NCBI RefSeq assembly: GCF_029962835.1
Contig: NC_080577.1
Location: 29,742,501-29,806,500 of the forward strand
DNA length: 64,000 bases
Source of the DNA: Magnolia sinica
Taxonomy: Eukaryota; Streptophyta; Magnoliopsida; Magnoliales; Magnoliaceae
Reading direction: 5' to 3'
The notes under the pieces were generated by a model. It saw nothing but the letters and a program-made list of their open reading frames with translations, made no database searches and was not told where the DNA came from. The position numbers and the translations under genes were made by a program. This document shows, piece by piece, positions 1 to 64,000 of this stretch (its first letter is position 1; the number at the start of each line of letters is the position of its first letter).

Positions 1-314
1 ATGGGTCAGACACTGCTACGTGGGACCCACCCTCTGACAACTTCTGCACGTGGGAATAAAGCCACGCTGTCCATCTATTGGGTGGGACCCACCGTCGCTG
101 GACAGCCAGGGGTCTCACGATGTGTAGAGGTCCACACGTGATGTATGGGTTTTATCCACACCATCCGTAGGCTGGGACGGTGGGCCCCTATGATGTATGC
201 ATTCTACATATCCAAGCCATCCATCCGTCTGCCGTGCCCCATGCGCTCCACCTTGATGTATTGTTCTACCCACGCCGTCCATCCAAATTTTATGGGACCC
301 ACTTGATGGTCAGC

Positions 315-700
315 GCCCCACTCCGATGAATGTGATCCATCCAAACCATCCATCTATTTGGCGATTTTATCCCTAGGGCTAGAACTAAAAATAAGACAGA
401 TCTATATCAAGTGGACCACACTGCAGAAAACAGTGGGATGAACGTCCACCATTAAAACCCCTTGGGTTACAGGAATTTTGGACCAATATGACATTTGTTT
501 TTCCTCCATATCTGGGCCTTCGTGACCTTATGAACATGCTGGATGGGAAATAATACTACGGTGGGGCCCACTGGAATTTAATAGTGGAAATCATCATCAC
601 CACTATTAGGTGTGGTATGGTTCATATGATCCTTTGGATATGATTCATTTTTTTGTTATAATGCTCTAAAATGATCTCTAGCAATAGATGAATGGTGTGT
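315..700. mobile_element. Fold-back (palindromic) repeat copy within LTR
   Basis: The left arm (CCATCCATCTATTT... AAGTGGACCACACTGC) and the right arm (GGTGTGGTATGG... ATGAATGGTGTG) are imperfect reverse complements, as in the other copies of this family in the window. It is closest to the copy at 57340-57785: both have GACCTTATGAACATG or GACCTCATGAACATG in the middle and AAAATGATCTCTA near the right end. It has no coding capacity. Confidence 0.6.
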
Positions 701-1085
701 TAGTTTGGGCCCATTTGATTCGGCCCGTTTGATTGACCCATTTGAATCGGCCCATTCGATTCGTCCCATTGATTCAGCCCATTTGATTTGGCCCATTGAT
801 TTGGCCTATTTGACTCGGCCATTTGACTCGACCTATTTGGCTCGACCTATTGACTCGGCCTATTTGACTCGGCCTATTCGACTCCGCCATTTGACTTGGT
901 CTATTCAACTTGGCCTATTTAACTCAGCCTATTCGACTCGGCCATTTAACTCGGCCTATTCGACTCAGCCTATTCAACTCGGCCATTTGACTCAGCCCAC
1001 TGATTCAGCCCATTTGAATCGACTCATTCGATTCGGCCCATTGATTTCAGCCCATTTGAATCGGCCCATTTGATTCGGCCCAATG
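700..1085. repeat. Minisatellite, CTCGGCCTATTTGA-type 13-15 bp units
   Basis: About 25 tandem, slightly variable units read GGCCCATTTGATTC or GGCCTATTTGACTC. The long open frame across it (705-1073) is a by-product of the repeat and is not a gene. The array is absent from the other two family A LTRs, so it expanded in this copy. Confidence 0.9.
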
Positions 1086-1131
1086 TTATACATATATTAG
1101 CCTATGAGTGAGGCCCAATGTGATGTATATG

Positions 1132-1322
1132 AGGTCAATTGTCGAGACCGATTCCGATTGTCGAGGCTGATTCCGATTGTCGAGGTGATTCCGATTATCG
1201 AGACTCTTCTGATTATCGAGGCCGATTCTGATTGTCGAGGCCGATTTTGATTGTCGAGGCCGATTCCAACTGTCGAGGCCGACCACCGAGGCCGATTCTG
1301 ATTGCCAAGGCCGATTGACGAG
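1132..1322. repeat. Minisatellite, TCGAGGCCGATTCTGATTG units
   Basis: About nine tandem units of 17-21 bp read TCGAGGCCGATTCYGATTG. A short relic recurs at 1636-1690. Minus-strand open frames here are repeat artefacts. Confidence 0.9.
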
Positions 1323-1560
1323 ACCCAATGTGATGTATATGCGGTCCGTATTTGAGGCCCATTGTGATGTGTATTCAGCCCATGTTGAAGGCCCATTGTG
1401 ATGTATATTAGGCCTATGTGATGAGGCTCATTGCGATGCATTTGAGGGTCAGGCGATGGAGTCCATTATAATGTATATTAGGCCCATGGGAGAGGCCCAT
1501 CGTGATGTGTATTAAGCCCTTGAGTGGGGCCCATGGTATTGTATATTAGGCCTTTTGTGA
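1323..1560. repeat. About 30-bp repeats, AGGCCCATTGTGATGTATATT type
   Basis: Six or seven units contain GGCCCATTGTGATGTAT. This is the diverged counterpart, in reverse orientation, of the ATGGGCC repeats at 20745-21180 and 43390-43790. It marks the same internal region of the family A LTR. Confidence 0.75.
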
Positions 1561-4404
1561 GGCCATGTGTCCACTATATGTTGGGCTCTATGTGGGCCAC
1601 TCCTTGGGGGCAATGTTGGTTAAATGTCCACATTGTTGAGGCCGATTATCGATGCCGATTATCAAGGCCGGTTATTGATACCGATTATGAGTATATGACA
1701 GCATAGCATCATGATACATGCCCATATGCATCATCTGCATATTTGTTATGAGATGTGATTGACCATTACATATGCCATAATGCAGGTGGTTTATAGGACT
1801 CCCTGATAAGCGGAGTTATCCCACATGAGCGCATGGTATGCGCAGGATTGATGCATAATTGGACTGCGTGACTCATGCATGTCGCATTGTGTGATGGTAA
1901 TTACTGTATGCCCTAGCGACATCATGGACGTAGCCTCCACGGTCATGTCGTGGATGGCCAGATGAGACACCGAAAATCTGTTACTAGCATCGGGCCGCCA
2001 TAGATGGCCCTGAGTGAAAATTCATAAACCCTCTTGGTACCAGAGGATGCCCCAACGTCAAGACCGAGTGGATATATATGAGCGCATGAGGGCCGTATAC
2101 CAGTAGGTCGCGTCTCTCACTATGTCGTGGTCGGTTTGGAAGGGGTGTGGCCTTACCTGCCTGAGGGAGTAGGCATAGCTAGGCTGAGTCTGACTAGCTC
2201 GTGAATGGGTCCGCTATCGAACAGTTGGGCCAGTATTGGTAGGCGGATAGTGAGGTCTTTTTCACTTACCCAGTTGTGCGCTTGATGGGGAGGCAAGCTG
2301 GTGTGAAGTATACTAGACCCCGGTGATGATTCCAGAGATGTACAGTACTGATTTGTGGAGCAGGAGTTGCATACTCAACATTATACCCATCCATTCATTC
2401 ACTATCCACTCAAACTGGTGGTACGCAATCAAGTCATCTTATGTACCTTCGCAATGACCAGAATTTTGGTTGGGGCGGGCGACTAACCTGAGATCAGGTG
2501 TTTACCACATTGTGTCTATCTATCCAAATTTAGGTAAGGGAGTGGTTTGGATAGAAGTCCTTTTGTGATAAACCCTATAGCCTGCGATACCACGTACTAT
2601 CATCCTGACTTCACACTGCAGCTTGATCATTTCATATGCACCACATACCACATATTACAATACATCCACGGCATATGGCATTTTAGGTTGTTATGTTTCT
2701 GCATTTATATGACCCAGATGAGGCTGATGGTATTCGTAGCTCTTCCAAATTGCATATTATATTGCATCCTCGATATTTGATATTTGGATCATTATGTTTC
2801 CGAATTATATAGCCGACTTACATTACTTTCTCAGTATATGACATTGGCTTGTTCTGTCTTTTCATCGCGTATCCTAGATGAGGTTGATGATATTTTATAA
2901 ACTTGTCAGTATTTCTACTTACTCTAATATTGTATGGTTCGTGGACTTACCAGTATTTCTATTTACTCTGATATTACATTCTGAGCACACATATTCTACT
3001 CACACACTTATACCACCCTCTAAGCTTTCTATAAGCTTATGCACAATAGATGCGTGCAGGTAGCGTTAGGTTGCAGCAGTGTTGAGCTTGGAACGTGTAG
3101 TGGTCTTTTGGAGCTTTGATTTTTGACATATGTATTTTCCATTTCAGCATTGTATTCAAATGATTATATTAGTGGATATGTGATAATGATGATGCCTTTG
3201 TGATATGGGTAAACTTGTGATTATGCTTCTTATGAGACAAATGTACGTTGGAAAATCCTCCTTGTAGGATCCCAGGATCGAAATCTGCGTATGGGCGCTG
3301 TAAGCCGAGAATGAGGTACTACGGAGGCTGTCGGCACTTGATTCGGCAATCGGGAATTTTGTAAGCCTGATTTCCGGGTTTGGGGCATGACATGGGATCA
3401 GTAAGATCAATGGTTAAAACGAATATTCACCTGAGGACAGCCCACTTAAACTTTAGACCTGCCTAATCTCTGACCAGGGGACCTATTTAGACCTTAATAT
3501 GGGCTGACAAAATGAATGGACAAAGTAGATTTCTCAAAAACATCACTGCGGGCCCCATAATCACGCCCGAGTGTACGCAGTACACGTGCACCGGCGGTGC
3601 ACTAAATTGACAATCGGGTCAAACTAGGTGTGACCCGATGCCTCCCACCCGAAAGAGGAAATCCCCTCTTTCTATGCGATTTCTCACCCGAGCGCAGTTC
3701 GAATGGACATCGTCCGCCTGTGGTCATCATGGCCTTCATCACGATCTTGTTGGAAGATCTGAACCATCCTTCTTATTCGGGAGATGAGTTCGACTAAACC
3801 CTGGCCTTCTATACCACATCCGATCAAATGGTCAAGCAGGCTTTCGTTTGCAAATCCTTCCCTCGTTTTCGCCAAGGACAGTCAATTGACCATTGTAATA
3901 AACAGTGGGTCATCATCATCAACCAAATGGATGATCCAAACCATCCATCGGACATAGCCCATTTCCACGACCAGAAAACTCAGGATTCCTGATCAAGGAA
4001 GGCGAATTCGCGATGGTTGTGCCATCTGAGCGAAGATCCGCACAAGATTAACAACAAAGAAAATGAGAGACCATTCGTCCTCCGAATACAGGCCGTCCAG
4101 AGGAGCTAACCAGACGGAGATTAATCCTAACGAAAATCGCCATTAAAATAGGACCCATTTGCAGGTCGGATACTTGTCGATAGACGTTGATCTTGATGAT
4201 CAGAAACCACCACAGATGGGCCACCTAAACTACGAAAGAAAAAGAGAGAAAACCAAGAAAGAAGAAATGAAAAACATGATTGATAATAGATCATCACCTC
4301 TTTGCACTACACAGTTACACCACTCGTCCGCACTCCATCTGCGTAGGAATTACACACGAACTACGCAGTCGGACTTGCGTAGGAAGATTCCAGATATCTA
4401 GCCG

Positions 4405-4411
4405 TGTATAA
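4405..4411 (+). promoter_or_regulatory. Putative LTR TATA box
   Basis: TATAAAA is followed by CCCCACACACAC and a GA-rich leader. This matches the TATA plus GA-rich leader arrangement in the family C LTRs at about 48072 and 49885. Position and context only. Confidence 0.4.
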
Positions 4412-4448
4412 AACCCCACACACACAACTGTTGATGGACACATACAAC

Positions 4449-4640
4449 AAGAAAGAAAGTAAATAAAAGAAAAGAAAAGAAAGGGAAAGAAACGTGAGAG
4501 AGAAAGAGAGCTCCAGTCAGCAGCAGCAAGAAACGCACCAGCAAAAAAAAGAGAAGGAGAAAGAAAGAAAGAAAGAGAGAGAAAAGAGAAAGAAAAGAAA
4601 AGAAGAGAGAGAGAGATAGAGAGAGAGAGAAAGCGAGTGC
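4449..4640. repeat. GA/AAAG-rich low-complexity leader
   Basis: This is a purine-rich tract of AAAGAAAG and GAGAGAGA. It generates Ser/Leu/Phe-rich open frames on the opposite strand that are not genes. Confidence 0.85.
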
Positions 4641-6644
4641 TCGAGCGGCAACTCGCTGAGCTGCCAAGTTGAGTCCAAATCCGGAGTGGATTTCCCTGAC
4701 AATCATAGGTAAGCCTCAAGATCAGTTTCCTTGTAAATCTTTAGGTTTCCAACAACTATATATGGATTGTTCAGGATTGAGTTAAACTGAGTCAACTCGG
4801 TTAGAAAATCCTGTTAAGGGTTCAGGTTGGTCAGCTAAGTTGGATTACTAACCATGGTAATCTCCTCATCTATTCACATCTAATAGGTTACCTTGGTAAG
4901 GTAGATCCTAACCATAGATCTTAAGCCGAATTCTAGTCTTCAATCCTAACCATGTGAAACAGTTAATGAAGTGATCTAACCACTTGAATTGTTTTAAAAA
5001 CTAGATTAGAATTCAAACCCTAAGACGTATGCTCACAATTGAGGGAGAAAAGACATCAAAGGTGAGGATTTTATCCTTTAAGCTGACTTGATTTAGAGAT
5101 AATATCATCTTGACATTTATGTACTTTCATGACACCGTGAACTTCCTTGTATTCGTTTATTTATGAACACCATTAATTTATCATTGAGGAATAATGGTTA
5201 AGTTGTAATAATACTCGTTCATGGCCTTTTAGAATTGATATGAAGGTTTTTCCTTTACGTTGACATTAATTTAAGTTAATGCGAATTACCTTGCCTTTTT
5301 ACATGCTCTCGTGATTTCCTTCCTGCAATTATTTAATATATCACCAACAGTTATTTACCCTTTTGGGAATTATGATATAATGTTAATCACAAGTGATCTT
5401 TATGAATTTATGTGGAGCCATAGATACAGGCCTTGCCCTTGCCTTTATCAAATTACTGAGTTAGCCCTTGTTACTCTCCTCTTTATTGAGTTGACCCTTG
5501 TCACTCTTATTAATTTAGCCATTGTCATTCTTCTTTTGTTGAGTTAGCCATTGCTACTCTCCTTATTATTGAGTTAGCCATTGCCACTCTCTCTTTGTTG
5601 ACTTAGATATTGATACTCTCCTCTATATTTTACTAGCCATGTGCTATTTACCTTTGAGGCTTGGGCATGTGTCTTAATATTCCAGAACTCCCATGATTCG
5701 ACTTATGTTCTCTATAAGTGCAAGTAATGTGTTAAGATGTATCACAATTAGTGATTCAATTATTATATCATGGACATAATGCGCTATGGGTAGAGACTCT
5801 CTTGGTTAACACGTAATTTCATGGGTTTTTGGATAGTGATGCACAAATTGATGTAAGTAATTCGCAATGCATGTTACATCACTTCTAAGATTGGATGTCG
5901 CTAATAGTCGCACCATGAACAAATTGTGTCACATAATTCATCTGATCACGTGTTGTGCCGCCTTGGGGTGTTTGATAAATCCACAGTAGCATTGGTCATG
6001 CCGGCGAATATCCGTAGTTATGGGATGCGGATCGAGTCAGGTTTTCTATGAATCGTATTCCACATTGTGATGATCACTACGTATGATGAGCCGCACACAC
6101 TTTGCTATGCATGCATCTCACGTAAGTTGTTTGCGCATGCTGATACTCCTTGTTGTAGTGGAGTACGAGACGTATCAGAACCCTTACTTTACTTTCATGA
6201 ATCTCTTAAATTATTGTTAATTTTAAAGGATAACTATCACTATGAGTAGGGTGTTGACCCTCTCCAACTATACAGATGATGCAGGTGATGTACAGATTGA
6301 AGACCTAAAGGACCACCTCCCTATGGAAGATTATATTGAAAGAATAAGAAGCTAGTTTTGTGATTTGGTTTTATACTTCCGCTATGAACTCTGATATTGT
6401 AATAAGCTTCCATAGAGAAGGCAATTGATTATTCACCGAATTCCTTTACTCTGATGAAATAATCAATACAGTCGATTTTATTCTCGTGAATGTTACCTTC
6501 AGGAATGTATCTAGATGTGATCTAAATGAATAATAATAATAATAATAATATGTAATTTTTAAAGCATTCAATTTATACATTATTAATACCCAATTTTCTT
6601 AAGCACGGGTATAAACTCTGGCCGTGAAAATTTGGGATGTTACA

Positions 6645-8244
6645 TTCTATCATCGGTTTCTGAAGAATTTCAACACCATTATATCACCGATTACATATTG
6701 TATAAAGATGAGACCATTTCAGTGGACTGACGAAGCTGACAGGAGTTTTGCTTAAATCAAGCACAGATTGTCTACAACCCCGATTTTCGTACTTCCCAAC
6801 TTTGATAAAACTGTTTGAGGTCAAATGTGATGCTTTATATGTCGAAATTGGGGGTGTTTTATCACAAGAAGGTAGGCCAATGACCTTTTATAGTGAAAAC
6901 CCTAGTAATACACACAAAAAGTGGTCGACATATGAGCTTGAATTGTATGCAGTGATCCAGGCACTGCTACATTGGTAACATTACTTAAATCAGATGAAAT
7001 TCATTCTTTACACATACCATTAAGCTCTTAAATTCATTAATAGACAAGCTAATGTGAATCTTGTACATACTAGGTGGATTTCATTTTTACAAGAATTCAC
7101 ATTTGTACTAAAGCATAAGTCTGGACAATAGAACAAAGTGATCGATGCACTTAGCCGACCGCAACTTTGTTAGTCACCATAACAATGAGGTAGTCATTTT
7201 TTAATGCCTCAAAGACATATGCTGACGACAACGAAATGATGCATGGATTATATGTCAAGAGGATCACCCAGTGACTTACATATGCGAGACGAGTTCCTCT
7301 AAAAAGGAAATCAATTATGCATCCCTAAAAGTTCTTTGAGGGAGTAGATTATCCAAGAGCTACATGAAGGTGGCTTTGGTGGACACCATAGGTGAGACAA
7401 GACGAGATCTCTTGTTGAGGAACGGTATTACTAGCCGGAATTGGTACGTGATATGGGTAGAGTGGTATAGCGCTGTCATGTTTGTCAGACCTCCAAGGGG
7501 TAGTCTTAGAATGCGAGCCTCTATACGACTATACCTCGTTACATGTGCCTGACAGCCCTCGGGATGACTTATCTATGTACGTCGTACTTGGTCTTCCACG
7601 AATACAGTGTGACATGGATTCGGTGTTCGTGGTGGTAAATTGTTTCTTAAAAATGGTGCACTTTTATCCCATGTAAGAAGACCTTTGATGCAACACACGT
7701 GGCAAATCTATTTTTTAGAGAGGTCATACAACTACACGGGGTTCCCAAGAGCATTACCTTTAACCGTGATACGAAGTTCATTAGTCACTTCTGGCAGACT
7801 TTATGAAATCGGTTCGGTATGTAACTTCAGTTCAATAGAGCCTACCACCCACAGACCAATAGACTGACTGACATTGTGAATAGCACATTGGGAAACCTAG
7901 GCCTCCTTCAGTGTATTTCAAATGCAAAGCCGAAGCAGTGAGATTTGGCCTTGTCTCAAGCAGATTTTGCATTTAAGAATATGGTGAACCTCTCGACGGG
8001 GAAGTCCCCGTTCTACATTATTTATGGTCGAGTGCCCCGCCACACACTTGACTTAGTCACTTTGCTCAAGCGCTCGGGTATGAGCATTGCAGCAAAATAT
8101 ATGGTGGACCGAATCTTGGGCATTCATGCGGATGTGCAAGCCAAGTTGCAAGCTTCGAATGATAAGTATAAGGAGCAAGCTGATAAGCATCGGCAACAAA
8201 AGGTGTTCGACGTAGGCGACATTGGTATGGTTTACCTACGTGGC
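6645..8244 (+). pseudogene. Decayed Ty3/gypsy pol: RT end, RNase H, integrase
   Basis: Frames read in order. First is the thumb/connection motif FYHRFLKNF (6645 on). Next is an RNase H-like stretch with EVKCDALYVEIGGVLSQEG and STYELELYAVIQAL (6748-6978), then ALKFINRQAN and VIDALSRPQL. Integrase-core residues DLSMYVVLGLPRIQ and [12 protein letters not shown] lie at 7560-7676. An integrase C-terminal part, GKSPFYIIYGRVPRHTLDL through VFDVGDIGMVYLR, lies at 7945-8244. Stops and frameshifts separate the pieces, so it is non-functional. The upstream pol is missing because an LTR ends exactly at 6644. It is a different lineage from the element at 14871-23348. Confidence 0.85.
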
Positions 8245-8340
8245 TTTGATCACATATTTTCCTTACATGGCTTAGGCCACATATTTGCCCTACGTAGCTT
8301 GGATTGCATATTTACCCTTCACGGCTTTGATAGAATATTA
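8245..8340. repeat. Degenerate about 30-bp repeat, GGCTTTGATCACATATTT type
   Basis: About three units of GGCTT(T/A)G(A/G)..CATATTTNCCNTAC follow the integrase reading frame and extend it artificially. They probably belong to the element's 3' non-coding region. Confidence 0.5.
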
Positions 8341-8392
8341 ATGCCCTTAGTGGTTTTGTTGGTTATATTTGTATAAACTTGTTGATTTTCGG

Positions 8393-8665
8393 GTCATTAT
8401 GCGGAGTTCATACAATTTTCGAATGACCTCAGAGTTTCAATGTTGATTTTCTCTTCATCTTGTGGTGTTTAGTCATATTGTGATTTCTGGGTGAAGTAGA
8501 GGTTTGAATATTAATTTTCTAGCCATCTCACGGTGTTCAGTCGTATTGTGATTTTTGGGTAGAGCTGAAGTTCGCTTATCAATTTTCTAACCATCTTGCG
8601 GTGTTCAAACACGATATGATTTTCAAGTGTAATAGAAGGTCGTATGCTGATTATTCGATTATTCG
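8393..8665. repeat. 68-bp tandem repeat, about 4 copies
   Basis: Units start at about 8397, 8460, 8529 and 8597. Each carries CGGTGTTCAGTCGTATTGTG, then a GATTTTNGGGT block, and ends in AATTTTCTAACCATCTT. Copies differ by about 20-30%. There is no coding capacity. It lies inside LTR-type sequence. Confidence 0.7.
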
Positions 8666-9246
8666 AACATATTCACTTGCATTGCGATTGCTGTTACATT
8701 TTCCTAATAATGAAATTACGTTGATTGGCTTCATTTCTGAGTATATGATCATGATTTTGAATTGTGTTGTTTAATATATATATATATATTCTCATGTCTT
8801 GTGATCTATACTGGATTATAAATGATGAGTGTGTAATTTTAGAGGGTACTCTTCATTGTGATAGCCATTGAAGTTATCAAAACCTATCAGTTAATGTGGG
8901 TGTAGAGCGAGCCGATGTTGTTCTCTTGATTGGTAGAGCATATCGGGTAGTCGAGGGGCTAGGCAGGGTCCCCGTGACCCATATTGAGATCCGTCATTAG
9001 ATGATAGATTTTTTTTATTTAATGAACTTTTACCATTTTGATTATATAAGTCTTATATGGGCACTATATTTTGGATATTTGGTTATTAATGAAAAGTTTT
9101 TATTCAATGCATGGTTTACTCCAATATAATTGCCACTAACTCTGATTGATGATAAGATGGTATAAATTTAGATTGAAATTTTGAAGGCTAATACTTAGGT
9201 TTTTGAAAAATTAGTATATTTAGGTTTCGAAAACCGAGGCGTTACA
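8666..9246 (+). mobile_element. 3' part of a gypsy 5' LTR
   Basis: The LTR ends in GAGGCGTTACA at 9246, and a primer-binding-like site follows after three bases. Its 5' boundary was not found; the 68-bp repeats may lie within it. It is AT-rich with no gene. Confidence 0.5.
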
Positions 9247-9249
9247 AGT

Positions 9250-9261
9250 TAGTATCGGAGC
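9250..9261 (+). other. Degenerate tRNA primer-binding site
   Basis: TAGTATCGGAGC sits 3 nt after an LTR end (GTTACA). It differs from the common plant primer sites TGGTATCAGAGC and TGGTATCGGAGC by one or two bases. It marks the start of a plus-strand internal region that is not otherwise recognisable. Confidence 0.6.
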
Positions 9262-9937
9262 GGAGTCTAGATAAACCAAGCCTTGGAAAAAACAGGATTT
9301 ATATGAATTCAAATACTCTAAAGTTACATTGATGAAATTAGAGACTTGAAACTAGGTTTAATTCCCTTAGTGTTAGGGTGTTTTGCAAATATAGAAATAT
9401 AAATTTTAGGATCCCTTGAAAATTTTAGGGTTAGTCATTTGAATTTAGAATGAAAAATTCCTTTACAAATTATAAATTGTTGAACTCAAGAATTAAACTT
9501 AGGTACCGCAGGGAACTAAATACCTACCATATTGTACATTAGATCGAATATAAGCACTCTTTAAACTTAAGAATTCATATTAGGATTTGTAATTTGATTT
9601 CCCTAATACGTCTCTTTAATTAGAAACAACATTTCTTAGAAACAACATTTCTCACATGTTCGCAATAAAAAAATAACTAAGGGTGAAACTTTAAAATTTT
9701 GGGTAAATTTTCAACCCTAGATTAGGTTTATTGAGACTAGATTTTAGAATTTGGATAAGTTTAATATATATTCAACTCAAATTCTCATGTAGAAATTTTA
9801 GGCCCGAAATTTTCGCATATCACTTATATAATCAAAGTACGCAGTGAAAGAGTAATATGCCACATAGACTTATCCCTTATTAACTTAGAAGACTATATGA
9901 TATTCCCCAGGAATCTAAGATAATCGAGATCACGGAC
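9262..9937. other. AT-rich non-coding tract, element leader remnant
   Basis: This is an AT-rich, stop-filled sequence between the primer site and the copia gag remnant. It is probably the untranslated leader of the plus-strand element. No gene was seen. Confidence 0.4.
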
Positions 9938-10066
9938 TGATGGAATCATGTGGATGCCTTTTCTTTTGTGCTCCAAAACTTTGGTTTTCTTTATCCTTCT
10001 GATTATTCTCAACAAGGTGGGACTTAATTACATATTATAAATTCAGAGAATGTTTATCACAGTTTC
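9938..10066 (-). pseudogene. Ty1/copia gag, C-terminal remnant
   Basis: The minus strand reads HLVENNQKDKENQSF and FGAQKKRHPHD, the basic C-terminal part of a copia gag upstream of where a CCHC knuckle would be expected. It continues the gag frame from 12805-13387, with the solo LTR at 10067-12804 inserted between. It contains a stop and is truncated beyond about 9938. Confidence 0.65.
10062..10066. repeat. Target-site duplication GTTTC (left)
   Basis: GTTTC lies immediately before the LTR start TATAAGACCC. An identical GTTTC follows the LTR end at 12805-12809. Confidence 0.8.
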
Positions 10067-12804
10067 TATAAGACCCGAGGCCTCGAAATCTGGTTCGTAC
10101 ACTGGATAGCCGTTGGTTGTAGGTCCATTGGCCTCGAGAATGTTTTGACTTGATCATAATGTTGTTCTATTATCGAGCCACAAGCCGTATTTCAACCCGA
10201 TGTCCGAATTTTAAGATACGGACTTAAAATTAAACAATCTGAGAAATGATACTTATGTCCTTATTTTATCTGGTAGAGCCCCACCATCGAGTTTTCAAAA
10301 TTCATTAGGTCCGAGAGCCTAACCGTTGTGACCGTAGTCGAGTTACGGAGTTACTGGCGAAAACGGCATGTCAATAGGACACCCGGATTGTAAGTTATGA
10401 ATAGATATGCACATGTATATTTTGATAAAATAACTCAAATGACCTCGATGTTTTTAAAATCCTTGGAATACGTTAGTTCAAATTACTTAAATAACATTGT
10501 TATATTATTACCATAAGCTTACACTTCTCAAAAGCATCACAAAACACCCCCAAACCTTCTTTTTAGACAAAAACTAAGTTTAAAACAAGTTTCAAGTCCA
10601 TAAACATAAACAAACCTCTTTCAACATCTCATTTCCAGCACTCTCTTTCTTGTTGATGGTGAAGTTGAGAAGAAGAAGAAGAAGAAAAGGAAATAAAAGC
10701 TTAGGTTGAGAGCCAATCCTTTGATACTTACAGGTGAGTACATCGATTAGGAGCACGCATATATGTGCATCGGGGTTTCCTTGAAAACCCTATTGCTGAA
10801 TTTCTAATTTAGGGTTAAGTTCTAGCTGGATTTTCATTTAGGGTTAGGTGATTACTGAATTTTCTAATTTAGGGTTAGGTGATTGCTGAATTTTCTAATC
10901 TAAAGTTAGGTTATTGCTAGATTTTATAAAGGTTCTTGTTGGATTTTTCTGATTTAGTTAGTGAGATTATTAATCGAAGATTGGATGATAGAGATGATTT
11001 AGTTTTGTTTAAATTTATATGTATTACCATCGGTTTCTCTCTGTCCCTTACAAAGTCCGCCTGCTACCTGTTTGACAAAACGTTTAAAAGAATTATCCTT
11101 CCTCCTTTTAATGTAGTTAATTCTTGAGAAAAAGAATGCTTGTGGCATGGCGCCATGTGTATATCATATGCATGGTTCATAGTTGATGTATCATTGTATG
11201 ATTGAGAGTGAATGATTCATATCATGGTATGGTGATCATAGTGGGTTGTGTTGCTACAGACAATGTGTCTATGATTAGTATATGAACCGTCTAGATACAG
11301 GATGCATTACATGAGACCCCTATGAGAAACTTAAAATTTATGAGCAGACCACATGAAGAAGGTCATCCTTAGCTTGTCTTGAAAAACATGATATATTGTG
11401 CTTGTGCGTGAACTCATGCATACAGTGATTGTGAATGCGATGAAACATACTTTGTTTTGACTTGAGTTGGACACCACACCGAAAATATGTAATTCAACAG
11501 GTAGGGCTACCTCGAAGTTTGCCTATCACATTTTATACCCACTACAAAGCCCTAGCTCTAATAATCCAACCACACCTATCGTCAATCTCATGCTCCACCT
11601 ATCTTATCTCTCTCTCAAAACTCCATGACTCTTTGGCTAATACTATACATGTTCAGTATATATAAGTAACACGGTAACATGATTAGATCATCCCAAGCTC
11701 GAAATTGATCCCTACTCTCTCAACCAACTAAATATGATCTCTATTGAAACGCCATCTAGATGCATCAGTCCGTCGGACTGTAATACCTTAATGGCTCTGG
11801 TAATGGTCCCCTTTGTAGGTACATCACATGATTAGAGGGTCCGTGGGTGAAAGTCTCTAAACCCCGATTGGTACCATTGGGAGCAACCAATGCCTAGACC
11901 GGGTGGAAGAAGAGAGCGCTGGAATGCCGAAATACCAAAGTAGGCAACGAATCCCACCGACACGTGTCGATTGGTTGAGAGGTTTGACCTGACATGCTTA
12001 TAGGTAAGCAAAGATAGGCTGTATGTGACGAGCTCGTAAATTGTCTGCTATCGTTTTGCCAGACGACTTATGACTTCTCGCTGTTAGGCAGATAGTAAGG
12101 TTCATCACAAGTGGGTTAGACTAGTTCGGCCCATGAACTATGTAGTCCCACCTCTGTAGTTGATCATGGTGGAAAAGTCTATACAAGTGGGTAGTAATTA
12201 TATGCGAGTCCCACCTCTGTTTCAGACTTTGGTGATCCAATTGGGAAATGTGGAAAGTTGTAAAAACGTTGAAAGAGTATGTGTGTTACAAGTGGGTAGA
12301 AGTCCCACCTTTCTATCCAGCAGGCCTGTGCATTATATGAGCATGACCTGAAACATGCATTTTCACGGCACACACGCACTCACTGGGCTTAGTAGCTCAA
12401 GTTTTCCTTTCTATTTTTTTTTTTACATGTGAGAGTAGGGAGTTGCAGGAGTAGAGACTACAGACTCCAGCTGTCCTTTTTGTTTTGTACATATCAGTGT
12501 ATATATTTTTTTATAATACCCTGAATATGTACATCAGGTATAGTAAATATGACATGGTTTATGTTTTGGTTTTGCCTTGATGTGCTCAGTTGTACACAGT
12601 AATATATGTTGAATATGATGAAATTTTGAGAAATGATATATGTTTGTCGTCTTTACTTTCAGAAATCCTCCTTGTGGAGTCCCGCTTATGAGATTTAGTA
12701 TATGATAGTTGGAAGTCTCAAAATCAGAGTTCTATGAAGGCTGTTAACCAAAATTTAGTGTATAGTAATCATGGATTACCAACACTAGATTTAGGGTCGT
12801 GACA
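10067..12804 (+). mobile_element. Solo LTR, diverged family A relative
   Basis: It starts TATAAGACCCGAGGCCTCG (the expected TG start has become TA) and ends GGGTCGTGACA. It is flanked by identical 5-bp GTTTC duplications. Internal blocks resemble the LTR at 1-3392: the GTACCATTGG...CTAGACCGGGTGG region (about 11870-11910), the TAGGCAGATAGTAAGG block (about 12085), and the AGAAATCCTCCTTGTGG end block (12660). No internal retroviral-type genes remain, as expected after LTR-LTR recombination. The short open frames inside it (for example 10936-11127 and 12160-12351) are not supported as genes. Confidence 0.85.
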
Positions 12805-13387
12805 GTTTCTAACTTCCTCTTATATAAGTATATGAAGGATGGGGTCATCCAAGCTCATGTCTTTTCTCTTATGCTTTAGAGAGATTTTATACTCCTTCCA
12901 AGATTAAGGTAGTTTCTCAATTATTACAACAACTTGAAAGGCTTCATCAATCACTACACCTTTAGATGAGATTTCATTGGCTATCTTCTATAAATCATGC
13001 ACCTAATCTACTTTAGACTTATCATCAGACATCTTAAAATCAATGTAACGACTAACTACATACTTCTTTATTCCTGCATCTTCTGTTTTGAATTTCTTCT
13101 CAAGATGATTCTACAGCTCTTTGGTAGTGGAAAGATGATAATATATATCATAGTTTTCACTAGTTATCACATTCAGAATATTATTTCGGCATAGATAGTC
13201 ATCATTCTTCCATTTTGATTAGTTCAACAGATGTGGCTGGTTCATTCACCTCAAGTGATGGGGCAGAGTCTTTAATAACATAAATCAACTTGAGGGTAGT
13301 CAGATAGAACTCCATTTTCTACTGCCATCTCTTGAAGTTCTTCTCATAAAAAATCTCAATTCTAGGAGCCTTTAAGATGGTAGCCAT
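12805..13387 (-). pseudogene. Ty1/copia gag, N-terminal part
   Basis: Starting from ATG at 13385-13387, the minus strand reads MATILKAPRIEIFYEKNFKR. The UBN2-type gag follows (QMEFYLTTLKLIYVIKDS, LWNHLEKKF, and a KLPPSWKEYK-like stretch). Several stops and frameshifts occur. The gag is interrupted at 12805 by a solo LTR and resumes at 10066. In copia elements gag precedes protease-integrase-RT; none of those is seen here. Confidence 0.75.
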
Positions 13388-13489
13388 AGTACCAAGATTA
13401 TTAATAGAGAAATCTGTCTTTAAATTATTGGTTCCAAAATACAGACATATAATAGAAAATTCAAAACAATAAACCAAAAATAACAATAA

Positions 13490-14031
13490 AAGAATCTGGA
13501 GAGCTTAGGCATGCTACTGTCACTATCTTAAAGACAAATCTGACCCTCAAAGGAGGATGATCCCTGATGCACTGGGTCCCAACAAGTCTGCCCCTATAAT
13601 ACAACAACTCTCCTTCAAGATGAATGACTTAGATGGTGCACTCTCGATCATAGCCCACATGAACTCAAAAATGTTCGAACTGACTTTCCTAGAAAGAATA
13701 CAGAGAGAAAAACCAGAGAGAATAATTTTTCGAATGATTTTCAATGAAAAGGATATACCTTTATAAAAGAAAAGTAGGTAGCTTGTTGTAGCTTGAGGCT
13801 CATGCTAGAGACGTAATAAATGCATGTCGGCGTATGCCTACTCATTAATTATTAGGTAGGTGTGCAACGTCTCTTTGTCTTGTCATACACAAGTAAGACA
13901 AAACATATGTAGAGAAAACTAAAGGTATCCGACCGTGCCGCACGCATGTGAGGTTTCTCCCAAGGCATACCCTTATTTTTCAATACAAAGAATTAGTGAA
14001 GAGTTTTAATAAAAAGGCTTAGTTTTCTTAA
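13490..14031 (-). mobile_element. Possible copia LTR/leader upstream of gag
   Basis: This region lies just upstream of the minus-strand copia gag, where its 5' LTR should be. A candidate LTR start on the minus strand is TGTTAAGAAAACTAAGCC (about 14014-14031). No primer site or partner LTR was found, so the limits are approximate. The overlapping open frames at 13547-13766 have no recognisable product. Confidence 0.3.
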
Positions 14032-14267
14032 CAACTTTCCATTGTGAGACTAAACTAAATACAATTAAGACAAGTTGGTTTACAAAGGCAAAAAATCATT
14101 TTTTTAGAATTTTCAAATCTATTAAAAAAATCTTTTTGATCCAACGGAAGTTGGGAGTAGTGCCAATAGGTAATAAGATGAGGGAAACTAAGATGGTTTG
14201 GTCAAGCACAACAAAGATCAAGAATCACATCAGTTATAAGTGAGTTAGTGTATGTTGAAGGCTCTAA

Positions 14268-14870
14268 AAGTGTGGCCCCACATGATGGACGATCCACATC
14301 AAGCAAGCCCACTTGATGGACGGTCCACATCAAAGGGTGGACCCACATAATGGATGGTAGACATTGAATGTGGGAGCATATGACGTAAGGTTGACATTAA
14401 AGGTGGGCCCACATGATGAATTAACCATATTGACGATTGGACCCCACATGATGGGTGGTATGGATGGCAAACATCAAAGGTGGGTCCCACATGATGGATG
14501 GCTCCATCAAAATGTGGCCCCGCATGATGTACGATCCACATCAAGTGGGCCCTACACAATAGATGGTCCACAACAAAGTGGGATCCACATGATGGATGGT
14601 GGACATCAAAGGTAAGCCCCTCATGATGAACAACCCATATTGAATGTGGGGCCCACATGATGTATGGTCCACATCAAGGTGGGCCCACATAATGAACGGT
14701 TCACATCAAAGGTGAGCCCCACATGATGGATGGCGGACGTCAAAGTTTGGCCCAACATAATGAAACATCCACATCAAGTGGACACCATCTGATGGGCAAT
14801 CCACAACAAAGGTGGGATGATGGTCATTGAAGGATGATGGTCATTAAAGGATGAATGGTCCACATCTAAG
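14268..14870. repeat. Minisatellite, about 30-34 bp CACATGATGGATGGTCCACA units
   Basis: About 18 imperfect units alternate GTGGGCCCACATGATG and GATGGTCCACATCAAAG. The array butts against the broken end of the gypsy integrase near 14870, where the rest of pol and the 3' LTR should be. Open frames on both strands (14299-14658, 14364-14615) are repeat artefacts. Confidence 0.85.
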
Positions 14871-15850
14871 CTTGGCCTTCGCTCCAAATCGAACTACGCC
14901 CTTCATGGGCGAGACCTTGAGATACACATGGTCCCCTACATCAAATTCCAATGGACGACGCCGACGATCAGCAAAACTCTTCTGCCGGCTCTGAGTTGTG
15001 CGCATCCTCTGCCTGATGATATCAATAGCCTCTGACGTCTCCTGCATAAGCTCAGGACCTAGGAGACGACGCTCTCCAACCTTGGTCCAACAACTCGGTG
15101 ATCTACATGGTCTGCCATATAGTGCCTCAAAAGGAGCCATGCCGATGGTCGCCTGATAGTTGTTATTGTATGCGAACTCAACCAATCACAGATGCTCATC
15201 TCAGCTACCCCCGAAATCAATCGCGTAGGCCCGAAGCATATCCTCAAGGATCTAGTTGACCCTCTCGGTCTGGCCATCGGTCTGCGGATGGTACGCGGTG
15301 CTGAGCTGCAAATCAGTACCCATCGCTCTCTGGAAGCTCCCCCAAAACTGAGACGTGAACCTTGGGTCTCGGTCAGAAACGATCGAGACTGGAACGCCAT
15401 GCAGTCTCACAATATCCTCGATGAATAATCTCGCAAGCCGGTCCAAAGGCCAAGTCGCATGCATCGCAATAAAATGTGTCGACTTCGTCAGACGATCCAC
15501 AACAACCCAGATGGGGTCATGACCGCGCTGAGTCCTCGGTAAGCCCATAATGAAATCTGTCGACACGTGCTCCCACTTCCACATCGGGACACTCAACGGC
15601 TGCAATAGACCAGGGGGTCTCTGATAATCGGCCTTGACACACTGGCACGTGTCACACTCGGCCACAAAACTGGCGATCTGGCGCTTCATCCCCTCCCAAA
15701 AATACTGTCGCCTCATGTCGCTGTACATCTTCGTCGAGCCAAGGTGGATAGAAAACCACGATCGATGTGCCTCGGTCATAAGATCTCTACGTAGCTCAGG
15801 AATATCCAGGACACATAATCGGCCTCTGAAGCGAAGTCCACAATCTAAAC
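14871..15850 (-). pseudogene. Gypsy integrase, broken and 3'-truncated
   Basis: The N-terminal HHCC zinc finger has its histidines near the start of the 15252-15779 frame and CDTCQC after them. The DDE core reads STDFIMGLP (first Asp), VSDRDPRFTS (second Asp) and QTDGQTERVN (Glu). The GPY-type C-terminal region reads FDVGDHVYLKVSPMKGVVRF and then stops matching after about 14875. In-frame stops occur at 15252-15254 (TAG), 15201-15203 and 15186-15188 (both TGA where the family has Trp). A frameshift near 15850 separates it from RNase H. The enzyme inserts element cDNA into the host genome; this copy is inactive. Confidence 0.88.
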
Positions 15851-16765
15851 CAATCTACCAATCTGCCTGACTCTCAGATGCTGCCTCCACTCGGAATCCT
15901 GTAACGACTCGTCTACCTGCTGAGCCTCGATCACCCTTGCGACAAGAGAGGGTTGAATCGACAAGCTCGATAACTGCATAATAGAAGACTGCAAGCCAAA
16001 CTCAAAGTCATACTCTGCTACATCCTTGAGCATCCGCCACTCTTGAATCATCATATGCGCCACCAGGCCTCGTGGCTGACGGCTGAGGGCATCTTCCACC
16101 ACGTTCGCCTTACCCGAGTGGTACTGGAGATCGAAATCATAGTCCTTCAGGAGCTCCATCCAGCGCATCTGCCTCATGTTCAACTCAAACTGCGAGAAGA
16201 GGTACTTCAAGCTCTTGTAGTCAGAAAAGAGCTTGAACCTAACCCCATAGAGATAATGTCTCCACACTTTCAGTGCGAAGACAACTGCAGCCAACTTTAA
16301 ATCATGCGTGGGGTAGTTCAGCTCATGGACCTTGAGCTGGCGAGACGCGAAGGCCTCTGGTCTCCCATGCTGCATCAGGACAGCACCCAAACCAATATGC
16401 GAGGCATTAGTACATACAATAAATCTGTAACTCCCAGAGGGAAGAGTGAGGACAGGAGCAGACGTCAGACGGTCCTTTAACTCCGTAAATGCTCGCTCGC
16501 AGGCGTCACTCCAAATAAACTCTGCGCCCTTCCAAGTCAACCTGGTCAACGGGGCTGCAATACGAGAGAAGCCCTTAATAAAATGCCGGTAGTAGCCCGC
16601 TAAACCAAGGAAACTGCGGATCTCGGATGTAGTCGTGGGCTGGCCCCACTGACACACTGCCTTAACCTTCGAGGGGTCCACTGCGACACCCTCCCTCGTC
16701 ACCACGTGACCGAGGAACTTCACCTCCTCCTGCCAAAACTCGCATTTCTCCAGCTTCGCATACAA
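15845..16765 (-). pseudogene. Gypsy RT thumb/connection and RNase H, catalytic residues lost
   Basis: The frame reads [26 protein letters not shown] and [15 protein letters not shown], then the RNase H domain. The usual catalytic TDAS is TNAS (codon at 16406-16408, Asp to Asn). The DLELAA Glu is Lys (codon at 16295-16297). Both changes fit G-to-A transitions on the coding strand. The linker to integrase ([19 protein letters not shown]) is intact. A TAG stop at 16766-16768 separates it from the RT palm. RNase H should remove the RNA strand during reverse transcription. Confidence 0.9.
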
Positions 16766-17560
16766 CTAGTGTGCGTGGAGGGTCTGCAACGTAACCTTCA
16801 AATGCTGCTCGTGCTCCTCACGGGTCCTCGAATAGATCAGAATGTCATCGATGAAGACTACAACAAACTGATCAAAATACGGACGGAAGACCTCGTTTAT
16901 CAACTGCATGAACACTGCTGGCGCATTGGTCAGTCCGAAGGACATGACCTGAAACTCGAAATGACCATAACGCGTCCTGAATGCTGTCTTCGGAATGTCC
17001 TCCTCTCGGACCCGAATCTGATGATAACTGGAACGCAAGTCAATCTTCGAAAAGAACTGTGCACCCTGCAGCTGATCAAACAAATCATCAATCCTCGGAA
17101 GCGGGTACTTGTTCTTGATCGTGACCTTGTTGAGCTCGCGGTAATCTACGCAGAGCCTCAACGTGCCGTCTTTCTTCTTCACGAAGAGTACCGACGCTCC
17201 CCACGGTGAACTGCTCGGACGGATAAAGCCCAACTCGCACAACTCGTCCAACTGCTTCTGCAGTTCCTGCAACTCCAACGGTGCCATACGATACGGGGCC
17301 TTCAAAATAGGCGCGGTACCGGGCACGAGATCAATCTGAAACTCGGTGAGTCGACGAGGTGGTAATCCCGGAATCTCCTGAAACACATCGAAAAAATCAC
17401 AAACCTCAGGCAACTGGTCGATGCTCACCGCTATGGGCTCCTCTATGGCACATGACATCAAACAAGACAACGGCTCTCCTCTGGGCTCAGCAATGAACTG
17501 GAACTGTGGCAAGCCAGGTATACAAAACGTGACTATCTCGCGGAGCAATCCAATATGGCG
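16766..17560 (-). pseudogene. Gypsy reverse transcriptase palm/fingers
   Basis: It has the conserved entry [20 protein letters not shown], the fingers [20 protein letters not shown], the [15 protein letters not shown] block, and [15 protein letters not shown] with a first catalytic Asp. [20 protein letters not shown] follows, then the active-site FIDD at about 16844-16855. Catalytic Asp residues are present. It is in a different frame from the protease (about 1-nt shift near 17540) and ends at a TAG stop at 16766-16768 where the normal product runs on. Confidence 0.92.
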
Positions 17561-17832
17561 TGGTACTCGGCAAGCCAATCCATACCCAGGATGACGTCGA
17601 ACTCGGACATCAGCAAAGCAAACAGATCGGCAGATAAAAAGATATCCCCAACCAGAACGGGGTAAGACGAGCAAAATCGGCCCAACACTGCGGTCTTTCC
17701 CAAGGGAGTTGATACTGTCAACCCCTCACGAGCAGACTCCAATGGCAAACCAGTCGATCGGCAAAAACTCTCAGCCACAAAAGAATGCGATGCAACAGAA
17801 TCAAACAACACACGAGCAATGCATGCGGACAC
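17533..17832 (-). pseudogene. Gypsy aspartic protease with altered active site
   Basis: The frame reads VLFDSVASHSF, where the family has DSGA/DTGA. The active-site Gly is Val (codon at 17794-17796), which should kill activity. The flap and C-terminal region [20 protein letters not shown] is recognisable. It releases gag and pol proteins from the polyprotein in active elements. It is continuous with the gag frame upstream. Confidence 0.88.
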
Positions 17833-17839
17833 TGGAAGT

Positions 17840-19205
17840 ATACCCTCAACGACTCCTCCAGATGACTGAGGATCCTGCTGGGCTGTATAGAATCGAGCCT
17901 GAGCCGGTAGGTGAGGTGCATGTCCCCTCTGAGCGTGCTGTTGCTGCTGTTGTCGCTGAGGTGGTCGAAACTGCTGCCTCTGCTGCTGCGATCTCGGAGG
18001 CTGGTGCTGATGCTGCTGTTGAGGTGGCCTCGGTAGTGGGGGTTGTTGTCACTGCTGCTGTGGGGGTCTCTGCTGCTGCTGTAGGGGTCTCTGTTTCTGC
18101 TGCGGTAGTGGGGGCGGCTGTGGACCTCTCTGCTGCTGCTGCTGCTGCTGGGGGCGAGGACACTCCCACATACGGTGTCCTGCCGCACCGCACCTAAAAC
18201 AAGTGCCGGTGAACTATCTCGGAAGTGGTGCTGGAGGTGCTGCTGGCGCTCAGAAGGCTGGGCGACCTGTGCGCCTCTGCTGTAGTCGACCCTGCTGGGT
18301 ATCACTGGAAGGAGCCTGCCTCTTCCGGTCTCTCCTCTGATCGCGATCAGACTGAGAACCGTCCCACTCAACCTCAAAAATCTGGGCCTTCCTTACCACT
18401 CCCTCGAAAGTCGGGAGCTCATGCCCAATAACACGGCCTCGAAGACCGTAACGCAAGCCGCCCTCAAATCGGCGGGCTCTCCGCTCCTCATCATCCACTA
18501 AGTATGGTGCAAATCTGGACAGTGCTACAAAACGAGCGGCATATTGAGCCACTGTCATATCGCCCTGCACCAAAGCCTCAAACTCCAACGCTCGCTGCCG
18601 TCGGATGTGATCAGGAAAATACTGTCGATCAAACCGATCTACAAAATCCTCCCAAGTCCATACAAAGTCAACGCCCGCTGCTCGGGAGATTGACGTCCAC
18701 CAGTGCTCAGCCTCACCATGAAGGAGAAATATGGTTAATCGGACTCGCCGCTCATTGTGTATCCCATCGTCTCAAATATCTTCTCCACATCGGCCCGCCA
18801 TCTCTCAGCTACCTCTGGGTCTGGCTCACCCTGAAAATGCGGGGGATCGAGTTGTCGAAACTCACTAAGGAGGGCACTCGCGCGCTCCTGCTCTGCCTGG
18901 GCCGATGAAACAACCGGGTGTCTGCTTTGCCCCTGAAGTGCAGCCGTCACAGCCTGCAGCATCTGCTGTAACTGGGAAGCACTCACGGATACGGTCGGAT
19001 CCGCACTGGTCTCTGGTGGAGGAGCAGCATCCACAGGATGGGCGGCATGAATCTCTGGTAGAGGAGCGGCATCCTCAGGCTGGGCAGTAGGAATCTCTGG
19101 TGGTGGAGCAAGGATCGTATGTGGTAGTGCGGGAGCCGCAGGTGGTGGAGCCGGAGTCTCAGGTGGTGGTGCGGGAGTCGATCGAGTCACTCTCCTGCGC
19201 GGCAT
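17840..19205 (-). pseudogene. Gypsy gag with CCHC zinc knuckle, broken
   Basis: The start is ATG at 19203-19205 (MPRRRVTRSTP), 157 nt downstream of the primer site. A Pro/Ala-rich N-terminus leads to the capsid core (FRQLDPPHFQGEPDPEVAE, then AEHWWTSI, QYFPDHIR, and LVQGDMTVAQYAARF). A CCHC knuckle CFRCGAAGHRMWEC lies at 18160-18201, followed by a Gln-rich tail encoded by CAG repeats (about 17930-18155). A frameshift lies near 18740-18780. In-frame stops are at 18250-18252 (TGA) and 18214-18216 (TAG). Gag forms the particle that packages element RNA. Confidence 0.9.
17930..18158. repeat. CTG/CAG trinucleotide-rich tract
   Basis: The CAG repeats encode the Gln-rich tail of gag on the minus strand. 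They also create Ala-rich and Ser-rich open frames (17709-18197 plus; 17846-18193 and 17718-18377 minus), which are shadows. Confidence 0.85.
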
Positions 19206-19361
19206 GTCCTACAGGAAAGAGCGAATGTGCCTATCAACTTAAAGGCTCGCGAAGGCACGCACGTTAAGGGTCGGTAATAAAAGATCGTTAGGCTATCCGA
19301 ACTTAGGACTTAATCATTCATAGCAGACATGTAATGTTGTTCTTAGTTATTCTCGAGTTAT

Positions 19362-19373
19362 GCTCTGATACCA
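19362..19373 (-). other. Primer-binding site for initiator Met tRNA
   Basis: The minus strand reads TGGTATCAGAGC, the standard plant site complementary to the 3' end of initiator Met tRNA. It lies 5 nt after the LTR end (GGGGCGTGACA). It fixes the direction of the element and the inner limit of the 5' LTR. Confidence 0.95.
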
Positions 19374-20744
19374 ACTTCTGTCACGCCCCAAACTCGGAAG
19401 CCGGGCTCACAAAATTCCCGATCGCCGAATCCAGCGCCGACAGCCTCCGTAGAACCCCATTCTCTGCTCTCAGCGCCCATTCGCCAGGTTCCGATCCTGG
19501 GATGCTACGAGGAGGATTTTTTTAACATTCGTTTGATTCGTAATAAGCATAACCAAAAGCATAACCCACAACAACAACCAAAAACTCCATCACATTTTCA
19601 CTATGATCAAAAACTTTACAAGTACAATGAGCATAAAGAGAAATACAATGAAGATAAACAAAAACTCCAAAATGATCTGCCACGCGCCCAAGCCTCAGCA
19701 CTGCTGCGATCCAACGTCACCTGCACGCAACGGTCATGCATAAGCTTATAGAAAGCTTAGAGGGTGGTGAAAGTGTATGCTCAAGGTGGTAATGCAGTTA
19801 TGCAGTATCAGAGTAATGCGGAACATGCTGATGAATGCCAAGAATACCATTAGCCGTACCAAGGCCATGCGGTGCAAAGAATGATGTCGGCCATACCAAG
19901 GCCATGCAATGCGAAATGCAACTCAAGCATACAAATCCTCATCTAAGTCCACATATCGATACAGCTCAAAATTTGAAATATCACCGGGGTCTAGTACACT
20001 CCAAGCCAGATTGCCGCCCCATCGCGCGCAATAAGGTGAGTGGAAAAGACCTCACTATCCGCCTGCCAATATCGGGCTCGGCTCGTCAATAGCGGACCCA
20101 TTCCTCGAGCTGGTCAGACTCAGCCTAGCATTGCCCCCTACTCTCGGGCGGGTAAGGCCGCACCCCCTTCCAACCGACCACGATATAGTGGAAAGCGCAA
20201 CCGTCTGGTAATCGGCACTCGGCGTTCATGCACCCACTCGGTTTAGACGTTGGAGCAACCTCTTAGTACTATAAGGGTTTAGGGACTTTCACCCAAGGAT
20301 ATCTATAACACCCCATATAGAACAAGATTTTCGGTATCCAATCCTGTCAACCACGATACGCCTGTGGAGGCTACGGCCCTGATGTCGCTAAGGCGTACAG
20401 TAACCATATCACACAATACGAATGTATGAATCACACTATCCAGTCATACAGCAATCCTGCACGTATCATGCGCTCATGTAGGGCAACACTCCCTGTACGG
20501 GAGCCCCTAAACAATCTGCCCGAAGGCATATGCTATGATCAGTCATTTCTCATATCAAGCATACGTATGATGCATATGATCATAAATCATGGAACTAAAC
20601 ATGTTATATGGGATGGATGATGTTCATAACGAAGATGGGCCTAGACGGCCTACACATAACACGTATGGACCCTAGGGGAAGTAATAATGCAGACATTTAA
20701 CCAACACTATACTTGCAATGGAGACGTCAAACCGCCATTACTCC

Positions 20745-21180
20745 CAAGGTATAGCCCGTCGTAAACATCATCACATAAATCATGTTGGGATTGCACATTG
20801 CAATGGACCTTAGGTATATCCCATTGGGCCTTCAATACATCAAATGGGTCGAATCATATGGGCCTCATATTCATCAAGTGAGCCACATCAATGGGCCGCA
20901 CCGATGGGCCTTATGTGCATTGCAATGGGCCATAACCCGTGGGCTTTAGAATGCATCAAATGGGCCTAATCTTATGGGCCTTATGTGTATCAAATGGGCC
21001 TCGCCAATTGGGCCCCATATGTACATCAAATGGGCCTCAACCCATAGGTCCCAATACATCTTAATGGACCTTAACCCATGGACCCCTAATACATCAAATG
21101 GGCCTCGACCCATGGGCCTTACATATAAATCAAAGTGGGCCTCAACCATGGCCCACAAGTAAACTGAGATGGGCCTCCTA
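20745..21180. repeat. ATGGGCCTnANCCCATGGGCCTT minisatellite inside LTR
   Basis: There are about 13 units of 28-32 bp containing CATCAAATGGGCC and CCCATGGGCCTTA. The same array sits at the matching place in the other two family A LTRs, with different unit numbers and quality. Confidence 0.85.
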
Positions 21181-21334
21181 CCACCAGCATATAATATATA
21201 ATATATGTACACACACACGTACACACCCACACACGCATGCACATGATCACACCCACCGTCCAGGACGGTGGGGTTAGAATACAAACGTCACAGTGGGCTC
21301 CAACGTCCAGGCGGACGGTGGAAATAAAACACAT

Positions 21335-21620
21335 GTCACTGTGGGCTCCATGTGGGGCCCACCATAATGTTTATACTCCATCCAACCCGTTGGTAAGGTC
21401 AAGTAGACCTAGATGAAGGGTGAAAACAAATTTCACCCTGATCCAAAACTTCTGTGGACCCAAAAAGGGTTTCAAAGGTAGAGGTTCAATCTCACTGTTT
21501 CATACAGTGTGGGCCACCTGAGTCTTGGATGGACCTAAAATTTAGAGGGTGGTCCACTAACCTTAGGGCCCACCATATGAACGGATTAGATGACAAATAA
21601 ACATCAAGGTGGGGCCCACG
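21335..21620. mobile_element. Fold-back repeat fixed inside family A LTR
   Basis: It is bounded by TGTGGGGCCCACCATAATG and CATCAAGGTGGGGCCCAC. The centre has ATCCAAAACTTCTGTGG and CTGTTTCATACAGTGTGGG, typical of the family. The same copy occurs at the same place in the LTR at 43960-44235, so the LTR captured it before those copies spread. Confidence 0.7.
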
Positions 21621-23348
21621 GCTAGAGTCGTGGGTGCTGTCCGCCTGCCCGTCCGCCCGGGCTCTGGTGCGCAGGCAGCGCCTGCTGCCTTTCTGACACA
21701 GCAACAACAGCTGCTGTGAAGTTATTATTATTATTTTTTTATTTCGAGTCTTTCCTTGGTTTTCACAGGTGGGGTTCAAATCTAGACAATCCACTCCGTC
21801 CAATGGCCCTTCATGGCTCCAGACAAGCAAAACAAGCCCAATATTGGGCCTATTTCGGTGTATAGAAACAACAGGGGATAATTCAATGGTAAACCCGCTG
21901 TTTGCTATGCCATGGCCCGCCTGAAAGTCTGATTGGTCCCATCTTTCGGCTCAACGCCTAAAACGAGCTTGGGAAAGGAATGGACGGCGTGGATTTAATA
22001 CATACATCAAAGTGGGGCCTACATGAGTGGGCCACCCCAAAGCTTGGGAACGAGCTGATATTTGCGTTTTTCCCTTGTCCAGCGTCCAGAGATGCTGGAC
22101 TACTTGGTCTGTTACAAGCATGGAGGTGGGCCCTGCTTAGGTGGGCCACCAAATGGAGTATGGTGTGGGTACAATACACACAAAGTGGGCCCCACTTGTA
22201 GATGGTTTGGATGGAATACATACCTTGTGGTGGGGTCCATTCAAGTGGGCCACACAACCTCATTATCATCACACATAAAAAAAATAGAGAGGGAGAGAGA
22301 GATAAAGAGTGGGACACGCGTGATGGAGGGAACCCCGCACTATGGGCCCTCCCTTGCACTAAATCATACATAAAGTGGGTCCCATTACACATAGGCCCAT
22401 TAAATCAAAATCCAACAGTGGAGATCCCTTCTCTACTAAATTAGACGGTCTAGATGATCCTAAGTATGCAAGGAAAATAAACATCATGATGGGGTCCATG
22501 GATAATGGCCCCATCATGGAATGATCATGATGATCCAAGTGGGCCATTGGCCACATCTTAGGGTCCAAAGTGAGATCCAAACCATTGATCGGTTGGCCTC
22601 ACTTGGCCCATCTTAAAAATATTAAAACTACCCTATCAAAGCACCCACCGCTTGATCTTCTTGCTCCCTTGGCTTCCTTAGCTCCTTGTGCTTCTCTTTG
22701 ATGGAGTAAGATGAGAAATGGATGGCTAGGATGAGAGATCTAGGGATGGAAAGGTGGGCCACACTTGTAGCTTGGAAGAGTTGGAGAGCTCATACGTATG
22801 GGTTTTTTTTTTTGCTTTGGGAGAGTTTGAAAATGAGAGAGACACTTGTAAAGGGAGAGAGAGAGGGGGAGTGATGGGTGATGAAGCGATGGATGTGATG
22901 GTGATGCATGTAAGAGGCTTTTTTGACTTTTGTGGCTAATGGTGTAAGAAAAGTATGGCTTGTGTAAGAACTTTTTGACTTTGAGGCTTACTTGGGAAAG
23001 GGTGAAAGGTGATGTGTACTTGACATGATGGGATTGATGAGTTGATTGATTAATGTGACATCTCGTAGAGATTCTCTCGGGTTTTGCAACGTGCGGCGTT
23101 TTCCTCGCACTGAACGCTTGCCCACATCTCCCAACCACGGTATCGCCTTGGCGCGCAAGTCGCGGCATCAGAACCGCGGCGACGACGCGGTCGCTAAGGT
23201 ACAAGTCCTGGGTTGAGTCGACTCGGGTTGACAGCATAAGAATCAGGGTCGCGCGCAAATACCGGTTAAGGGTCGAAGGTTGCCGGAATTCGACCGAGAA
23301 GACCGCGGAAGTCTATGGAATGGTACGGTCTAGGATACGGGGCTTACA

Positions 23349-24480
23349 CAATCTTTTGTCATTTCGGACATGATCCGTCTATGGTGAGATCTACCAAAAC
23401 AACCATCTGAACTACTCTTATAATGGAACTTTAACCATCTTTACAAATGACATCAACTATCTCTATAAAATAAAAAAATTAATTAATTTTTTTTTTTTTT
23501 TTAAAGGCTCTTATTTAAATGTTTTGCCAAATATACAAATATACTTATTTCAAATAATAGCTTTTCCTATTTTGAGAAATTAATGTTATCAAACAAGCTT
23601 ATTTAAAACGAGAGCTAAAACAAGAAAAGCTTATTAGAGTAGCTCTTATTGAAATAGTGGAGATGTCAAACGATCCTGAGATTGTAAAATGCCCACACAT
23701 GTAACCCAAATCTTGGGACCCAAAATGGACAAGTCGTAAACACAAAATTGAGATTTGATTGAGCTTAGGACATCTGTTTATTGAATTTGGACGATTTGGC
23801 TCATCTGTAAAACTTGTCATTCATGTGCGGGAGATGCCACACAATTTTCATTTATCAAGGCCGATTTGTTTCACCAATTACATTAAAAAGTAAAGAAAAT
23901 AGATAATAATTACAAATTACTTTATTTATTCAAATTGCAATCATAACATTGCTTACATTGTTTGTTTTATCATATAAAATTGTGGCCTTTACAATTTTAT
24001 AATGTAAAGCTGGAATGATTACAAATTCAACTCCTATACATTTACATTTGACCCTCAGATTATGTACTACAAGTACTAGTTTAACAAACACTGTAAATTA
24101 GCAACGGAAAGCTTATTTAAGTTACATTGTCATGAAATTTGCAAAACAAACAAGCCCTTATCATTGAATCTACAACCATCGTGGAAAGTGCTCCCTCCCC
24201 ACTTGAAATGGGGAAAAAAAAAATAGCAATTTTGATTGACCACGTCTCTTCCAGGTGCTAATATGTGCCATGTCTTCAAAATCTGAGCCATCCATCAAAC
24301 TCACCGTAAAAAATAAAAATAAATAAATAAACAGCTAGATGCCTACGTGGGCCCAATCTTAGATTGAATTGTAGCTATTGGTATGCTTTTAACAGGCGCT
24401 GACTCGTGAGAAAAATGCGTTAAAATTCGTTTTTAGCTGCACCCAAACACGCCCTTACAATTAATGGGATTCGGGACAAG
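23349..24480. other. AT-rich intergenic DNA
   Basis: This separates the gypsy element from the 3' end of the U-box gene. It has a poly-T run at about 23486-23503 and several A/T-rich stretches. No gene and no clear element limits were seen. Confidence 0.5.
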
Positions 24481-25060
24481 ATTTTTGCACCTTACAAATC
24501 TATCAATTTCATGTTAATCCCTGCTAATCTCATATGAGAAAAGGCGCAACCGATGGCATACACAATCAACAAGTGACCTACATGGATGTGTGGGTCCCAC
24601 CGCCAACCAGCAAGCAAGCACCTTTTCCTTACAAGAGCATGAGAGATTAGATTAGCATGTACCCAAATCATCCACATAATCAGAACACTAAAGAATTTAG
24701 AAAACACAACAATGGCGTATGATTGTACAACAGAGTAACATTACAGCATATACACACTCGCAGCACCGAAATCGAGCAAATACAATCTCTTACCTGACCG
24801 ATGAACGCAAATCTCCTGAAGCCATACTAGCCACATCACATTTCGGTCATCCATGTTCATCCACAGGGTTGCAAATTTCACAAGCATGCCACAGATATTG
24901 CACAAGCAATTATACTCTCAACAAGGTATAAGGTCAAATCATCGGGTGAGGCAGGCGTACACCCATCTTACATCGAAGCGGTGGACCGGTCGACTTTGCC
25001 TCATGGAGACGAGCCCATGAGGAGACTAGAAATGAGATCGTAATCAACAAAATTCAAGAA
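24481..25060 (-). other. Likely 3' untranslated region of the PUB4-like gene
   Basis: This lies directly downstream, on the minus strand, of the stop codon at 25061-25063. It has no repeats and normal base composition. No canonical AATAAA was identified, so the poly(A) site is not placed. Its extent is a guess. Confidence 0.35.
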
Positions 25061-25126
25061 TCATGATTTCACCTTCCCCATACTCCCCTCTCGCTGGTTC
25101 CGAAAATGACTCAGAATCTGTTGCGC
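25061..25126 (-). CDS. PUB4: PUB4-like gene, last coding exon (22 codons with stop)
   Basis: The acceptor is TTTTACGCAG followed by GCGCAACAG. The exon reads AQQILSHFRNQREGSMGKVK then S and TGA (25061-25063). This matches the conserved C-terminal tail of PUB4-type proteins directly after GTPRAKEK. The exon is too short to be found as an open frame by itself. It lies 4.8 kb from exon 3. Confidence 0.9.
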   Translation of the reverse strand, partial: AQQILSHFRNQREGSMGKVKS

Positions 25127-28100
25127 CTGCGTAAAACATGTTAAGCATGGTTTTAGCAAAATTCATCTGGAGTCAAATGCCAAAGTGGTTTTTCTTTTTT
25201 CAAAGATTGAATGCTAAGCGCCTGTTTGGTTGCCACTTAAAAATATGCTCTTCTCATTTCTTTCTTAATCCTTACCATAAAGAACTACGATCTCTAATTA
25301 GGTGAGCAATTTGGGTGGGTGGGTCGGGTTGAGGGTCAACCTGAGGCCAAGCTCGACCTCAAAAGGACCAAACCAGCAAGCCAACCTGATGCGAATTCCA
25401 ATCTGAGGTGCCAAACCCCAACCAAACCCAAATTTTTCTATAATCAACCCTAACCGGACCAACATGACCCAACCTGACCCATAGCATCATCATCCAAGCC
25501 TTATCCCAATTAATTGGGGTCGTCTGCATGAATCCTATTCCACAATCCACATATTGTTTGGATTCATGATGGAAGTCGGGGGAAAGGTTTAATACTGCTA
25601 ACCTAATGCAACCCTCCTTTATCTAGGCTTGGGACTGGCAATGGGAACACAAAACTCCCACAGATGCAATGTAATAGACTATTACCCAACATGACCCATA
25701 TAAAGTGATTATTCTCAACCCGAACTAATGCGACCTGAATTTGCTCCTCCCAAACCCAACCCAATTCCAAATCAGGTTGCAGCTTTCTTTCTTTCTTTCT
25801 TTCTTCTTCTCTTTTTTTTTTTTTTTTGAACGGTGATGAATTTATTTCAAAGAGATCAAAAGCCCAAAGAATACAAGAAAAAAGAAAAAACAAAAGCTAC
25901 AAAGCTGCCCAATTGTCAAGAAACTAATCCGCCACTATCATTTTGGATTCGATCACCCATTTTGAAACCAGTTCTATTCCTAACTTGCAGACTTCCGAAG
26001 AAAGACCTAAACGATTCCTAAAGCATAGATTGTTCCTTTCTCGCCATATTACCCATATCCCAGCCAAAAGACAGATGCCATATCTTCTTTCCTATCTTCC
26101 CTTTACCCCCTTCATGCCAACAATAGAAGCCGGCATAACCCATCGAGCTCCAAATTTACCAAGAAAATTATCCCACACCTTCTTGGAAAAGTCACAATGA
26201 AGGAAGAGATGAGCCACCAACTCCTCGTCTTGATAACATAGTAGACACACGTTAGGAACGGACATTCTTCCCTTGCGCAAATTGTCGACCGTAAGCACTT
26301 TATTTCATCCCACTAACAAAGCCAAAGAGGACTACCTTCAAGGGAGTGCCATATAGCCATATATAAGCTCTATGACTCACCTCAGAAACATTTAAACCGT
26401 CACTAATCCTTCAGTACAAAGATTTGACTGAAAACCTTCTAGACTTTTCTTCTAACCATCTCATCAAGTCTGTGTGAGAAATCACCAAGCGAACCTTACT
26501 CAAAACTTCCAAGTAAAACTTCCAATAATCTCAAATACTCCTCTTCTTCATACAAATTCCTCCTACAAAGAGGGGCCCAAAGAACTTCCTCACCAAGGAG
26601 AGAATAACATCTTGCCACAGGCAAGTTTCCCTCCAATGATAATCTTGCTAGAATGGGAAAACTCTCTCTCAACTTTTTCCCCCAAGCCAAACATCTTCCC
26701 AAAACCTTATTCCCTCACCATTTCCCAAAGTAAACCCCACTCCTTCCCAAACCTTGTCCTTTAGAGAGGCCACCGCTTTCCAAAGGGACGATGCTTTATA
26801 CAGTGATGATGTCTTTATCCACCAAGATCCCTCTTGAACCCCATATTTCCTACTCACTACCTTCCTCCATAAACTACCCTCTTCGACCCCAAATCTCCAC
26901 ACCCATTTACCAAGTAACACTAAATTCATCTCCCAAAATCCTCAACCCAGCTCCACTTATCTCTCCACTCCCCCCCCCCCCCCCCAATAATCTTTTCAAG
27001 CTTATCGACTACCCCCTTCGGGCACTTGAATAATGACATATAAAATACCTGTAAATTGGACATTGCCGCCTTAATCAGCGTTAGATGTTTGGTGGGCTTT
27101 CCTATACATAATGGTAGTCCAAGATACGGGGTCAGAAATGAACCTTCCCTACACCCGAAAATCAAAGCAAAAGAGACGACCTCTTCCCTTGATAAACCAA
27201 CTCCTAAAAGTTCACTTTTATCAGAGTTTACCTTAATCCAACACCACCTCAAAAGAAACAATTAACATACGCAAATTATCTATTTCTAATTCATTTGCCT
27301 CACACATGAGCAAAGTATCGCAAAGTATTGTAAATGAGATATTTGAAACTGAGAATTGTCAACTTTAAGACCTTTCACTAAACCAACCGTGATTCCCCTA
27401 TCCATCATCCCGCTGAAAGCCTCCATTATCATCACAAACGACTATGGCGACAAAGGATCACCTTGCCGTAGCCCACTTGATGCTTAAAAAATCAGGTTGG
27501 AGTTTTCCAACCCTAATTCAATCCAATTCGGATTCACCCGAACCCAAGTTGTAGCCCTATCTGTAATACATGAGCCATTTTTAAGTGGCACCCAAACAGG
27601 CCCTAAATGGGTTTAAATACATTCATTTTGACACATGAAAGGCAGCATATCGCCCTCGTCTTGAAACTGCAGAGAGCACTCAGAAAAGCACATCTGTTAC
27701 ACTTTCTTTACCATATCCTTCGGAAAAAAAAAAAGGTTTTCCTTTACCCTCCCCTGCCTAGCACGTAAAGAGAACGGTATTTGCACAGAGTTCTCATGCA
27801 GGCACGTGAGAGGCATATACAAGATCTGGATCATCCATCCAGAGGTTCCAACATGAGTGTATCATGTTTTAAAAACTCAGGCCACTCAGATTATCCTTGC
27901 TGCTTGCTTAGGAAAAGGACAACCAATGCTTGTTTTTTGGGCCCTGTTTCCGTGAGGAGTTAAGATCATCCAACTGTCCTGTTTTTGGATCATGACCAAC
28001 ATATGTTGGGGCCCTCCAGATTAGCATTCTAAATCTAGTAAGGGTGTGCTGCATGCCACAATGGGAATTCATGTAAAGAAACATGTGCAGTAAGTGGTGT

Positions 28101-31100
28101 GCAATTGCATTTCTCATAAAGATACAGCATATTCATGTCTTAAGTAGGGATTATACTTCATTCAGCTCAAATGAAATTGTGTGTCAGAGAGGTTTGCTAA
28201 GCCCATACGAGTGTATAAGGCAGCCCCTCTACATGCCACTAGATGTGCTAGCACGGCACATGGGTGCAGGATCTAACCCATCCATCAAGTAGGTCCCTAT
28301 GTTCAGATGATCTGGCCTAAAAGTCAGGCTGGTCCACTCATCAGCAGGCTGCGATATCATAACATTATGATGGCATAGAAAAACTTGTCCAAGTTCATTT
28401 AGCTGTCCATCTGTTTAATAAACTCTGGCCTACCTGATAAGTAGATAGGTAATACATTTGGGCCAGGGCTACACGCCTAACCTGGATAGCTTGGATCTCA
28501 TACTAGTTTGCCATGCTGGCAGACATGATAGCACACAGATGGTCTGCCACATACCTACGTCCTGGCTTAGCAAAACTCATCAAGACTCGGGAGATCCTAT
28601 TTGCACCTGTCCCTCGCGATACACAAGCCCTTTTTCCAACATTTGCTAATACGTTGTACAAAGTTGTACTGCTGTATTGCCAAAGGTTGAAAGAAAGGTG
28701 TCTCTGAAAAAGGAAGGGTTTATCAATTCCCTATACCTACATTGGAGTAGGGTGATGGAAGTACACCACAACGACAATGCGCAAGGTATCTCCTACAGGA
28801 CATGTGGCAACTACCTTAAATTTGAACTGCCCAAATAGGGGGTCCTACTGTAGACGGATTGCGACCCAAAAATATCCTAGCCAGTTTGGTGGACATCTAA
28901 CAATGGTAAAAAAATATAGTATACGGTCAAAACTCAACAAACAAATGTCCATGATCAGAGGTCAGGATTGTCGAATCAATCTAATTTTGGAGAAATGACT
29001 GACCTACACAGTGAGTTCCGTGATTTGGGTGTTTCGGATGAGGTAAATGCAAATGTTTTAAAACCCGGACCAGACACCAAGCCGTTTTGTGGGCCTTTTG
29101 GTCCGATTGCAGGTACAACAGGTGCAAGTCTTTCCTGCCCTGGACATTTACTAGAAGAGACTGAATTAGATGGAAAAGAAAAGAAAATAAAAACGACGCG
29201 TCCGGAATGTTCAATGGTGCATCTGGTATCTGAGGAAGGTTGTGGCTTTGGGCTCATACAGTCCATAAGTTTTATCAATGACAGTAAGGGCCACCATTGA
29301 ACAGACTTTGGTGACCTGGCCTGTTTTGTGTCCATTTCTGGTCCAAATCAGTCTAAACATTTGGTACGTTCCAGGTGTTAAAACACTGAGCACATGCCAC
29401 ATGTACAGTATGCAACTCCCAGCACCATAGTTGTAGCGTAAAACCCGTTACCAGTGATGAGTAGGGCAACTCGGGTTCAGATCAACCCGAACCCGATTCA
29501 CCTATGGTTGTCAAGGTCCTTGGGTCGGGTTCGGGTTGGAAAATGCCAACCCAATTTGAAATAGGGTTGGGTTCGGGATGAGCAAATTCAGGTCAGGTTT
29601 TGCCGGCTTGGGAATAAGCACACGTATTTGGTTTCAGTTGGGTCAGGTAGAGCATAGAGGAATTTGGGTTGGGTTTGAGTTGGGTACCTTGGGTTGGATT
29701 TCAGGTTGGGTTGCGTGGGCTGGGTCCCCTTAAGGTTGGGTCAGGCCCGGTTTGACCCTCAACCTGATCCAACCTGCCCAAGTTGGTGATGAAACTTCTT
29801 TCCCTGTGTTCAAATGTGGAGCTAACACTGACAGCACAGCTACAATTTCTTTCCATTTTAAAGTTTTGAGATTGGATTGTGCGAGGCAAAAGAAAATGCT
29901 GCTGAATTTGGGTTAGATGCATACCTTTTCTTTTGCTCTTGGTGTACCCGACTGAGACAATGCAACCAAAGGCGGTACAGCTCCTTCTTGCAGCACCAGA
30001 CTACAAAACTTGTGGCTATTAATACAGAGCTGCAACAAGGCAGAGGCGGCATTTTCCTTCCCCCTTTGAGAACCCGACTCGACAATCTCAACTAGTAATG
30101 GAATTCCACCTTCTCGAGTAATAGCTGCACGTCCTTCCGGAATTGTTGCCAGATTCGCCAAAAGGGCGACGGCCTTATCAGCCATCCCTGTGTCAGGGTC
30201 CATCAGCTCGACCAGGTACTTGACAGCTCCAGCTTGGACAATGCGTGCCTTATTCTCGTGAAAGATTGATAGATTGAATAACGCTGTAGCGGCGTCTTTC
30301 TTTCCTCTAAGGGTGCCATTCCCTAGAAGGTTGACCAAGGCCTTAACTGCACCAGATCGACCAATCTTTATCTTGTACTCTTCCAATACAGATAGGCTGA
30401 ACAATGTGGCAGCAGAGTTCTCTTTAGCCTCTGCATTTCCTGACTTCAAAACTTGGATGAGTGGCTCAATTGCTCCAGCTTCCGCAATAAAGGTCTTGTT
30501 GTCATCATTGATCGATAGGTTTAGAAGGGCTGTAACAGCATTCTCTTGGGTTGTCTTTATCATCGAGTTCAACAATGCAACCAGCGGTGCGATGGCCCCA
30601 CACCTTGCAATAATGATGCGGTTTTCCATGTTGTGCTTTGTGAGCCGACGGAGCTCAGCTGCTGCCGCAGTGTGCACTTCACTTGATCGACTTCTTAGAT
30701 CCTCAACCAGTTTCTCGACATGTGAAGAAGTCGTTAAATCGTCACTGTCTAAGAATGGAGAAGAGCGAGTTCTGTGGTGTGTCCCGTTCCCATTTTCAGT
30801 CCGTGCTCTTGGAAGTGAGCTGCAAAATTGATTACCTGATAGCCATGGAGAAAAACCCAAATCTTTATTCGAAGGAGATGAAGCTGGACACTCTGATATC
30901 ACTTCTCCCAACACCTCACTTATTTCATCGCATCTAGTCGATAGCTTTGAAACTTCAGTAAAAACAGCTGCAGGGGCATGTTCAATGCTAGAAACAACAC
31001 TTGAAGTGGATTCGCTTCGGCTATGACTATATGACTGTTCAAGGGACATATTACATTTTGAAGACGCATTATCAGATGGTATTTGATGACAGGTGATGTA

Positions 31101-34100
31101 GCAAACCTTTTTATCTACCAAGTTGGAGTCTTCCACACCACTTTTTGTCATTTGCCTCTCAGACCCATTTCCAACTTCAAGGGAGGAATGTGAGGTGGAA
31201 TTGCTATGCAAAGAACCGCGGAAACTGTCTACATGGGCATTGTCCTCAGGAGCACAGTTAGATAAGGAACGGGATGAAATATTGTTTGAAATATTGGTCG
31301 ACTCAAGAGAATTGAAAGACTTTATGTTGTTGTCTTCGCACCAATTTGCGATCAACGCCTTCACGGTGTAGTTCGGAATTAGATTGATGTGAGTGAGAGT
31401 TTGACGGGTCTTGGGACAGATTTTCAGCCCTTGATCAAGCCACCTTTGGATGAAAGCCCTCTCGTATGTCTGTCCTGAGGCCACGATCACAGGATCCATC
31501 ATCAGTTCCAGTGACAAGGGGCACCGGAAATATGAAGGAATGGGTATCCCATTTATCGCCTTGAACTGTTCGAGTTTAACCATGCAATCACGCATATGCA
31601 CGACAAGATCGATAACCTGATCTATGTATTCGACATCTCCTTTATTCTTCTTCAGCTCAGCCTTCAATCTTTTCTTTTCCAGTGCCATGCTTTCTGCTAG
31701 CAACTCTTGATTTGATGTCAGGCTGAGTGACTCCACAATCTTTATTAGAAGGTCAGCACTAGGCATGAGATTGTCTCTTTGATCTCTTAGAGCTTCTTCT
31801 ATGAGCTCGGGCGTTCTCTCCTGCTCTGCACATTGAAGTTCCTGCATACAGTGCTGAAGCAATTGATCTTGGAATCAGCTCTATGCTCCACATAATCAAG
31901 CAATGGGAAAGGAACTGTTATTTCGATGCAGCCAATCTAATACAGAAATTTAACTTTACAAGATGCCGTTTGGGACACAGTAATAGGTTCCTGTTTTCAA
32001 TACAAAGTTTGCGTTTGGAATTTACTTCAAGAACATGGGGCAGGCATCCTGCATTTGTGCAAATTACCATTTTTGTTCGTTTCAGGTACTAAAGTGAAAT
32101 GGATGAAGAACTATTTCAGGGCAGCAAAGTGAGAGAACTGATAATATTACATTCGGGTTTCCATTTTCCATTTTGCCTCGAAATGTAGACAAAGTTCAAA
32201 ATAAAGTCACACCACCAAGTCACCAACATATTCAACTGGATGTCGATTTTGCAGGTTCTTCCAAAGGTTACCAGAGTATACACTATTAATATATTTTTTA
32301 TGTATTCCATTGGTTTAATGGAAATGATATTTCACTATGTTTTCAGTATAAGAATGATACCAGCCAATGGTATATAATGATGGTACATGCACCCAATGTT
32401 TTCCATATTGTTATTGCATAATGTATCACACCTTTGGGATATGGGCGCATATCGGTTATCACATGGGATATATCGGTTGTATCGCGTAATGTTGTTGGGA
32501 AACATGGGGAAACATTAGGAAATTGGTTGAATTTTTTAATGGAACTTCAGGGATTGTTAAAGGAGACATCAATACACACTAAGAAATCAAAACATCACAG
32601 AAAACAAGTGCACATAACAGATTTCCTTTGTGTGGGGTCGTAATCCATGCACTGTCTAACTGAACTGATGCAAGTATATTCAAAGTCTATTCACATAATT
32701 TATAAATGTAAGAAGTCATATATGGAAACACACGCGATACATTCAAAAGCAAAAGAAGAAAAAGAAAACATGAAATATACCTATGAATAATATATGTGGT
32801 TGTGGCTTAGACCCACATAGAGCTGCGCAGTGGCTAAAAACCATCATCTCCATCTCAACGGGGCTGGGCATAGTACCGTTGCTCCACAAACCAACAAAAC
32901 CATGCCCAGGTCATAGTAGAATGATGCTAGTAAAGAAACTCTCTAACATAACACTAGCACTCATCCTCTCCAATTTGAGAAATTTTCAAATTTTCTCATA
33001 TTTTCTGCAAATTGGATGATCTTTCCTCCCAAACCCCAAAATTAGAGTGTATGTGATGATGATTTCATCAAACACTCATGACTACACTAAAATGGAGGTC
33101 AATTGATTGTTTGATTGAAGTAGAATTTCAAAAAAATATTTTTTTAACTTTTTTTTTTTAAAATCTCAAATTATCAGGAATCACTAGATCAGGTTACATA
33201 CATGTTTAATTTTGTGTTTGAATACAAAAATTGTAACTGATTTGCAAGAAATTGAGAAATTTCAATTGTTCTCAACTTCTCGCAATTCAGACCATCTCCC
33301 CCAAATCTCAAAATCAAAGCTCTAAATCCATGATTTTTCATGCAAAACATGAAGAGCTGTGGATTTGTAACCATTGATACTGATTTAATATGATTTACAG
33401 TAAAAGAAAAAGAAAACAGATTAAAAATAAAAAATGCTCACCAAATCGAACAAACGGGATATATTGGCACTACCTATGCATTTCGTATCGCACAGGTGAG
33501 ATACAAGATATATCGTGGGATGTATCAGCCGATATCATCGATAATGAAAACATTGCACGCATCAAAGCATATGTGTAATAATTCCCTGAAATAAATTACA
33601 TTTTTCTACATCTTATGCATTACATATATTACCCCAGAAGTATGCAAATGTCATCACATTGGCTTACCGGGTCCTTATGCCTCACACCTCATGTCCATGT
33701 CCACACCAAAACACATATTTCTCTAAGTTACAATAGAGAACAGAACTTACAAGCCTTTTAATAGATGTAAAGTTGAAGAAGGTGATGGCTCATCTAGTTA
33801 AGAGCCAATTAAAACAACATAAAATATTGAGATGGACGAAAGAAATCCATGAGCTCTTCTTTAGTATTACTGACAGGGTCCTGGTCATCAGATGCATAGT
33901 TTGTGGGAGGTGCCATTGCATACATGCGGGATCCATGTTCAGTGATCCAAAACATTCATTTGATGCACTTCAATTTTGATAGGGGATGGCCAATAAATCT
34001 CCCAAATTGAAAGGTCTTAACCATTCAATATTGATTCCTCCATTGGATAATGAAAGCTACTGTATTTTTTCTCAAATCTCATATCCATCTAGTTTCAGGC

Positions 34101-34819
34101 CATCAGATCGATGTGTTGAAATATTCTGATCTAGAAGACTTCCAGCACATCATACATCCATGGAAGACCCCAGAAGATCTACTGTTGGGATCACCAAACC
34201 GCTGGACATGTATGAATCCCACATGTTAGCAAACTATAGGTCTGCTGATGAGCAGGACCCCATAATTCCTCCTCCTCAGTACCTGAACATAAGCTAAATG
34301 CGAAGTAAAATGAGATGACTGTAGCAATCCATTCAATATATGACAGATCTCCATGGAAGAGCTTTGGACCTTCATCACCAACGGCTCACTCTCTAGAACC
34401 TGGAAAATTATCACACACACAAATTAAAAAAATTAAAAAATCAAGACATCATGAGACAATCATTATACCAGGAGACAAAACTGCAAGATTCCAGATGAAG
34501 GGGTCCATTTAAAGAACAATAAGAAGCTTAAAATGACACTCACACTGCATATCTTGCTCATCTTTGGACACCAATTCTCCATGAATTCTCTAGCCTCGTT
34601 AACGGCCATATCCAATTCCTCAAATTCTTTCAGCAGTAGTTCATCTGAAGGTATGCTAGAACCAACGACTTCATCAAGAACAGGCTTCAAATTCCTCAAT
34701 AGAGAAACCATATCTCGGTAGTTTTTTTGAAGTGGCGTGGTTTTCATGGTCTTGCAGGCAACTAAGTGAATAAATCGAGAAATGCTGTTAACTAGGCCTT
34801 CTATAGTCTTTGTGTCCAT
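25061..34819 (-). CDS. PUB4: U-box/ARM-repeat E3 ubiquitin ligase, PUB4-like (4 coding exons)
   Basis: The product is an E3 ubiquitin ligase: the U-box recruits the E2 enzyme and the ARM repeats bind targets. Exons on the minus strand are 34819-34544 (92 codons), 34399-34283 (39 codons), 31853-29925 (643 codons) and 25126-25061 (21 codons plus TGA), all phase 0, giving about 795 residues. Residues 1 to about 235 form the UND-type N-terminal helical region. The U-box is at about 236-310 (IPSYFRCPLSLELMMDPVIV, TYERAFIQRWL). A Ser-rich linker follows, then ARM repeats from about 509 to the end (ENAVTALLNLSINDDNKTF, NSAATLFSLSVLEEYKI, DAATALFNLS, LLANLATIPEGRAAI). The length is close to the roughly 830 residues of Arabidopsis PUB4. 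That protein has reported roles in receptor-kinase signalling, meristem and tapetum development. No stops or frameshifts were seen. A PUB2-type name is the alternative. Confidence 0.93.
25221..27600. mobile_element. TIR-bounded DNA element in intron, split by a LINE
   Basis: The ends are 24-nt inverted repeats matching at 23 positions: 25221-25244 (CCTGTTTGGTTGCCACTTAA...) and 27577-27600 (...AAGTGGCACCCAAACAGG). The CCTGTTTGG end is common in hAT-like non-autonomous elements. Inside are GGGTTGGGT/ACCCAACCC-type repeats (25310-25780, 27490-27560) and a LINE. No clear 8-bp duplication was found. Confidence 0.6.
25783..27488 (-). mobile_element. 5'-truncated L1-type LINE in PUB4-like intron
   Basis: The minus strand carries part of ORF2. 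Reverse-transcriptase pieces are SGLRQGDPLSP (about 27450-27485), KVNSDKSELLGVG and YLGLPLCIGKP. They are followed by VWRFGVEEGSLWRKVVSRKY (26669-26929), GIRFWEDVWLGG, and a zf-RVT-type end CLLCYQDEELVAHLFLHCDF (26092-26298). An A-tail (T run at 25811-25827 on plus) marks the 3' end. Flanking 14-bp direct repeats AAATCAGGTTGCAG (25769-25782) and AAATCAGGTTGGAG (27489-27502) are target-site duplications with one mismatch. The usual FADD site is lost by a small deletion. It is dead, and in the same direction as the host gene. Confidence 0.88.
27602..29454. other. Intronic sequence of the PUB4-like gene
   Basis: This is the middle of the last intron: non-coding, with GGGCCC/TGGTCCAC fragments of old dispersed repeats at about 27940-28330. 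No supportable gene was seen. The short open frames at 28968-29402 have no recognised product. Confidence 0.5.
29455..29795. repeat. GGGTTGGGT/CGGGTTCGGGTT-rich repeat in intron
   Basis: Irregular iterations of GGGTTGGGTC and CGGGTTCGGGTTGG close with ACCCTCAACCTGATCCAACC, so it can fold back on itself. It resembles the inside of the TIR element at 25221-27600. Confidence 0.6.
29925..31853 (-). CDS. PUB4: PUB4-like gene, main exon (U-box, linker, ARM repeats)
   Basis: The acceptor is GATCAATTGCTTCAG then CACTGTATGCAG at 31853. The donor is AAAGAAAAG then GTATGCATC at 29925/29924. It has 643 codons without a stop. The open frame continues three codons past each splice site, which is why the open frame alone begins with a false Met. 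It holds the whole U-box and nearly all of the ARM array. Confidence 0.95.
31854..34282. other. PUB4-like intron 2 (2.4 kb)
   Basis: This is non-coding, AT-rich sequence between good GT-AG sites. It contains a possible MITE at about 32385-33567. No gene was seen. Confidence 0.6.
32385..33567. mobile_element. Possible MITE with CAATGTTTTC inverted ends
   Basis: The left end ATGCACCCAATGTTTTCCAT and the right end, on the other strand, ATGCGTGCAATGTTTTCAT are similar. Inside each end are TATCG/CGATA-rich stretches (32440-32500, 33470-33545), also in inverted order. No target-site duplication was found. Confidence 0.35.
34283..34399 (-). CDS. PUB4: PUB4-like gene, coding exon 2 (39 codons)
   Basis: The acceptor is ATAATTTTCCAG then GTTCTAGAG. 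The donor is TATGTTCAG then GTACTGAGG. It reads VLESEPLVMKVQSSSMEICH and ends in LAYVQ, part of the UND region. It is phase 0 at both ends. Confidence 0.9.
34544..34819 (-). CDS. PUB4: PUB4-like gene, first coding exon (92 codons)
   Basis: ATG is at 34817-34819 (MDTKTIEGLVNSISRF). The donor is ATATGCAGT then GTGAGTGTC at 34543. The start is preceded by ATCTAAACAG/GTCTG, a good acceptor five bases upstream of ATG, so the 5' leader is spliced. It is the only Met that fits the family's N-terminus. Confidence 0.9.
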
Positions 34820-36324
34820 CAGACCTGTTTAGATAGAATCAAAGCATGTCAGGCGTGATGGGGACTACCCAAATAGCTTCATTTAAGGACTTATGGTTCT
34901 AGAATGCAAAGAATATTACATCAAAACTCCCTAAACTAGTTCCAGTGGTGCTGGTACCACCACAAGCTTACAGTGATACCAAGCAGTGTGGGGCCCACGT
35001 GGTGTACGTATCACATCCAACCTGTCGATCAGATGCGTCCATTCAGGTTAACCCCATGGACTGAAAATCAGCTCAATCTGAAACTCATGTAGGACACAAC
35101 ACGGGGAACAAGGTGGGAGAGGAGGCCTACTCTTGATTCTCACTGTGGCCCACATGAGTTGCAGAACAGCCTGATTTTTGTCCTAACACTTCATCCATGG
35201 CAGATGAAGTCTGGCCAGCCTGGATTCTGTATACACAGTATGATGCGTCCCCATGCCAAATCAAGGGTTAGCATCCCCTATCAACTTGTCCCCTTTGCTG
35301 TGGCGGACCTAAGTTTCTGTTTGGGCTGAATTGGGTCTGAGGCAGCATATCAGATGGACAGGTCAGACTTTGTGAATATATCATGTGGACCGTGCTTCTT
35401 TCCAGTACACCATAGCTAATGGTGGTACTGGTACCACCTGAGCACACCCCTTCTTTTAAGGGATGAATTATGAGGTCTCCAACTTCCAACAATATAAAGA
35501 ACTCCTAGACACACAGTTGCAAATTGTATTGGTCGTGATGAGTGTTATACATGAAATATTGATGAAGGATATCACAAATATGCTGTCCTAAAGATCAGCA
35601 ACATCAAGAACTGAGAATATCTAATGCCTCTCAGCTTGCGTTTCAAGTAATTCTCCATCCGCTTTGGCTCAGAGTCAGAGTTCGAAAGAAACGAAAAAGA
35701 ATAGAAAGAGTTCTTCACTGAGAAAACTACATTTGGTATTTCTACAAATCACATTGCCATCAAGTATGCTACAAGCTCCAACTTGACCCAAAACACAAGA
35801 TTTAATGGAAATCAGTGACTGTATCTGAAAAGTCTAGTTGTGATGGAAAAAACAGATAGTTTCAGCATAAGACCATAATAACTGCTCCATAAGACCATGA
35901 TTTCTTGATATCAAGCAATCAAACGAAGGGAGCCGATTACCTGCCTCTGGAGGCACAACATTTTCATGCCTCCAGATTGTGAACCACACACATGGCGCAT
36001 GTGTATGATGATCCAAACCAGGCAACACCTGCTCTCATCTGTTGATTAGCCCCTAAACAAATGTTGCTATGATTAGACTATCTTAACCATCAAACAATAG
36101 GCCTTTCCTCACATAATAAGAAGCATTGCTGACTCTTGTCTTTTGGTGTCCATTTGTATGCTACCAAGTAAAGGGCTAAATTTGTGATTTTTGGTCCATG
36201 GCCCATTGACCATTAAAAATATGAAACACAAGGTTTTGATGTCATCCATTTGCGCAGGATCTGCTCCCTCAAATGAAACAGGCTTGTCTGGTTGTATTGT
36301 TTACTGCCACTAATTAGACCCAAG

Positions 36325-36392
36325 GAAAAATAAATAAATAAATAAAAATAAAAATAAAAATAAAGAAGAAGAAGAAGAAGAAGAAGAAGAAG
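36325..36392. repeat. (AAATAAATA)/(GAA)n microsatellite
   Basis: AAATAAAAATAAAAATA is followed by about nine AAG/GAA triplets, inside the 5' leader intron. Confidence 0.9.
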
Positions 36393-36439
36393 AGGAAATG
36401 AAAAGAAAAGAAGACAACTTTCACAAGACCAGATTCAAG

Positions 36440-36607
36440 CAAGGTTTATAGTATCATCCGAAGCCAGTATGTATCGCCCAATACGTACTGGTATATCCTA
36501 CAGCTGAATTGGACCCATATCCGCCCAAAACAGCCCAATATAGGGGTGATACAGGACTGTATTCGTAGTGAATGATATGATACCTGATGCAACAATTTAA
36601 AACCTTG
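36440..36607. mobile_element. Small possible hAT-type MITE
   Basis: The ends AAGGTTTATA and TTTAAAACCTT are inverted and similar. The interior has GTATCATCC, TACGTACTGGTATATCC and GATATGATACC. It is only about 170 bp long, with no certain duplication. Confidence 0.3.
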
Positions 36608-37440
36608 GATCCAAGTGAAACAGGACTAGAGAGAGAACCAGGGAGCCAAGTTAGCAATCTTTTACATGATTGTCAAAATGACTGATATAAACACGACGTC
36701 AAAAAGGTATAATTTAAAGCTTTTTCAACATGAATTTTCATTAAAGAAGAAAACCCAAAAATCGATTCCATTTCAATTGGTGGAAAACAAATGATTTCAA
36801 GTCCAATGCATCTGCAAATGTCTGTTCAGGATTTGTTTCCCAATTCCAAGATGCATCTTTTTTCCAATTACAGACGTGAATTTGCACACAAAGCAAGACA
36901 CCCAGACGAAACCAATACGTGAGTTTTGTGTATGAACTCAAACAAGATGAGAAAATCCAAATGAACTTCACTTCAATTGGTGTGAAAAGGGAGGGAGGGG
37001 AGTTCACCTCCAACCCATTGCAAGCATCAGGTCTAACAAATCATATCAAATTCCAAGATCCAATTTGCAGCCACGATTTCACAGACAAAAACAAACATTA
37101 AAAAGACAAAAAAGAAATAACAAAGATGATTTTGATAAACACATTTTCTATGCAAATCCACACGAAACAAGAAAAACCAAATGATTTTCTCCTCAACTGG
37201 TTGAAAACCTACAATTTCAACTCCTACCCATTTGCAAACATCGGATTCAAAAAACATCCTCATAACCCCCAGACTCTTCTTGTTTCCCAGTGGCATCCAT
37301 AAATTCCACACAAGCACAAACAAAAAGACTCACATGATTCTAGTGACAGCTTTTATGCATGAATTCACACATAACAAGAAAACCCATCTGCAAAACCCAA
37401 AAAATAATAATAATAAATAAATAAATAAATAAAAAGATAC

Positions 37441-37640
37441 CTCTGTTGCCGGTGGTATTTGTGGATGAAAGAAGCAATGAATGCTGATGAAACCCAAAAC
37501 CCGAGGTTTTAATATCCAAATCAATAGTCCGATTACCATGCATCAGTCCAATCCTCTTCTTGAGCTCTTGCTAGAGAATAAAAACCTAAGCTTTTGAGAG
37601 AGAGAGAGAGAGGCTGAAGAGCTGAAAAGGGCGAAAAGCT
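37441..37640 (-). other. Putative non-coding first exon of PUB4-like gene
   Basis: On the minus strand a CT-rich leader (CTTCAGCCTCTCTCTCTCTC) and AGCAAGAGCTCAAGAAGAGG end in a good donor (CAGAG/GTATCT). AT-rich DNA with TATA-like strings (ATTTTTTATT about 37688-37698; AATATACAC about 37668-37676) lies upstream. Transcript data would settle it. Confidence 0.45.
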
Positions 37641-37644
37641 GAGT

Positions 37645-38949
37645 TTTTTTTATTGGATTTGCTGTGTATATTGGTGAAAACTCAAGAATAAAAAATAGGA
37701 GAATGCTGTCATGATGGTACACGTGTCCAGCATTTATTGCGATCAGGACTGTTGATGTGGTGGACCACGTTGCGGATAGGTTGTAACGAATTAAAAGACA
37801 GGAGAACCTGATCATACAGTTGCTATGAGTTTTCTAGCGATTGTGGAATTTTCATCTTATCTGATCTGACCGTTCCTTTTGTATCCTATCCATGTGGTGG
37901 CCCACTAATCCAATAGTCCTGATCAGTACACGTGTTTGCCACGTGTACACATGAGAAGAGTGAGATGCATAGAGCATCTGTTACACGAGGTGCATGGTAT
38001 TATCTTTTCCCGTTTAAGAGAAGAGACGAGAGATAACACCGCCGGGCTTCTTTTCGCCGATGGAATGAAATCTGTGAGAGACAGAGTATGAATTACAGCG
38101 ACCTCGACCCGAGGATAACTACATCATCCTCGAGCCTTAGATATGTTCAACTAAGGCCCATGGATAGGTGATCCTTACCGTTGATCTGATGTAATATGGA
38201 TCGATTATCCTAATGAATATTTTACACGAATTATTTCTATAATGTCAACGGTCCACTTCGGCGGGTAAAAGGGCAGATATTGGGAGATATAGATGTATAT
38301 CGGATCCCATCATATCAATGGTCTTGATCACTTGAAGGTGGGCCCCACTTGTACGAACTCGAGGCCGGATGATATTCTTACGGTCTGGTCGAGTTTCATG
38401 TAATTCCCAGCCAGGAGAGTACTAACGAGCCCGATAAAAAATTGAAACACGTAGAATAGAATGTGACAGATACATGCAATCGTATCACTACTCGTGATGC
38501 CGTACAATTTTTCCCGCCAAAGTGAAGATTTTGTATGAAATCTGTACCGTAAAATCGGTAGGGACCACCATGAAGGTCATGTAACAAAAAAAAAAACGGA
38601 TCCTATAATCATGTTGACTACAAGATTAAACTCAACGCAGCACCAACGTTCTAAATCAACCTTATTTATGGCCCACATATTGATATAATAATTCCCATTA
38701 ATCATCATGGTGGGGCATAAATTTTTAGTGGTATGGATTTATTTTTAAAAAATGTGATGTCGGTGGAAATGATGGTTTAGCACCGCAAGTGTGGTGCCGT
38801 TGACTGTTGGTGAACAATTCTCAGACCAAAATACCCTTATCAGACTGAACGTTCCACGCTATATACTTCCCATGCTTTTCTCACGTGGATCTGCTCGCGT
38901 GGAGTTGTAGTCTACGCACAACAGGGATGCCACTGCCTGCTACCCCACA
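37645..38949. other. Upstream intergenic DNA of the PUB4-like gene
   Basis: Presumed promoter region, with no gene recognised. It includes GGTGGGCCCCACTTG at about 38337 and other short pieces of dispersed repeats. Confidence 0.45.
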
Positions 38950-39370
38950 GTGATGTTTTTGAGAAATCCACCCCGTCCATCCGTTTTTCTAGATTATATT
39001 AAGGGGCGAAACAAAATACGAGGCATGTTGAAAACTCAACTGGGCCACACGACAGGAAAAATTGACGACAGAAATGCCTGCCGTTGAAACCTTTCGGTGG
39101 TTCAACGTGATGTTTATATTCCATCCAAACCGTTGATAAGGTCATTCCGACTTGTAAGAATTGAAAATATAAAAATATTAGCCTGATCGAAAACTTATGT
39201 AGTCCCACAAATGTTTCAACGGTGCACGTTTGATCCTGATTGTTTCCTGGAACATTTCAGCGTTGGATCTTCCTCTATCTTTTTGTGCAGTCCTAACATG
39301 AACTGGAAAAACAGATGGACGGAGTGGATTTTCACAAACATCACAGTGGACCCCACTAAATTCCGACCCG
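38950..39370. mobile_element. Fold-back repeat copy
   Basis: The left arm CCCCACAGTGATGTTTTTGA, CCGTCCATCCGTTTTTCTAG and the right arm ACAGATGGACGGAGTGGATT, TCACAGTGGACCCCAC are reverse complements with mismatches. The centre has ATCCAAACCGTTGATAAGG. Confidence 0.7.
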
Positions 39371-39784
39371 GGTCACAAGAACAGCCCACAACGTGGCATT
39401 TGTGCGAGATCCGGGACGTTCATATGTTGGACCAGTGAGCATCCAACCCTATAACATCCCTATCTATCGACTCATATGGTGGGTTCATACATTCATGACA
39501 AAAACGTACAGCTAGAAATGTGATCAATGGTCCATATTCATCATTTACGTGTCGCCTATCTGATGAGCAGACTACTGTGGGTCGTACCTGTTGAATTAAT
39601 CACAGATCATACACATGTGCCAAGTTAGCACGTGCGCCGCTTAGAAAACCCTCCACGTAACGCAGGCGAGTCTCACGTGCATTCATACTCATATGCGTTT
39701 GTGTCACTTTCTCACAGAGGAGTTATTTTATGCTCCATCAGGCGTGATGTGTGATACGCAGGCACTTGAAATCAGTGGATCCCT

Positions 39785-40200
39785 GACTGTGGAGCCCACT
39801 ATATGTATGTGGCTCACATCCATGCTGTCCATCCATTCTGAAAGCTCATTTTGAAGTATGATATAAAAAAATGAACCAGATCCAAATCTTAGGTGGACCA
39901 CACCACAGGAAGCAGTGGAGATTGAATAGGCACCATTAAAAACTTCTTAAGGGCCACCAGAGTGTTTATTTCTCATCCAACCTGTTGATAATGTTACAAA
40001 TACCTGGATGAAGGGACCACCCAAATACCAGCTTGATGGAAAACTTTCGTGGCACCCAAAAAGTTTTTAACGGTCAATAACCACTGTTTCCTGTGGTATG
40101 GTCTACCTGAGATTTGGATCTTCTTCATGTACTAAAATTAGCTGTCAAAAAGGATGGGCATCGTGGATGTAAGGCACATATATCATGGTGGGCCCCACAC
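39785..40200. mobile_element. Fold-back repeat copy
   Basis: The left arm GTGGAGCCCACTATATGTAT, CTGTCCATCCATTCTG and the right arm AGGATGGGCATCGTGGATG, ATCATGGTGGGCCCCAC are inverted. Both GGACCACACCACAGGAAGC and TTCCTGTGGTATGGTCTACC occur, as the palindrome requires. Confidence 0.8.
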
Positions 40201-40600
40201 CACTTGAAAATGTACACGTGTCACATATTTGTCTCCAAGTAAACGTCCAAATCATGCAAGCCAACGACGGGTTATAAGACTAAAATGTTAATTGAATTAT
40301 TTTAATCTTCGGTATATGGACACTTGTTTGTTTACTTTTGACCGTTGATTATTTTTATGTTTGCTATTAGATATCATACAAGCGTCCAATTAAGCAATAA
40401 TTTCTGTATTTTGTTTCTTTTTTCTTTTTTTTAATAAATTTCTAAGGTGATAGTCACCGTATGGGAAGTTTCATTTGAATGAGACCTGCCACATCAGCAA
40501 CTTTTGCATGCCTGTGTATCATCTATCATAACATGTCCAGAGCATCAAAGTTTTTGTCTTTCCACCCTGAAATAGAAATTGGCACCAACCATAAAACTGG

Positions 40601-41120
40601 AAAAGCTAAAAAGGCTTTAGACAGCCTAACAAATGGGAAGTATTTGATACTCTGCCAAAGTTTGGCACTTCATAGTCAGTCACTCAGAAATTGTACATGG
40701 GACGCCCATTGATACGAAATGATACGACACCCAAGCCTACGTGCAATGATTGTAAATTATTTTACCTGCATTCTTATATTAGTGGCCAAAATATAATTAC
40801 GATACTTTTATATTACTCTAATGTCAAGTCATTATTCAAGTACATTAAGATAGCTGTTTGAAATGCTAATAAGGCTTTAGACAGCCTAACAAATGGGAAG
40901 TATTTGATACTCTGCCAAGTATGACACTTCATACCTAGTCACTCATAAATTGTACATGGGACGCCCATTAACATGAAATGAAATGACACCCAACCCTACG
41001 CACAATGATTGTAAATTATTTTACCTGCATTTTATATTAGTGGTCAAAATATAATTATAGTACTTTTATATTACTTTAATGTCAAGTCATTATCCAAGTA
41101 CATTAATATAGTTGTTTGAA
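40601..41120. repeat. Tandem duplication, two 260-bp units
   Basis: AAGGCTTTAGACAGCC occurs at 40611 and 40871, and the whole following 250 bp matches with about 10% differences (TGGGACGCCCATT, GATTGTAAATTATTTTACC, CAAGTACATTAA). It is non-coding. The direct, gapless arrangement suggests one unequal-exchange or slippage event. Confidence 0.9.
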
Positions 41121-41305
41121 TTCAAAATTTTCTAATGATTCATTTAAAAAAATACAATAATTATAAATTCTTTTATATATCACCTAAATATTTGTAGTTG
41201 AGTGATGATTTCCCAGTTTGGTTAAGTGGTGATAAAATCATAATGATAAGACATTTATTTTATATTATGGTAGTAAGTGGTCAAATAAATAGACCTTAAA
41301 TAATA
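41121..41305. other. AT-rich spacer
   Basis: Nothing recognised; it precedes the nested LTR stack. Confidence 0.5.
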
Positions 41306-43389
41306 ATAATTGTTGTGGGAAAAATGGACCGACAGGTGAAGGTAGGTCAAGTTGAGACCCAGAACGCCACAATGCGTAAAAGAGGATGAGAAACCCGATT
41401 GCCCAATTAAAAAGGAAGGTTGGCACGACCAAGGTTGAAATGAAGCTCGGCACGATCTGGAATAAACCTTCCGAGGGATAACCCAATGAGCTTATTAGGA
41501 CTCATAAATAAGTTAAAGGCTACAAAAATTAAACATCACAAAGATGTTCTTCCTAATTAAAATGATAGGTCGACAGGTGGGGATGAGCTTATCCAACCTT
41601 ATAGACTATTACATCTATGGTCCGACCTTATCCAAAGGCCGGTCAAATCCACCCCGACTCTCAACTGGCGTCCAAACTTATCCATGTCTATGATCTGACC
41701 TTATCCAAGAGAGTGGTCCAAAGTTCTCTCTAAGGATCACGGAGGTTAATTCACAATTAGCTCGGTGTAACACCCCGAATTTTGAAGGTCAAGCAAATGC
41801 TCAACTCCTGAGATTCTAAGCATCACTTATGCTTTGCAGAAGCCGGTTTCTCGGTTACTTCTACATTAAACAATTAAGCACGTATAGGATTATACTAAAC
41901 AATGTATCATTCTCTGTAATAAACACAATTAAAGTAGAAAATTAAATTGAAATGCATATAGTATGATTATTGTCACGCCCCAAACTCGGAAACCGGGCTC
42001 ACAAAATTTTCGATCGCCGAATCCGGCGCCGACAGCCTCCGTAGAACCCCATTCTCGGCTCCCAGCGCCCATTCGCCAGGTTCCGATCCTGGGATGCTAC
42101 GAGGAGGATTTTTAACATCAGTTTGATTCGTAATAAGCATAACCAAAGGCATAACCCACAACAACAACCAAAAACTCCATCACATTTCCACTATGATCAA
42201 AAACTTTACAAGTACAATGAGCATAAAGGGAAATACAATGAAGATGAACAAGAACTCCAAAATGATCAGCCACGCGCCCAAGCCTCAGCGCTGCTGCGAT
42301 CCAACGTCACCTGCACGCAACGGTCGTGCATAAGCTTATAGAAAGCTTAGAGGGTGGTGAAAGTGTATGCTCAAGGTGGTAATGCAGTTATGCAGTATCA
42401 GAGTAATGCGGAACATGCTGATGAATGCCAAGAATACCATTAGCCGTACCAAGGCCATGCGGTGCAAAGAATGATGTCGGCCATACCAAGGCCACGCAAT
42501 GCGAAATGTAACTCAAGCATACAAATCTTCATCTAAGTCCACATATCGATACAGCTCAAAATCTGGAATATCACCGGGGTCTAGTACACTCCAAGCCAGA
42601 TTGTCACCCCATCGCGAGCAATAAGGTGAGTGAAAAAGACCTCATTATCCGCCAGCCAATATCAGGCTCAGCTCGTCAATAGCGGACCCATTCCTCAAGC
42701 TGGTCAGACTTAGCCTAGCATTGCCCCCTACTCTCGGGCGGGTAAGGCCACACCCCCTTCCAACCGACCACGACACAGTGGAAAGCGCAACCGTCTGGTA
42801 ATCGGCACTCGTCGCTCATGCACCCACTCGGTCTAGACGTTGGAGCAACCTCTTGGTACCATAAGGGTTTAGGGACTTTCACCCAGGGATATCTATAGCA
42901 CCCCATGTAGAACAATATTTTCGGTATCCAATCCTGCTAACCACGATACGTCTGTGGAGGCTACGGCCCTGATGTCGCTAAGGCGTACAGTAACCATATC
43001 ACACAATGCGAATGCATGAATCACACTATCCAGTCATACAGCAATCCTGCGCGTATCGTGTGCTCATGTAGGGCAACACCCCCTATCCGGGAGCCCCTAA
43101 ACAATCTACCCGAAGGCATATGCTATGATCAGTCACTCCTCATATCAAGCATACATATGATGCGTTTGATCGTGAATCATGGAACTATACTAAGTAGGCC
43201 ATATGATAATGGATGCAGTTCATAACGAAGATGGGCTTAGACAACCTACACATTACATGTACGGGCCTATAATGAGCCCTAGGGTGAGTCATAATGTAGA
43301 CATTTAACCAACACTATACTTGCAATGTAGACGTCAAACCAACATTACTCCCAAAGCATAGCCCGTCGTAAGTATTATTGCATAAACCA

Positions 43390-43790
43390 TGATGGGATTA
43401 CACATTGCAATGGACCTTAGGTACATCCCCTTGGGCCTTCAATATATCAAATGGGCCGTATCACATGGGCCTTACATTTATCAAATGGGCTGCATTAATG
43501 GACCTCACCAACGGACCTTATGTACATTGCAATGGGCCATAGCCCATGGGCCTTACAATACATCACAATGGGCTTAATCACATGGGCCTTATGTGTATCA
43601 AATGGGCCACACCAATTGGGCCCCATAAGTACATCAAATGGGCCTCAACCCATAGGCCTCAATACATTTTAATGGGCCTTAACCCATGGGCCCCTAATAC
43701 ATCAAATGGGCCTCGACCCATGGGCCTTACATATATATCAAAGAGAGCCTTAACCATGGGCCACAAGTAAACTGAGGTGGGCCTCCTACC
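43390..43790. repeat. ATGGGCC minisatellite inside LTR A3
   Basis: About 13 units of roughly 30 bp with CATCAAATGGGCC and CCCATGGGCCTTAC, matching 20745-21180. A (TA)n tract at 43798-43850 and an ACAC tract follow. Confidence 0.85.
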
Positions 43791-43959
43791 ACCAGTGTAT
43801 TATATATAATATAATATATAATATTATATATATATATAAATATATATACACACACACGTACACACCCACACACGCACGCACATGAACACAAATATCATAG
43901 TGGGCTCCACCGTCCAGGCGGACGGTGGAAATGAAACACATAAATCGCTGTGGGCTCCA

Positions 43960-44235
43960 CATGGGGCCCACCATAAAGTTTGCTTTCCATCCAACCTGTT
44001 GAGAAGGTCACGCAGACCTGGATTGAAGTGAAAAAAACAAATTTCATATCGATCCTAAACTTCTGTGGACCCAAAAGGGGTTTTAATGGTAGAGGTTCAA
44101 TCCCACTGTTTCCTACGGTGTGGGCCACCTGAGCGCTGTATGGAGCTAAAATTTGGAGGGGGCCCACTGCTGGGGGTGGCCTACCTCGTGAACGGGTTGG
44201 ATGGCAAATAAACATCAAGGTGGGGCCCACGGCTA
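43960..44235. mobile_element. Fold-back repeat inside LTR A3
   Basis: It runs from CATGGGGCCCACCATAAAG to CATCAAGGTGGGGCCCAC, the same copy as 21335-21620 in the other LTR, so it was inherited with the LTR. Confidence 0.7.
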
Positions 44236-47200
44236 GAGCCGTGACCGCTGCCCAGTCCGCCCGCCCGCCCGCCCGGGCGCTGGTGCGCAGGCAGCGCCTG
44301 CTGCCGTTCTGACACAGCAGCGGCTGCTGCTCATGCATATATTTTTTTTTTAAATGCATTTTCTTGTGGTTTTTCAGGTGTGCGGCCCGCATCATGTAAA
44401 TCCATCCCAGCCATTGGTCTCTGCAGACTACGACAAGTCCATCGAGCCCAATATTGGACATGTTCTGGCGCGTAAGAAATTTTAAGCACATTTGAAAGGT
44501 GAAAATCACCGTTTTTAATACTATGGCCCATCAGATACTCGGATCAACCTCATTTCTCGGCTCAACGCCTAAAATAGTCTGAAGAAAAGGTTGGACGGCT
44601 TGGATTGAACACATGCATCAAGGTGGGGCCTGAACAAGTGGTCCACCCAAAAAGCTTGTGAAGCAAGCTAATATTTTTGTTTCCCTTACACGTCCAGCGT
44701 CCCTGGACGCTGGACAGTGTTGCCTAGCACTTTAAGGTGGGCCCTGTTCAGGTGGGCCACCAAATGATGGATGATGGTCACAACATATATGAAAAGTGGA
44801 CCCCCACCTACAAATGGCTTGGGATCAAATACATGCTTCATGATGGGGTCCATTCAAGTGGGCTACACAACCTCATTATCATGATCTTATAAAAGGAAAT
44901 GAAAAAGAGCGGGAGAGAGAGAGATAGAGAGTGATGGGTGATGGAGTGATGGATGTGGTGGTGATGGGTGTAAGAGGCTTTTTTTGACTTTTGTGGCTAA
45001 TGATGTAAGAGAAGGTATGGGCTTGTAAGATCTTTTTGACTTTGGGGCTTGCTTGGGAAAGGGTGAAAGGTGATGTGTACTTAACATGATGGGATTGATG
45101 GGTTGATTGATTGATGTGACATCTCGTAGAGATTCTCTCAGGTTTTGCAACGTGCGGTGTTTTCCTCACACCGAACGCCATCCCACATCTCCTGACCACG
45201 GTATCGCCTCGACGCGCGAGTCGCGGCATCGGAACCGCGGTGACGGCGCGGTCGCTAAGGTACAAGTCCTAGGTTGAGTCGACTCGGGTTGACGGCATGA
45301 GAATCAGGGTCGCGCGTAAATACCGGTTAAGGGTCGAAGGTTGCCGGAATTCGACCGGAAAGACCGCGGAAGCCTATGGAACGGTACGATTTAGGATACG
45401 GGGCTTACAATTATACAGAATATGGGTCCAGCTGGGTCCAATATATAATTCCAAAATCAAGAAAAATGTGGAAAGGTGGCATCTAACTAAGTCCGATCAC
45501 TCAACTATCCCTGTCGAGAAGTGCGCAGCCTACATCGGCCCATCAAAAAGCTGGAAGTAAGAGAACTCCTCCATGCCCACCTGGTCCAATGCATCGGCCT
45601 CGATAGTCCATGCATCTACATTAGTGTCTAGTTGGTGTTTTAAAACACCATCCCAGAGTGGGAGTGAGTGATCAATTCAGTGGTTCCATAAAGCATTGAT
45701 TACACATGTTATCAAGTCAACCAATACAGTAATGATAAGACAATGTAAAACAATCACTTCCTAATTACTCTTCTTAATTCAAAAATAGAATTTATGAAAT
45801 AATGCATGCTCTCACCAATCAACACTCCCTCAATACGCAACTCCACCTGGTTCGCAAATGCCAACGCTTCCTCAACATGCGACTTCAACGCATGTTTCGC
45901 CACATTCTAAACTAATGCAATACGGCGAATGATCATGTTAACCGAGTGGTTAATTATGCCTATTCATTCAGCAGTTTGGGGAAGCTAGGATACCTCTCAT
46001 TTAGTCATCGGTCTCAACTGAATCACTAAACGCGGGATGACCACAACGGTCCTACACTTGTAATCCCTAATCAGTTTGGGTTCGTCACTCCCAGCTGAAT
46101 ACATACGAAAGACAAATCATAAAAGTAATGCTCACGATTACTACAAGGATGCTCATCACCCCAGCATAGGCCGACAATACGGATACAGTGTCCCATACCG
46201 CCATGTCTGGCTTACGAGTCTTGAGGTTCGCAATGGTAATGATAAATAATAGACATTTGCAATGGGTAAGGGGGTGTCCCATATTCAAACAGTTGTAACC
46301 ATACATGGTGAACATATATAGGGTTAGCCGGTTCTTTGGACAATTTCAGTTGATACAGGCGAACACTGGCACAACCGGCATAAAGTGTATAAGCACCCCA
46401 TGTGGCCCAGTCACTGTCGGTCGTCCATGTTCGACCCAGAACAATCGAACGTGTCTGGGGTGGCCAACCTAATTTGGTTAACCCATATCCGAAAACTTGT
46501 CGACTAACCAGACTACTCTTGTAGTCCTACTTCTTAACCTAATCAAGTTAACAAGCATTAAAGATGAATGAATTCACATTCAATCATTAAAATCAATAAT
46601 TTACTCATTCAAGCATTTCATTGAACACGTATGTGTCGCTATACCACAAATTGCAATCAATTGAACATAAATTGAAATAAATGTAAGTTATCATGCACAT
46701 ACTACATTAGCAATTATAAATCATTAACTGAAGTAGTAACATTGATAAATCGCAACTTAAGCACTTATGGTCCGCACCTCTTGCTAGTACATCCGACTCG
46801 GACTTGTTTATAGGGTTATGCTTCCAAGAAAGGATCGTTAACTACCTACATGAGTACACGGGTTTGTAAGGGTTGAGCGAAATCCATTTGAAAACCTACA
46901 TCTACAAGGAAGGCCCGAAATCTTACCCTTAATTATTGTTGGAGGAATTATGACAACGAAAAAAGTAGAAACTAGGCTTGTGGGCCAAAAGGAATAAAGG
47001 AAATCTCTTCTAGCAACCACTCTGTAACATCCTGAATTTTCATTATTTTAGATTTCTAAAACAAATTTTGATTTTTTGATTTTTGATTTTTGTAATTAAC
47101 TTATACTATCACTTACTGACCATTATCACACAATATTAGTATATACACAGGTGGATCCAGTAAAGAACTACACAAGTCCGATTAATCAACCGTATGAAGC

Positions 47201-48071
47201 CAACGAATCCGCCATATCACTTGAACATCAAGTTTAGCCCCATGATCTACTCACATAGGGCCCAAAATCTAACCGACCCATTGCTAACTAATCAAGACAA
47301 TCATAACTAAATTAAAGATCTAACCGAAACCGAGTCAGATAAGACCCAAATCTTGACTAATAGACCAAATCAACTCTGTTACTCTTTTAGCCTAAAACTG
47401 ACGGTTTAGAGTGATCATGACCAAATCTCCACTTTCACTAGATATAAATAGGTCATACTATGAACATAGTTAATCCAAACCCTAATCATTGCCTACGAGA
47501 ATCTCAATACCTAATTCATTCCAGAAATGCTCCAATTTTTCGAACAAGCTCTAGACCGCTCGTTGGTGGGCCACTAGTTCTAAAACTATAGAATAATGTC
47601 CGTCTTACTAGGCTAGACATCCATCGCGGGAGTCGGACCTGGGTACTGTCCAGAACCGCTCAACTTGAGCCAAAGGACGAGTGCATGAGAAGTGCAAATA
47701 CCCTAAAGGAAGAAGCTGAAATTTAAGTGAATTGGGTCGTCCACTCTTATGCAAAGTTAAGGATTTTAGACCGTCAGTTTACGACCAAACTTTACACGTA
47801 GAGTAAAGATATTTTCCTGCTCATATCCGTATAGCCGCGGCCCCGATCGACCATCGGTGACCGTTGAACAGACTTCTAATCATATTTGTCGATCGGCGCA
47901 TCCAAATGGCGGGTCGATCATGTCCATACGTAGATCATCATTAGGGCTAACTATCCTATGGTGTATATTTTCATGTACACCCCATAGTGGGCCAAAGAGG
48001 TTAGAAAGACTCTCTCATAAGGCTAGTATAGTAAAAACATAGCCCTTGGGGCCATTTACACCAAATCTGGC

Positions 48072-48082
48072 CCTATATAAGG
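48072..48082 (+). promoter_or_regulatory. TATA box of LTR C2
   Basis: CTATATAAGGG lies about 50 nt before the GA-rich leader. The matching TATAAAAGGGG in LTR C3 (about 49886-49896) sits in the same context. Confidence 0.5.
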
Positions 48083-48844
48083 GCTTCATTTGGGTACCCC
48101 TCTCTTCATACGAATTTACCCTAGAAAAAAGAAAGAGAGAGAGAGAGAAAGAGAAGAAAAAAAAGATGAGAATGAGAGAAGGGAGAGAAAGGAGAAAAAG
48201 AATAAGGGGGAGAGGGTGAGCCGTAGTTGAAGATGGGGCCCAAGGGAGGTAGAGTCTTGCAACTCCTTCCCTCTTCCTCAAGAAATCCCTCACCCACAAC
48301 CACAAGAACAACTCTCCACCGATTGGATAGGTAATCACTCTTCTTATTTAGAAACCTATTATGTTAAGCTAGGCCTTGCATGTATTCTAACATGCAAGTA
48401 CGTTTGACTTAGGATCTCTACAAATCGACCCGCGAGTTCGGCAACCCTAGGTCGATTCTTCAAGCTCTCAATGATCCGTAAGTGCGAACTATTATTCTTA
48501 GGTGGCCTAGCACCAATTTTAATATGGATTTAATGATTATGAATGTTTGGGTGATGTGCTTGAGAAGTCTAGAGAGAACCTAGCCAAGACCCTACACGAT
48601 AGGTCCTCCCAAATTCTATAAAATGATTGAGTGTTGTTTCTTTGTTCTTCAACATGATTGGGCTTGATTTTGGTGTGGCATGTTCATCTCATATACGATT
48701 CTAGTATAACCTTCCTTGTGACATGTATGATAGTATAGATCATTGTTGTATGTTTGTGCTAGCATTCATCCTTGTTGTACGTTTGTGCCATAAATTATGT
48801 ATAGCTCTTGATCTCTTCGTTAACCCCACACAACACACATACAC

Positions 48845-51800
48845 TGTAACATCCTGGATTTTCACTATTTTGGATTTCTAAAAATCCTTGAAATTTTTTT
48901 TATTAATTAACTTATAATATCACTTAAATGACCATTAGCACTCAATATTAGTCTATACAGGGGTGGTACCAATAAAGAACCGCACAAGTCCGATTAATCC
49001 ACCATAGGAAGCCACCGAATCCGCCCGATCACTTGAACATCAGGTGTAGCCCCATGATTTACTCACATAGGACCTAAATCTAACCGACCTATCGCTAACT
49101 AATCATGACAATCATGACTAAATTAAAGATCTAACCATGGCCAAGTCAAATAAGGCTCGGATCTTGACTAATAGACCAAATCAAACTCATTACTCTTTTA
49201 GCCTAAAACCGACGGTTTAGAGTAATCATACTAAATCTCCACTTTCACTAGTTATAAATAGGTCACACTATGAACGTAGTTAATCCAAACCCTAATCATT
49301 GTCCACGAGAAATCTCATTACCAAATTCATTGTAAAAATGCCCCGATTTTCTGAACAAGCTCTAAACCGCTTGTTAGTGGGCTACTAGTTCCAAATATAT
49401 AGAATAATGTCCATCTCACTGGGCTTGATGTTCATCGTGAGACATCTAGTCGAAATCATGAGTCAGATCGCTTAACTTGGACTTACAAGGTTAGTGCATG
49501 AGTTTTACGAATACTCTTGAAACTAACCAAGAACTTAAGTCACTTATCTGCGTTCGGTCTTTGCCTAAGTTGAGGATTTCGGACTGTCGGTTTACAACCA
49601 AACTTCACATGTAAAATAAGAATATTTCCCTACTCGTATCCGTATAGCCGTGGCTCCGATCGACCATCGATGACCGTTGAACAGACTTCTAATCTTATCC
49701 GTCGATCGGTGCATCCAAATGGCGGGTCGATCATGTCTATACGTAGATCATCATTAGGGCTAACTATCCTACGGTGTATATCGATATGTACGCCCCATAG
49801 TGGGCCCGAGAGGCTAGAAAAATCTTTCCATAGGGCTAGTATAATAAAAACCCAACACTTTGGGTCATTTGAACCAGATCTGACATTATAAAAGGGGCTT
49901 CTTTTAAGCACCCCTCTCCCCATACGAATTTGCCCTAGAGAAAGGAAAGAGAGAAGAGAGAAAAGGGAGAAAGAAGAAAGGAAGAAGAGAGGAAGGGAGA
50001 GTGAAGAAGGGAGAGAAAGTGGGTCATAGTTGAAGTGAGGCCCAAGGAAGTTCCATCTTGCAAACCTCTCCCTCTTCTTCAAGGAAACCTTCCACCACAA
50101 CTGCAAGAACTGCTTTCGTTGATTATATAGGTAAATCCCTCACCCCTTTTTCTTGAAACCCTTGTGTGTGAGAGGATTTGCATGAGGTTCTAACATGCAA
50201 GAGTATTGTCTTAGAATTCCGGCTGATCCACACCGAGTTCGGTGCTTCTAGGTCGTTTCCTAAGACCTCAACGCTCCGAAGGTTCGGACTTAGGTGGCCT
50301 AGCACCAATTGTAGTATGAGTCTAATGATTTTGTTTGTTTGGATGATGCATTTGGAAAATCTAGGAAAAAATCTAGGAATTTTTGGGTTGTTTGAAATTG
50401 TATGGAATTATATGTCATGTTGATTTTCTCATATGATGTTGTTCTTACCTCTCACATGATTGGGTACAAATTGATGATTACATGTTAATGTCTTGTTTGA
50501 TTTCTCATATGATATTGCCTTATAGTATGTATGATTTATTGATTCTCAAGTATTTGGTTCTATGAGATGTAGGAAGTGCTTAACTTCCTCACTAACCCAC
50601 ATAACTCACATGCACCTTTGTTCAAGATATTGTTAGCTTCGCTTGCTAGGAGAATTTGAATTGTATGTTGAGAAGTATGAGAACATGACGATATTTATGC
50701 TAGTTGATAACCCTGTTAGTTGGCATGTTATGCATCACCATCTAAACCCTTGGGTTGGTTAGGAAGAGGAGGAGAGCGAAGGTGGTCTCCTTAGTAGGAT
50801 TGTCCTGAGGTTAAACCCATGAATTTAGACAGGTGCGTGTGGGCGACAGTAGTTAGACTACATGGGTCGCTTGTACCCGATGTCGTCTATCATGAGCTTG
50901 CCTGAACTCGTGCGATCTAGCTTATTTACTGACCAACCTTGTTTGTTAACCCTATTGCTCACATATGTATGGAACATGAAACACCCTACAACCATTGTAG
51001 CCCATTGATAACCAAATTGAAACCAATCCACCGCCTCGTGAGCCGGGCATGGTGGAATGAGACACTGTGTCCGAGCTGTCTGCCTACGCCGGGGTGACGC
51101 GCCTCCCCGTAGTGACCGCGAACGATCACTTTTCCTCAGCACTCCTCATGTGCTTGGAGTCGGGGATGGGGAACCCGACGGGATCAAGGATCGCGGGGTC
51201 TTGGCCTCACACGTTGGGGGGTCTTGGCCTCGCAACCAGTTCAGGGTATTGATACGTGGGGTGTATTAGTTTCTCCAACCTGCTGGATGAATGGACTTAA
51301 CTAAGAACTCGGCTAACACAATCACCTTGCATCGCACTAGTTAGGGTGGCGATTCGGCAGTCGAGGTCGCTTTGAGGGAGTGTTGGTCATGCGCGATCGT
51401 TAGATGGAGTCGCTCGAGGGAATGTTGTGGCGAGGTCATGTATCATATCATCCGTCATTCATGCGCGTTAATAAGATTAGTTAGGTATTTATGAATGATT
51501 ACTTTTCATTAAATTCATAATATAACCGATGCTTGTTACAACTTAAGACTAATAGCACCCACTGAGTTGATCACTCATTCCCACTCTAGGACGGTGTTTT
51601 AAAACACCAACCTGACTCTCTCGTAGATGCAGGTGATGCAGAGTACGAGGAGCCTGACGGTGCGAGTCTTAACGAGGATGATGAGCTGTCTTTCTTTTAG
51701 CTGATGGCAGCTCTTCATCGGCTTGATAGGCAGGATTTGGATCGTTGAGCAGTGGGCTCAACTCTATTCTTTTTGGATATATCATTCTTTTTTGTGGTTT

Positions 51801-52024
51801 TTGTTAGGCAACACCTTGTGCGACCCATTTATATTTTTGGGCCTATATATATACTAGATCTCTTTCATTTCAGTAGACTTGTGTGGTTATGCTTCATGTT
51901 CCAAGAAATTCCATGCTGCACATTTAAACTTGATTAAATGTAAATTAATAAACATTAGCATAAGTGATACCTGTGAACTTGGGAGTCGAGTGTATACACG
52001 ACCTCCAATTTTCAGGGTGTTACA
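48845..52024 (+). mobile_element. LTR C3 nested in LTR C2
   Basis: TGTAACATCCTGGATTTTC (48845) to TTTTCAGGGTGTTACA (52024), 3180 bp, is collinear with C2 throughout. Examples are ATAAATAGGTCACACTATGA, the GA-rich leader at 49935-50010, AAAACACCAACCTGACTC, and the end block. It splits C2 near base 1822 of that LTR. The flanks TACAC and ATTTA are not a duplication, unlike the other layers. A TATA box is at about 49886 (TATAAAAGGGG). Confidence 0.88.
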
Positions 52025-54771
52025 ATTTATTTCATATTATTGTTAGTAGTTGCAATTGTAGAAAAATCTGAATTTATATGTTTGATGTATGAGTGCATGA
52101 CATTACTTGTGTTAGATGATGAATTCTGATTCGATGAAGTGTTATTGAATACCATCAAATCCCTGGGTTGGTCAAAAAACTAAGGTGGGAGAAGATGGTC
52201 CCATTGTAGGAGCATCCTGCGGCTAATCCAGTGAATTTGGGTGGATGCGAATGGGTAACAGTAGTTGGACTACATGGGTCGCTTGTACTTGATGTCGTCT
52301 GTCACGTACTCGCCTGAACTCACACGGTCTAGTTCGCTTATTGACCAACCATATTTGTTAGCCATGTCTGCTCATGCTTGTATGGAACCTGGAATGCCCT
52401 TCAACCACTTAAGCCTATTAGTAAGCATTTGAAACAAATTCACTAACTCGAGAGTCGGGCATGGTGGAACGGGACATTGTGTCTGAGCTATCGGCCTACG
52501 CTTGGATGACGAGCCTCCCCGTAGTGACCGTGAGCGATCTCTCTTCTCAGCACTCCCCATGTGCTTGAAATCGGAGATGGGGAACCCGATGGGATCAATG
52601 ATCACGGGGTCCTAGCCTTGCAACCAATTGAGGGCAATGATATGTGGGGTGTACCGGTTTCCCCAATCTGCTGGATGAACAGAATTAATTAAAAACTCGG
52701 CTAATACAATCACGATCACATCGCAATAGTTAGGTTAGCGACTCGGTAGTTGAGGTCGCAATGAGAGAGTGTTGGTCATGCGCGATTGTTAGACGAAGTC
52801 GCTGGAGGGAGTGTTGTTGTGAGGTCATGCATCATATCATAATACATGCATATGCTTTAACAAAACTATTTAGGGATTTGTGAATGTATGCCTTTCCTTA
52901 AATTCATCACATAATTGATGCTTGTTGTAACTTAAGGCTAATAGTAACCACTGAGTTAACTACTCACTTCCACTCTGGGACGGTGTTTTAAAACACCAAC
53001 CAGACCCTTTACTAGATGCAGGTGAGGCGGAGCTCGACGAGCCAAACGAGGTTAACATAAATAGGGAAGATGAGTTTTCCTACGTCCAGCTTATGGGTGG
53101 ATCACCGTAGACTGTGCGAGTTGATTATGAGTTATTGAGTAGGGATTTAGCACACCATTTCTTTTGAGATTTCTTATATAAATTTTGTCGAGTGACGTCT
53201 TGTGCGACCCGCTTGATATTCTTATAGACTTGTATTTCTTAGCCACATTTATTTCAATAGATTAGTTATGGTTATGGTTTATATTCCAACCGATTCATTT
53301 ATTGCTCATTTAAACTGATTTATGTACAAATCACTATAATTGTGATATAAGCGACACCCAATAATTTGGAGGCCGAGTTCCTACACGGCCCCTGAAAACC
53401 TGGGGTGTTACACACTCCTCCGTTCTCTCTCCTCTTTTCTCTCCTCCTTTCTCTTTCTCCCAAGCTAGGGTTGTTAAAATCGGATGGAAAGAAATGGGTG
53501 CAATTTGGGAGGTATTTATAGCTCCAGATGATACACAAATGTCCCTAGGGCAACTTCATTTGTCATATATGCCCTATGGGGGGTCATTTCTAACTATTGG
53601 GGCCCCCAGGAGGGCCTACAGGCTCATCTACACCATGGGGTAAGTCTCTTACCAATGGAGCTATATTAGGACACAACTTTGGCATAATCGGATGCACAGA
53701 TTGGCCATAGGGAGCCTGAATAAGATAAATGGTCAGCGATGTTCGATTGGGGTCGTGGTTATACGGATACGGGCAGGGAAATATCTTTGACTCATATCTT
53801 GAATTTGGTCTTAAACCGACGGTCCGAAATTCTTAACTTCGCGAAAGAGTATATAACTTAAATCACTTAAATTTCAGGTTCTTCCATAGGATATTTGCAC
53901 TTCTCATGCACCCGCCCTTCGGCTCAAGTTGAGTGATCCCAGACACTATCTAGGTTCGGCTCTTGCAATGGAAGTTGAGCCCACTAAGATGGGCATTATT
54001 CTATAGTTTCGAAACTAGTGGCCCACTAATGAGCTGTCCAGAGCTCGTTTGGAAAATCAAAGCATTTTTAAAATGAATTAAGTGGCAAGATTTCTTGTGC
54101 GTAATGATTAAGATTTGGATTAATTATGTTCATATTGTGGACTATTCGCAATTAGTAAAAATGATGATTCAGTCATAATTACTTTAAACCGTTGGTTCAT
54201 AGGATATATTGATAATTGGATCACTTTGGTTTATTAAATTGCGATCCGACCCCTAGTTGTCTCGGTTTTGGGTAGATCTTTAATTTAGTTGTGGTCGTCT
54301 TGATTAGTCAGTGATAGGTCAGCTAGATTTAGATCATATATAAACAAATCATGCAGGTAGACTTGAAATTTAAGTGATTGGGCAGATTTGTTGGCTTTCT
54401 ATAGTTAATTTATCGAATTCATGCGGTTCTTTACTGGTATCATCCATGTATAGGCTCACTTCGAGCGTCAAGGGCCAATAAGCGACAACATAAGCTAGTC
54501 ATATTGAAGGTTTTCAAAGGTTTTTTTTTTTTTTTTAAATCCGAAACAGTGAAAATCCTGGACGTTACACTCGGGATCCCGAGATCCCTGGAGACCCCCC
54601 AAATGTTAGGGACCCGAATTCATCTACAACACGGATAATATCTCTACCCTTAAACTACTATTAGACTTAGCTTCCTAACTATGACATCGGAGGGTCCCTT
54701 GCTTTAGCCAGAGTCTTGCAGGTACTCGAAGGTCAAAAAGTGGTGGATCAGATTTTTGCATCAACAATAAT

Positions 54772-56345
54772 AACGACACATTTACTCTCATGCTTGATAT
54801 TGGTTAAGTAATTTTACCTTTGATGTTTTTTGAAATAGGTTCATTTGGTAGCTTTCATTCTTAATCATCCAATAAAAGTCCACTAATTCGACAGTAAAAC
54901 AGTCAAATAATCCTAACTCTTGGTTCATGAAACATCAAAATTTTAACAACTTAATTTGAATTACTTATATATTATGTAAGCAACTTTTTTTTTTTTTTTT
55001 TTTGTGTGTGTTTTTTTTTTTTTTTTCTATACATGCATTCACGCACTTACACCAAAGTGGGATTTTAACATAGTGGGTACTTGAACCCTTAATCTCATGT
55101 TGATACTCTTGCAAGTCTACCATCAAGGCATGAATAAGGGCCCTGGAGTTAAAGACCCGATCATATAAGAAGCTTCCATGTATTGCTAAATTACTGAAGT
55201 TTTTCACATTGTAAATATTCTCTTTTGTTCTAACTATGGGCTACCGCAAAACAATGTTTCAATCATGTACTTAGGCATTAAAAGAAGAGAGAATGGCTAA
55301 AAATGTTAATCATATTGAGCCTGTGAGCCTAAATAGCTCATTAAATATGTCACCGCTCATTACCTGTACAGTTTTCGAATAATTGTGTTACCTCAATGGA
55401 ATAATAAATTCATGTGTATTTGATAAACTGAAAAATAGAGTCCAAAAATTAATTGAAACTTTAAAATCTTAAAGTGTTGAATTATAATTTTAAAATAATT
55501 CTAGAAATATTTTAGTAAAAAATGAAATGAAAAATTAAAATACCGCCCCCTTTAGCATCCAGCCTCCAACATAAAGGAGAGGAGAGCAGCAAAATAATAA
55601 TAAAAAAGTCATACTTTCAGTGAAATTAATTTAAACACTTGATAAGTTAATTTTCCCAAACAATATAAATCAGTGAAAATCACTATAAATATCAAATTTT
55701 AATGATAAGTGCTAAAAAAAATTTTTATCAGATGGACCCCTCAAGCCTGGCATAATATATATACTTGCTCAAAGAAATCTTACACTTAGAAACTAAAATT
55801 AAATTGTGAAGATTATGAGCCCGTCTCAAATAGTCCAATTAACCAAAAAATACACTAAAATAATGTACTAATTGTCAATTTTGTTTTTGACATGGATAAG
55901 TTAGACAGTCTGCATATGTTTAAAAAAGGTGCATTTGGTTGCACCATATATCAAGAAATTTCATTTTATAACATCTTTACACTAAGACCTATTAATCATT
56001 AAATATCATGAAATTTCACAAATTTAAAATAAACAAAGGGTAGATCATATTTATCATTTTTAACTAATTTAAACAATGTCCCAAATTTTGGAGAGTTTGA
56101 AATACATGAAGTGTGCCATTTGGCCATCCATATTCAAGCACCCTTATGTGTCACTTATGTCACTGATATTTATTTATTTTCACACACCCCCATGACTTTG
56201 GAAATATATGCCACAGAGTAAAAGCAGGTCTATGTGACAATGGAAAAGATAATAATTTATAGCGGGCCCCAGGAAGTTTATAATGATGAGCATTTATTGA
56301 ATTTTTTTTCCCTTGGTGTGGTACACTTGATGTTTTTATCTGCTT
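54772..56345. other. AT-rich intergenic DNA with poly-T tract
   Basis: No gene was seen. T-runs at 54987-55003 and 55012-55026, separated by GTGTGTG, are a simple repeat. A short minus-strand open frame across it (54965-55207) ends in Lys/His homopolymer and is not a gene. Confidence 0.55.
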
Positions 56346-56480
56346 CATTTTTTAAACAATGCCCTAAAATGAGCTAATGCAACTGATTGACGGCATGGAT
56401 ATACAGCACATACATCAAGGTGGGCCCCACGGTCAGGGAAACACCCACAGCAGTGTTATGCGGGTAACACCTACTCCACT
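56346..56480. mobile_element. Right-end fragment of a fold-back repeat
   Basis: It reads GCCCTAAAATGAGCTAATGC, GACGGCATGGATATACAGC, ATCAAGGTGGGCCCCACGG, then TCAGGGAAACACCC and GGGTAACACCTACTCC. This is like the right arm of the copy at 59700-60225. The left part is missing. Confidence 0.6.
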
Positions 56481-56754
56481 CCCTCCACTCAATGCTTTAC
56501 GAAGAAGTATAGTTATTTGAAGACAGGATGACATGTATAGCTTGGCGGAGACGGCACGTGGTACATAACTTAGAATATGCTATTGGAATTTTTAGGGCTC
56601 TGGGATAATCAGAAGACCCACCAGATGATCGGTTTGGATCGTCGGAACCTGGGTCCCACATTTCAGAATCTACCACGTCAGCAAAGTATACTTGAGCAGG
56701 ACTCTATGGACTATGATTCTATCTCACTTCATACTCCGCAAACACTCGGCGGAG

Positions 56755-57215
56755 GAAATGGATTGGCTACTGACCCTGCCACTAGCCCATGGCTAGTGGT
56801 CAGTGCTATGTGAGCTCCACCATGATGTATGTGTCCATTCTTCCATATCATTTTATAGTATGAGCCCAAAAATGAGGTTGATCCATTAAAAATTTCTCAG
56901 GGGTGTAAAAGTTTTGGATCAAGCTGATTTCTTTTCCCTTCATTCAAGTTTTTTGGCCTAGTCAACAGGGCAGATGTCAAATAAACATTACAGTGGACCC
57001 TAGGAAGTTTTTAATGGTGAATATTCAATCACTACTGTTTTCTCATGATGTGGTCCACTTGAGATCAAAATCTACCTTATTTTTGGGATCAAGCCCTAAA
57101 ATTATCATTCAAAAATGAATAAACGGCATGGATAAAACAAATACATAATGATAGGTCCACATAGCACCGGCCACTAGCAATCTGGCTGGTGGCAGCGCCG
57201 CTAGCCAAACTGCGT
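56755..57215. mobile_element. Fold-back element copy with extended arms
   Basis: The outer arms are GGCTAGTGGTCAGTGCTATG (left) and CACATAGCACCGGCCACTAG (right), which are inverted. Inside are CCACCATGATGTATGTGTCC against AATACATAATGATAGGTCC, and AAGTTTTTAATGGTGAATATT against the shortened CCATTAAAAATTTCTC. It is the same subfamily as 58450-58980. Confidence 0.8.
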
Positions 57216-57339
57216 CCCTCAGTGGATGATCTAACCTTGCGATTGGTGGCCATGAGATGGATGGTTGAAAAGAAAGGAAGCGGATTGGCTGGTGTACCAC
57301 ACACCACCGACTTGACTTGGGGTGTTGACATCACCAAGT

Positions 57340-57785
57340 TCTGTGGGTCCCATCATGAGGTATATGTTATATCCAAACCGTTCGTTCATTTGGCTAGCTC
57401 CTTATAAGGCGTGAATGTAAAAATAAGACAGATCCAAAGATAAGGTGGACCACACTGCTAAAAAATCAGTGGGAGATTGAACGTCTACCATTGAAACTAT
57501 TCTGGGGGACACAGAAGTTTTAGATCAATATGATATTTATTTTTCCTCTTCATTTATATTTGTATGACCTCATGAACATGAACTGGATGGAAAATAACTG
57601 TTATGTTGGGTCCTAACAATGTTTCAACTTTTTTATGGTGAGAATTATTGTTCCACTGCTATATTTTGTGTGGTCTAATTGAACTTTGAATATGACTTAT
57701 TTTTTGGACCATGTTCTAAAATGATCTCTACAAATGAATGAATGGCGTGGATATATAAATAAATAATTGTGGAGCCCATGTAACG
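57340..57785. mobile_element. Fold-back repeat copy
   Basis: The left arm GTGGGTCCCATCATGAGG, AAACCGTTCGTTCATTTGG and right arm AATGAATGAATGGCGTGG, ATTGTGGAGCCCATG are inverted. It has a GGACCACACTGC / ACTGCTATATTTTGTGTGG pair. It is closest to 315-700. Confidence 0.75.
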
Positions 57786-57934
57786 TTGATCTCCTTTTGG
57801 AGCTAGCGTCCGCGCTCATCTTCCCACAGCTAGTGCGCACACCAGCCAGGTCAGTGGTGTGTGGTACACCATCCAATCCGCTTTCGAAGAGAAAACAGGC
57901 TGCAGTCCGAATTCAATGGAAAGTAGGAACCGAT

Positions 57935-58448
57935 GGACGCGGTTTTCCTGAGAAAGGCTTTCGCAGGAAGTTCCCGCCCAAGGGACCTATGTGGGGCCAA
58001 CCATGATGTTTTTGATAAATTCACAACGTCCATCCATCTTGTGAGCTCATTTTAGGACAAAATTCCAAAAACAAGCCAGACCCAATACTCAAATGAGCCG
58101 CAATAAAGGAAAAGGTTGGTAGGGAAATTCTTACCGTTGAAACCTCCCTGGTCGACAATGATGCTTACATGCCACCCGTACTGTTCATGACGTCATTTTT
58201 AATAGGATGAACTGAAAACAAAAATACTAGCCTCATTCAAAATTTTTGTGGCCCCACCCATCTTTCAAAGACATTTAATTCTCACGTTTTCGGCCCACTT
58301 AAGTAGTGGATCGAGCTCATTTTTGGCCTTTGGTCCTAAAATGAGCTGATGGACGTGGTGGAATTATAATAAACATCATGGTAGGCCCCACATAGGTTCC
58401 CACCGCAGGAGCTTCCTGGGAAGGCCTTTCGCAGGAAATCCGCGTCCC
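57935..58448. mobile_element. Fold-back element with clear terminal inverted repeats (Mutator-like)
   Basis: The terminal arms of about 43 bp are inverted with few mismatches. The left, 57935-57976, starts GGACGCGGTTTTCCTG. The right, 58403-58448, ends GGAAATCCGCGTCCC. Inside them the usual arms (GTGGGGCCAACCATGATG ... CATCATGGTAGGCCCCAC) continue the palindrome. The flanks GAACCGATG and AAACGGATC agree at 6 of 9 positions, a possible decayed 9-bp duplication. There is no transposase. Confidence 0.8.
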
Positions 58449-58449
58449 A

Positions 58450-58980
58450 AACGGATCGGCTACTCACCCTGCAACAAGAGTGGTCGGTGCTCTGTGGGCC
58501 TCACCATGATATGCGTATTTCATCCATGTCGTCCACCCATTCTTCCAGATCATTTTATGATATGAACTCAAAAATGAGGTTGATCCAAATCTCATGTGGC
58601 CCGCACATTGTTGATTGAACGCACACCATTAAAAACTTCTTGGAGGCCACAAAAGTTTTGAATCAAAGTGATATATATGTTTTTCCCTTCATCAAAGTCT
58701 CCATGACATATTCAACAGGTTAGATGTCAAATAACCATTACAGTGGCCTTAGGAGGTTTTTAATGGTGGACATTCAATCACAACTATTTTCCCATGGTGT
58801 AGTCCACCTCAGATTTACATATACCTCATTTTTGGGGTCAAGACCTGAAATTATCTTTCAAAATGGATGGACGGCGTGGATAAAACGCATACATCATGAT
58901 GGGGTCCACATAGCACCGACCACTAGCCACCAGCATGGTGGCAGCGTCACCAGCTAAACAGCTAAACCGCGTCCGGATCA
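58450..58980. mobile_element. Fold-back element copy with extended arms
   Basis: The left arm includes GAGTGGTCGGTGCTCTGTGG and CCTCACCATGATATGCG. The right includes CATCATGATGGGGTCCAC and ATAGCACCGACCACTAGCC, ending near CCGCGTCCG. The plus-strand open frame at 58724-58957 runs along the palindrome and is not a gene. Confidence 0.8.
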
Positions 58981-59699
58981 GTGTTTTTCTCCGGTTATGC
59001 TGGTAGGCCCGCAACTTGGACGGCAGATATTGAGCAGTCCTACAATTCCATCAACGAGGCCCCCACGGTTTGGTGATCCGAACCATTGATTTGATAGCCC
59101 CAGCATATATGAAGATGTGTGCCCCAGAATTTTTCCAAGCGATAAGATCCTATCCCTTCAATCTCTGCTCTAGATTCTTCCAAATTTGGACCTATACTAT
59201 TTCTTTTATTAATCGTCTGTTCATGATTGAAGGCTTAGGATCTCCAAATATTTGAGATTTGTGGGGCACATTCAATCCATGATGTGGCCCATCAGATCAA
59301 CGGTACAGATCACCGATCTTGCACCTCAACATACTTCGCTACTACATTTTACGAGGCTCAGAACCTAACAACCGTCCATCTAACCATTGACCCTTTACCC
59401 AGCTGGAAACCCCGGGCGATGCCAATCTGCTAACCCCTTCGGCCCCACCACGTAATGATCCAGACCGTTCATCTTGAAGCTTCCATGCATATGTATACAG
59501 TATATTGTCAATATGGAGAGAGGGGTGATCACCGTTCACGCAAATTCGACTTGTGATCTGCTTGTTATACATGGACTTAATTTTGTTTCCATCTGGACCG
59601 TCTAAGGTGGAAGCTTCTTGATGAACGGTCTGAGGCGAATCCGGAACACGTGCGAAGCCAGTCATCAGGTTGGGCCAGATGTAAGCGGACCAATCCACC

Positions 59700-60225
59700 A
59701 CGTGGGAAATGGGAGCGGATTAGGTGCTACCCGGGTAAAACCTTAGTGGGTCTATACCTGTCTGTGGGCCCACATTGATTATGTATTGTATATCTACACC
59801 GTCCATTCGTTTTTCTAGATCATTTTAGAGTATGGACCCTAAAATGAAGTAGATCAAAATCTCAAGTGGACCACACGGTAGGAATCAAATTCCCTTGACT
59901 AAAAACTTCTCGAGAGCCACAAAAATTTTAGATCAAGTTGAAATTTGTGTTTTCCCTTCATCAAGGTTTGTTTGATCTTATCAACAGGTTGGATGGAAAA
60001 TAAAAATTACGATGGGCCTCAGGAAGTTTTTAATGGTGGGCATTCAATGACCATTGTTTCCTGAAGTGTAGTCCCCTTAAGATTTGGATCTGTTTCATTT
60101 TTGACACGTTGCCCTAAAATGAGCTGAAAAAAATGATAAACGGCGTGGATATACAATACATACTTTAAGGTGGGCCCCAAGGTCAGGGAAACACACTAAC
60201 GCCTTACACGCTCTCTTGGGAAATG
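59700..60225. mobile_element. Fold-back element copy
   Basis: The left arm GTGGGCCCACATTGATTATG, CGTCCATTCGTTTTTCTAG, TAGATCATTTTAGAG and the right arm CCTAAAATGAGCTGAAAAAA, AACGGCGTGGATATAC, TAAGGTGGGCCCCAAGG are inverted. Both CACACGGTAGGAATC and CCATTGTTTCCTGAAGTGTA occur around the middle. Confidence 0.85.
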
Positions 60226-60359
60226 GGAATCAAAGAAAATCACCAACGGTGGATACTCAGCTGATGAGTGGACCGGCCTGACTTCTGGGAGCGGATCTCT
60301 CACACGTATGATCAAGATTTGAAATGAGTGTGTTTGGTGCGATTTTTTTTTTCACACAA

Positions 60360-60725
60360 ACTCGGTGGGGCCCACCTTGATGTGTGCGTTGTGTATCCAT
60401 GCCATCCATCATTTTTTTCAGATCATTTTAGAGCATGGTCCCAAAAATGAAGCAGACTAGAAAATCCAGTGAACCACACCACATGTAATAGTGGTGATTG
60501 AACATCAACCGTTGAAAACCTCCTAAGGCCCACCATATTGTTTGTTTTCCATCCAACCTATTGATAAGGTAGGTATACCTAGATGAAGAGGAAAACAAAA
60601 ATATCAGCTTGATTCAAAACTATTGTGGCCCCCAAATTTTTTTAACGGTGGGAATTCAATCTCTGCTGGATGGTGTATTTGAGACTTGGATCTCCTTCAT
60701 GTCGGACTGGTCCACAGATAATGCG
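60360..60725. mobile_element. Fold-back repeat copy, right end diverged
   Basis: The left arm is well kept (GGTGGGGCCCACCTTGATG, CATGCCATCCATCATTTTT, CATTTTAGAGCATGG). The right arm stops matching after TTTGAGACTTGGATCTCC (about 60700). Confidence 0.75.
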
Positions 60726-62420
60726 TCAAAAAGGTCGGATCCCCTGCAAAGCTTTTTAGGTTAAGCTTAATCCACAAAGCAAGATGTGGGGTCCACTGAT
60801 GTTTTCATTACATCATATGCGTTCCCTCAGTTATTTCATATGTGTGGCAATCAACAACGATCCATAACTTAGGTGGGGCCCACTACATGGAACAGTTGGG
60901 ATGGGGACGACCACCGTTAAAAACCTTCCAGATTGTGCTAGGCACGAACCTAGTTTTTCCAATGGGCTATATAGTCACTTCGAATGATGGCGCTTCATGT
61001 GGACGGTTTGGATGCCGCATACGTGTCACGAGATTGACAAATTAGAAGGAGACGGTAAATCAAATATATTTTTCGCAACGTACAGGAGGGTTGCTTTAAC
61101 TGCGAGAACTGATCAGGTACAGCCGGAAAGTACTGAAACTTACCGTCCAACTGCGTATTTTCTGTCAACGCGTCATCTGTGAAGTAAATCCGTCCCATGA
61201 AAAACGGTTGACTCCATCATGAAAGTCTCCTCACAAGAACATCTTTGTGATCCACTCATCAGCTGGGCCATACTTATATTTTGAGTCAGAGCATTGGCTG
61301 GCCATTGGTTCCAATGGCGTGGCCCACCCCATGAAAAGATAACAGAATTCCTGCGCAAGTGCCGCGTTAGTAGGAAAGACTTGACTGTACGAAAATTTAT
61401 AGTACATCCGTCTGTACCGTAAGTCATTTTGGCAGATTCGAAAATAAATAAAAAATGGGTGTCCTCCCAAACAAGCTGTCGTGGGATGCGTTCGAACTGA
61501 AAAGCGTCATTTTCGTCATGAAAAAGAAAATAAGGGTATTTTGGTCTTTTTATTATTATTATTATTTTTTAATATATATCCAAACGGATGATGGCAACTG
61601 ATGTTGTTTGGCAGATGTGTACCTCAGTCCACAGCAATCCAAATTGTGGCCCACTGATCCACTGATGGACGATTGTAACTGTCCTATTTTGTGGCCAACG
61701 AGTGGATTATTAAATTTAAAAAGTATTCAACGGTCGAAATTCAGTGAATAGATGTCCACTGATCAGATGTTAGGATCATTCGATCAATCTGATTTGGGTC
61801 CATCTCCATCTACCGTCCATCTGACAATCATGACAACTGAGAGAAATGTATCCTACATGTGCAATGGTTGTGTGCATGCTTACAGATCTTCAAATCTCCT
61901 CCCAAACACACACATAAATGCAAAATTATTTGATTTTTTTGGAAGGCATGCAGGATACATTGTAACAAATATCGTCTATATTTTAAAATTAAAATATGGT
62001 GGTGGTCGTTTAAATAAAAATTAACTAACAATTTCATCAAGATTTTTAAAATATTGTTATTATTTATTTAGAAATGCTCACATCCAACCGTCCATAAGTT
62101 GTCCAACATATCATGTGTAGGACATCCACCTGGTCCAATCGGTTGGCCTCCTTATGAGGATCATCTTGTGCAAAACTCAGCACCATCCCCTCCTCAGGTG
62201 GACCACACGTATAATCTATTGGATTGGGTGGATATGGCATGCAAATAACATGTTGGAAGTTATTTGTTGGTTGGATGGCAACTTGTCCAATTGGTTGGAT
62301 GTGTGCACTTGTTCTTTATATTATAATGATTTTCTCACAACATTATTCTAATGTTAATGTGAAAATTATTTTAAAAATTAACTAATTAATTATAGAAATA
62401 TATAATTAAATTTTTTATAA
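60726..62420. other. Intergenic DNA, no gene seen
   Basis: This holds pieces of TGTGGCCCACT-type dispersed repeats (60875-60900, 61310-61330, 61640-61665), an AT-rich (ATT)n tract at 61550-61570, and no supportable gene. Confidence 0.5.
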
Positions 62421-62426
62421 TTTTAT

Positions 62427-63382
62427 TGATTTATAATTAAACATATTTTATTACTAATGAAAGTTTTCAGAAAAACTTCAAATTTGAAAATCTTTGGTGA
62501 AATTCTTGAACCGAGAAAACCAATATATAATGGCTAATGTGCCAATGATGCACGTCAATCATTCCAAAACCATTGGATTTGCCTATTATTAGTTATAGAG
62601 GCATGCATTAAAACATGTTTATTAATGTTGGAGAATTGTGAAAGCACAAAAAGATAAATCAAGTAAAGTACTTGCAATTGCACAACCAAGTCCAAACAAG
62701 AATAATCTAAATTTTATATGGAAAAATCTTTGTGAAAAAAACTGTGACACAAAACGACTAGTATGCACTATGAAAGCAGAAATTACAAGAGATTGAATGT
62801 TACCAATTTGAACAAGCTTCGAATCCACTTCACAAGTCTTATTATGCCCTTAAAACCCTTGAGAATGAATTAAAAAGCCCTCTCTATTGCCCTAATCTTG
62901 ATTACACCTGATACACACACACACCCCCCCCCCCCCCCCCCAATCACAATCGAAATAATAAACAAATTCCGCACTTATACAATTCTGCGCGCATTTTCGA
63001 TAGGACCTTTGATGCCATTGACGACCCTCAATTATATTGAGTATCAACACTAAAACGTTTTAGCAACCAACATGGGATTTTTTAAATTTTTTCGATGGAA
63101 TCGAGCATCTGTCAATAGCGGCAACGTCTTCTCGATGGTATCGAGTGGTCTGTCAATGGCATCGACAAACTCCATTATTAATAAATTTAAGACATCAATA
63201 ACAATTAACATTTTTAATACACACCTCTCTCAAACATAGTTGATAATAAGCAAACCCAAAATTTAATAATTTATAATTAAATATATTTAATTATTAATAA
63301 AAGTTTTCCAAAAAACCTCAATTTTAAAAATCTCTTGTGAAATTCTTGAATTGAGAAAACCAATATATAGTGGCTAATGTGC
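62427..63382. repeat. 115-bp direct repeats flanking about 730 bp
   Basis: 62427-62541 and 63268-63382 share TTTATAATTAAA, AAAGTTTTC, GTGAAATTCTTGAA and GAGAAAACCAATATATA in the same order, about 80% identical by eye. The middle holds a possible copia LTR and a C17-19 tract at 62923-62941. Confidence 0.65.
62626..63236 (+). mobile_element. Possible copia-type LTR
   Basis: It begins TGTTGGAGAATTGTGAAAGC and could end CACCTCTCTCAAACA, giving TG...CA ends. The flanks ATTAA and TAGTT do not form a duplication, and no primer site follows. Weak. Confidence 0.3.
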
Positions 63383-63394
63383 TTAGAGCTGTAC

Positions 63395-64000
63395 ATGAAC
63401 CAAGTTTGCTCGGTTAACTTGCTTGACTCAACTCGAAAAAGCTTGATTCGACTCGATTTGAAATTAAGTTCGAGTCAAGTCGAGCTGGTTTTTAGAGCTT
63501 GAAAAAATTTCGAGCTGAATTCGAGATTGTTCGAGCTCGAATCAGCTTGGATCGAACCTCAACTCGAATTGAATTCAGATCGAATCAGTTTGGTGATTCA
63601 ATTATTTTGATATTGACATTGCTCACCAAGTGTTTGATGAAATAACTCAATGAAGTATTGTTTCGGGTATATACATTCTCTGCAGGAATGGCTCGTGGCG
63701 AGAAAGGTATGGATATGAAACAAATTAGTATAAAAAAAAAATTACATGATAAAATTACACTCGTATCTTGATTTTGATGCTGCTTACTGAGTGTTTGATA
63801 AAATACCTGTAAATAACTGTTACCGTTTTGCATACCGTGAGAAATTGAAAGTACACTCCATATGTTTGAGAAAATGTCACACAAGCTTGAACTTGGCTCG
63901 AACTGGCCGAGCGGCTAACCAAACCGTGTCCAGCTAGCCAGCTAGCCAGTCAGGCTTGAGGACCAAGCTGAACCGAGTTTGAGCTAGGGTCAGCTAGTGG
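63395..64000. repeat. TCGAGCTCGAAT-rich fold-back repeat, two parts
   Basis: Irregular iterations of CTCGACTCGAA and TTCGAGCTCGAAT occur at 63395-63600. Related AGCTTGAACTTGGCTCGAAC and AACCGAGTTTGAGCTAG pieces at 63880-64000 are in the opposite sense. Together they look like the two arms of a non-autonomous DNA element cut by the window end. The AT-rich middle has no gene. Confidence 0.45.

Follow-up and report, generated by a model that had tools for sequence, protein, structure and literature searches.

Does a block of about 13.5 kb in Magnolia sinica consist of solo LTRs inserted into one another, and, if so, is the removal of element interiors unusually strong at this spot? Both questions are raised by a window of 64,000 nucleotides (the whole stretch of DNA analysed), placed at C5:29742501-29806500 of the assembly. 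A U-box/ARM protein encoded in the window matches one of M. sinica at 100% identity across 99% of its length. Nests of LTR elements in barley and maize are the subject of older papers. Nested LTR elements in maize, including a solo LTR within another element, are described in PMC1560396, and PMC7251063 and PMC1940013 treat the formation of solo LTRs by unequal LTR recombination, with and without a target-site duplication (TSD), and link it to LTR length. The M. sinica genome is given as 1.84 Gb, with 48.9% LTR elements, in PMC10999834.

Architecture of the nest

The region at 41311-54766 is a real and well-resolved nest in which solo LTRs of three families form five layers. A minus-strand C-family LTR (C1) lies within a D-family LTR and itself holds both an A-family LTR (A3) and a second C LTR (C2), which in turn holds a third (C3), so that the deepest path counts four layers (D, C1, C2 and C3). 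All five begin with TG and end with CA, and their lengths are 647 (D), 2965 (C1), 3439 (A3), 3210 (C2) and 3180 bp (C3). A previous reading made from the sequence alone had claimed five nested solo LTRs of these lengths, and we reproduced the ends, TSDs and lengths. The features are as follows.

41311-54766, plus strand: D, whole; TSD ATAAT/ATAAT
41766-54569, minus strand: C1, whole; TSD CTCGG/CTCGG
41971-45409, minus strand: A3, whole; TSD ATTAT/ATTAT; orientation shared with the A LTR at 19379-23348
47023-53412, plus strand: C2, whole; TSD CACTC/CACTC
48845-52024, plus strand: C3, whole and uninterrupted; flanks TACAC/ATTTA, without TSD, no target base lost
41306-41310: left TSD of D, ATAAT
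54767-54771: right TSD of D, ATAAT
41311-41765, plus strand: left piece of the D solo LTR; its final CTCGG is the left TSD copy of C1
54575-54766, plus strand: right piece of the D solo LTR
53418-54569, minus strand: C1a, 5′ piece of the C1 solo LTR
45410-47022, minus strand: C1b, middle piece of the C1 solo LTR; holds one ATTAT and one CACTC copy
41766-41965, minus strand: C1c, 3′ piece of the C1 solo LTR
54570-54574: right TSD copy of C1, CTCGG
41966-41970: left TSD copy of A3, ATTAT
47023-48844, plus strand: left piece of the C2 solo LTR
52025-53412, plus strand: right piece of the C2 solo LTR
53413-53417: right TSD copy of C2, CACTC
19379-23348, minus strand: A-family LTR beside the primer-binding site (PBS) TTGGTATCAGAGC and gag-pol remnants
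15252-19208, minus strand: broken gag, protease, RT, RNase H and integrase frames of the same A element

LTR sequence accounts for 13,441 of the 13,456 bp at 41311-54766; C1, A3 and C2 supply the remaining 15 bp with their second TSD copies. A tblastn search with 120 RT proteins (E <= 1e-4) gave no match starting in 41306-54771, as expected from the claim that these 13.5 kb are LTR only, and by these two measures none of the five layers retains an interior. No copy of the initiator-Met PBS 12-mer, at up to 2 mismatches, was found within the stack; Rfam gave no matches, ARAGORN no tRNAs, and a C-family motif was absent from the viral contigs searched.

Perfect 5-bp TSDs surround D, C1, A3 and C2, the four layers for which they had been claimed, so that four of the five layers are single TG..CA LTRs flanked by a TSD. 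The flanks of C3 (TACAC and ATTTA) agree at none of five positions. Two random 5-mers from the region agree with a probability of 0.00137, which for four perfect TSDs amounts to about 3e-12 if they are independent; because chance agreement is this rare and the ends were defined independently, the four TSDs are not due to chance. The TSD of D, which lies next to AT-rich sequence resembling ATAAT, is the least convincing of the four when taken alone.

The neighbourhoods of PBS and PPT motifs, compiled per family, show that A, C and D are all real LTR families, because copies of each adjoin one or the other; the earlier count of at least three families holds. The A LTR at 19379-23348, on the minus strand, is followed by TTGGTATCAGAGC, which we take to be the initiator-Met PBS of plants; beyond it lie domains of gag, protease, RT, RNase H and integrase. 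The order protease, RT, RNase H, integrase is that of Ty3/gypsy, and family A is assigned to this group from domain order.

For D, 13 loci were fetched, with a PBS-like motif directly after the LTR in five and a PPT-like motif directly before it in three. The former is gtttggcgccgtctatggga or variants, directly 3′ of the LTR at L010, L011, L014, L015 and L023, and presumably resembles the PBS of plant Tat/Ogre-type elements; the latter is gggggcttac or a near variant, at L009, L013 and L017. The same-strand pairs L009/L010 and L013/L014 lie 12.6 and 13.7 kb apart, have the PPT beside one member and the PBS beside its partner, and are 84.6% and 86.5% alike, respectively, over their longest block. 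The C copies compared were C1-like and C2-like. In the C1-like L024 the LTR ends with TGTTACA, followed by ggTTGGTATCAGAGC; a PBS follows the C LTR at L024, L057 and L062, and a PPT precedes it at L062, L063 and L067. At the C2-like L062 the LTR is immediately followed by the PBS, and the next LTR is immediately preceded by a purine run. RT matches lie ahead of such a purine run and LTR at L067, a 3′ LTR of family C.

Closed sites in uninterrupted relatives

We next consider how the broken pieces fit together. Within the window, as the earlier reading had proposed they should, the five pieces of C1 and C2 align to C3 in the correct order and orientation, each scoring above 10 shuffles, although the short C1c does so only modestly (116 versus a shuffle maximum of 88). 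A3 likewise aligns to 19379-23348, as two blocks of 83.6% and 90.7%. Junction tests confined to the window, with 200 shuffles per side, were clear for C3 in C2, which scored 97.1 against shuffle maxima of 77.3 and 88.1 and so stood above all shuffles. A3 in C1 showed no excess (54.6 versus 66.5 and 64.2), and C2 in C1 beat the left-flank shuffles only (70.1 versus 72.6 and 56.3); these two junctions, unconfirmed by window-only tests, were settled with relatives.

For this comparison the pieces were kept separate and matched to uninterrupted relatives elsewhere in the genome. All four inner sites are closed in such relatives. For C1 in D, the D pieces run together in 10 of 13 loci, which are all the loci readable on both sides; the left-piece match extends up to CTCGG and is followed by the right-piece match, with GATC next in nine of the ten, as in D. 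An apparent gap of 12-13 bp in this closed site was inspected by eye and put down to a D-specific deletion just past the junction. For A3 in C1, 13 of 14 C1-like loci have C1b next to C1c (10 directly and 3 after extrapolating 1-3 bases), the exception being an indel in L031; two of the 14, L019 and L020, duplicate each other. For C2 in C1, the last base of C1a adjoins the first base of C1b in L035 after six bases are extrapolated, and this is the one relative in which the junction is base-exact; in the three other loci that could be judged, the extrapolated ends differ by 14 (L020), 12 (L033) and -11 bases (L027), compatible with indels. For C3 in C2, the gap between the C2 pieces is 0 in 17 of 19 C2-like loci, -2 in L048 and +3 in L054. 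The sequence-only reading had held that the pieces rejoin to sensible lengths and had named, as the outcome that would speak against it, pieces that fail to align end to end with intact LTRs of their family; in a comparison close to this one, the pieces proved contiguous in uninterrupted relatives.

These results also bear on whether the stack could be an assembly artefact. The published assembly rests on ONT, Illumina and Hi-C data, and the assembly analysed comprises 127 contigs. However, TSDs and TG..CA ends fall exactly at the joints, relatives match them at their closed sites down to the base, and a similar nest occurs on C9, where a C LTR holds an A LTR (L041) flanked by a perfect TGTTA TSD. 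We give an artefact almost no credence. The C9 case shows that A-in-C nests recur; that A LTR spans 4.6 kb and, given this span, may itself be interrupted.

The nesting, the LTR nature of the three families, the four TSDs and the four closed sites are thus established, and we are highly confident that the stack arose by successive insertions whose interiors were lost through LTR-LTR recombination. In this history the D element would have entered older DNA, a C element (C1) then D's LTR, an A element (A3) and a second C element (C2) the LTR of C1, and a third C element (C3) C2. Recombination between the two LTRs of each element would later have removed the interior together with one LTR, at a time that we likewise infer. 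A run of C2-like copies on C18, with the order LTR-interior-LTR-interior-LTR, fits such exchange in the family, at another locus.

The C3 joint and the order of insertion

The C3 site reads ...ACACATACAC|ATTTATTTC... or near it in relatives, and C2 flanking C3 gives the identical reading. Because its flanks read as uninterrupted relatives do, C3 lies inside C2 without duplication or base loss, the one oddity of the nest. This is unusual against the 15 distinct copies, C1-like or C2-like, that were delimited at both ends and showed no PBS (7 C1-like, L019/L020 counted once, and 8 C2-like; by choice no C3-like), all of which keep 4 or 5 of the 5 TSD bases (five of five in nine copies, four of five in six).

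A missing TSD could mean that C3 is no insertion into C2, marking instead the place where inter-element recombination joined two distinct C elements. However, the perfect CACTC at the outer ends of C2 marks its two pieces as a single insertion, which makes it unlikely that C3 arose by exchange between different elements. Exchange between elements at different sites would also not yield C2 pieces that are base-adjacent in 17 of 19 relatives, nor does it explain why C3 lacks a TSD although no target base is missing; in this, C3 differs from the solo LTRs of PMC7251063 and PMC1940013. We consider such a joint very unlikely indeed.

With C3 taken as an insertion into C2, one 5-bp TSD copy either never arose or was removed exactly. 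The missing TSD is best read as the exact loss of one copy, which would have taken place at repair of the integration gap or by a later small deletion. More tentatively, C3 may have entered C2 by a route of integration and repair that left neither TSD nor target loss, becoming solo later; for example, one of the two 5-nt gaps might have been trimmed at integration rather than filled. The joint, with zero TSD and zero loss, is of minor interest for studies of integration repair.

Nesting gives the order D, C1, C2, C3, with A3 after C1. The earlier assertion that the insertion order is fixed stands to this extent, while it does not extend to A3 versus C2 or to the times of solo formation. Its relative clock is reduced to this partial order. 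The divergence of two members of a family also counts the time that passed before they inserted. Private substitutions, counted with MAFFT over two unbroken blocks, number 561 in C1, 177 in C2 and 216 in C3, and because the count for C2 is below that for C3, divergence gives C2 no precedence over C3. Private changes scored against C3 as reference (C1 437, C2 306, C3 109) seemingly tracked the nesting and were rejected as biased towards C3. The CpG observed/expected ratio (D 0.64, C1 0.72, A3 0.74, C2 0.73, C3 0.75) also trends along the nesting, but it was set aside as a clock, its steps being too small and the families differing.

The stack resembles the maize nests of PMC1560396, with younger elements in older ones, order read from nesting, solo LTRs within and same-family insertion; it differs from them in that all five layers are solo and the longest path has four layers. 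Like the solo LTRs in PMC7251063 and PMC1940013, its layers are single LTRs without an interior, TSD-flanked except for C3, and TSD-less variants are known there. Among the open-licence papers searched, PMC1560396 was the only one relevant to solo LTRs nested in solo LTRs. The stack is a new, clean example of a known phenomenon and reveals no new process. It documents, at base resolution, five insertions and as many removals at one site in a magnoliid genome, and is usable to calibrate nest-unwinding software, and it illustrates the ordinary growth and shrinkage of plant genomes.

Solo LTR frequency in the C family

The earlier reading took the loss of internal genes from every layer to suggest that recombination had removed elements strongly and repeatedly here; the locus would then be a hotspot of unusually strong LTR-LTR recombination that strips each inserted element. 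All five layers are indeed solo, and a gag-pol-bearing A element persists only 18-27 kb away. We compared this with the state of C copies elsewhere, the counts covering the C family exclusive of L062-L067 and of families A and D. The 14 C1-like loci hold 13 distinct copies, of which 7 are solo, 1 has a PBS and 5 are unclassified; these five stayed so with longer reads of the last six. Among 19 C2-like loci, 8 are solo, 2 have a PBS (L046 and L057), 2 a PPT (L044 and L047) and 7 are unclassified, L044, L046 and L047 being the three LTRs of the C18 run.

Thus 7 of the 8 C1-like copies that could be classified are solo, as are 8 of the 12 such C2-like loci (8 of 10 with the C18 run as one). Combined, 15 of 18 classified C copies (C18 run counted once) or 15 of 20 loci are solo, a rough fraction, as the sampling relied on resemblance to short stretches of C1 or C2 and left many copies unclassified. 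At these fractions, five solos in five would be met with a probability of about 0.40 or 0.24. The published solo to full-length ratio for 15 plants has a regression intercept of 2.69; the regression is not significant and, with x units assumed to be Mb, leads to 0.21 to 0.39 for five of five. Longer LTRs are also reported, in PMC1940013, to form solos more often, and the stack was selected for its striking look. Since solo is the commonest state among classified C copies, five of five is unremarkable. The suggestion of special removal at this spot is not borne out, and we regard a hotspot as very unlikely.

One further pair of C LTRs, on C13, was considered as a full element and proved to be a duplicated segment bearing a solo LTR. 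L064 and L065 are a duplicated solo C LTR with the TSD CTTAG, read on L064.

Surroundings of the stack and a palindrome within it

Aligned blocks of C1, C2 and C3, the family C LTRs of the nested stack, are 19-45% different, yet all three retain a perfect 16-bp palindrome, GGTGTTTTAAAACACC, at the following positions:

45634, palindrome in C1
51593, palindrome in C3
52982, palindrome in C2

A direct tandem duplication lies immediately outside the stack, and the coding parts of a host gene are ~6.5 to 11 kb from it. These and one further feature of the window are as follows:

6639-7170, plus strand, diverged RT remnant (best matches to RT proteins 30-35% identical)
29913-31874 and 34463-34828, minus strand, host gene for a U-box/ARM (PUB3-like) protein, coding portions
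40600-41120, direct tandem duplication of 260 bp, copies 90% identical

Related copies elsewhere in the genome

On contig C18 (25819800-25838600), C2-like copies at two sampled loci, L062 and L063, are arrayed LTR-interior-LTR-interior-LTR, the order expected as an outcome of unequal LTR recombination, with the third LTR matching only in part. The interiors measure ~2.35 and ~2.7 kb, RT matches were absent from both, and these elements probably represent a non-autonomous subfamily.

A second nest, independent of the window's stack, was found at L041 on contig C9 (68428400-68436400), where a C LTR holds another A LTR that is flanked by a perfect TSD, TGTTA, spans 4.6 kb and may be interrupted in turn. 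Two pairs of duplicated segments were also seen on contigs C13 and C15 (L019/L020 and L064/L065), both members of each pair bearing the same C LTR in the same flanking sequence.
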